Shown piece after piece: positions 1 to 39,912 of a DNA stretch of 39,912 nt. A program made the position numbers and the translations under genes. The stretch covers positions 1 through 39,912 of the forward strand of contig JANWJB010000127.1 in assembly GCA_025449575.1 (NCBI GenBank), written 5' to 3'. The stretch's first letter is position 1, and every line of letters begins with the position of its first letter. Below the pieces are notes generated by a model. The model worked only from the letters and a program-made list of their open reading frames with translations, had not been told where the DNA came from and did not search any database. Source of the stretch: Acidobacteriaceae bacterium (GTDB lineage Bacteria > Acidobacteriota > Terriglobia > Terriglobales > Acidobacteriaceae).

Positions 1-426
1 CACCTCCCACATGGTGGTTGCACTCCAACGTCCCCGAAAGGATAGGTTGAACTGCCCATTCTCCACCGAGACCTCGTAGTCGGAGAGTCGAAAGCCATTC
101 TCCAGCCATTCGAGAAATGCGGGATCGAAGATTCCGCGGACGCCATAGAAGGTGTTCCCCGCAAGCCAGACCAGCTCCGACTTTCGGAAGGACAACCTTC
201 GGACGTGCTCAAGTTGTTGCAAAAGTTCCTCAATGCCGATGACGTCGGCAAGGCGCATGGATGACGACCGATTGATGACCGAAAAGACCGTCTCCGTCTC
301 TGGGAAGTTTCTCCAGATGAACTGCAACATGAGAAATTTGTAAAAATCGTTGTCGAGCAAGGAACGCGTGATGGGGTCAAGGTTCCAATTATGGTTGTGC
401 GCCCGTTCGGCGAAATTCACGATCAT
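1..426 (-). CDS. pncB: Nicotinate phosphoribosyltransferase, N-terminal part (cut by window edge)
   Basis: The enzyme converts nicotinate and PRPP to nicotinate mononucleotide in the Preiss-Handler route of NAD salvage, in the cytoplasm. I translated this frame by hand. It starts at the ATG whose complement lies at 424-426, and an in-frame stop (436-438) lies just upstream, so this start is secure. It stays open for 142 codons to position 1. Around residues 18-35 it carries the family signature LLDNDFYKFLMLQ, and later a NTFYGV-type segment, both typical of the N-terminal half of the PncB family. The C-terminal two thirds lie outside the window. Upstream, facing it, is the 3' end of the RIC gene on the same strand, 238 bases away. 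No clear ribosome-binding site was seen. Family assignment is confident; the rest of the gene cannot be judged. Confidence 0.88.
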   Translation of the reverse strand, partial: MIVNFAERAHNHNWNLDPITRSLLDNDFYKFLMLQFIWRNFPETETVFSVINRSSSMRLADVIGIEELLQQLEHVRRLSFRKSELVWLAGNTFYGVRGIFDPAFLEWLENGFRLSDYEVSVENGQFNLSFRGRWSATTMWEV

Positions 427-664
427 TGCAAGGCCTCAGGAAATAGCTCCGCCGGCGCGAGGAGTCGAGTTAGACACAGAGCGGAGCCAGTCGCGGAGGG
501 CGGGCCTTTGGGCGCCCTCTCCATTCGCATGACGCCGATGGCATGTCCTAAGGTTTTATACCGCTTCAGGGTTTCTTTGTGTTGACCTGTATGCCCGTTG
601 CGGTCCCTTTTGGGACAAAGATTCGATCGCCTGCGAGCAAAGCGTAGCCGGGAAGTCGCGTCTA
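427..664. other. Intergenic region between pncB and ric
   Basis: This 238-base stretch presumably carries the pncB promoter on the minus strand. A small perfect hairpin is visible at 603-616 (GTCCC, loop TTTT, GGGAC), but neither strand has a T-run after it, so I do not call it a terminator. A TATAAA hexamer on the minus strand lies near position 555 without a convincing -35 partner. The open frames here look like shadows. Confidence 0.4.
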
Positions 665-1402
665 TTATGCCGGATCAGAGGCCGTGCTTTGCTCTCGGGC
701 TTGCTCCAAAGCTCGCACAAAGAGAATGTTGTTCTCCAGGTGAATGTGCCGATGCAAATCTGCCTCCAATTCTTCCATCGCGCGGTAGAGACCCCGCCAG
801 CTGGCACATGCAGCAGTCGGCGGCGTGTAGTTCTTGGTGAGCGCTCGCAGCGTGCGGAGCTCATCACCCGTCTGATCGTGATCTGTCATCATGCGAGTGA
901 CCGGCATCGTCAGGCTGCCCTTGGCAGGCGCAGGAAGTTCGGGCAAGCATCCTGTTCCTAATGCGGCGATATACGGGAAGAGATTTGCTTCTTCGCATTC
1001 AGTATGATGTCTCAACTCCGCCGCGAAGACAGCCACTACCTTGCCCAGATGGAAGAGCTCTAGATGATCGGCTCCATGACGCTTCTCTACTTTCGCCATC
1101 AGGTCATCAATCAGTGCAAGCTGCCTGCGCGTGTAGGCGTGGTGCTTTTGGACGATGTATTCCGTCAGTTCTTTGAGGGGAGCGTGGATCCAGTGCATTT
1201 CCGCAGGGGTCCCTTCCTGCTGCTGATACTGCTCCAGCTCCTCTATCGCCGGTGTGAGCGCAATGTTGCGATTGGCACATGCTTCCGCTAGCGTATGTTG
1301 ACCGCCGCAGCAATAGTCTATTCCTAATCGTTCCAGAGCTGGAATTGTGGATGGAATGGCGACGGCAATGTCGCGAACGGGTGTCTCCGGTGCGATAAGC
1401 AT
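665..1402 (-). CDS. ric: RIC-family di-iron protein (YtfE/ScdA/DnrN), iron-sulfur cluster repair
   Basis: The 245-residue product matches the RIC family, cytoplasmic di-iron proteins that help restore iron-sulfur clusters damaged by nitric oxide or oxidants. Residues 8-45 form the ScdA_N region with the hallmark DYCCGG (Cys31-Cys32). The rest is a hemerythrin-like four-helix bundle with the expected His/Glu ligands: HxxxL near HWIHAPLKEL, LRHHTECEEANLFP, MMTDHDQTGDEL, and HRHIHLENNILF at the end. A longer reading frame begins 24 codons upstream. The ATG at 1402 is preferred because an AGGAGG (complement of 1412-1417) sits nine bases ahead and because the family begins here. A Crp/Fnr-type dyad lies about 50 bases upstream. 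The family is often controlled by NO-sensing regulators, so this fits. It is a single gene, transcribed towards pncB. Confidence 0.93.
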   Translation of the reverse strand: MLIAPETPVRDIAVAIPSTIPALERLGIDYCCGGQHTLAEACANRNIALTPAIEELEQYQQQEGTPAEMHWIHAPLKELTEYIVQKHHAYTRRQLALIDDLMAKVEKRHGADHLELFHLGKVVAVFAAELRHHTECEEANLFPYIAALGTGCLPELPAPAKGSLTMPVTRMMTDHDQTGDELRTLRALTKNYTPPTAACASWRGLYRAMEELEADLHRHIHLENNILFVRALEQAREQSTASDPA

Positions 1403-1453
1403 GAGAGTATACCTCCTGAAAGTACACGCTACCAGCCCCAAGATGTATAGGCT

Positions 1454-1467
1454 GTGATCTAAATCAC
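1454..1467 (-). promoter_or_regulatory. Candidate Crp/Fnr-family binding site upstream of ric
   Basis: The 14-mer GTGATCTAAATCAC is a perfect dyad (GTGAT, four bases, ATCAC). It also fits the CRP pattern TGTGA-N6-TCACA with one mismatch when extended to 1453-1468, and resembles the FNR/DNR box TTGAT-N4-ATCAA. Its centre is 58 bases before the ric start codon. Two -10 choices exist on the minus strand. TATACA (complement of 1444-1449) would put the site inside the promoter. A weak TAGCGT (complement of 1426-1431) would place the site near -41.5. Which regulator binds is not shown by the sequence. Confidence 0.55.
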
Positions 1468-1566
1468 TCGTCAATCAGCAGCTTTGAAGTGCAATGAAAG
1501 AGGTTAAGAGTGATTGTTTCGAAGCTCAAGCTCGCTGGCGAGCATCTCATCAAGAGGAGGGAACAA

Positions 1567-1629
1567 ATGCTAGTGCATGTGGTTGTGCTGATTGCACTAG
1601 GGATGGAAGGCGAAGAGGGAGCCGGCTAA
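1567..1629 (+). CDS. Possible 20-residue leader peptide upstream of the E1 gene
   Basis: An ATG at 1567 follows an AGAGGAGGGA Shine-Dalgarno run (1553-1562) and opens a 20-codon frame, MLVHVVVLIALGMEGEEGAG, ending in TAA at 1627-1629. The first twelve codons are rich in Val, Leu and Ile, the amino acids whose breakdown uses a branched-chain E1 enzyme, which the next gene could be. An 8-bp inverted repeat lies inside the frame. Such an arrangement is reminiscent of a translated leader, but no alternative antiterminator structure or terminal T-run was found. The start signal is strong; function is inference and the frame may be accidental. Confidence 0.25.
   Translation: MLVHVVVLIALGMEGEEGAG
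1570..1600. repeat. 8-bp inverted repeat inside the possible leader frame
   Basis: CTAGTGCA at 1570-1577 and TGCACTAG at 1593-1600 are exact reverse complements separated by 15 bases. The structure could be an RNA hairpin just behind the strong Shine-Dalgarno run or an operator for a dimeric regulator. No T-run follows, so it is not a standard terminator. Confidence 0.4.
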
Positions 1630-1717
1630 CCGCTTCTGGTAGTAGAGCGCAGTAGCCACAGTACTTCACAAGTAAGGCGAGTTAAGCCTGACTAAAGTGG
1701 TCGGCAGGTATTTATAA

Positions 1718-3754
1718 ATGGCATTGATCATGTCCAAGCCCGAGATAGAGCGCGGTGGGATCGTACCGGATGAGGTGGCGCTAGAGTTGTACCGTAAGAT
1801 GCTCACGGTGATGTATACCGAGCAGCGATTGACGGCTCTCGACCGTCAGGGTAAAGTGAGCTTCCACGCATCATCGCGCGGCCATGAGAAGCTTCAGGTC
1901 GGGATGACGCTGCTACTGAAGCCGCGTCATGATTGGTTCTTTCCTTATTATCGGGAGAAGGGTATTGCTATCGGCCTGGGGATGTCGCTAAAGGATATCT
2001 TTCTTGGGATGCTTAGCCGAGAGGGCGACCCCAACTCGAATGGTCGTAACATGCCGGAGCACTGGTCTTCTCGCGCGCTTCGGATCGTATCCCAGACAGC
2101 GGCTACGGGGACGCAGTTCCTCCCCGCGGTGGGTATGGCGCGTGCCGTGAAGCACGACGGAGGCGATGAAATCGTGTATGTCTCGTCGGGTGAAGGGGCG
2201 ACCAGTGAGGGGGAGTTTTTCGAAGCATTGAATTGGGCCAGCCGTGAACTCCTGCCCGTCTTGTTCGTCATCCAGAATAATGGTTATGCCATAAGTGTTC
2301 CGCAGCTCACGCAGACCCGCTCTGAAGTCCATCGCATTGCTCAGGGCTTCGGAATGCCCACATTCGCGCTCGACGGCACCTGGTTTGAGCCCATGTATGA
2401 GATGTTGCCTCCGATCATCGAGAAAATACGCCAGGGTGGCGGCCCGGTGCTTGTGGAAGGCAGGGTTATTCGGATTGACTCGCATTCATCCTCAGACGAT
2501 CAGAAGAAGTACCGAAGCCAGGAAGAACTGAACGAAATGTTGGAGCGGGATCCGATCCATCAGACAGAGCGCTACCTGGAGCGGCATCGCATCCTCACAG
2601 CGGACGAGATGCGGCAGATGCGGGAGGAGGCGAAATCAGAGGTCGACCAGGCCGCGGCCGAGGCGGACAAAGTGCCGCCGCCGCGCACTGATAATCTGCT
2701 TGCCCATATCTATTCGGAAGTCTCTGCCTCCACGTCTCCCGCGAGCGACTCCATCGAATACGTCTCGGAGGGAACTGTGAGCATGATCGAGGCGATTAAT
2801 CATGGGCTGCGCGAGGAACTGGAGCGAAATCCAAAAATTGTGATGTGGGGTGAGGATATCGCTGATCCCAAAGGCGGCGTCTTCGGGGTGACCAGAGGGC
2901 TCAGTACAGCTTTTCCTGACCGGGTAACGAATAGTCCGCTGGCCGAGGCGAGCATTGTGGGTGTTGCTGGTGGCATGGCAATTGGCGGGTATAAACCGAT
3001 TGTTGAAATTCAATTTGCCGACTACATGTGGCCGGCCTTCATGCAAATTCGGGATGAGATCCCCACTGTGAGATGGCGTAGCCAGGGCTTGTGGAAATGC
3101 CCGGTTGTCATTCGAATCCCGGTCGGGGGCCACATCAAGGGAGGGCCCTGGCATTCGGCGTGTGTCGAGGCCTTTCTGGCCCACATTCCCGGATGGCGCG
3201 TGGTTTTCCCGAGTTGTGCGGAAGACGCCAAGGGGTTCATCAAGAGTGCGGCTCGCTCTGAGGACCCGGTGATTGTTCTTGAGCACAAGGGACTGTATCG
3301 GCGCGTGGATTCTAGAACTAGAGAGCCGGACAGCAACTACTTGCTCCCCTTTGGCCAAGGTAGGATTCGCCGCGAGGGAAGGGATGCCACGATCGTTACT
3401 TGGGGCGCGAGCACTTATCAGGCATTGGAAATTGCAAAGAGAAAAGAAGCGGAAGGGAGCCTCTTGGAAGTGATTGACATTCGATCCATTGTTCCACTGG
3501 ATGAAGAGCTGATCTACCAGAGCGTCAAGAAAACAAATCGGGTGCTTGTATTTCACGAGGACACGCTCACGGCCGGTTTTGGCGCCGAAATCTCAGCTCG
3601 CGTTGCTTCGAACTGCTTTGATCATCTCGATGCTCCCATCATGCGAGTTGCGGCGAAGGACAGTTTTGTCCCCTCGGCAACCTCGCTTGAGAACGCAGTT
3701 CTTCCGTCATTGGAGGATCTAGAGAAGGCCGTTGACACGATTTTGGCCTACTGA
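1718..3754 (+). CDS. Fused E1alpha-E1beta 2-oxoacid dehydrogenase (branched-chain/pyruvate type)
   Basis: The 678-residue protein joins both halves of a thiamine-diphosphate 2-oxoacid dehydrogenase E1, which decarboxylates a 2-oxoacid and passes the acyl group to a lipoyl E2. The alpha half (about 15-330) has the ThDP/Mg motif GEG (158-160) followed by NN (187-188), and the loop RIDSHSSSDDQKKYRS conserved in E1alpha. The beta half starts near 345 with EGTVSMIEAINHGLREEL and contains MWGEDIADPKGG, the potassium-loop-like AGGMAIGGYKPI and the C-terminal transketolase domain. Fused forms of this kind are annotated as 2-oxoisovalerate dehydrogenases in several bacterial groups. Substrate cannot be read from sequence. 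No E2 or E3 gene is adjacent, so the complex must be completed from elsewhere. Start: ATG 1718 with GCAGG nine bases ahead; ATG 1730 is an alternative. Confidence 0.88.
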   Translation: MALIMSKPEIERGGIVPDEVALELYRKMLTVMYTEQRLTALDRQGKVSFHASSRGHEKLQVGMTLLLKPRHDWFFPYYREKGIAIGLGMSLKDIFLGMLSREGDPNSNGRNMPEHWSSRALRIVSQTAATGTQFLPAVGMARAVKHDGGDEIVYVSSGEGATSEGEFFEALNWASRELLPVLFVIQNNGYAISVPQLTQTRSEVHRIAQGFGMPTFALDGTWFEPMYEMLPPIIEKIRQGGGPVLVEGRVIRIDSHSSSDDQKKYRSQEELNEMLERDPIHQTERYLERHRILTADEMRQMREEAKSEVDQAAAEADKVPPPRTDNLLAHIYSEVSASTSPASDSIEYVSEGTVSMIEAINHGLREELERNPKIVMWGEDIADPKGGVFGVTRGLSTAFPDRVTNSPLAEASIVGVAGGMAIGGYKPIVEIQFADYMWPAFMQIRDEIPTVRWRSQGLWKCPVVIRIPVGGHIKGGPWHSACVEAFLAHIPGWRVVFPSCAEDAKGFIKSAARSEDPVIVLEHKGLYRRVDSRTREPDSNYLLPFGQGRIRREGRDATIVTWGASTYQALEIAKRKEAEGSLLEVIDIRSIVPLDEELIYQSVKKTNRVLVFHEDTLTAGFGAEISARVASNCFDHLDAPIMRVAAKDSFVPSATSLENAVLPSLEDLEKAVDTILAY

Positions 3755-3938
3755 GCCGCTGAGGGGCCTCAAAATGCGGCGGCTGGCGTGGCCCTTCGGA
3801 TAAGGCGTGCAGAATTGTACGGAAATATGGTTATGAGTGGGTGGTGGAATAGGTTCCAGAAATTCAGCGGCGTAAATCTCGAGCGATGTTCGCGTGCGTG
3901 AGGACGGGCGGCGCTGAAACTTAAGGCAAAGGAGGATT

Positions 3939-4682
3939 ATGTCTACAGCTGAGGTCACTTGGCCAATTTTCATGGCTCCATTGGTGAGCCGCAAAGAAGT
4001 AGCAGAACGGACAATGGCATTTCAGTTTAAGAAGCCTGCAGGCTGGACATTCAAGGCCGGCCAGTTCGTCGATATCACCATACCGAATCCGCCGGAAACT
4101 GATGCAGAGGGTAACACTCGCGGATTCTCCCTCGCCAGCGCACCTCAGGAAGAGCTTTTGATGGTAGCGACCCGGCTCCGCGACACGGCATTCAAACGGT
4201 CGTTGAAAGCTGTTCCTCTGGGCACCGAAGTTAAGATTGAGGGGCCCTTCGGCAATCTGGTTCTGCACAACAATGCGTCGCGACCTTGCGTGCTGCTGGC
4301 GGGTGGAATCGGGATCACCCCTTTCAGGAGCATCCTCGTGCGGGCCGCGAGAGAAAAGCTGGCGCATCGCATATTTTTGTTCTTCACAAATCGTCGGCCG
4401 GAAGACGCGCCGTTCCTGGACGAGTTGCTGGCACTTCAGGTAGAGAATCCAAATTTCCGTTTGATTGCCACCATGACGCAGATGGGAAAATCTCATAGGG
4501 CATGGCCTGGGGAGACCGGGTTTATCGACCCGAAGATGCTTTCGGGCCACCTGAAAGGTATAGAGAACGCCATCTACTACATCGCGGGTCCAGCGGCGAT
4601 GGTCGACGGCCTGCACAAGGTACTGAACACGACCGGCATCGACGACGACGACATTCGAATGGAACAATTCACAGGATATTGA
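3939..4682 (+). CDS. Ferredoxin-NADP reductase-like FAD/NAD(P) oxidoreductase
   Basis: The 247-residue flavoprotein moves electrons between NAD(P)H and an electron carrier. The FAD-binding barrel (about 10-105) has RGFS (61-64), the RxYS-type flavin motif, followed by LASAP, and GTEVKIEGPFG. The NAD(P) domain starts with LLAGGIGITPFRSIL (119-133), the GGxGxTP pyrophosphate loop, and ends with YYIAGPAAMV. It lacks an attached 2Fe-2S domain, so it works with a separate redox partner that is not encoded nearby. AAGGAGG ends seven bases before the ATG, fixing the start. It lies 184 bases behind the fused E1 gene on the same strand. An operon is possible, but the gap is long and contains nothing I recognise. 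Exact substrate is unknown. Confidence 0.85.
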   Translation: MSTAEVTWPIFMAPLVSRKEVAERTMAFQFKKPAGWTFKAGQFVDITIPNPPETDAEGNTRGFSLASAPQEELLMVATRLRDTAFKRSLKAVPLGTEVKIEGPFGNLVLHNNASRPCVLLAGGIGITPFRSILVRAAREKLAHRIFLFFTNRRPEDAPFLDELLALQVENPNFRLIATMTQMGKSHRAWPGETGFIDPKMLSGHLKGIENAIYYIAGPAAMVDGLHKVLNTTGIDDDDIRMEQFTGY

Positions 4683-4698
4683 GCCGCTGAATGCACAC

Positions 4699-4881
4699 TC
4701 AAGAAGCCTTCATCGAGGCCGCGAGGATATTTGAGGCTTGCACAGCCAGTTCGCGCGCCGAATCTCGGAGGTCCTTGCGGTACCAGAAGTCCGGTTGTCC
4801 GACGATGTGATTGCACTGGCTGCGCAATTCGATCCAGCGGGGTTCTAAATGATGAGATTGGGCGAAGTCTTCTAGAGACAT
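4699..4881 (-). CDS. Small hypothetical protein, 60 residues
   Basis: This frame lies on the minus strand between two plus-strand genes. I do not recognise a family. The sequence is soluble-looking, with two Trp, one Cys and one Tyr, and a predicted helical C-terminus. Codons look like coding use (mostly G or C in third position in the second half). The CAGGT about nine bases before the ATG at 4881 is a weak ribosome-binding site. The alternative overlapping minus frame, 103 residues and starting at 4888, runs into the reductase gene and looks like a shadow. I consider this a possible real small gene. Confidence 0.42.
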   Translation of the reverse strand: MSLEDFAQSHHLEPRWIELRSQCNHIVGQPDFWYRKDLRDSARELAVQASNILAASMKAS

Positions 4882-4969
4882 GCGGCATACCTGAACTGTT
4901 TATGGGATGCGGTTAGGACGATCGTCGATATCGTTGAGATGTCTCTGGCGAGAGGTTAGAATCATAGCC

Positions 4970-5356
4970 ATGAAACTCCGTGTCCGTGGAGACTCACTCC
5001 GATTCCGGTTGACGCAGGGAGAGGTCTCAAGTCTGCTCGCCAAGAAGAAAGTGAGTGAGTCGATACATTTCTCCTCTTCAGGAGAAGATGTCCTAATATA
5101 CTCGCTGCAGATCCTTGAGCGAGCATCCGAGGTGAGGGCACGCTTTGTGAACGGAGAGATTGTCGTGGATCTCCCCATGATCTTGGTGGAATCGTGGGCA
5201 GCGACGAATCAAGTGGGTATCGAATATGCGCAGCCCACAAGCGAGGGAAGACAGCTTCGCATCGTCGTCGAGAAAGACTTTCGTTGTCTGCTACCGAGGC
5301 CGGAAGAAGATGAAAGCGACAACTTCCCAAACCCCGAGAAGTCTTCAGTGCGCTGA
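4970..5356 (+). CDS. DUF7009-like small protein
   Basis: The 128-residue product starts with MKLRVRGDSLRFRLTQGEV, which resembles a widespread small uncharacterised family (DUF7009, from memory) whose members begin with this Lys/Arg-Leu-Arg pattern and are about 120-130 residues long. The frame is open for 21 more codons upstream (ATG 4907). The inner ATG is chosen because the family-like conservation starts there, although the ribosome-binding site AGAGG is rather far away. No catalytic motif, signal peptide or membrane segment is visible; the C-terminus is acidic and polar. It is a single gene, convergent with the efflux operon. Function unknown. Confidence 0.65.
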   Translation: MKLRVRGDSLRFRLTQGEVSSLLAKKKVSESIHFSSSGEDVLIYSLQILERASEVRARFVNGEIVVDLPMILVESWAATNQVGIEYAQPTSEGRQLRIVVEKDFRCLLPRPEEDESDNFPNPEKSSVR

Positions 5357-5396
5357 GCGGATTCAGGATTGCTATGCCCACCGTGGTTCGAGAAGT

Positions 5397-5422
5397 GCGG
5401 CTTTTCTGAACAGAAAAGCCGC
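5397..5422. terminator. 26-base perfect palindromic hairpin between convergent genes
   Basis: GCGGCTTTTCTG (5397-5408), a two-base centre AA, and CAGAAAAGCCGC (5411-5422) form an uninterrupted 12-bp stem. It sits 40 bases after the stop of the DUF7009-like gene and 108 bases beyond the end of the outer-membrane efflux gene, which faces it. A bidirectional terminator is the simplest reading. T-runs lie in the stem and not after it, so an operator or another kind of palindrome is not excluded. Confidence 0.55.
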
Positions 5423-5530
5423 GTATAGTGTATTTGCCTCGAGATACACCTATCGCGAATCCGCGCTAGTCTCGGCTTACGGAATCCCAGCCATCTACCC
5501 TAAATGAAAACTCCTCGGGGGAAGCCGTGC

Positions 5531-6922
5531 CTATTGCTGCCAACCGCCGCCCAGCGCATCGTACACTTGCACCAGTGCGAGCCGCTCATTCAGCTCCGCC
5601 TGCGCCAGATCCAGTTGTGCCGCGAAGGAGTCGGTTTCGCTGGTAAGCACCTGCAGATAACTTGCTCCGCCGTTCTGATAGAGCGTATTGGAAAGATGCT
5701 CAGCATCCTGAGCGGCGGAAGCCAGTAACTGCTGTTGCTCACGGAAGTCGCGATATTTCTGGTATGCGATCAGTGAGTCGGATACCTGCTGGAAGGCATT
5801 GATGATCGTCTGTTTATAAGTCAGGAGCATCTGCTGCTCCTCCGCCTGCGCCAATCGTGTTGCTGCGTGAAGGCCGCCTGCCTCAAAGATGGGTTGGGTA
5901 AGCGTCGCCGCAGTATTCCAAATTCCCGAGGAAGCATTGAAGAGCCTGGTCAATGCATAGGTTTCAACGCCGGCTGTTCCGGTCAAGGTGATGTTGGGAA
6001 AGTAAGCTGCTTTGGCCACGCCGATTCGGGCATTGGCCGCAATCAGCGTCTCTTCCGCCTCCCGTATGTCCGGGCGCCGTTCCAGGAGATCCGAGGGCAA
6101 TCCCGCGGGGAGAGTGGGGGGATTCGGCTGGGCGATGAGCGGGTGGCCGCGGGGAATGTCGCCGGGATTCTCGCCCAGCAGAATGCTGAGTGCGTTTTCC
6201 TGCTGCTCGATCCGGCGCTCGATGTCGGGAATCGTCTTCGATGCCGTATACACAAGTTCTTCCGATTCTCTTACCTCGAGCATGGAAGCCGATCCGTTGT
6301 GAGCCAGAACGTTCGTCAGTTGGAGAGAATGTTGTCGTGCCGCCAGAGTGCTGTGGGCAATCTGCAGCGCGAGATCGAGTTCGCGAAGCTGGAAGTAACC
6401 GCTGGCAACGCTGGAAACCACTGTGGTGAGCACCGCGCGGCGTCCCCACTCGGTGGCGAGCACATTGGCGCGCGCCGCTTCGGTTTCCCGCCTGTATTTT
6501 CCCCAAAAATCCAGATTCCATATCAATGAGAGATTGATCTCTCCGGCGTTCGCCTGGTAGGAGGGAAATGCCTTGGAGATTTTCGGATTGCGCTCGCTGA
6601 AGATATCTCCGCCCAAACCGATCATCGGGAACTGGTTGGCGCGCGTAATTCCCAACTCGGCTTGGGCTTGGAGAATCCGCGTCGCAGCGATCTTTACGTC
6701 GTAGTTCTGCTGCAGTGCGGTACGAATCAATTGCTGCAATACCGGATCCTTGAATACCTCCCACCATTTCTCGTCGCCCAATGATTGCGTGGATGCAGCG
6801 GGACGCTCAGCCGCGCCCCGGTATGCGGGGGGCACGGGGACCACCGGCTGTTTGTAATTCGGCCCGACCGTGCAGCCAGTCAAGGCGAGACAGGCCAGAG
6901 CGAGACAATCGCGAGGCCGCAT
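5531..6922 (-). CDS. Outer-membrane efflux lipoprotein (NodT/OprM family)
   Basis: The 463-residue protein is the outer-membrane channel of a tripartite RND pump. The N-terminus is a lipoprotein signal with lipobox LTGC (Cys near residue 17), followed by VGPNYKQPVVPVP, the usual start of NodT/OprM members. Two tandem OEP repeats with long helices cover about 50-455, including the conserved PSDLLERRPDIREAEETL and ANARIGVAKAAYFPNITLTG. The frame can begin with GTG at 6925. The adjacent ATG at 6922 is preferred because it overlaps the pump gene's stop as TGATG and has GGGGGAGG upstream. It is the last gene of the efflux operon and should be translationally coupled to the pump. Drug specificity cannot be told. 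Confidence 0.93.
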   Translation of the reverse strand: MRPRDCLALACLALTGCTVGPNYKQPVVPVPPAYRGAAERPAASTQSLGDEKWWEVFKDPVLQQLIRTALQQNYDVKIAATRILQAQAELGITRANQFPMIGLGGDIFSERNPKISKAFPSYQANAGEINLSLIWNLDFWGKYRRETEAARANVLATEWGRRAVLTTVVSSVASGYFQLRELDLALQIAHSTLAARQHSLQLTNVLAHNGSASMLEVRESEELVYTASKTIPDIERRIEQQENALSILLGENPGDIPRGHPLIAQPNPPTLPAGLPSDLLERRPDIREAEETLIAANARIGVAKAAYFPNITLTGTAGVETYALTRLFNASSGIWNTAATLTQPIFEAGGLHAATRLAQAEEQQMLLTYKQTIINAFQQVSDSLIAYQKYRDFREQQQLLASAAQDAEHLSNTLYQNGGASYLQVLTSETDSFAAQLDLAQAELNERLALVQVYDALGGGWQQ

Positions 6923-9900
6923 CACTGTTCGGCCTCCCCCGTGAATTCTGACCTCTCCGTTGGGTGCTGTTGGCTGCCGGAGATTCTTTCAACGACATAA
7001 AAGATGACCGGAATAAAGAAAATTGCGATCAGGCTAAGCCCGATCATCCCTCCGATGACAGTCGTGCCCATGATGCGGCGTGAGACTGAGCCGGCACCCG
7101 ATGCGAGCCACAAAGGAGCAACACCGAAGATGAATGCGAACGACGTCATCAGAATCGGCCGCAGGCGTAACCGAGCCCCATCGAGCGTTGCGTCGATAAG
7201 CGGCCTGCCTTTGTCATACTCGTCTTTCGCGAAGGCGACGATGAGGATCGCGTTTTTTGCTGCGAGACCAATTAGCATGACGAGCCCTATCTGCGCGTAC
7301 ACGTCATTCTGGAGCAGAACCAAATAGGGGGGCAGCATGGCCAGATCGATCGTGCGGCGTAGGAGCAAGACGCCAAAGGCTCCAAAGACAGCTACCGGCA
7401 CACTCAGCAACACACTGAACGGGAGAGACCAGCTTTCATAGAGCGCGGCAAGAATCAGGAAGACAAAAAGGAGCGATATGCCGAAGATCATTGTGGGGGA
7501 AACCCCCTGCTGAGCTTTCTTCTCCTGGAAAGACATGGCCATATAGTCGTAACCCATGCCGTGCGGCATGGTCTTGGCAAAGACCTGTTGCAGCGCGGCC
7601 ATGGCCTGGTGCGAACTGTAACCCGGAGCGGCGCTGCCGTTGATCTGCGCCGCCGGATACTCGTCATAGTGCATGATGAATTCCGGACCCTGGCGTGGCT
7701 CGAACTTGGCCAAAGCGGACAATGGGATCATCTGGCCTTGGTTATTGCGGACATAGTACTGGCTGAGGTCCTGAGCTTTATTTCTGAACGGCCCCTCACC
7801 TTCGACATAGACCTGCCATTGTCTTCCGAATCGGTTGAAGTAATTGACGAAGATGCCGCCCATGAATGCCTGCACCGATTGATAGACGCTGGGAATGGGT
7901 ATCCCAAGCTTGAGCGCCTTGTCGCGATCGACCTCCAGGTATCGCTGTGGCACGCTGGGCAGAAAAGAGGTGTTGATTCCGGAGATTTCGGGCCGCTTGC
8001 CGGCCGCAGCCATGAATTTGTTTACGTTGGCCGCCAGCCACTCCGTGTCGTGCCCGCCCCGATCTTCAAGAGCCATGGTGAACCCACCGGAGGTTCCCAC
8101 ACCGGGGATGGCGGGAGGGGAGAAGCTGAAGGCACTCCCCTGCGGCAGTTGGTTCAGCTCTTGATTCAGCCGCTGCTTAATGGCTTCAAATTGCTCGTTC
8201 CTCTGGTGACGCGTATCCCAAGGCTCCAGGGTGACGAAGAAGAATGCGTTGTAACTGGTTTCAATGTAGCTCAGCAGGCTGAAACCAACCACGGAGGTCG
8301 TGTATCGGACTCCCGGCGTTTTGGCGAGGATGGCTTCGATTTGTTTCGCGGCGGCATCTGTCCGCTGCAGGGAAGCGGCATTGGGCAGCTGGAGATTAAC
8401 CATGAAGTACCCCTGGTCCTCGTCGGGGAGAAACCCAGAAGGCAGCTTCACGCCCAGAAATACCGCCGCCACGGCGAAGAGGGCGAGCAGAATCATGGCA
8501 ACCGCACTCTTACGAATCAATCCGCCGCAGGCACGAATATATCCATTCGTAGCGCGTTGGAAGAGGCGATTGAACCAGTTGAAGAATCCCCTCAGCAAAC
8601 CGCCTTTTGACTGCCTGGGGCGGAGGAGCAATGCCGATAAGGCCGGGCTGAGACTGAGCGCGTTGAAGGCGGAGATGATCACCGAGATCGCGATGACAAC
8701 AGCGAACTGTTGATAGAGGCGTCCGGTAATTCCCGGGATGAAGGCCGTAGGCACAAAGACCGCGGAGAGAACGAGAGCAATGCCGATCACCGGCCCGGAG
8801 ATTTCCTCCATGGCTTTTTGGGCGGCGGCTTTAGGCGCCAGTCCTTCATCGATATGCCGCTCCACAACTTCAACGACCACGATGGCATCGTCCACCACGA
8901 GGCCGATGGCCAGCACCATGGCAAACATGGTCAGTGTATTGATGGAAAAACCGAAGAGAGGAAAGAACGCGAAGGTGCCAACCAGCGAAACGGGGACGGC
9001 GAGCAGCGGAATGAGCGTGGCGCGCCAGCCTTGCAGAAACAGATACACCACAAAGATCACCAGCCCGAGGGCGATCAGAAGCGTGATCAGGATCTCCTTA
9101 ATGCCTTGTGTGACCGCAACCGTCTGGTCGATGGAGACTGCGTAAGTGATGTCTTGCGGGAAGCCGCCGCTCATCTGTTTGATCAGGTTGCGCACGCCGG
9201 CGGCTGTATCCACGGCATTCGAGCCGGGCAACTGGTAGACCGCGATAATGGCGCTGGGCTTACCGTTCAAGCGGGCCATCACGGAGTAATTCTGCGTTCC
9301 CAATTCCACCCCTGCGACGTCGCGAACCCGCACCACGCCGCCGTCAGGCTTTTCCCGAACTACGATATCGCCGAACTGTTGTGCGGTACTGAGCCGTCCT
9401 TGTGCGCGCACAGCATAGGTGAACTCTTGTCCCGCAGGCACCGGTTGGGCGCCGAGCTGGCCGGCGGGGTTGACGGTATTTTGTGCCTGCACCGCGTTGA
9501 TCACGTCCGATGCAGTGATGCCCAGCCTGGCCATTGCATCGGGCTTCAACCAAACCCGCATCGCGTATTGTCCGGCTCCGAATATCTGCACGTTGGCGAC
9601 GCCGGGAAGGCGGGTGATCGGATCGACCAAGTTGATGTATGCGTAGTTGGCTAGGAATGCCGCGTCGTGTGTCTTCTGGGGAGAGTAGAGCGCGATCAGG
9701 ATGAGGGGAGAATGCGTGGACTTCTGAACAGTCACCCCGAAGTTATTTACCTCGGCAGGCAATTGAGAGGCGGCCTGCGTCTCGCGCATCTGGCTGAGGA
9801 TCAGGTCCGTATTCGGGTCCGTACCTACCGCAAAATCAACGATCATCGTCATCTGACTGTTGGCGGTGGCGTTCAGCGAATACATGTAATTCATGTTGTC

Positions 9901-10119
9901 GACGCCGCTCATTGTCTGTTCAATCGGCGTCGCGACTGACTGCGCCAAAGTATCTGCATCGGCGCCTGGGAAGACGGCGGTGATCTTTGTTTCCGGTGGA
10001 ATGATATTCGCAAACTGCGCAATGGGGAGCCTTGCGATGGTAATAGCGCCCACGAGCACTGTGAGAATCGCGATGACCATCGCGACAATCGGCCGGTTAA
10101 TGAAGAACTTCGACATCAT
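6922..10119 (-). CDS. RND multidrug efflux transporter, inner-membrane pump (HAE1/AcrB type)
   Basis: This 1065-residue proton-driven pump belongs to the hydrophobe/amphiphile efflux family of AcrB and MexB. It starts with SKFFINRPIVAMVIAI, the family's first membrane segment, and has two halves, each with a large periplasmic loop and six membrane helices. TM4 contains GLVVDDAIVVVE, with the Asp pair needed for proton relay. The second half carries the matching FGVLLLRRTIDLAMLPPYLV region and an IGLAAKNAILIVAF segment. Length is normal for HAE1. It follows the adaptor gene directly (adaptor stop at 10120-10122, pump ATG at 10119), and its stop overlaps the outer-membrane gene start. ATG 10116 is an alternative start. 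The substrate range is unknown. Confidence 0.96.
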   Translation of the reverse strand: MMSKFFINRPIVAMVIAILTVLVGAITIARLPIAQFANIIPPETKITAVFPGADADTLAQSVATPIEQTMSGVDNMNYMYSLNATANSQMTMIVDFAVGTDPNTDLILSQMRETQAASQLPAEVNNFGVTVQKSTHSPLILIALYSPQKTHDAAFLANYAYINLVDPITRLPGVANVQIFGAGQYAMRVWLKPDAMARLGITASDVINAVQAQNTVNPAGQLGAQPVPAGQEFTYAVRAQGRLSTAQQFGDIVVREKPDGGVVRVRDVAGVELGTQNYSVMARLNGKPSAIIAVYQLPGSNAVDTAAGVRNLIKQMSGGFPQDITYAVSIDQTVAVTQGIKEILITLLIALGLVIFVVYLFLQGWRATLIPLLAVPVSLVGTFAFFPLFGFSINTLTMFAMVLAIGLVVDDAIVVVEVVERHIDEGLAPKAAAQKAMEEISGPVIGIALVLSAVFVPTAFIPGITGRLYQQFAVVIAISVIISAFNALSLSPALSALLLRPRQSKGGLLRGFFNWFNRLFQRATNGYIRACGGLIRKSAVAMILLALFAVAAVFLGVKLPSGFLPDEDQGYFMVNLQLPNAASLQRTDAAAKQIEAILAKTPGVRYTTSVVGFSLLSYIETSYNAFFFVTLEPWDTRHQRNEQFEAIKQRLNQELNQLPQGSAFSFSPPAIPGVGTSGGFTMALEDRGGHDTEWLAANVNKFMAAAGKRPEISGINTSFLPSVPQRYLEVDRDKALKLGIPIPSVYQSVQAFMGGIFVNYFNRFGRQWQVYVEGEGPFRNKAQDLSQYYVRNNQGQMIPLSALAKFEPRQGPEFIMHYDEYPAAQINGSAAPGYSSHQAMAALQQVFAKTMPHGMGYDYMAMSFQEKKAQQGVSPTMIFGISLLFVFLILAALYESWSLPFSVLLSVPVAVFGAFGVLLLRRTIDLAMLPPYLVLLQNDVYAQIGLVMLIGLAAKNAILIVAFAKDEYDKGRPLIDATLDGARLRLRPILMTSFAFIFGVAPLWLASGAGSVSRRIMGTTVIGGMIGLSLIAIFFIPVIFYVVERISGSQQHPTERSEFTGEAEQ

Positions 10120-11271
10120 CTAGTTTGTTTCCGCGGAGGGCGCATAGGTTTGCGGAGTTATCACCATGCCATTACGCACTTTTTCCGTTCCCTCAGCCAC
10201 GACGCGGTCGCCAGGCCCAACTCCGTGAGTGATGATCCAAAGGCTCCCCACCTGAGGCCCTACCTGGACAGCGCGAAGGACGATCTTATTATTCGGTCCG
10301 ACTTCGGCCACTTCATATCCGCCCTGCAGCTCGGAGACCGCGCGTTGGGGAACGAGAAGCGCCCCCTTTTGGATCTGGGTAAGGGCGCGGATGCGGCCGG
10401 TTTGCCCGGGCCGCAGAACTCGGCCGGGATTCGGAAAGGCGCCGACGATTTGGATGGTCCCGGTTTGCGGGTCAACCTGCCGGTCGGCGAAGAGGATCTG
10501 CCCGTCGTATCCATAGGTTTGCCCGTTCGGCAGGAGGAGATGCAACGGGATGCGCTTGGCCCGGGAAAGCAAATCTATCGTTCCGCCCGCGCGGTTCGCA
10601 ATCGTGAGGTACTCCGCTCCACTGATTGGGAAATAGGCCTTGATGGGATTCACTTGTGAAACGCCTGTGAGGACGGTACCGGGAGAGACGAGATTGCCCA
10701 CCTGAACCTGTGCAATACCCGCGATGCCGCTGACGATCGAACGTACTCGCGTATATCCGAGGTTCAATTGGGCGCCCTCGACGGCTGCCTCGGCCGCCTG
10801 GACAGATGCCTGGGCCGCCAGCTTCGCCTGGGTGTCGTTGTCCAACTGGCTCTGCGGGATGGCGTGGGCCTTAGCTTCGGGAATATCGCGCTTCACATTG
10901 ATCGCAGCTGCGCCGAGCTGTGCCTGAGCCTGTGCCACCTGGGCTTTGGCCTGATCAAGCGCAGCTTGGAAGGGCCGGGGATCAATCTCAAAAAGCAAAT
11001 CCCCTTTGCGGACAAACGAACCTTCGCGATAGTCCTGCTTGATCAGATAACCGCTGACGTGGGGTTCGATTTGCGCATTGACGTAGCCTTGCAGCGTGCC
11101 AATCCAATTGCCGTAAACCGGAACGTCCTTCTGGATGACAGTTGCGACTTCAACGACAGGCGCGCTTGCTTGCGCCGCCGGCGGGTGGCTGCATCCGGCA
11201 CAGACGAGAAGACCAAGAAGACCGACGGAAAGGATGCACAATCGATTAAAGTGAAGTGGCCTGCTTTTCAA
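10120..11271 (-). CDS. RND efflux periplasmic adaptor (MFP/HlyD family lipoprotein)
   Basis: The 383-residue adaptor bridges the pump and the outer-membrane channel. A lipoprotein signal ends in the lipobox VCAGC (Cys near residue 27), so it is probably anchored to the inner membrane. A biotinyl/lipoyl half-motif (EPHVSGYLIKQDYREGSFV), a short alpha-hairpin rich in Ala and Gln, the second lipoyl half and beta-barrel domains follow, as in MexA/AcrA. The start codon is TTG at 11271, within the last 26 bases of tetR. GAGGA lies about four bases before it and there is no later Met before the signal peptide, which supports this unusual start. It is the second gene of the tetR-MFP-RND-OMF operon. 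Confidence 0.92.
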   Translation of the reverse strand: MKSRPLHFNRLCILSVGLLGLLVCAGCSHPPAAQASAPVVEVATVIQKDVPVYGNWIGTLQGYVNAQIEPHVSGYLIKQDYREGSFVRKGDLLFEIDPRPFQAALDQAKAQVAQAQAQLGAAAINVKRDIPEAKAHAIPQSQLDNDTQAKLAAQASVQAAEAAVEGAQLNLGYTRVRSIVSGIAGIAQVQVGNLVSPGTVLTGVSQVNPIKAYFPISGAEYLTIANRAGGTIDLLSRAKRIPLHLLLPNGQTYGYDGQILFADRQVDPQTGTIQIVGAFPNPGRVLRPGQTGRIRALTQIQKGALLVPQRAVSELQGGYEVAEVGPNNKIVLRAVQVGPQVGSLWIITHGVGPGDRVVAEGTEKVRNGMVITPQTYAPSAETN

Positions 11272-11968
11272 GCGGTCCTCCCCTTCGCATGCGCCGCGGC
11301 GTCGGCTGGGTGGTGCTCAGCGGCGATGCGGCCTTCGAATGTTTCAGTTTCGGAACCAAATAGCCGGTCAAGACCGCGCGCAGCTCCCGAATCACGGCAG
11401 CCTTCTCTTCCGGTCTGGACTTGGCATAAAGCCCGAGCAAAGCCCGGTTGACATGCTGGGCCACGGCGGCGATCCGCAGAGCCGCGGTTCGCGGCATCTC
11501 CGGCCGATGCGCCATCAACACGGCGGCGATTTGCGCTCGGGTCAGCTCGCGCCGTTTTGATGTGCGCGGGGTTGGAGGAACGTCCAGCAGTGCAAGCAAG
11601 GCAGGATGGTTCTTGACGGTCTCAAGCTGCAAGTTCACCATGCGGCAGGCGAGCTGCTCCGCCGTCAGATTCGCCGCCTGGCGCCCCAGCGCCATCCAGG
11701 ATTGGTCAATCTCTTCGCCATACTGCGCGCGCACGGCTTCGGCTAGAGCGCGCTTGTTGGGGAAAAATTGGTAAAGCGAGCCGATACAGGAATTGGCTCG
11801 CTCGGCAATAGCGCTCATCGTCGCCCGCTCATACCCAGCTTCGTTGATCACGGCCGCCGCAGCACGCAGAAAGCCGGCAACTCGCCGATGTCCCCGCTTC
11901 TGTTGCGGGATTCTCCGCGGCGCAGCCGAGGAATTTGGGGCCGTGGACGAATATGAGGGCACACTCAC
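11246..11968 (-). CDS. TetR/AcrR-family repressor of the efflux operon
   Basis: The 240-residue protein has a TetR helix-turn-helix at about 30-75 (AAAVINEAGYERATMSAIAERAN...IGSLYQFFPNKRALAEAV), followed by an all-helical ligand-binding domain. The recognition helix contains a Cys (NSCIGS) where Val or Thr is common. It begins with GTG; no in-frame ATG was found nearby upstream. It is the first gene of the efflux operon and overlaps the adaptor gene by 26 bases, so repressor and pump are probably made from one mRNA. By analogy with AcrR-type regulators it likely represses this operon until a ligand binds. The first 25 residues are Ser/Pro-rich and probably disordered. Confidence 0.9.
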   Translation of the reverse strand: MSVPSYSSTAPNSSAAPRRIPQQKRGHRRVAGFLRAAAAVINEAGYERATMSAIAERANSCIGSLYQFFPNKRALAEAVRAQYGEEIDQSWMALGRQAANLTAEQLACRMVNLQLETVKNHPALLALLDVPPTPRTSKRRELTRAQIAAVLMAHRPEMPRTAALRIAAVAQHVNRALLGLYAKSRPEEKAAVIRELRAVLTGYLVPKLKHSKAASPLSTTQPTPRRMRRGGPLEKQATSL

Positions 11969-11986
11969 ATCATAGCAAAATGTGAG
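11964..11986 (-). promoter_or_regulatory. Candidate TetR-family operator across the tetR start
   Basis: CTCACAT (11964-11970), nine bases, and ATGTGAG (11980-11986) form a perfect 7-bp dyad covering the GTG start codon and the bases just before it. Its size (23 bases) and position suit autorepression by the TetR protein encoded here. A second, weaker TGAG/CTCA dyad overlaps its right edge (11983-11996). Confidence 0.45.
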
Positions 11987-12125
11987 CGCCGTCTCATGTT
12001 ATGCACGGCATTCCTTTCGACATGCTCAATTCAAGGCAAGCAACCCGGCGAGTCGCTCCGAGTGCATGTGGTGTATGGCCATGGATTCATTGCCGGAAAG
12101 ATCTTTGCGGCGCACGTACAGCTGA

Positions 12126-12147
12126 TAAAAGAGGATCCACCATCCTC
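12126..12147 (-). terminator. Intrinsic terminator of the nuo operon
   Basis: On the minus strand GAGGAT, loop GGTGG, ATCCTC is followed at once by TTTTATC (plus-strand 12124-12147). It starts 17 bases after the nuoN stop codon. The stem has six pairs, short but with the correct T-run, so it is a plausible Rho-independent terminator separating nuo from the tetR operon. Confidence 0.6.
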
Positions 12148-12163
12148 CAAAAATGCAAACCGC

Positions 12164-13591
12164 TCAAAGCAAGCTGCCGATTGCGGTATGGATAGCCTGC
12201 AACATCCATGAGGGATAAACGCCCAGCCATACGAGTATTACAGTAAGTGCGGCCAGCACCAGACTTGCGGCAGGCATGCGCAGGGGGAGGGGCTGGTTTG
12301 CGTCGCCCGGCTGTTGATACAGGATCACCACGATTCGCAAGTAATAGAACAATCCGATGGTGCTGGCGATTACGAGGATGAGGATAAGCGCCCAGGAGCC
12401 TGCGGCGGCTCCGGCGGCGAGGATGTAGAACTTGCCCAGAAATCCTGCTGTCATCGGAATGCCGGCAAGGGAAAGCAGCATTGCGGTGAAAACCAGCGCG
12501 AGTACCGGCCGGCGCCAAAAGAGTCCTCGATAATCCTCCATCTGGTCCGCGTCCCGATGCTCTGCCGAGAGAACGGTGACCACGGCAAATGCTCCCAAGG
12601 TCATGATGAAGTAAGCGACCAGATAGAAGACTACGGCGCTGGCTCCAATCGCTCCTCCAACCTCGAGCGCCACCATCAGGTAGCCCATGTGCGCGATTGA
12701 GGAGTATGCCAGGATGCGTTTCACGTTGCTTTGCAGCAGAGCGAGCAGATTGCCGGCGAGCATGGAGGCGATGGCGATGATGGTGAACACCAGAAGCGCC
12801 GGGGCAAAACGGTTGATTCCCGATTGCGCGAAGTAGCGCAGCAATAGCGCGAACATACCGCCTTTGGAAACGGTGGCGACAAAGGCCGTCACCGGAGCCG
12901 GAGCTCCTTGATACACATCCGGAGTCCACATGTGGAAGGGAACGAGCGCCAGTTTGAAGCCGATGCCAGTGACAACGAGCGCTACGCCGGGCAGCAGCAG
13001 GGTAAGGTTGGGGTTTGGATTCGCAGCAAGTATATGCTCGATGCGCGCGAAGTCCATGGTTCCCAGATCGGCATAGACAAGAGCAATTCCGAAAAGCAGG
13101 AATGCAGCCGAACTGGCGGCCAGAACCAGATATTTGATGCCCGCCTCCACCGGAAGCGGCCGGTCGCCGAAGTAGGCGATGAGCGCATAGAGCGCGATGC
13201 TAAGCACCTCAAGGCCGAGAAAAAATGAAGCGAAATGGCTGCTTGCCGCCAGGATCATCGCACCGAGCGTCGCGACCAGTAGCAGGACGTAGAATTCCTC
13301 TTTATCGATATCCCGGTTTCTGAGATAGCCATAGGCCAGCAGTGCAACAGCGAAGCTGGCTGCGCTAATCAAGCCAAAGAAAAAGAGCGCATACCCGTCG
13401 ATGTCGAGAAGGGCTGTCACCTGGGTCGCCGGAACAAAGAAGACCGAGCAAAAGCTGGCAGCCAGTCCGCTAAGGCTCAGCCCAAAAGCGACCGCATGAT
13501 TGCGGCCGACCGCGGCCGCGATCAGCACCGCCACTGAACTCCCGGCGATCAGCAGAAGCGGCAGAAGGGCAAGCATGTCGGAGGCAGTCAT
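12164..13591 (-). CDS. nuoN: NADH-quinone oxidoreductase subunit N
   Basis: The 475-residue membrane protein is one of the three antiporter-like proton-pumping subunits in the membrane arm of complex I. It has about 14 hydrophobic segments and the Mrp-type core, with MWTPDVYQGAPAPVTAFVATVSKGG holding the conserved charged and Lys residues, and ILAYSSIAHMGYLMVAL. Length is normal for bacterial NuoN. It is the last gene of the operon, three bases behind nuoM, and is followed by an intrinsic terminator. The ATG at 13591 is clear. Confidence 0.96.
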   Translation of the reverse strand: MTASDMLALLPLLLIAGSSVAVLIAAAVGRNHAVAFGLSLSGLAASFCSVFFVPATQVTALLDIDGYALFFFGLISAASFAVALLAYGYLRNRDIDKEEFYVLLLVATLGAMILAASSHFASFFLGLEVLSIALYALIAYFGDRPLPVEAGIKYLVLAASSAAFLLFGIALVYADLGTMDFARIEHILAANPNPNLTLLLPGVALVVTGIGFKLALVPFHMWTPDVYQGAPAPVTAFVATVSKGGMFALLLRYFAQSGINRFAPALLVFTIIAIASMLAGNLLALLQSNVKRILAYSSIAHMGYLMVALEVGGAIGASAVVFYLVAYFIMTLGAFAVVTVLSAEHRDADQMEDYRGLFWRRPVLALVFTAMLLSLAGIPMTAGFLGKFYILAAGAAAGSWALILILVIASTIGLFYYLRIVVILYQQPGDANQPLPLRMPAASLVLAALTVILVWLGVYPSWMLQAIHTAIGSLL

Positions 13592-13594
13592 GGC

Positions 13595-15070
13595 TCATCT
13601 CCAGAGAGCGGGAAGGTGGTTGGCGGCTTGAGCAAAAGTGTGGAAGACGGGTTGAGGGTAGAGTCCAAGCCAGAGCAGTACGACCATCATCGCGCCCAGG
13701 GTTAGTCCTTCACGAAGCGCTAGGTCCGGCAACCGCCAAGGACGCAGGTTCGGTCCCTGAAAGGCACGCTGTACAAAGCGGAGTGCATAGAAGGTTGCCG
13801 CGAGAACCCCGCAGGCTGCCACTACGGTCATCGCAGTGTGGGCACGATAAGTTCCCAGCAAGATCAAAAACTCGCCGACAAAATCGCCTAGCCCGGGAAG
13901 CCCCAGTGAAGCCAGAGCGAAGAACAATCCGGCTCCGCTTAAGCGAGGCACGGTATCCCAGAGACCCCCCATGACACCGATCTCCCGGGTGTGGGTGCGA
14001 TCCTCTATCGATCCCGCCACGATGAAGAGCGCGCTTGTGCTGATGCCATGAGCGATCAGTGTCATGACCGCACCTTGCAGTGCGATGCCGCTTCCGGAGA
14101 ATATCCCCAGAAGCACGAAGCCAAGGTGACTGATGCTGGCGTAAGCAAGCAGACGCATTAGATTGGTCTGCGAAAATGCCAGGATAGCGCCATATAGGAT
14201 AGTAATCACCGCCAACGTCATTGCCACCGGCGCGAAGGCGCGGAATGCACCGGGGAACAGCGGAAAGAGAAAGCGGATCATGCCATACCCGGCTGTGGTC
14301 GCCAACAGCCCGGCAAGGATCACGTTGGTTGCGGTGGATGCTTCGGCGCAGGCATCCGGCAGCCAAGTGTGAAACGGAAACATCGGTAGCTTAACCGCAA
14401 AGGCGATGAAGAAGCCCAGCATGATCCACATCGCCGTATGCGGACTGAGGGGCGTACCGAGCAGAGCTGTGTACTGGAACGTATAGACGCCCGTCGCATG
14501 GTAATGCGCAAAGTACAATGCCAGGATCGCGATCAGCATCAACAGGCCGCTGAGTTGCGTGAACAGGAAGAACTTTACTGCGGCATAGGTGCGGCGCTCA
14601 CCGCCCCAGATGGCGATCAGGAAATACATGGGAATGAGCATGAGTTCCCACGAGAAGTAGAACAAGAAAAGATCGAGAGACAAAAAGACGCCGAGAATGC
14701 CGGCTAGAATCCACAAGAGATTGAGGTGGTAGAAGCCGAGGGCCTTGATGTGGGCAGACCAAGAGATTACTACCGACACAACTCCAAGCACGAGCGTGAG
14801 CAGCACCAGCAGAAGGCTCAGGCCATCGAGCGCCAGGTGGAAATGGATGCCGAACTGAGGAATCCAGCTCCAATCCACCTGTTCAAACCAAGTGTTCATC
14901 CCGGCATTGCCGGAACTGAGGTGGCGAGACGCCTCAAACAAGGCTAACGCCAGATCAACCAAAACGGCAGCCAGCGAAATCCAGCGGCACAGCAGCGGAT
15001 GGATGCGTGCCGCGAGCCACGCAAGCAGTCCGCCGCCGACCAGCACGACGATAAGCCAGAGAAGAATCAT
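13595..15070 (-). CDS. nuoM: NADH-quinone oxidoreductase subunit M
   Basis: The 491-residue antiporter-like subunit of the complex I membrane arm carries FHTWLPDACAEASTATNVILAGLLATTAGYG, the hallmark of NuoM, and LLAYASISHLGFVLLG. A longer frame starts 33 codons upstream inside nuoL, but the ATG at 15070 forms an ATGA overlap with the nuoL stop and begins directly with the first membrane helix (MILLWLIVVLVGGG). This makes it the real start. Glu in helix 5 (YFSWELMLIPMYF) is the conserved proton-pumping Glu. Confidence 0.96.
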   Translation of the reverse strand: MILLWLIVVLVGGGLLAWLAARIHPLLCRWISLAAVLVDLALALFEASRHLSSGNAGMNTWFEQVDWSWIPQFGIHFHLALDGLSLLLVLLTLVLGVVSVVISWSAHIKALGFYHLNLLWILAGILGVFLSLDLFLFYFSWELMLIPMYFLIAIWGGERRTYAAVKFFLFTQLSGLLMLIAILALYFAHYHATGVYTFQYTALLGTPLSPHTAMWIMLGFFIAFAVKLPMFPFHTWLPDACAEASTATNVILAGLLATTAGYGMIRFLFPLFPGAFRAFAPVAMTLAVITILYGAILAFSQTNLMRLLAYASISHLGFVLLGIFSGSGIALQGAVMTLIAHGISTSALFIVAGSIEDRTHTREIGVMGGLWDTVPRLSGAGLFFALASLGLPGLGDFVGEFLILLGTYRAHTAMTVVAACGVLAATFYALRFVQRAFQGPNLRPWRLPDLALREGLTLGAMMVVLLWLGLYPQPVFHTFAQAANHLPALWR

Positions 15071-16932
15071 AAGAACAACACCACCGCGATGTAGATGATC
15101 GATCCCGCTGCGATGCCGGCTGCGTACCAGCGCAGTCTGCCCGATTCCGTTAGCCCAAGAACACGCCACGCCAACACGTTCAGCTCGGCTATGCCGCTAT
15201 AGAAGCCGTCGATCAAATCACCCTTGTCAATCCGGGCCGCCCACGCGTAAGGCCGCACGAGAAGCCGGTCATAGAGCCAATCCATGCCCCAATCGGAAAA
15301 CCAGAAGCGATGCAGAGCGGCGCCGGCGGCATTGTCGGTGAGGGAGGCGGCGTACGACCTGCTGCGCAAGAAGAGGACGTAGGCGAGAACCAGACCTAAC
15401 AGGAACACCAAGCCGGCAACCGTCTCGGAACCGATTTCCGAAATGTGAACGGCTCCTGCCGCGGCGGCGTTCCATGGCAGCGCTGTTTCCAGAAAATGCG
15501 CGAAGGGAGTCTTGACGTATCCGCCCGCGATCGAGAGGAACGCCAGCACTATGCAGGGAATGAGCATTGCCATGCCGGGCTTCTTCGTCACCTCGCTGTG
15601 CATCTCGCCAAAGAAGACCAGGAAGATCATCCGGAAGGTATAGAGAGAGGTGAGCAAGATACCAATCAGAGCGACGATCCAAAATCCCATGCTTCCGTTG
15701 GCCGCGCTTGCCGCCCCCCAAAGAATCCAATCCTTGCTGAAGGCCCCGGCGGTAATCAGCGGCAATCCGGCCAGTGAACATCCGGCAATCAAAAAGGTCC
15801 AAAATGCAACCGGGAGCTTTTTGCGAAGGCCCCCCATGCGGAAGATGTTGTGCTCCTCGTGCAGAGCCTGAATCACAACGCCGGCCGCGAGGAACAGCAG
15901 CGCCTTGAAAAAGGCGTGCGTCATGAAGTGGAGAATCGCGGCTGGCCATGCACCCACCCCCAGGGCTAGAAACATGTACCCGATTTGGCTGATGGTGGAG
16001 TAAGCCAGCACGCGCTTCAGGTCCCACTGCGTCAGCGCGCTAAAGCCCGCGATCAGGAGTGTCGCCGCTCCTACGACTGCAACTGCGAACTGCGCCGGAG
16101 GCGCGAGAGAATAGAGCACATGCGTGCGCGCGATGAGGTAAACTCCGGCCGTCACCATTGTGGCGGCATGGATCAATGCGCTTACCGGCGTGGGGCCGGC
16201 CATGGCGTCTGGTAGCCACGTCTGCAATGGGAGTTGCGCCGACTTGCCCACCGCACCGCCTAGCAGCAGCAGTCCGGCCGCGACGGCAGCCCCTGCTCCT
16301 AAGTGCCAGTGCTGGGGAGCACGCTGCATAAGCTCCTGGATGTTCAATGTGCCTAGGTCGTGGAACAGCAGAAACAACCCGATCAGCATTGCGGTGTCGC
16401 CGACGCGCGTCACGATGAACGCTTTTCTTCCGGCCAAGCCGTTCTCCGGGTCGCGATACCAGAACCCAATCAGCAGATAGCTACAGAGGCCGACGCCCTC
16501 CCATCCCAAATACAGCAGAAGAAGATTGTTGGCCAGCAGCAAGGTCAGCATCGAGGCAACGAACAGATTCATATACGCGAAGAACCGGGAATAGCCGTCG
16601 TCGCCTGCCATGAACTCAGTCGAGTACAGATGGATTAGGAAGCTGACGAAGGCGACGACGACCACCATGATGAGCGAGAGGGGGTCGAGATAGAAGGCAA
16701 TCTCCGGGCGAAAGTCGCCTACGCGCATCCAGGTCCAAAGCACTTCGGTATATGCATTGCCGGCCGGGGGAGCATGCAGAAAAGAGAAGGTAACGAGAAG
16801 AGAAATTATGGACGACGCCGCAATGGAACTCACGGCGATCCACGCCACCACTTTCCTCGGAAAGCGGAGCACGGCCAGCGCAAGCGCGCTTGCGAATGGA
16901 ATGGCCGGGATCAGCCAGAGAAGGCCGAGCAT
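15067..16932 (-). CDS. nuoL: NADH-quinone oxidoreductase subunit L
   Basis: At 621 residues this is the largest antiporter-like subunit, at the distal end of the membrane arm, with the long lateral helix at its C-terminus. Visible features are YLGWEGVGLCSYLLIGFWY, with the conserved Glu, and LQTWLPDAMAGPTPVSALIHAATMVTAGVYLIAR, the NuoL hallmark, with RVLAYSTISQIGYMFLALG following. A TTG two codons upstream is possible. ATG 16932 is preferred because AGAGG lies seven bases ahead. The gene runs straight on from nuoK and overlaps nuoM. Confidence 0.96.
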   Translation of the reverse strand: MLGLLWLIPAIPFASALALAVLRFPRKVVAWIAVSSIAASSIISLLVTFSFLHAPPAGNAYTEVLWTWMRVGDFRPEIAFYLDPLSLIMVVVVAFVSFLIHLYSTEFMAGDDGYSRFFAYMNLFVASMLTLLLANNLLLLYLGWEGVGLCSYLLIGFWYRDPENGLAGRKAFIVTRVGDTAMLIGLFLLFHDLGTLNIQELMQRAPQHWHLGAGAAVAAGLLLLGGAVGKSAQLPLQTWLPDAMAGPTPVSALIHAATMVTAGVYLIARTHVLYSLAPPAQFAVAVVGAATLLIAGFSALTQWDLKRVLAYSTISQIGYMFLALGVGAWPAAILHFMTHAFFKALLFLAAGVVIQALHEEHNIFRMGGLRKKLPVAFWTFLIAGCSLAGLPLITAGAFSKDWILWGAASAANGSMGFWIVALIGILLTSLYTFRMIFLVFFGEMHSEVTKKPGMAMLIPCIVLAFLSIAGGYVKTPFAHFLETALPWNAAAAGAVHISEIGSETVAGLVFLLGLVLAYVLFLRSRSYAASLTDNAAGAALHRFWFSDWGMDWLYDRLLVRPYAWAARIDKGDLIDGFYSGIAELNVLAWRVLGLTESGRLRWYAAGIAAGSIIYIAVVLFL

Positions 16933-16934
16933 TG

Positions 16935-17243
16935 TCAACCTCTCATCTCGTTTGCGCGATTGGCGTCTAGTGTGTGGCGTTGGCGATAGAAGCGCAGCAG
17001 CAGCGCAAGCCCCACGGATACCTCCGCCGCCGCCGCTGCCAGGATAAAGAGGAACATAATTTGGCCGTCAGGCTGGCCCCATCGGGACCCGGCCGCGACG
17101 AAGGCTACGCCGGCGCCGTTCAACATGATTTCAATCGAAATCAAAATGAAGAGCAGATTGCGGCGCATGAGGAGCCCGGCAAGTCCCAGAGCGAAAAGAA
17201 TCCCTCCAAGGATCAGTCCGTAAGCGAGTGGGACCTCTGTCAT
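16935..17243 (-). CDS. nuoK: NADH-quinone oxidoreductase subunit K
   Basis: The 102-residue subunit has three membrane helices, the normal size for NuoK. Conserved Glu residues are in the second helix ([14 protein letters not shown]) and the third ([16 protein letters not shown]), both needed for proton transfer. The ATG overlaps the nuoJ stop as ATGA, so translation is coupled. It sits between nuoJ and nuoL as in nearly all nuo operons. Confidence 0.96.
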
Positions 17244-17764
17244 GTTCCTGCCCCCGTTCTCCCGGGCGCGGACCGGCCCAGATGAGACGCTCCGACGACC
17301 GCGCCCAGCAGCAACATAGACGCCAATTCCACACCGATGAGGTATGGCCCATAGAGGGCGAGGCCAACCTCTCTAGGCCCCACCATTGCACCTATGCCGC
17401 CTGCGGGTTGGGCGCGAACGATCAGATAGATCACTTCGGCGAGCAAGATGGCAGAGAGAATGATTGGCCCAACCCAGGATTTGCCCGAGAGCCACTGCCG
17501 TTCCGATTGGCGCGCCTCGCCGCCCAAATTCAGCATCATGACGACGAAGAGAAATAAAACTACGATGGCCCCCGCGTAGATAATCACTTCCAGCGCAGCG
17601 AGCAGGGGCGCCCCCATTGCGTAAAATACGACGCCGATGGCCAGCAGCGAAACGACCAGATAGAGCAATGCATGTACCGCCACCGTACGAGTGATGGCCA
17701 TTGCGGTGGAGATGATGGCGATGACAGCGGCGACATAGAAAGCAGATTGGAGAAACATGGTCAT
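17240..17764 (-). CDS. nuoJ: NADH-quinone oxidoreductase subunit J
   Basis: The 174-residue subunit has five membrane helices and the conserved segment [23 protein letters not shown], including the pi-bulge helix region important for coupling. The open frame extends about 30 codons into nuoI, but the ATG at 17764 overlaps the nuoI stop as ATGA and precedes the first membrane helix. ATG 17758 is two codons later and also possible. The soluble Arg/Lys/Gly-rich extension is not typical of NuoJ and is rejected. Confidence 0.93.
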
Positions 17765-18276
17765 GGCGTCAGCCTGCGGAGCTCCACCGGGGGCAATTCG
17801 TTTTCCGCCTCGCCCTTTCCTTTGCCCCCGATGCTTACACCAGAGACGCGCCAATAGTTGTAGCCCGGGTATTTACCTGGACCGTCGATGAGCAGATCCT
17901 CTTTTTCATAAACCAAATTCTGGCGGTTGTATTCGGACATTTCGAAGTCCGGTGTGAGCTGGATTGCATAGGTGGGACACGCATCCTCACAATATCCGCA
18001 GAAGATACAACGCGAAAAATTGATCCGAAAAAATTCCGGGTAGCGGCGCTCGTTCTCGTCTTCGGTGGCCTGGAGAGCGATGCAATCTACCGGACACGCA
18101 ATTGCGCATAGGTGGCACGCGACGCAGCGCTCGCCTCCATCGGGATCGCGCGACAAAATAATTCGGCCCCGATAACGCGGCGCTAGATATGCCTTTTGCT
18201 CCGGATATTGAATCGTGACCCGGCGATGAAACGTATGCAGAAACACGCTCCACATTGTCCGGATGATACTAAGCAT
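17761..18276 (-). CDS. nuoI: NADH-quinone oxidoreductase subunit I (two 4Fe-4S clusters)
   Basis: The 171-residue subunit carries clusters N6a and N6b that pass electrons towards NuoB. Two CxxCxxCxxxCP motifs are intact: Cys51, 54, 57, 61 and Cys90, 93, 96, 100. The N-terminal amphipathic region ([22 protein letters not shown]) is the usual membrane-contact segment. The gene lies 24 bases behind nuoH and overlaps nuoJ by four bases. Confidence 0.96.
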
Positions 18277-18300
18277 CTCAGGCCACCTTCCTCATCAGCC

Positions 18301-19251
18301 TTACTTGAAAACGGTCACAATGGCGCCGGTCACAACCAAATTGGCTAAAGCCAGCGGAAACATCACCTTCCAGCCCAGAGACATAAGTTGATCGAACCGC
18401 AGCCTGGGCAGCGAAGCACGCAACAATATAAAGAAACAGAGAAAGGCAAATACCTTGATGAAAAACCACACGATGGGGGGAAGCCACGGGCCCATCCATC
18501 CGCCAAAGAACAGCACGGCAATCATGGCGGAGATCAAGGTAATGCCCAGGTATTCACCTACGAAGAACATGCCAAACTTCATCCCCGAATACTCGGAGTG
18601 AAAGCCTGCAACCAACTCAGCCTCGGCTTCAGGAAGGTCGAAGGGGAGCCGGCGCGCCTCGGCTACACCCGCGATCAGGAACAAAATGAAGCCGAGAAAC
18701 TGGGGAATCACGAACCACAGCTTACTTTGTGCCTCAACAATCGTCGTCAAGTTGAAAGAGCCGGCTAGCAGCACCACTCCCATCAGAGACATGCCCATAA
18801 ACACTTCGTAGCTCATCATTTGAGCCGCGGCTCGCAGACCGCCCAGGAGTGAATATTTGTTTCCGGATGACCAGCCGGCTAGCACGATGCTGTAGACACC
18901 AAGCGAGGACATGCCCAGAAAGAAGAGCAGGCCGATGTTGAGGTCTGCGACGATGATGCCCGGCGCGATGGGCAGCACCGCGAATGAAAGCAATACCGTC
19001 ACCATGATGATGGCTGGTGCAATCACGAAGACGGCTTTGTCGGCAAAGGGCGGAATCCAATCTTCTTTCGCGAAGATCTTGATCATGTCGGCCAGCACTT
19101 GCAGCAGTCCAAAGGGCCCCGCGCGGTTTGGGCCGTAACGATCCTGCCAGAGCGCAAGCAGCCGCCTCTCCACCCAGATGAGCGCCGCCGAAAGGCTCAG
19201 GGCCACGATCAGGATTCCGAAGATCGACGCAAATGGGTAAGGACTGGTCAT
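18301..19251 (-). CDS. nuoH: NADH-quinone oxidoreductase subunit H
   Basis: The 316-residue membrane subunit lines the quinone chamber. It shows the family marks [25 protein letters not shown] near residue 27 and [32 protein letters not shown], a stretch with several conserved Glu residues. About eight membrane helices are expected. The start ATG overlaps the nuoG stop as ATGA. Length is slightly short compared with about 325 in E. coli but contains all recognised segments. Confidence 0.96.
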
Positions 19252-21911
19252 GATGCTCGCTCAATCCTGCACCAAGCAGGAAGCTCCTCTCCACAAAGAG
19301 CGGTCAAGCCCGCCGGGATGCCCGCAAGTCCGGACGGCAACTCTGCCAACACCTTGAGGGGCACCCGCTGTTTCAGGCCGCCGAACGCAACCTCAACCAC
19401 CGTGGGCTTTCCTTCCGCGAGGAAGCCGGCTGCATCGGCAGGATTTAACGCCAAATACGGTTCCGTCACCAGTTCAGCAATGCTAGACGCATGCGCGCTC
19501 AACTCTTCCGAGCCAAAAATATGTTCTATAGGAAGCAGGAGCCATTCCTGCGTGCGTCGAGTGAAGGGATTCGGGATGCCATCGAAGTACCCGCCCCCTG
19601 TTGAGGTTTCAAACAGGCGGACCCCCGGAACGCCTCCTCGCAGCGCTTCACCGATCTCGCTTTGAAATTTATTGACCGCCTGAATCGAGTTCCACCCGGG
19701 AGCCCAGAAAAACGGTTGCAGCGCAGCCGGCGGTTGAATGGAAGCGCCCTCCATCGAATAGGAAAGCGAAGAATCCGGATCGTCGGGCGGCTTGGGCTCG
19801 ACGACGCTGATGTTCGCGGTTATCGAGGTGCGTCCACTGTAGCGATGGGGCTCCCGGGGAATTTTCGCCCCCGCAATGCGGAAACTCGAGAGCGGAGCAG
19901 CCCCGATGACGGAAGCCAGCCGCGGAATCTCTGTGCCGATTTCCGAAAGCACATCATCGAGCGACGACCATGACTGGTCGCCCAGCCATCGCCAACTCTC
20001 CTTTATGCCATCCTCCGGTACGAATACCTGAAAGAACCGCTGTGCGCGACCCTCATTGCTCACCAGCGTTCCGTCAGATTCCGCAAACGTACCGGCCGGC
20101 AGTAGCAGCTCGGCCTTTGCTGTCGTTCCATTTCCGAGTTGATCGAGCACGATCAGATGCGCCGCCTTCGCGAGATAGCCGTCTACCAGCTTTGCCGGGA
20201 GCTGCCGATATAGGTCATTTTCAAGGACGATCAGCGTGGCGTCGCCATGGTCCTGCACCGCCGCGAGCGCTTCGCTCATCGGGCGCGCTCCTAGAAGAGC
20301 CAGGCCAAAACTGTTGCACGCTGGAGCGATGAGGCTTAGCGCCGCGGAATGGCCGTTATCGCACAAGGCGCGCGCCACATTTGCCGCGGACTCAATCACG
20401 GAAATGCTGCGGCAACTTGGCCCGGCAATCACCAGGGGATGCTTCGCGCCCGTCAGTGCGGTGGCGATCGTGGCCGCCAATTCCCGCATCTCGCCGGATA
20501 AGTCGGGAACCTCCGGCGCTTTTGCATCGATTTCGTGAGCCACCGCAAAACCCAGTCGCGCGATATCTTCCGGTGCTGCCTTGTATGTCGCGGTGGCGAC
20601 ATCGTCCAGCCGCGTTGCGCCGGCCGCGGCGATGAAAAGCGGACTCCTCTTTGCCTGAGCAATTTCGCGCACCGCATCATCCATCCAGAGCGGGACGCGT
20701 AGCTTCTGTGTCGTTTCGAAAGATTGCTGACGTAGAGATTGGCGGACACTAAGCGCCATCCGCGGCGCAGAATTCGTAACGTCTTCTCCCAGGATCAACA
20801 CAGCATCGGAAAGCTCAACGTCGCGAAGCGAGGCAGAGCGGGCCGGCCCGGCTTGTAGGATTTCCACCATAGCTCTGGTTCTCTCCCACTCGCCATCGGA
20901 AACGCCGCAGAAGAAGCGATCCTTTCCCACTAGCCGCCGCAACGCGTAATTGGATTCGATGGAAGCTCGCGGAGAGCCGATGCCGATAAGCTGCTGGCCG
21001 CCCGCGACAAGAGAGCTCAGCCGACGCTTCGCCTCCGTGACGGAGGTAGGTGCTCCATTGATTTGGGCTGCACGGATCCTCTGCTCGCTGTTTACGAACT
21101 CATAGCCGTAGCGGCCCCGATCGCAAAGAAAATATCCGTTTACCTCGCTATTGAAGCGGTTCACGACGCGGCGGAGCAGACCGTAGCGTTCTCCCATGGT
21201 GGTGTTGCAGCCGAGGCTGCAGTGGCCGCAGATGGAAGGAGCCATGCGCAGATCCCACTTGCGCGTATAGTGGCGCCGCAGCGTGCGATCGGTGAAGACG
21301 CCGGTGGGGCAGACCTCTACCAGGTTGCCGGCAAACTCACTTTTCAGCACTCCGTCCTGCTCGCGTCCGAAAAAAACTTCGTTGCTGATGCCGAAGGCAT
21401 TTAGATCATCTTCTCCGGCGTAGTTGCGATAAAAGCGGACGCAACGATAGCACTGGATGCAGCGGTTCATCTGGTGATAGACAAAGGGGCCGAGGTACTG
21501 ATCGTGAAAGGTGCGCTTCGGGAAGCGGGAGCGGCGATAGTCGTGGCCGGTCATCACCGTCATATCTTGCAGGTGGCACTCACCGCCTTCATCGCATACC
21601 GGGCAATCGTGGGGATGGTTCAGCATCATCCCTTCGATGATTCCCGCGCGGAATGCAACAGCTTCCGGGTCCTGGAGGGAGATGCGAGTATCGGGAGCGG
21701 CCGGGGTCATGCAGGCCATTACGAGCCGGCCCCTTGTATCTTGGGCGTCCTTGAACTGCTTGACGGCGCATTGGCGGCACGCACCCACCGACCCCATCGC
21801 GGGATGCCAACAGAAGTACGGCAGATTGAGCCCGAGCGAGAGGCAGGCGTGGAGCAGATTCTGCTTAGGATCGGCTTCGCTCGCTTTCCCGTCGATGTAG
21901 ATGGTGCCCAT
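19248..21911 (-). CDS. nuoG: NADH-quinone oxidoreductase subunit G
   Basis: The 887-residue iron-sulfur subunit of the peripheral arm belongs to the long, E. coli-like group (about 900). It has an N-terminal 2Fe-2S site (YFCWHP...GACRQCAV...MAC), the His-Cys3 site [18 protein letters not shown], the N4-type site [15 protein letters not shown] with a later CP, and an additional CGHCSLGC...CDRGRYG set that matches cluster N7. A molybdopterin-oxidoreductase-like domain without cofactor follows, then a poorly conserved C-terminus. The frame allows a TTG at 21929. ATG 21911, which overlaps the nuoF stop as TGATG and has GGAG seven bases ahead, is preferred. Confidence 0.95.
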
Positions 21912-23191
21912 CAGCTTCTCCAAGAACAACGTTTCTCATGAATGTGACGCTCGAAGTCGTCCCGAAAGAACTTCAGAGCGCTCTGGACCGGCTCGGCCGC
22001 GCCGGGAGCCAGAGCGCAAAAGGTATGCCCGGGAGACCAGAATGTCGACAAGTAGGAGAGCTTATCCAGGTCGCCGGGCCTTCCCTGGCCATCTTCTATA
22101 GCGTCGAGAATCTTCGTAGCCCACTTCAGTCCGCTCCAGCAGGGCGTACACCAGCCGCAGGATTCCTGGGCAAAAAAATGAGTGAGATTCGCGGTAATCC
22201 CTACCGGACAGGTTTGATCGTCGAGGACGATCATCGTGCCGGTCCCCAGCCGGCTGCCCGCCTTTTGCACCGAGGTGTAATCCATTGCCACATCGAGATG
22301 CTCTTCCACCAGGAAATCGGTAGAGGCGCCGCCGGGAAGCACTCCACGAAAGCGCACCCCATCACGCATGCCGCCGGCATGCTCTTCCAAAATCTCGCGG
22401 ATCGTCGTGCCCATTGGAAGTTCCCATAGCCCAGGCCGCTTGACCTTGCCGCTAGCACCGTAAAGTTTGGTCCCTGCGTCCTTGGTGAGGCTTAAGCCCT
22501 GAAACCATTTCGCCCCCTTTTCAAGAATGTGGGGCACGTTCGCCAGTGTTTCGACATTATTTACAATTGTCGGCTTGCCCCAGAGTCCTGAAACCTGAGG
22601 GAAGGGCGGTTTGGCGCGAGGATTTGCGCGCTTGCCCTCCAAAGCGTTCAACAAGCCGGTCTCTTCGCCGCACATGTACCGCCCCGCGCTTACATGGAGA
22701 TACATCTCGAGCGCGTAGTCCGAAGAGAGGATGTTCCGGCCAAGATATCCGGCGGAGTATGCCTCCGTAATAGCCCGGGCCAGCCGCTCCTGTGACAATT
22801 TGTACTCGCCGCGGATAAAGATGAACGCGACGTCTGCCTCAATTGCAAATCCCGCCAGGATCAGTCCCTCAATCAATTGGTGAGGATTCCCCTCCATCAG
22901 GTAGCGGTCCTTGAAAGTTCCCGGCTCCATTTCATCTGCATTGGCGACCACGTATTTGGGGCGCGGAGCGTCTGCTCCCATCGGAGTAAAGCTCCACTTC
23001 ATTCCGGTGGGAAAGCCGGCTCCGCCGCGGCCGCGCAAACCGGAATTTGTGACTTCTTCTTGCACCTGTTTGGGTGTCATCTGCAACGCTCTACGCAGCC
23101 CTTGATATCCGCCCAAACGCTCATAGCCCTGGAGGCTGAGAGCTTCGCCGCCGGCCGGTATGCTCTGTGTAAGCGGCTTCTCCGTGGGCAT
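21911..23191 (-). CDS. nuoF: NADH-quinone oxidoreductase subunit F (NADH- and FMN-binding)
   Basis: At about 426 residues this is the entry subunit: NADH binds and reduces FMN. RGRGGAGFPTGMKWSF is the NADH/FMN loop, and the 4Fe-4S cluster N3 is bound by ESCGWCTPC and a Cys about 40 residues later (HTFCALAPGAAEPV). A GTG at 23203 is in frame four codons upstream. ATG 23191, just behind the nuoE stop, is chosen although its ribosome-binding site (GGAAGG) is somewhat distant. It pairs with NuoE. Confidence 0.95.
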   Translation of the reverse strand: MPTEKPLTQSIPAGGEALSLQGYERLGGYQGLRRALQMTPKQVQEEVTNSGLRGRGGAGFPTGMKWSFTPMGADAPRPKYVVANADEMEPGTFKDRYLMEGNPHQLIEGLILAGFAIEADVAFIFIRGEYKLSQERLARAITEAYSAGYLGRNILSSDYALEMYLHVSAGRYMCGEETGLLNALEGKRANPRAKPPFPQVSGLWGKPTIVNNVETLANVPHILEKGAKWFQGLSLTKDAGTKLYGASGKVKRPGLWELPMGTTIREILEEHAGGMRDGVRFRGVLPGGASTDFLVEEHLDVAMDYTSVQKAGSRLGTGTMIVLDDQTCPVGITANLTHFFAQESCGWCTPCWSGLKWATKILDAIEDGQGRPGDLDKLSYLSTFWSPGHTFCALAPGAAEPVQSALKFFRDDFERHIHEKRCSWRS

Positions 23192-23193
23192 GG

Positions 23194-23658
23194 CTATTCG
23201 CACCCTTCCAACAGCGTGTCAATCTTGGCCGGGTCGAGATCGCCGTGAAGTTCGTTATCCACCAATAGCGCGGGCGCATGGCTGCAGTCGCCAAGACATA
23301 CGATAGGCAGAAGCGTGAACCGGTTGTCGGGAGTCGTTTCTCCCATCTGAATTCCCAGCCGTTCAGTCAGATGTGCGCGCATGCGCTCGTAACCCATAAT
23401 CCAACAGCTCACACTGTCACAGAGCATAATGACGTGCTTGCCGACGGGCCTGCGAAAGATCAGGTTGTAGAAAGTCGCAATCCCGTCCAGGTCCCCGGCC
23501 GACATTTCGAGTAACTCGCCGATGTCACGGATGCTTTCATCCGAAACCCAGCCGCGATGGCGCTGCACGATCTTCATCGCATCGATGCAAACCGCCTGCT
23601 TGGTGGGGTAATGGCTGAGCTCCACTTCGATCTCCTGCCGTTCTTCCGCCGTCAACAT
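23194..23658 (-). CDS. nuoE: NADH-quinone oxidoreductase subunit E (2Fe-2S)
   Basis: The 154-residue thioredoxin-like subunit holds the 2Fe-2S cluster N1a. Ligands are seen as CDSVSC followed about 35 residues on by CLGDC, the expected C-x4-C and C-x3-C pairs. The frame continues into nuoCD, but ATG 23658 directly follows GAGGAGAGGAAGG, an excellent ribosome-binding site, and gives a normal family length. The gene lies 13 bases behind nuoCD. Confidence 0.95.
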   Translation of the reverse strand: MLTAEERQEIEVELSHYPTKQAVCIDAMKIVQRHRGWVSDESIRDIGELLEMSAGDLDGIATFYNLIFRRPVGKHVIMLCDSVSCWIMGYERMRAHLTERLGIQMGETTPDNRFTLLPIVCLGDCSHAPALLVDNELHGDLDPAKIDTLLEGCE

Positions 23659-23671
23659 AGCCTTCCTCTCC

Positions 23672-25447
23672 TCACCGGTCCACGTCGGCCAGCACGAAAT
23701 CCATCGCCCCCAGAACGGCAAGCAGATCTGGAATCATGTGGCCTCTTACCAATCGAGGCAACATCTGCATGTGCGCAAACGACGGAGTCCGGATGCGGGT
23801 CCGGTACGAGGTAGTGCTGCCGTCGCTCACAAGGTAGTAGCCGTTGTTTCCTTTCGTCGCCTCAATTGCTCTCAACGACTCACCGGGTGGAATTACCGGC
23901 CCCCATCCCACTCCCAGAAAGTGGGTAATCAAGGTCTCGATGTCGTGCATGGTGCGGTCCTTGAGCGGTGGGCACGCAAGAGGTTGGAGGGATTTATAGG
24001 TTCCTTCCGGCATATTGTCCACGCATTGCTGAATGATGCGCAGGCTCTGCCGCATCTCCTCCACCCGCACCGCTCCACGGTCGTAGCAATCGCCGTGACT
24101 CCCTACCGGAATGTCAAACTCGAAGTTTTCGTAGCCGGAATAAGGTTGCTTCTTACGAAAATCCCATTCGAAGCCGCATGCTCGCAGACCTGGCCCGGTG
24201 ACTCCCCATTCGATGGCTTCCTCGGTGGTAAAGGCGCCCACGCCTTGTGTCCGGCTTTTGAAGATGCGGTTCCGCATGACCTGGGTGTCATACTCCGCCA
24301 GGCGTGGCGGCAGGTATTTTATGAAGTCGCGGATCGGCACATCCCAGCCTTTGGGCAGGTCCTGAGCCACCCCACCGATGCGGAACCAGTTAGGATGCAT
24401 GCGAGCGCCGCAGATGCCCTCAATAATGCCAAAGGCGCGCTCCCGATCGTTGAAGGTATAGAAGACCGGCGAGAGCTGACCGAGGTCCTGGGCAAAAGTT
24501 CCGTACCACACCAGATGACTGATGATGCGGAATAACTCGCACAACATCACGCGGATCACCTGTGCCCGCGGCGGCACAACGATCCCGGCCAGCTCCTCCA
24601 CGGCCATCAAATAAGCCATGTTGTTCATCACGCCGCCCAGGTAATCGATGCGGTCCGTGTATGGGATGTAAGTGTGCCAGGATTGCCGTTCTCCCATCTT
24701 CTCTGCGCCGCGGTGATGAAAGCCGATGTCGGGCACAGCGTCCATAATCTCTTCGCCGTCCAGTTGCAGAACCACCCGCAGTACGCCGTGGGTTCCCGGA
24801 TGCTGTGGTCCCACGTTTAGGAAGACGAAGTCCTCGCCATCCCCTCCCCGATGCATGCCCCAGTCTTCCGGCCGGAAGCGCATTGCTTCCTGTTCTGCAG
24901 CTTCCTTTTCATCAGGAAGATGGAAGGGCCCCATCTCCGTAGCCCTTGCCGGATGATCCTTTCGGAGGGGATGCCCCACCCAGGTTTTTGGCATCAGCAG
25001 CCGTTCCAGATGCGGATGACCGCGGAAGCGGAGACCGAACATATCCCAGACTTCCCGTTCATACCAGTTGGCGGCCGGCCAGAGATCGGTTGCCGTATCG
25101 GCCTCCGGTTGGTCGACGGAAAGAGGCACTTTGATGCGGAGATACTGATTGCGTTCAAAGGAGAGCAGGTGATAGACAAGGGTGAAGTCACTTGCCGGCG
25201 GACCCTCCGGATGGGTCCTCATCCGCTCGTCGATGGCGGTGAGGTCATAGAGCATGCGATACGGGTGGTCAACATCCTCTTTTAAATAGGCGAGCGCTCG
25301 GTGGGCGCTCCCGCGCGGAAGCCAGAAGGTTGGGATGCCGTCAGCCGTGCTTTGGACCTTGATCTCGCCCGCACCCAGCCTCTTCTCCAGCCCGTCCGCA
25401 ATCTTCGCGGCGGTCGTGGCTTCGGCATTGACTGGAACGTCCGTCAT
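23672..25447 (-). CDS. nuoCD: NADH-quinone oxidoreductase subunit C/D fusion
   Basis: The 591-residue protein joins the 30-kDa (NuoC) and 49-kDa (NuoD) subunits, as in enterobacteria. The NuoC part (about 10-185) contains [38 protein letters not shown]. The NuoD part starts near 205 with [18 protein letters not shown] and contains [15 protein letters not shown]-like, [10 protein letters not shown] and [11 protein letters not shown] motifs, ending VLADVDR. NuoD is homologous to [NiFe]-hydrogenase large subunits but lacks the nickel cysteines. It forms the quinone site with NuoB and starts two bases behind nuoB. The fusion is a lineage trait, useful for placing the organism. Confidence 0.96.
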
Positions 25448-25449
25448 AG

Positions 25450-26091
25450 TCAGATTTCGTCGATCGGCCGAAGGTCCGTGGCGCGCTGCCGCTGTTCACG
25501 ATGGAGGTCTCGCTGGGAAGGCTGGGAGGGGCGAGTTGTCTCCTGCGGTCCCACCACCCAGCTCAACGGGCGCCGCTCCTCTCCAATTGCTTTCTGCAAC
25601 AGCAGCAATCCTTCTTCAAATGCGTCCGGACGGGGAGGACACCCCGGAACGTACACGTCGACAGGAAGAAACTTGTCCACGCCCTGTACAACGCTGTAGA
25701 TGTCGTACATGCCTCCCGAATTGGCGCACGATCCCATTGAAATTACCCAGCGCGGTTCCATCATCTGCTGATACAACCGCAGAATGACCGGCGCCATTTT
25801 GATGAATACCGTGCCGGCAACCACCATCAGATCCGCCTCGCGCGGTGTTCCCCGTATTACCTCGGCGCCAAAGCGGGCGATATCGTATTTACTCGTGAGG
25901 CTGGTGGCCATCTCCACATAGCAGCAGGAGAGTCCGAAATTAAATGGCCAGACGGAATTCTTGCGTCCCCAGCCCAGCAGATCCTGTAGCCGGGAAAAGA
26001 CGACGCTGCGCCGGATGGCATTCTCGGTCGGATCTTCGTCCGGGCGAACAAGTTCCACCAGCGAATTTCGTTGGACGAGAGGGGACGGCAT
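25450..26091 (-). CDS. nuoB: NADH-quinone oxidoreductase subunit B (cluster N2)
   Basis: The 213-residue subunit binds the terminal 4Fe-4S cluster N2 and hands electrons to quinone. Ligands are the adjacent Cys56-Cys57 (FGLSCCYVE), Cys122 (GSCA) and Cys151 (PGCPPRP). The C-terminus has a longer polar tail rich in Gln and Arg than usual. The frame can begin with TTG one codon earlier. ATG 26091, overlapping the nuoA stop as TGATG, with GAGG upstream, is preferred. Confidence 0.96.
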
Positions 26092-26471
26092 CAAGACCTC
26101 ACTTTCGCATGTCGTGCGGCCTTATACCAGTCGAGCGCCCCGGTTCGCCATAGATACGCCAGCGTTGCCGCCAAAACTCCGATGAAGATCAGCACCTCTA
26201 CATAGCCGGCCAATCCCAGCTCGCGACCCACAACTGCCCAGAGAAAAATGAAAACCGCTTCCAGGTCGAATACAACAAAGAAAATCGCCACCAGATAAAA
26301 CTTGACCGCAAAGCGCACACGCGGGGAGCCTTCGGAAACGATGCCTGACTCAAACGGAGAACCGGTCGCGGGTTCTCTGTGCCGCTGACCCAGAACATAA
26401 GAGATCGAGAGCATTGCTACGACGATCAGAAGGACCGCTGCAAAGTAGACAGCCAAGGGCCAAACGGTCAT
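26091..26471 (-). CDS. nuoA: NADH-quinone oxidoreductase subunit A
   Basis: The 126-residue subunit has three membrane helices and the conserved loop ending [42 protein letters not shown], with the DLE motif of NuoA. It is the first gene of the operon; every later gene is overlapping or within 24 bases. GGAG lies nine bases before the ATG. A possible -10 hexamer TATAAG (complement of 26542-26547) lies about 70 bases upstream without a clear -35. Confidence 0.95.
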
Positions 26472-26622
26472 AGAGGCGCTCCGGCCGGACTGTTGTGGTC
26501 CCTTACCAAGTCAGCTCCCTGCAAATTGGCCTGAAGCTCTGCTTATAGTCTCAGTATGAGCGGACTCCGCGCAGGCGAAGAGCGTTGTCTCCTCTAAAGC
26601 GAAGCGATTGCCAAGAAACTTA

Positions 26623-26641
26623 GATGGCGGTCGCCGCCATC
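26623..26641. repeat. Perfect 8-bp GC-rich hairpin in the nuo/NiCoT divergent region
   Basis: GATGGCGG (26623-26630), loop TCG, CCGCCATC (26634-26641). No T-run follows on either strand. It may be an operator or an mRNA structure for either direction. Confidence 0.4.
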
Positions 26642-26684
26642 AGGTTACCTCATGTGCAAAGTAAGTGCGGAAAGCACCGCCTGC

Positions 26685-26700
26685 TGTGGCACAGGTCACA
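26685..26700 (+). promoter_or_regulatory. Candidate Crp/Fnr-type site upstream of the nickel transporter
   Basis: TGTGGCACAGGTCACA matches the CRP pattern TGTGA-N6-TCACA at nine of ten fixed positions. A -10-like CATAAT at 26719-26724 would give transcription starts near 26731-26734, placing the site's centre at about -39 to -42, the class II activator position. The same type of site is seen before ric in this window. Confidence 0.42.
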
Positions 26701-26749
26701 TTTCGAACCGTCTGAGGCCATAATAGCCCGCCCCCAATGACCCGCCTTG

Positions 26750-26782
26750 GGTAGCATCTTCTCGAAATTAGTGCTACCTTTT
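26750..26782 (+). terminator. Terminator-like hairpin in the nickel transporter leader (possible attenuator)
   Basis: GGTAGCA (26750-26756), a 15-base loop, and TGCTACC (26772-26778) form a perfect 7-bp stem followed by TTTT (26779-26782). It lies between the proposed promoter and the transporter start at 26968, where a terminator would cut off the downstream gene unless conditionally read through. No known riboswitch fold was recognised. Confidence 0.45.
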
Positions 26783-26967
26783 CGTTGCCTGGTTTGTGTA
26801 CCGAATGGGCGCGAGCCGAGGCTATATTCATTGTCGATCTCTTCTCGAACATGCAAGCACAGCGATTCCAATCGGAACGATTCGAGACTCGCGCGGACGA
26901 GTTTTCCCGTGAAGCTGCTCTGCGGCATCCGGATCTGACTTGCGCAGGGCGGTCCAAGAATTTCCGC

Positions 26968-27999
26968 ATGTTCGAGAATGGCGCCGGCAACCTTCGCGGC
27001 AGGACAATAGGCATATATCTGCTGCTGGCTTTCTTCAACGCTGCGGCATGGCTCTGGGCTTTGCTGGCCTTTCGAGGGCATCCGGTGCTGCTCGGGACGG
27101 CCTTTCTGGCCTACAGCTTCGGGCTTCGCCACGCGGTCGACGCTGATCACATCGCCGCGATCGACAATGTGACCCGGAAGCTGATGCAGGAGGGCAAGCG
27201 CCCGGTCACTGTGGGCTTCATGTTTTCGCTCGGCCACTCCACTGTCGTTGTGCTGGGGTCGTCGGCGATTGCTGCGGCTACGCTCGCCCTTCAATATCGG
27301 ATGAATGCCCTCCGCACGATCGGTGGAGTCGCCGGCACACTGGTCTCCACCTTTTTCCTATTCGGCATCGCCATCGTGAACCTTCTGATTCTCCGGTCGA
27401 TCTATGAGGCTTTCTCCAAGGTGCGGCGCGGAGAGCCGTATGTTGAAGAGGACTACGATCTGCTGCTTGCCAAGCGTGGCTTTCTATCTCGCATCTTCAG
27501 GCCCATGTTCCGGATGATCCGGCAAAGTTGGCATATGTATCCATTGGGCGTCCTCTTCGGGTTGGGATTCGACACCGCGACCGAAATAGGCGTGCTCAGC
27601 CTCTCGGCTGCCGAGGCGTCCAAAGGTCTTTCGCTATGGTCAGTGCTTGTATTTCCCGCACTCTTTGCCGCCGGCATGTCGCTGGTCGATACGACGGACA
27701 ATGTGCTCATGCTAGGGGCTTATGGTTGGGCGTTTGCGAAACCTGTTCGCAAGCTTTACTACAACATGACGATCACGCTCATCTCTGTATTGGTTGCTTT
27801 CGTGGTCGGCGGAATCGAGGCACTAGGTCTCTTGCAGTGGCGATTCCAGCCGCAAGGAGGATTCTGGGATTGGGTGCGCAGGCTGAACGGCCACTTCGGC
27901 GCACTCGGCTATTTCATCATCGGACTGTTTTTGGTGAGCTGGCTTGTTTCGATCGGGATTTACAAGTGGTTCGGCTTTGATCGCCTTGAGGCAAATTAG
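26968..27999 (+). CDS. NiCoT-family nickel/cobalt permease (HoxN/NixA type)
   Basis: The roughly 343-residue permease takes up Ni2+ (or Co2+) across the inner membrane. The signature RHAVDADHIAAIDNVTRKL, with the HAxDADH metal motif in helix II, is present, followed by FMFSLGHSTVVV and later GFDTATEIGVL and GMSLVDTTDNVLM, the other NiCoT signatures. About eight membrane helices are expected. The open frame extends to 26785. ATG 26968 is preferred because HoxN proteins begin about ten residues before the first membrane helix, as here (RTIGIYLLLAFFNAAAWLWA); its ribosome-binding site is weak. Its place just before a [NiFe]-hydrogenase operon points to nickel supply for that enzyme. Confidence 0.93.
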   Translation: MFENGAGNLRGRTIGIYLLLAFFNAAAWLWALLAFRGHPVLLGTAFLAYSFGLRHAVDADHIAAIDNVTRKLMQEGKRPVTVGFMFSLGHSTVVVLGSSAIAAATLALQYRMNALRTIGGVAGTLVSTFFLFGIAIVNLLILRSIYEAFSKVRRGEPYVEEDYDLLLAKRGFLSRIFRPMFRMIRQSWHMYPLGVLFGLGFDTATEIGVLSLSAAEASKGLSLWSVLVFPALFAAGMSLVDTTDNVLMLGAYGWAFAKPVRKLYYNMTITLISVLVAFVVGGIEALGLLQWRFQPQGGFWDWVRRLNGHFGALGYFIIGLFLVSWLVSIGIYKWFGFDRLEAN

Positions 28000-28503
28000 C
28001 CCGCTCACCGGTATCCCTCCGCCCCCCTTGCTACGTTTCATCCCTGCCGGCACCCCTGGCCGCGCCGAAATTTCTGCATTTGCATTCAGCACGCTGAAAA
28101 ACCTCTTTCTAGCTGTAATGGGCGGTTCTTCCTTCAATCGCGGCCAAGAGGCGTCGCACCTTCGATCCAGGAAAATTCCGGTCGGTCCTGCTCCAGACAT
28201 CGGCGGCCCTGCGTCGCCGTTACTGCTCCGCCTGCATAGGGGAAACCCTGATAGAACCCTCAGTAGTTCGTATGAAGCAAAATAGCGTTCGTCCCCGCTT
28301 GTGACGCAACCTTTGCATTTGTTTCTATTAGGAGGTTCGTGCTGAGTGCTCGCCGCCGCCCTCTTCGCGGACGAGCGCCCAGACAAAACTTCAAGCAGCG
28401 GCGCCCGATCCGAGCATCTCTCCCGGAAAGAACGCCGGTATCCGACTAGGTCGGAAAGCGCGCAAGGAAATGGGGTGCTCCCGCCCCGGCAAAGGAGATG
28501 GCA
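28000..28503. other. Intergenic region upstream of hhyS
   Basis: About 500 bases probably contain the promoter of the hydrogenase operon. A TTGTGA followed 18 bases later by TTCTAT (around 28300-28330) is a weak sigma70-like pair. A free-standing AGGAGG at 28330-28335 is followed by GTG codons at 28339 and 28346. The first opens an Arg-rich frame of 36 codons; the second runs into hhyS out of frame. I see no convincing gene, repeat or terminator here. The minus-strand frame spanning this region is considered a shadow. Confidence 0.4.
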
Positions 28504-29571
28504 ATGCCCGCACATGCAGCAGCGCCCTACGGACAAATTACCCAAAAGAAACCTGCGGTGGCAGAAGTCCACATTCTTTGGATCACCGCTGGCTTGGGTT
28601 GCGACGGAGATTCCGTATCGATCACGGCAGCCACACAGCCAAGCATCGAGGATGTCGTGCTGGGCGCTATTCCAGGCCTGCCGAAGGTGCATCTGCATAA
28701 CCCGGTTCTCGCTTATGAGACCGGTGACGAATTCATGAAGTACTGGTATCTCGCTGAGGAAGGGAAGCTCGACCCCTTCGTTTTGGTGGTGGAAGGCTCT
28801 ATCCCAAACGAAAAGATCAAGGAGGAAGGCTATTGGGCAGCTCTGGGAACGAATCCAGATACCGGTCAGCCTATACCCACGACGGAGTGGATCGACCGCT
28901 TGGCTCCAAAGGCCTTGGCGGTGGTCGGTGCGGGCACGTGCGCCACTTACGGCGGCATCCACGCAATGGAGGGCAATCCAACGGGGTGTATGGGTTTGGC
29001 GGATTACCTCGGATGGGGCTGGAAATCTAAAGCGGGGCTCCCCATCGTAAATGTCCCGGGGTGTCCGGTGCAGCCGGATAATTTTATGGAGACGTTGCTT
29101 TATTTGCTGTATCAGGTGGCTGGCCGTGCGCCGATGATCCCGCTCGACGAACAACTGCGGCCCAAATGGCTCTTTGAACAAACAGTGCATCAAGGCTGCG
29201 ACCGGGCCGGCTATTACGAAGAGGGTGATTTTGCCTCATCCTATAACTCCCATAAATGCCTTGTGAAGATTGGATGCTGGGGTCCGGTGGTGAATTGTAA
29301 TGTCCCCAAGCGTGGTTGGATGGCAGGATTGGGAGGCTGTCCGAATGTTGGAGGAATTTGCATTGGCTGCACCATGCCCGGCTTTCCAGATAAATTCATG
29401 CCCTTCATGGATGAGCCGCCGGGGGGCAGGCTATCCAGCACCGCCATCGCAACCTACGGAAAGGCAATTCGGACTCTCCGCGCGGTAACGAACCATACCG
29501 TAAACAAAGAGCCTAAGTGGCGGCATTCGCGCAGCCAACTTACTACTGGTTATCAGCCACAGTCCTATTAA
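28504..29571 (+). CDS. hhyS: [NiFe]-hydrogenase small subunit, group 1h/5 (actinobacterial type)
   Basis: The 355-residue electron-transfer subunit carries three iron-sulfur clusters. In the proximal motif the usual CxxC is Cys33-Asp-Gly-Asp36, as in the actinobacterial-type enzyme of Ralstonia eutropha, whose proximal cluster is held by three Cys and one Asp. Further ligands are VGAGTCATYGG, VPGCPVQPDNF, the distal set TVHQGC...KCLVKIGCWGP, and the medial region NCNVPKRGW...GGCPNVGGICIGC. In that last region an additional Cys occupies the place that is Pro in three-iron medial clusters. There is no Tat signal or C-terminal membrane helix, so the enzyme should face the cytoplasm. AAAGGAG (28491-28497) abuts an ATG at 28498. 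ATG 28504, six bases farther, has proper spacing and is chosen. Confidence 0.95.
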   Translation: MPAHAAAPYGQITQKKPAVAEVHILWITAGLGCDGDSVSITAATQPSIEDVVLGAIPGLPKVHLHNPVLAYETGDEFMKYWYLAEEGKLDPFVLVVEGSIPNEKIKEEGYWAALGTNPDTGQPIPTTEWIDRLAPKALAVVGAGTCATYGGIHAMEGNPTGCMGLADYLGWGWKSKAGLPIVNVPGCPVQPDNFMETLLYLLYQVAGRAPMIPLDEQLRPKWLFEQTVHQGCDRAGYYEEGDFASSYNSHKCLVKIGCWGPVVNCNVPKRGWMAGLGGCPNVGGICIGCTMPGFPDKFMPFMDEPPGGRLSSTAIATYGKAIRTLRAVTNHTVNKEPKWRHSRSQLTTGYQPQSY

Positions 29572-29598
29572 CCACTCTCATCGGAAGGGAGCCGCCAG

Positions 29599-31407
29599 AT
29601 GGGCACGACTACGACGATCGAGCGCAACCAAGAGGCCGCCGGCAAAGGGCAGTTAGTGGAGATGAACTGGGATCCGATAACCCGGATCGTGGGCAGCCTC
29701 GGCATCTTTACCAAGATCGATTTCGGCAAGCGCAAGGTGGCCGAGTGCCACAGCACTTCCTCGATATTCCGCGGCTACAGCATCTTCATGAAGGGCAAAG
29801 ATCCGCGCGATTCCCATTTCATCACCAGCCGTATCTGCGGTATTTGTGGCGACAATCATGCCACCTGCGCGACCTATGCGCAGAATATGGCTTTCGGCGT
29901 GCGACCCCCGGCGATTGCCGAATGGATCGTCAATCTGGGTGAGGCTGCCGAGTACATGTTCGACCACAATATCTTTCAGGACAATCTGGTCGGGGTGGAT
30001 TTCTGCGAGCAAATGGTCAAGGAAACGAACCCCGGCGTCTTCGAGAAAGCGGAAAAGACCGAGTCCCCGCACGCCGGTGTGCACGGCTATCGCACCATTG
30101 CCGACATCATGCGCGCCCTCAATCCGTTTACCGGCGCCTTCTATCGCGAAGCGCTGCAAATGAGCCGTCTTACCCGGGAAATGTTCTGCCTGATGGAAGG
30201 GCGACACGTGCATCCTTCCACTCTTTATCCGGGCGGTGTGGGCACGGTAGCGACGGTTCAGCTGTTTACCGACTACATCGTGCGGCTAATGAAGTACGTG
30301 GAGTTCATGAAGAAGGTGGTTCCGCTGCACGACGACCTCTTCGACTTCTTTTACGAAGCCCTTCCCGGATATGAGGAAGTCGGCAGGCGAAGAATTCTTC
30401 TCGGTTGCTGGGGCTCGTTCAACGATCCCGATGTGTGCGACTACACCTATCAGAAGATGACCGACTGGGGCCGCGCCATGTATGTGACGCCCGGTGTGAT
30501 TATCGACGGGAAGCAAGTGACTACCGATCTAGTAGACATCAATTTGAACATCCGCATTCTGCTGGGCAGTTCTTATTATGACGACTGGCAGAATGCCGAG
30601 ACCTTCGTAAAGCACGACCCGCTGGGCAATCCGGTGGACCAGCGGCATCCCTGGAACCAAAGCACCATTCCGCGACCACAGAAACGGGACTTTGCCGGTA
30701 AGTACACGTGGGTCATGTCCCCGCGCTGGTACGACAAACGTACGGGCGACTATCTGGCGCTCGATACGGGGGGTGGTCCCATCGCTCGCTTCTGGTCCAC
30801 TGCGTTGGCTGGCTTAGTGGACATCGGCTACATCAAAGCAACCGGCCACAGCGTCAAGATTTATCTCCCCAAGACAATGTCGCTTCCTGAAACCGAGTTG
30901 GAATGGAAGATACCGAAGTGGAGCAACGCCATTGAGCGTGATCGGGCGCGGACCTACTTTCAGGCTTATGCTGCTGCAGCCGCTCTCCATTTTGCCGAGA
31001 AGGCCCTGGCCGAGCTGCACGCGGGCAGAACCAAAACCTGGAATGACTTTAAAGTTCCGGAAGACGCGATCGGGTGCGGTTTCCACGAGGCGGTGCGTGG
31101 AGTGCTGTCGCATCATGTGGTGATTCGCGGGAAAAAAATCGCGAATTACCACCCCTATCCACCCACCCCGTGGAACGCGAATCCTCGCGATATTTACGGG
31201 ACGCCGGGGCCATATGAGGATGCGGTCCAGAACACCCCCATCTTTGAGGAGAATGGGCCGGAAAACTTCAAAGGTATCGACATCATGCGCACGGTCAGGA
31301 GTTTCGATCCATGCCTGCCATGCGGGGTTCACATGTATCTGGGAGATGGCAGGGTGCTGGAGACCCATCACTCCCCAATGTTCGGGATGCAATCGTCCCA
31401 ACCTTGA
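29599..31407 (+). CDS. hhyL: [NiFe]-hydrogenase large subunit, group 1h/5
   Basis: The 602-residue catalytic subunit oxidises H2 at a Ni-Fe(CN)2CO centre. Nickel ligands are Cys80 and Cys83 (RICGICGDNHATC) and Cys572 and Cys575 (DPCLPCGVH). Maturation should cut after His578, removing a 24-residue tail. The sequence throughout (WDPITRIVGSLGIFTKIDF, MEGRHVHPSTLYPGGVGT, WSTALAGLVDIGYIKATG) is that of the high-affinity actinobacterial-type group, which in other bacteria scavenges atmospheric H2. GGGAG stands about seven bases before the ATG. It lies 27 bases behind hhyS. High affinity is a family property and is not readable directly from sequence. Confidence 0.96.
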   Translation: MGTTTTIERNQEAAGKGQLVEMNWDPITRIVGSLGIFTKIDFGKRKVAECHSTSSIFRGYSIFMKGKDPRDSHFITSRICGICGDNHATCATYAQNMAFGVRPPAIAEWIVNLGEAAEYMFDHNIFQDNLVGVDFCEQMVKETNPGVFEKAEKTESPHAGVHGYRTIADIMRALNPFTGAFYREALQMSRLTREMFCLMEGRHVHPSTLYPGGVGTVATVQLFTDYIVRLMKYVEFMKKVVPLHDDLFDFFYEALPGYEEVGRRRILLGCWGSFNDPDVCDYTYQKMTDWGRAMYVTPGVIIDGKQVTTDLVDINLNIRILLGSSYYDDWQNAETFVKHDPLGNPVDQRHPWNQSTIPRPQKRDFAGKYTWVMSPRWYDKRTGDYLALDTGGGPIARFWSTALAGLVDIGYIKATGHSVKIYLPKTMSLPETELEWKIPKWSNAIERDRARTYFQAYAAAAALHFAEKALAELHAGRTKTWNDFKVPEDAIGCGFHEAVRGVLSHHVVIRGKKIANYHPYPPTPWNANPRDIYGTPGPYEDAVQNTPIFEENGPENFKGIDIMRTVRSFDPCLPCGVHMYLGDGRVLETHHSPMFGMQSSQP

Positions 31408-31481
31408 AAGCCGCAAATCCGAAGGCCGGCAGGAGTCGGGAAGCCCTGCCGGTCGCACTTTCTTTGCAGCTGGATTCAGAG

Positions 31482-32156
31482 ATGACCAGAGGGAGTGGCG
31501 TGGCAGACGAAAAAGAGTTTGAGCGCAAGATGCAGCGAGTGGGCGAACTGGTCGAAGCGATCGAGGCTATGCAGGAGCCCGGATCGAAGGCCAAGGCGCG
31601 GGAGATTGTCCAGCTTCTAATGGAAGTGCATGGGGCGGGAATAGAGCGAATGATGGAGTTGATCTTTGAGTTCTCCCCGCCGGAAGAGCCGGGCCGAGTG
31701 GATGTGTCCGGCTCTGTTTCCGGTGGCATCATCGACAAATTGGGGCGCGATCCCATCGTACGAAGCATGCTGCTTCTCTATTCCCTCCATCCGGATAATC
31801 TGGAAAGCCGCGTAACCCAAGCGGTCGAGCTTGCGGGATCGCGCCTCCGCAAGCTGAATGCGAGTGTCGAACTGGCCAGTCTCGAAGGAAATGAGGTACG
31901 ACTCCGGTTGCATGTGTCAGGCCATGCCTGCGGATCCACGGCACATACTTTGCAGTCGACAGTCGAGGAGTGTCTTTACGAATTGGCTCCCGACGTGGCA
32001 TCGGTCGCCTTCTTGGAATCGAACGACGGAGGCTCCTCGGGCTTTGTTCCGCTAGATCGCTTACTGAAGCATTCAGCTACCTCGCGCGGGCTGGCTGTAC
32101 CGCCCCTGGCGGCTCTTTCAGTCGCGCGCGATTCGGAAGTCGAGAGAGCCCATTGA
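31482..32156 (+). CDS. NifU-like protein of the hydrogenase operon, CxxC degraded
   Basis: The protein (about 224 residues) has a helical N-terminal part and, from about residue 100, a NifU C-terminal-like domain (HPDNLESRVTQAVELAGSRL...VELASLEGNEVRLRLHVSG). NifU domains hold a transient Fe-S cluster through CxxC. Here the stretch reads GHAC at 147-150, so only the second Cys (Cys150) is kept; another Cys follows in VEECLYEL. It may deliver or hold a cluster as a dimer, or may have lost that role. The open frame begins at 31311 inside hhyL. ATG 31482 and GTG 31500 (with AGAGGGAG before it) are the realistic starts. NifU-family genes are recurrent beside group 1h hydrogenases. Confidence 0.75.
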   Translation: MTRGSGVADEKEFERKMQRVGELVEAIEAMQEPGSKAKAREIVQLLMEVHGAGIERMMELIFEFSPPEEPGRVDVSGSVSGGIIDKLGRDPIVRSMLLLYSLHPDNLESRVTQAVELAGSRLRKLNASVELASLEGNEVRLRLHVSGHACGSTAHTLQSTVEECLYELAPDVASVAFLESNDGGSSGFVPLDRLLKHSATSRGLAVPPLAALSVARDSEVERAH

Positions 32157-32190
32157 GCCTGCGCTGGGTCTTTACGAAAAGGGAGCGCCC

Positions 32191-32838
32191 ATGATGGCAG
32201 AAAGCACATCCGCATTCACGATTTTGCGCCGCTTTGCGCGATCCCAGCAATCGGCGGAGCGCTGCGAGATGTGCAGCACGGTTGTTGCCGCTGGACATCC
32301 CCATCTGGTCGCGATCGCTTCCCATCGAATCCACTGCGCCTGCGATGCGTGCGCAACGCTCTTCGACGGCATGACGGGAAGCAAGTATAGGCGGGTTTCC
32401 CGGCGCGTTGTGCGTCTATGCGATTTTCAGATAACCGATGCGCAGTGGGAAAGCCTGCTCATCCCCATCAATATGGCATTCTTTTTCCGTTCCAGCCCCG
32501 AGGACCGGATCGCCGCGTTCTATCCCAGCCCCGCCGGGGCGGTGGAATCGCTGCTGCCATTGGATGCCTGGAGCGAGATCGTATTGGAGAATCCCGCACT
32601 CAATGGACTGCAGCCGGACGTGGAAGCATTGCTGGTCAACCGAGTAGGCCGGGCAAGCGAAAGCCTCCCGTCTGAGTACTATATTGCGCCCGTCGACGAG
32701 TGTTATCGCTTGGTCGGTCTGATTCGCAGCCACTGGAGGGGGCTCTCGGGAGGAGCCGAGGCTTGGACGGAGATTGCGAAATTTTTCGATCATTTGCGGT
32801 CGCTCGCCGCCATCGAGGGGGGAGAAGTCCATGCCTGA
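32191..32838 (+). CDS. DUF5947 family protein, putative metal-binding, hydrogenase-associated
   Basis: The 215-residue protein matches from memory DUF5947, a family found next to group 1h hydrogenases and of unknown role. Near the N-terminus it has CEMC (Cys25, Cys28) and CACDAC (Cys49, 51, 54) with His45 and His48 beside them, a layout suited to a zinc site or Fe-S cluster. The later part contains INMAFFFRSS, FYPSPAGAVESLL, PDVEALLVNR and ECYRLVGLIRSHWRGLSGG, all typical of the family. It may be an electron carrier or assembly factor; this is inference. GGGAG stands five bases before ATG 32191, eight before ATG 32194. Its last eight bases overlap the next gene. Confidence 0.82.
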   Translation: MMAESTSAFTILRRFARSQQSAERCEMCSTVVAAGHPHLVAIASHRIHCACDACATLFDGMTGSKYRRVSRRVVRLCDFQITDAQWESLLIPINMAFFFRSSPEDRIAAFYPSPAGAVESLLPLDAWSEIVLENPALNGLQPDVEALLVNRVGRASESLPSEYYIAPVDECYRLVGLIRSHWRGLSGGAEAWTEIAKFFDHLRSLAAIEGGEVHA

Positions 32839-33478
32839 CCTGGCCTTTGCCGTGCGAGACGCAGCAGTCGTTCCATTTGCCGCTTCGCCGATGCTGGCAT
32901 TCAAACTCGGCATCGAGAATCGCTGCGCAGGGGAAAAGATACACACCATTGCGTTGCGGTGCCAGCTCCAGATTGAGACGACGCGCCGGCGTTACAGCGC
33001 GGAGGAGCAAGAGCGCATGCTCGACCTCTTTGGCGTGCCAAGCCGCTGGAGCCAGACCTTGCATAGCCTTCTATGGATCAATGCCGGCATGGTGGTTCCC
33101 GGCTTCGAAACAGAGACGGTAGCCGACCTGCAAATTTGCTGTACCTTCGACTTCAATGTCGCTACCACCAAGTACTTTGCAGCGCTTCGCGGAGGCGACC
33201 TGCCATTGCAGTTTTTGTTCAGCGGCACCGTCTTTTACGAAGACGCCGAAGGGGCGCTTCAGGCGGCGCCGATCTCCTGGGAGCAGGAGGCTCGTTACAA
33301 GCTCCCGGTGAGCGTGTGGCGTGGAATGATGGATTCCTATTATCCAAATACCGTCTGCCTGAATCTGCGTCGTGACGTGTTTGAGCGGCTCTGCCAGTAC
33401 AAAATGCAGCGCGGCATTCCCACTTGGGATCAGGCGCTGGAGAGTGTGCTGCCTGTAGAAGACGCGGTGACCCCATGA
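32831..33478 (+). CDS. DUF6084 family protein, hydrogenase-associated
   Basis: The 215-residue protein matches from memory DUF6084, another uncharacterised family that accompanies group 1h hydrogenases. Family-like stretches are FKLGIENRCAGEKIHTIALR, RRRYSAEEQERMLDLFG, CTFDFNVATTKYFAALRGG, LQFLFSGTVFYED and the end GIPTWDQALESVL. No cysteine cluster, signal peptide or membrane segment is present. The pattern of short strands suggests a beta-sandwich. The frame is open upstream to 32774. ATG 32831 inside the end of the DUF5947 gene is chosen because similarity begins at this point, and GGGGAGAAG lies before it. Confidence 0.82.
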   Translation: MPDLAFAVRDAAVVPFAASPMLAFKLGIENRCAGEKIHTIALRCQLQIETTRRRYSAEEQERMLDLFGVPSRWSQTLHSLLWINAGMVVPGFETETVADLQICCTFDFNVATTKYFAALRGGDLPLQFLFSGTVFYEDAEGALQAAPISWEQEARYKLPVSVWRGMMDSYYPNTVCLNLRRDVFERLCQYKMQRGIPTWDQALESVLPVEDAVTP

Positions 33479-34533
33479 ACAGGGATGGTGTGGAAGCGAT
33501 TGCCGATGCTGTGCTCTACGAAGGGTACATGCTGTATCCCTATCGCACATCGTCGGTAAAAAATCGGCAGCGTTGGAACTTTGGCGTTTTGGCCCCCCAG
33601 CCGTCCAGCGGCCAAGAGAGTTTCGACCCTTCGAGCATGCAAGCGGAATGCCTGCTGGAGTGCGATTCCACTACACAGGTGACGGTAAAAGTTCGTTTCC
33701 TGCAGATTGTTCGGCGCTTCGTCGGCAGACTGCTCTCCCCGCGGCGCGACGTTCATTTCGGCGGCGAAACCCGCTATGACCTCGTAGACGCGCTGGACCT
33801 AGAGGGAACGAAACACGTTCCGTGGGAGGAAGCGCGGGAGCGCGAAGTGATCTTGGCGGCTCTTCTACCCTGCGGCGGAGGAAAGCCCGCCTCTCTATCG
33901 TTTGAATTCGCTGCCGGATGCGAGTATGAGCCGCTCTGCCGCACCGACGGCTGGACTGTCGGCGTCATTGTTCGCCAGTGGGAAGCTCTGTCCGGCTCGG
34001 TCGAAGTGTCCTGGCAAGCATGCGAAGCAACCCTCGTAAAAGCCACCGTAGCGGTTTTAAACCGATCGGAGACTGCGTCTTCGCCGGAGCAGGGACGCAC
34101 CGGACTACTTCCGTGCTCGCTCCTCTCCACGCACGCCATTCTTAGAGCCACAAATGGCCAGTTTGTCTCCCTGCTTGAACCGCCCGAGCATTGGAAGGCT
34201 TGGGCAGAACAATGCGCCAACCGGGGAGTCTGGCCGGTTCTGGCCGGCAGCGAAGGAGACCGGAGCACGGTACTCTGCTCGCCGATCATTCTCTATGACT
34301 ACCCGCGGATCGCACCGGAAAGCCCGGGCAGCCTCTTCGATGGAACGGAAATCGATGAAATTCTGTCTCTGCGGATTCTCACCATGACGGAGGAGGAGAA
34401 GCAGGAAATGCGGCAGTCCGACGATCGCACGCGAGAGATCCTTGAGCGCACCGAGAACATGCCGCCAGAGCAGTTCATCAAGCTCCACGGCGCACTGCGC
34501 GGATTGCGCACTCTGTCACCGGAGGCGGAATGA
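33475..34533 (+). CDS. Uncharacterised hydrogenase-associated protein, 352 residues
   Basis: I do not know a name for this family. Similar proteins beginning VADAVLYEGYxLYPYR occur in group 1h hydrogenase clusters of actinobacteria, as I recall them. Here the start is VEAIADAVLYEGYMLYPYRTSS, followed by RWNFGVLAP, a middle region with WEEAREREV, and a C-terminal helical part NMPPEQFIKLHGALRGLR. It is cytoplasmic-looking, has several Cys residues without a clear cluster motif, and is rich in predicted strands. The ATG forms ATGA with the preceding stop, and its own stop forms ATGA with the next gene, so it is translationally locked into the operon. Confidence 0.8.
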   Translation: MNRDGVEAIADAVLYEGYMLYPYRTSSVKNRQRWNFGVLAPQPSSGQESFDPSSMQAECLLECDSTTQVTVKVRFLQIVRRFVGRLLSPRRDVHFGGETRYDLVDALDLEGTKHVPWEEAREREVILAALLPCGGGKPASLSFEFAAGCEYEPLCRTDGWTVGVIVRQWEALSGSVEVSWQACEATLVKATVAVLNRSETASSPEQGRTGLLPCSLLSTHAILRATNGQFVSLLEPPEHWKAWAEQCANRGVWPVLAGSEGDRSTVLCSPIILYDYPRIAPESPGSLFDGTEIDEILSLRILTMTEEEKQEMRQSDDRTREILERTENMPPEQFIKLHGALRGLRTLSPEAE

Positions 34534-35366
34534 ACGGTTGGGAATGGCAATTGCTTGAGGATAAGACGCCACTCGATCACGTTGTCGTATCGGGTGTCGA
34601 GTTGCGCGTGGGCAATCGCGTGCGCCTCCTGCCGCGTAAAGGTGGGGACATTCTGGATATCGCACTGCAGGGACAAGAGGCCACGGTGGAGAGCCTGGAG
34701 CAGGATTACGAAGGGAAACCGCACGTCTGCGTCGTTCTCGATGCCGATCCAGGGCGCGATCTAGGATTGCTGCGCCAGCCTGGCCACCGCTTCTTCTTCG
34801 ATGCATCGGAGGTGGAGCCTCTGCCCCCGGACAGACAGCATCCAGCCGCGGTCGTGCAGAAGCCGGGCATTTTGGTGGCGGGTATCGGCAACATCTTTCT
34901 GGGAGACGATGGTTTCGGCGTCGAGGTAGTCCAACGTCTCTGCCGGCGCCAATTTCCCTCCGCTGTGCGGGTGGCCGATTTCGGCATACGGGGCCTCGAC
35001 TTGGCATATGCGCTCCAAGATGGATACAGCACCGCGATTCTGATCGATGCCTTTCCTCATGGAGGGCTGCCGGGCACCGTGTATGTGGTGGAGCTGGATC
35101 TAAACGACGCTACGGCTTTTCCCGCTTCCGCAAATGTGACCGAAGCACACGCCATGGACCCGATGAGCGTTCTGCGCATGGCCGCCGCAATGCGTGGTCC
35201 GCTGAAGCGCGTTCTGCTGGTGGGCGCCGAGCCGGAGAGTTTTGGCGGTGCGGATGGACGAATAGGCTTGAGCGCTCCGTTGGAAGCTGCGCTTGGCGAG
35301 GCGCTGCAGGCAACCGAGAAATGGATTCATAAGATTCTGGCGGAAGACTCTGCGAGAGCCGATTGA
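34530..35366 (+). CDS. Hydrogenase maturation endopeptidase with extra N-terminal domain
   Basis: The 278-residue protein has two parts. Residues about 112-265 are a HyaD/HupD-type nickel-dependent endopeptidase: GILVAGIGNIFLGDDGFGVEVV contains the N-terminal Gly-rich loop and the Asp for Ni sensing, and LIDAFPHGGLPGTVYV and EAHAMDPMSVL carry the further Asp and His. It should cut HhyL behind His578. Residues 1-105 are an added domain, strand-rich with VELRVGNRVRLLPRKGGDILD and GKPHVCVVLDADPGRD, resembling a small SH3-like barrel. Classical proteases are about 160 residues and lack this. The added part may recognise HhyL or tether the protease. It overlaps the previous gene as ATGA. Confidence 0.87.
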   Translation: MNGWEWQLLEDKTPLDHVVVSGVELRVGNRVRLLPRKGGDILDIALQGQEATVESLEQDYEGKPHVCVVLDADPGRDLGLLRQPGHRFFFDASEVEPLPPDRQHPAAVVQKPGILVAGIGNIFLGDDGFGVEVVQRLCRRQFPSAVRVADFGIRGLDLAYALQDGYSTAILIDAFPHGGLPGTVYVVELDLNDATAFPASANVTEAHAMDPMSVLRMAAAMRGPLKRVLLVGAEPESFGGADGRIGLSAPLEAALGEALQATEKWIHKILAEDSARAD

Positions 35367-35396
35367 ATCGAAACAACCGCTGGAGAGAAGGCGCTT

Positions 35397-35705
35397 ATGT
35401 GTTTAGCCATACCGGGTAAGATCGTCAGCCTCGTGCCGGACCAGGAGCATATCGGAACTGTAGAAGTTGCAGGCGTGCGGCGAAAGGTAGACCTGGGATT
35501 GCTCCAGGAGGAGCCACCCAAGGCAGGCGATTGGGTCCTGATCCACGTCGGGTTTGCCATGAGTAAGATCAGCGAACAGGATGCGTTGGAACAAATGCAT
35601 CTCCTCCAGATGCTGGGAGAGAGCGACCTGGCGATGCAAGAGGTCCGCGGTTATGGCTTGGAAGAGGATGGCGACTCCGGTCCACCTGCCGCCAAAGCGA
35701 ACTAG
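35397..35705 (+). CDS. hypC: Hydrogenase maturation chaperone HypC
   Basis: The 102-residue protein starts MCLAIPGKI, with the essential Cys2, as in all HypC/HybG proteins. VRRKVDLGLLQEE, GDWVLIHVGFAMSKISEQDA and the helical end are also typical. HypC carries the iron-cyanide-carbonyl unit together with HypD to the hydrogenase large subunit. GGAGAGAAGG stands about eight bases ahead. The C-terminal tail after residue 80 is longer than average. It lies 30 bases behind the protease gene, one of the few real gaps in this operon. Confidence 0.96.
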   Translation: MCLAIPGKIVSLVPDQEHIGTVEVAGVRRKVDLGLLQEEPPKAGDWVLIHVGFAMSKISEQDALEQMHLLQMLGESDLAMQEVRGYGLEEDGDSGPPAAKAN

Positions 35706-35783
35706 CTCTATCGAGGAAAGACACTCAGCTCAAAGCATGTGCGAGCTTTTTATTTGGGCGGCGAAAAGAAAGGGAGGCTTTCG

Positions 35784-36917
35784 ATGCGGTTTGTAGACGA
35801 ATTTCGAGATCCGGAGTTGATCGCCAAAGCCTCCGATGAGATCCGCCGGCTATCCGATCCGAATAGGCACTATCGTTTCATGGAAGTTTGCGGTGGGCAT
35901 ACTCACGCTATCTACCGTTTTGGCCTGAAAGATATTCTTCCCTCCAATATCGAGTTGATTCATGGGCCTGGCTGTCCGGTATGCGTGCTGCCGATGGGCA
36001 GAATCGATGATGGCCTGGCCGTGGCGAAAGATGCCAACGTGGTCTTCACCGCTTTCGGCGACATGATGCGGGTGCCGGGGACCCATGGAAGCCCGCTCGA
36101 GCATAAGGCCCGGGGCGTCGATGTGCGCATCGTCTACTCCCCCGCCGACGCGCTCCAGCTTGCGAGAAGAAATCCCGATAAGCAGATCATGTTCTTCGCG
36201 ATTGGTTTTGAGACCACGGCGCCCTCTACCGCTCTCACGCTGATGCGGGCGAAGGCGGAGGGCGTGAAAAATTTCTCCGTATTTTGCAATCACGTCACCA
36301 TCGTTCCTGGGATCAGAGCCATTCTGGATTCGCCCGACATGCGGTTGGATGCATTTATCGGGCCGGGTCATGTCTCAACGGTGATTGGCTGCCGCCCCTA
36401 TGAATGGATTGCGCGGACGGAAAATAAGCCGGTGGTCACCTCGGGCTTCGAGCCGCTTGATCTGCTGCAATCCATTGTTATGCTGCTGCGGCAGCTCAAG
36501 GCGGGCGAGGCTAAGGTAGAGAACCAGTACAAGCGCGTGGTGCCTTGGGAGGGCAATCGTGCGGCATTGAAGGTGCTGGCCGAGGTTTTCCAACTCCGAC
36601 CCTATTTCGAATGGCGCGGGTTGGGCTTCATTTCGCAATCGGCTTTGAAGCTCCGCGACGAGTATGCGGAGTGGGATGCGGAGCGGCGCTATCCCATTCC
36701 CGGCACCCGGGTTACCGACCCCAAGGCAGCCCAGTGCGGAGAGGTATTGAAGGGGGTGCTCAAGCCCGCGCAGTGCAAGCTGTTCGGCAATAAGTGCACT
36801 CCGGAACATCCGATAGGCGCACTCATGGTTTCCTCAGAGGGTTCATGCGCAGCATATTACAACTACGAACACCGCAAAGCGGCGGCGATGGCGAGCAGCG
36901 CGGGCTCGGCAGCTTGA
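35784..36917 (+). CDS. hypD: Hydrogenase maturation protein HypD
   Basis: The 377-residue iron-sulfur protein forms the HypC-HypD scaffold on which Fe(CN)2CO is assembled. MEVCGGHTHAIYRFG contains the conserved Cys and His, followed by HGPGCPVCVLP, FAIGFETTAPSTA, HVTIVPG and GFEPLDLL. The C-terminal 4Fe-4S cysteines are in AAQCGEVLKG, AQCKLFGNKCTPEHP and SSEGSCAAYYNY. The frame is open 15 codons upstream, but ATG 35784 is preceded by AGGGAGG and matches the family start (MRFVDEFRD). Its stop overlaps the hypE start region. Confidence 0.96.
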   Translation: MRFVDEFRDPELIAKASDEIRRLSDPNRHYRFMEVCGGHTHAIYRFGLKDILPSNIELIHGPGCPVCVLPMGRIDDGLAVAKDANVVFTAFGDMMRVPGTHGSPLEHKARGVDVRIVYSPADALQLARRNPDKQIMFFAIGFETTAPSTALTLMRAKAEGVKNFSVFCNHVTIVPGIRAILDSPDMRLDAFIGPGHVSTVIGCRPYEWIARTENKPVVTSGFEPLDLLQSIVMLLRQLKAGEAKVENQYKRVVPWEGNRAALKVLAEVFQLRPYFEWRGLGFISQSALKLRDEYAEWDAERRYPIPGTRVTDPKAAQCGEVLKGVLKPAQCKLFGNKCTPEHPIGALMVSSEGSCAAYYNYEHRKAAAMASSAGSAA

Positions 36918-37972
36918 ATGGAAGCGCTGCCGCGGCGGCCGTGGCTTCTTCCATTCGCTTTAGCGATCCGCAGATTGCAATGGCGCACGGCGCCGGCGGC
37001 AAGGCTAGCCGCAGACTTGTCGAAGGCCTGTTTGTGCCGCTTTTATCTGGAGGCCTGCGAGAAGCGCTGGGTGACGCCGCGCGGGTGAGCTTTGGTGGAT
37101 CGACGGTGGCGATTACCACCGACAGCTTTGTCGTCCGGCCGCTTCGCTTTCCAGGCGGTTCCATTGGTGAGCTGGCGGTGAACGGCACCATGAATGATCT
37201 GGCGGTCTCCGGTGCCAAGGGAGAAGCCATGGTGGCGACCTTCGTTCTTGAAGAAGGTCTGGCGACCTCGGTGCTTGAGGCGGAGATCCGCGCCATGGCG
37301 GCAGCCCTTTGCGCGGCCGACGTTGCCCTCGTGGCAGGAGATACGAAGGTGGTTGAACGCGGCAAGGCCGATGGCATGTACATCACCACCACTGGCATCG
37401 GTTCGCCGCTGTCGCAGGTATGCGTGGATCCGCGGTCGGTTCGCCGCGGAGACAAGATCCTGCTCTCCGGCCCGATCGGCGACCATGGCATCACGATTTT
37501 GCTTGCGCGCGGCGATCTTGATCTTGAGGCGGAACTGGCCTCCGATACCCGCTGCATTCTGCCCTTGGTGGAGGCGCTGGCGCGCGCGGCGGGACCGGGA
37601 ATTCGCTGGATGCGCGACCCCACGCGGGGTGGCGTTGCCACCGTGCTCAACGAACTTGCACGTGACTGCGGCCTGGGCGTCGTGCTGGAAGAAAAAGAGC
37701 TTCCCGTGCGCGACCAGGTACGAGGAGCTTGTGAATTGCTCGGACTGGACCCTTTGCATATCGCGAATGAAGGCCAATTCGTCGCAGTGGTTGCGCCGGA
37801 ATATGCCGATGCGGCGCTGAACGCGCTTCGGAGCACCCCCGGAGGCGAAGATGCCTGCGCCATCGGCGAGGTGCGGTCCGAGCCGGCATGCGCAGTGTTG
37901 GTGATGACCAATTATGGCGGCAGCCGGATCGTCGATATGCTGATCGGCGACCCGCTCCCCCGCATTTGTTAG
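36914..37972 (+). CDS. hypE: Hydrogenase maturation protein HypE
   Basis: The protein of about 352 residues dehydrates its own C-terminal thiocarboxamide to form cyanide. It has AHGAGGKASRRLVEGLF, TTDSFVVRPLRFPGGSIGELAVNGTMNDLAVSGA (ATP-binding AIRS fold), MRDPTRGGVATVLNE and the required C-terminal PRIC, whose Cys receives the carbamoyl group from HypF. The start is uncertain: TTG 36914 overlaps the hypD stop as TTGA and gives a usual length, while GTG 36941 or ATG 36980 are later options. The long open frame upstream of 36914 runs inside hypD and has no HypE similarity. Confidence 0.92.
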   Translation: MNGSAAAAAVASSIRFSDPQIAMAHGAGGKASRRLVEGLFVPLLSGGLREALGDAARVSFGGSTVAITTDSFVVRPLRFPGGSIGELAVNGTMNDLAVSGAKGEAMVATFVLEEGLATSVLEAEIRAMAAALCAADVALVAGDTKVVERGKADGMYITTTGIGSPLSQVCVDPRSVRRGDKILLSGPIGDHGITILLARGDLDLEAELASDTRCILPLVEALARAAGPGIRWMRDPTRGGVATVLNELARDCGLGVVLEEKELPVRDQVRGACELLGLDPLHIANEGQFVAVVAPEYADAALNALRSTPGGEDACAIGEVRSEPACAVLVMTNYGGSRIVDMLIGDPLPRIC

Positions 37973-37984
37973 GACGTGGCGCCC

Positions 37985-39163
37985 ATGGAAACGGAATGCA
38001 AACTGGCGGCTCAGATAGAAGAACGGTTATTGCTACGCAATGAAATCCTGGAACAGTTCTTCTCCCGCGAGTCCACACATCTGGCGGAAGCGTGCCAGGA
38101 GATGGCAGAACGCTTCCTCAAGGGCGGCCGATTGCTGGCTTTTGGCCGGGGTTGCTATTCGACCGATGCGCAGCATGTTTCGGTAGAGTTCGTGCATCCG
38201 GTCATCGTTGGCAAGCGGGCTCTGCCCGCGCTCGATCTCTCCTTGGAATTCCGCTCCTGGGTCGATGCGATCCTGCGTCCTGAAGACATCGTGATGGGCT
38301 TCGGGCCGCCCCAAGGCGACCCGGAGGTGCTCGCTGTGCTGGAGCGGGCGCATGCGCGCAAGGCGATGACTTTCGCCCTTCCCGGACCGCATGGCTCCTA
38401 CGCGCTGAAGGCGTCAACCGAGGATCCCTTCATCCACCAGGAGCTGGTGGAGATCTTCTACCACACGCTCTGGGAGACGGTGCATGTCTTCTTTGAGCAC
38501 CGCGAGTTAGGGCAGGACGTCGGCCAAGCGGAGTTCCTCTATCCGTTTCTCGGACAGAAGAAACAAGAAACCGGCGACATCGTCGCCGAGGTAGCGGCCT
38601 CCATCGAAATGAAGGTGCAAGACGATGCTCTACTGCGGACACGCTTGGCGAAAGAACAGTCCGAAGCGATTGGCAATGCCGCGGTCGCCATTCACGATCG
38701 CCTCGCGCGGGGAGGAAAGCTGATCCTGTTTGGCAACGGAGGATCAGCCACCGACGCCAACGATTGGGCGCTTGACTGCGTGCTTCCTCCGGCGGGGTAC
38801 CGCGTCGTGCCGGCAATATCGCTATCGCTGGAGCCGGCAAATATCACCGCGCTCGCCAACGACGTCGGGGCCGAGGTCATCTTCTTGCGCCAGCTCATTG
38901 CTCAGGCCCGTCCGGAAGATATCGCAGTAGGCATCTCCACCAGCGGAGGCTCGCGCAACATCGTGATGGCGTTGGAGGAGGCGCGGAAGCGCGAACTGTT
39001 GACGGTAGGCCTGCTTGGCTACGACGGGGGAGAGATCGTGCGCAGAAAACTGGTGGATTTCCCCGTGATCGTGCGCAGCGACTACATTCCGCGTATCCAG
39101 GAGATTCAAGCCTCCGCATATCACGTCATCCGGGAAATGCTGGAGGTGCTTGACCATGCTTGA
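37985..39163 (+). CDS. Tandem SIS-domain protein (GmhA-like) in the hydrogenase operon
   Basis: The 392-residue protein contains two sugar-isomerase (SIS) domains. The second (about 215-385) is close to phosphoheptose isomerase GmhA: LFGNGGSATDA phosphate loop, GISTSGGSRNIVMALEEAR and the final YHVIREMLEVL with the conserved His. The first (about 20-195) is a degenerate copy: GRGCYSTDA replaces GNGGSxxDA and GFGPPQGDPEV replaces the GxSxSG loop. In domain two the GmhA active-site AEE appears as ALD, so heptose isomerisation is doubtful. AGGA lies before ATG 37985; a GTG at 37976 is also in frame. Its stop overlaps the next gene. The role in hydrogenase formation is unknown. Confidence 0.85.
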   Translation: METECKLAAQIEERLLLRNEILEQFFSRESTHLAEACQEMAERFLKGGRLLAFGRGCYSTDAQHVSVEFVHPVIVGKRALPALDLSLEFRSWVDAILRPEDIVMGFGPPQGDPEVLAVLERAHARKAMTFALPGPHGSYALKASTEDPFIHQELVEIFYHTLWETVHVFFEHRELGQDVGQAEFLYPFLGQKKQETGDIVAEVAASIEMKVQDDALLRTRLAKEQSEAIGNAAVAIHDRLARGGKLILFGNGGSATDANDWALDCVLPPAGYRVVPAISLSLEPANITALANDVGAEVIFLRQLIAQARPEDIAVGISTSGGSRNIVMALEEARKRELLTVGLLGYDGGEIVRRKLVDFPVIVRSDYIPRIQEIQASAYHVIREMLEVLDHA

Positions 39164-39389
39164 ACTCTATGGCTCGGCAAATTGTCCCTACACCCGCGAA
39201 GTGCGCGAATGGCTGGAGTGGACGCGGCGGGAATTTGTGGAATACGACGTGGAGGCCGATGCCGCTGCGCGGGAGCGCATGGCCCGCCTGGAGGGCAGTC
39301 CGCGTACGGTGCCCATTCTGGTGGACAATGGCCGCGTGCTGCAGGTCGGATGGCAGGGCCGTGGCTGTGTAGTGGGCGCGAGGGCATGA
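39156..39389 (+). CDS. Small glutaredoxin-like thiol protein
   Basis: The 77-residue protein is a minimal glutaredoxin fold: LELYGSANCPYTREVREWL has the CPYT active site (Cys10, second Cys replaced by Thr, so monothiol) and TVPILVDNGRVLQVGW has the cis-Pro. It ends with GRGCVVGARA, where Cys71 might act as resolving thiol or metal ligand. It resembles a glutaredoxin-related (seleno)protein group that I recall as UXX-star; this label is tentative. The ATG overlaps the SIS gene's stop and its own stop overlaps the hypF start as ATGA, so it is coupled on both sides. A redox or Fe-S role in maturation is possible. Confidence 0.8.
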   Translation: MLELYGSANCPYTREVREWLEWTRREFVEYDVEADAAARERMARLEGSPRTVPILVDNGRVLQVGWQGRGCVVGARA

Positions 39390-39912
39390 TGGCAGCCGCT
39401 CGCTCCATTCGCATACGGGGCGTGGTGCAAGGTGTGGGCTTTCGTCCCTTCGTCTATCGCGTGGCGCGGGCCAAAATGCTCGCCGGGTGGGTGCTCAACG
39501 GCGAGCAGGGAGTAGAGATTCATCTGGAGGGCTCCGAAGAGGACTTGGCTGCCGCGGTCGAGGAGATAAAGGTAAGGCATCCGTCCGCCGCTCATATTGC
39601 CGAGCTGCAAGTGCGTTCCGCATCCTTCGAGGGGCTGAGCGATTTCACTATTCGGGAGAGTGAAAGGCTTGGCCGCCCGACCGTGCGCATTTCCGCGGAT
39701 CTCCCTGTCTGTGATGCCTGCCTTTCCGAACTCTTCGATCCTTCGAACCTGCGGTATCGCTATCCCTACATCAACTGCACCGCTTGCGGACCGCGCTACA
39801 GCGTCATCCTCTCCCTGCCCTATGACCGGCCCAACACGACGATGCGCCGGTGGCCGATGGACGATTTCTGTAACCGCGAGTATCACGATCCCGCGAATCG
39901 CAGATTTGACGC
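39386..39912 (+). CDS. hypF: Carbamoyltransferase HypF, N-terminal part (cut by window edge)
   Basis: HypF transfers the carbamoyl group of carbamoyl phosphate to HypE. The visible 175 codons contain the N-terminal acylphosphatase domain (RIRGVVQGVGFRPFVYRVA, residues 8-26) and the first zinc-finger pair, CDAC and CTAC about 18 residues apart, followed by GPRYS and LPYDRPNTTM. The Sua5-like and Kae1-like domains lie beyond the window. The ATG at 39386 overlaps the glutaredoxin-like gene's stop as ATGA; a second ATG follows directly. HypA and HypB, needed for nickel insertion, are probably encoded farther downstream or elsewhere. Confidence 0.95.
   Translation, partial: MMAAARSIRIRGVVQGVGFRPFVYRVARAKMLAGWVLNGEQGVEIHLEGSEEDLAAAVEEIKVRHPSAAHIAELQVRSASFEGLSDFTIRESERLGRPTVRISADLPVCDACLSELFDPSNLRYRYPYINCTACGPRYSVILSLPYDRPNTTMRRWPMDDFCNREYHDPANRRFD

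Follow-up and report, generated by a model that had tools for sequence, protein, structure and literature searches.

An apparently uncharacterised two-domain SIS protein with a divided GmhA-like active site in the hyp operons of [NiFe]-hydrogenases

The window analysed here, a stretch of 39,912 nucleotides from an Acidobacteriaceae genome, carries in its hyp operon the gene for a protein with two SIS domains, which we call dSIS. We conclude that dSIS is a real and widely conserved accessory of [NiFe]-hydrogenase maturation, and an apparently uncharacterised one. The gene belongs to the hyp operon and is conserved there, its product has the fold of GmhA, its two domains have lost complementary parts of the active site, and relatives in other lineages are fused to HypC. 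We give a probability of about 0.6 to the reading that dSIS is catalytic and acts at HypC/HypD on a phosphorylated sugar-like metabolite, an estimate from which any step towards CO is excluded. The relevant features of the window are as follows.

28498-29571, + strand: [NiFe]-hydrogenase small subunit, group-1h type (78% identity to the actinobacterial-type hydrogenase of C. necator pHG1)
29599-31407, + strand: [NiFe]-hydrogenase large subunit, group-1h type (83% identity to the same C. necator pHG1 hydrogenase)
34530-35366, + strand: hydrogenase maturation protease, HycI/HyaD type (family matches)
35397-35705, + strand: hypC (TIGR00074)
35739-36917, + strand: hypD (TIGR00075, 499.8 bits)
36794-37972, + strand: hypE (TIGR02124, 391 bits; ORF coordinates)
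37985-39163, + strand: dSIS, two-domain SIS (GmhA-like) protein of 392 aa (ORF, Pfam SIS_2, 72 orthologues)
37985-38509, + strand: dSIS domain 1 (A half, residues 1-175)
38573-39160, + strand: dSIS domain 2 (B half, residues 197-392)
39156-39389, + strand: Uxx, glutaredoxin-like protein of the Uxx-star family, 77 aa (NF041212, alignment, fold)
39386-39912, + strand: hypF, truncated by the window end (TIGR00143; start ATG at 39386)

From 28498 the + strand carries, in order, the hydrogenase structural genes, a NifU-like gene, DUF5947, DUF6084, a protein without a family, the protease, hypC, hypD, hypE, dSIS, Uxx and hypF. The dSIS gene starts at the ATG at 37985, with an alternative GTG at 37976, and its stop codon ends at 39163. 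The protein matches the SIS superfamily (PF13580, SIS_2) at 81.9 bits against a Pfam gathering cut-off of 27; its C-terminal half is GmhA-like and its N-terminal half is a divergent SIS domain. An earlier note on this DNA had given the same coordinates, gene order and domain content for 37985-39389, and the ORF, Pfam and NCBIfam results agree with it. The overlapping start and stop codons that it described were found between dSIS and Uxx (8 nt) and between Uxx and hypF (4 nt), but hypE and the dSIS ATG are separated by a gap of 12 nt. The true start of hypE probably lies further inside its ORF, since the TIGR02124 model begins at residue 60. A 369-aa ORF (33424-34533) without any Pfam or NCBIfam match separates DUF6084 from the protease, and genes without a family occupy the equivalent position in many group-1h clusters. 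Upstream of the hydrogenase locus, the - strand is occupied by genes for an RND efflux system (5531-11271) and by the nuo operon of complex I (12164-25447), both ordinary.

GTDB genomes were scanned with an alignment of five orthologues as the query. The scan returned 74 loci, 72 of which have the fused dSIS. By their record titles, and with some records being MAGs that are possibly misbinned, the 74 loci span about ten phyla: Acidobacteriota, Thermomicrobia/Chloroflexota, Deinococcota, Gemmatimonadota, Planctomycetota, Eremiobacterota, Bacillota, Actinomycetota and a few others, with the H2 scavenger Pyrinomonas methylaliphatogenes among them. Where the contig of a fused-dSIS locus permits the check, the gene immediately before dSIS is hypE in 61/67 and the one immediately after it is Uxx in 63/67; hypF is found within 1.2 kb in 52/62. 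The order hypE-dSIS-Uxx-hypF is kept from Acidobacteriota to Deinococcota, Thermomicrobia and Bacillota. It also occurs on plasmids of Thermus thermophilus and Sulfobacillus acidophilus, the only ones in the plasmid collection to carry Uxx of the window type. Because this order is conserved across phyla, chance placement beside the hyp genes is ruled out. The earlier note had placed dSIS and the small protein in a hyp operon, and its placement extends well beyond the window: rather than occurring mainly in unrelated loci, the pair keeps its linkage to hyp genes from phylum to phylum.

Among 60 acidobacterial hypD neighbourhoods, SIS was present in 4/6 with group-1h markers versus 2/54 of the others (Fisher p 4e-4); two acidobacterial loci (L134, L163) have group-1h genes and no SIS. 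Four loci have dSIS with no Uxx detected (L087, L096, L117, L122), and at L148 Uxx adjoins a mere deletion remnant of dSIS. This in-frame deletion remnant (11200-11345) lies between hypE and Uxx and retains about 20 residues from the start of dSIS and about 30 from its end. The stretch examined for that locus showed no hydrogenase structural genes, and the remnant is either decay after hydrogenase loss or a MAG assembly artefact. At a Thermus thermophilus locus (L050), a co-oriented gene for a PIG-L family deacetylase (15736-16680) lies downstream of hypF.

A bare association of SIS proteins with hydrogenases is not new, since SIS_2 proteins are included in a table of recurrent [NiFe]-hydrogenase neighbours (PMC12727194). 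In a network study, GmhA was connected to HypD and HypE in Clostridium, with no explanation given (PMC3231954). The literature searched contained neither an account of what a SIS protein does in a hyp cluster nor biochemical or mutant data on one. The novelty lies not in the fold but in the divided site, in the fusion to HypC and in the hyp setting.

The active-site residues of dSIS are distributed over its two domains. Domain 1 keeps His64, Glu68, Gln152 and His160 and has lost the phosphate loops; the metal triad of GmhA (His64, Glu68, His160) is present in this domain in 72/72 dSIS. Domain 2 keeps GNGGS (250-254), STSGGS (318-323), Gln372 and His380, with both loops and Gln372 retained in 72/72, and has Asp260 and Asp264 at the positions of His61 and Glu65 of GmhA. 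The residues invariant over the 72 proteins are His64, Glu68, Gln152, His160, Gly250-Ser254, Asp257, Asp260, Asp264, Ser318-Gly321, Ser323, Gln372 and His380. The term degenerate, used in the earlier note for one of the SIS domains, does too little justice to domain 1, whose metal-site residues are invariant in all 72 orthologues.

Half-sites were then compared on E. coli GmhA numbering, taking dSIS domain 1 and actinobacterial SIS-A as A halves and dSIS domain 2 and SIS-B as B halves. All 30 A halves kept His61, Glu65 and His180 and the GNGGS and STSGNS phosphate loops were lost; both loops were present in 29/29 B halves, with His61 and Glu65 lost. Single-domain hyp-SIS proteins (n=8) and GmhA (n=29) kept all active-site residues. 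In the separate actinobacterial genes, Gln172 was found in 0/10 A and 9/9 B sequences. GmhA formed a separate clade in the tree (100/100), and the B halves formed one clade (100/97) adjacent to single hyp-SIS (83/86); the tree gave no resolution on whether the A halves are a single clade or where they belong. The AlphaFold2 model of dSIS (pLDDT 90.5, pTM 0.90) comprises two GmhA folds. In solved GmhA, one monomer supplies His/Glu/His and its neighbour a Gln to bind the zinc (PMC5387315), and the paired sites operate one at a time (PMC5705639). Because the GmhA metal takes its ligands from two subunits in this way, dSIS looks, by sequence and analogy, like a GmhA-like pair cut down to one composite working site.

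Relatives of dSIS occur in hyp clusters in several other arrangements. In the group-1h cluster of Cupriavidus necator and in Afipia carboxidovorans, a single-domain SIS gene separates hypC from hypD; in Methylocystis parvus such a gene stands between hypF and hypD. The single hyp-SIS gene of C. necator H16 is H16_RS31885. On plasmids of Bradyrhizobium, Mesorhizobium, Novosphingobium and Sphingopyxis the single-domain gene adjoins hypD, and in some Acidobacteriota it is found amid hyp genes. In actinobacteria the A and B halves are often separate genes; nine Mycobacteriales genomes encode the A half joined N-terminally to a HypC domain, with a B gene coming next. Since HypC is the Fe(CN)2CO-carrying chaperone, the SIS-HypC fusion puts the A half at the scaffold.

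In five actinobacterial loci (L278, L279, L280, L284, L285) an additional HypC-type gene has been kept, in three cases near hhyS, and the extended flanks are without SIS genes. The similarly arranged L191 has SIS-B, HypC and SIS-A at this place, which suggests that the five loci lost SIS and retained its partner HypC. One acidobacterial locus (L190, G331:C23) has separate SIS-A and SIS-B genes beside hypA; its B half clusters with actinobacterial SIS-B in the tree, and horizontal transfer is possible.

The small protein encoded downstream of dSIS matches NF041212 (Uxx-star) with 66.4 bits in the window, 75.0 in Thermus and 78.9 in Pyrinomonas against a cut-off of 66. It has the motif C10-P-Y-T13 and a second invariant cysteine, Cys71, near the C-terminus; the ortholog alignment shows Cys10, Pro53, Gly65, Gly68 and Cys71 to be invariant. 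The CPYT motif and Cys71 rule out a classical monothiol (CGFS) glutaredoxin, and the label "monothiol glutaredoxin" given earlier does not fit a protein that scores as Uxx-star. There is no selenocysteine: Cys10 and Cys71 are encoded by Cys codons, and Cys forms fall within the family model, as the word "(seleno)protein" in its name indicates. The predicted fold resembles glutaredoxins, with BC3987 and Grx as its nearest matches. The window protein also matches Pfam GST_N_3, and no Uxx relatives were found in viral contigs. In the Parageobacillus Huc cluster, a protein annotated as GST-N is encoded between hypE and hypF and is induced about 280-fold with hypCDE at near-zero growth (PMC12976888). 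From this position and the GST_N_3 match of the window protein, we infer that the Parageobacillus protein is a Uxx homologue. Uxx is probably a thiol-redox or metal-handling partner of HypC/D/E/F; judged by its fold and position, it may reduce thiols of HypD or HypC or carry metal to them.

We propose that dSIS is probably an accessory devoted to Fe(CN)2CO assembly at the HypC/HypD scaffold. Its ancestor would be a metal-dependent sugar-phosphate isomerase of GmhA type that was duplicated and whose two copies then lost complementary parts. The two halves of dSIS would build one active site, to which domain 1 would contribute His64, Glu68 and His160, and domain 2 the phosphate loops and Gln372. 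Given the invariance of the two phosphate loops of domain 2, the protein probably binds a phosphorylated sugar-like ligand, a suggestion of the earlier note that the sequence comparison favours, and it most likely converts such a metabolite at the scaffold. Docking of dSIS itself on HypC/HypD is suggested by the fusions in other lineages rather than by dSIS. An extra conserved enzyme, fused to HypC in some lineages and found mostly alongside atmospheric-H2-type hydrogenases, offers a named gene that could be deleted in tractable bacteria. Even without CO production, dSIS would mark a step of Fe(CN)2CO assembly that is missing from current schemes.

The earlier note had tentatively linked the SIS protein to synthesis of the CO ligand. 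That the product of dSIS goes into the CO ligand in the absence of HypX is speculative, and we regard it as rather doubtful. A more specific form of this idea we consider unlikely: a composite metal site at HypC/HypD would produce CO, or a direct precursor of it, from a phosphorylated sugar in HypX-less aerobes, perhaps by cleavage of an enediolate at a redox metal. If true, hyp-SIS would be a second enzymatic source of the CO ligand in aerobes without HypX. Circumstantial support comes from the SIS-HypC fusions and from the distribution of HypX, which is present in 1/50 genomes drawn from SIS-bearing loci, the exception being Nonomuraea with separate A and B genes. High-affinity H2 oxidisers are known to have HypX as an optional gene (PMC4767420), and it was not found in the window's own genome (83% complete). 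None of the loci examined has HypX and SIS in one hyp cluster; C. necator and seven Bradyrhizobium plasmids carry them in different clusters.

Across 80 HypD-positive genomes, 12 had HypX only, 25 SIS only, one both and 42 neither (Fisher p 0.051, lineage uncontrolled); across 33 actinobacterial group-1h genomes the corresponding counts were 8, 8, 0 and 17 (p 0.15, lineage uncontrolled). These counts point weakly to mutual exclusion of HypX and SIS. With both genes missing from 42/80 and 17/33 genomes, a general rule that SIS replaces HypX was not upheld. When the flanks of eleven "neither" loci were extended and scanned with A-, B- and single-type HMMs, no SIS was found. The CO idea is weakened because 17/33 actinobacterial group-1h genomes have neither gene, and the many aerobic group-1h genomes with neither, together with the acidobacterial loci L134 and L163, which have no SIS, also count against reading dSIS as a maturation enzyme.

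SIS domains act as sugar-phosphate sensors in regulators. A similar role for the SIS pair, binding a sugar phosphate without useful turnover and gating Hyp assembly by carbon status, is an unlikely alternative. It would account for the invariant phosphate loops, and such hydrogenases are made in starvation, the T. roseum maturation operon being up 3.1-fold (PMC6776052). However, a pure sensor has no need of His64, Glu68 and His160, yet this triad is likewise invariant, and the divided loss leaves one complete catalytic set.

We give a low probability to a role in iron handling, in which His64, Glu68, His160 and Gln372 would hold Fe(II) and pass it to HypC/HypD, with the phosphorylated ligand completing the site. 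It is the triad-bearing half that is fused to HypC, and the thiol protein Uxx adjoins dSIS. The source of the cofactor iron is debated, although E. coli work points to the Isc system (PMC10847431). Iron handling leaves the strict conservation of two phosphate loops unexplained. It is equally improbable that dSIS is a non-catalytic scaffold joining HypC, HypD and HypE as DiaA does for DnaA: the close fold match to DiaA (4u6n) and the SIS-HypC fusions would suit such a role, but the complementary retention of catalytic residues would not be expected. An ordinary GmhA of heptose synthesis, in the operon by chance, is the best-scoring characterised family but a highly improbable explanation, ruled out by a TIGR00441 score (136.8 bits) far under the cut-off of 209.45, by the separate GmhA clade, and by hyp synteny over many phyla; the same genome has a GmhA-like gene elsewhere (G000:C13; L002 in the tree).

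Several known systems come close to dSIS or Uxx. Like HypX, dSIS is an optional extra maturation gene in the hydrogenase clusters of aerobes, and a shared role is a possible hypothesis. Unlike HypX, which consists of formyltransferase and enoyl-CoA hydratase-like domains, dSIS carries SIS domains only; HypX-type CO synthase domains are absent, and the two have no sequence or domain in common. Uxx shares with the Uxx-star family the C/U-x-x-T motif, and many orthologues have a Cys two residues before the C-terminal stop; it differs from the Uxx-star (seleno)proteins in having Cys in place of Sec and in its linkage to hypE-dSIS-hypF. The isomerase half of GlmS also has tandem SIS domains in one chain, but it matches dSIS with a TM of only 0.57 over both domains at 14% identity, and domain 2 of dSIS is of GmhA type. 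DiaA, the SIS protein that binds DnaA, is alike in fold, whereas dSIS retains catalytic residues, split over two halves, and has hyp genes as its partner genes. With GmhA (sedoheptulose-7-phosphate isomerase, TIGR00441; PDB 1tk9, 2x3y, 2xbl) dSIS shares the fold, at a Foldseek E of 5e-13 and a TM of 0.93 per domain, as well as paired sites and, when both dSIS halves are summed, the metal residues and phosphate loops. In contrast to GmhA, dSIS has no complete site in one protomer type, His61/Glu65 occurring in domain 1 only and the phosphate loops in domain 2 only: its two domains are fused, its active site is divided between them, and a hyp operon takes the place of heptose genes.
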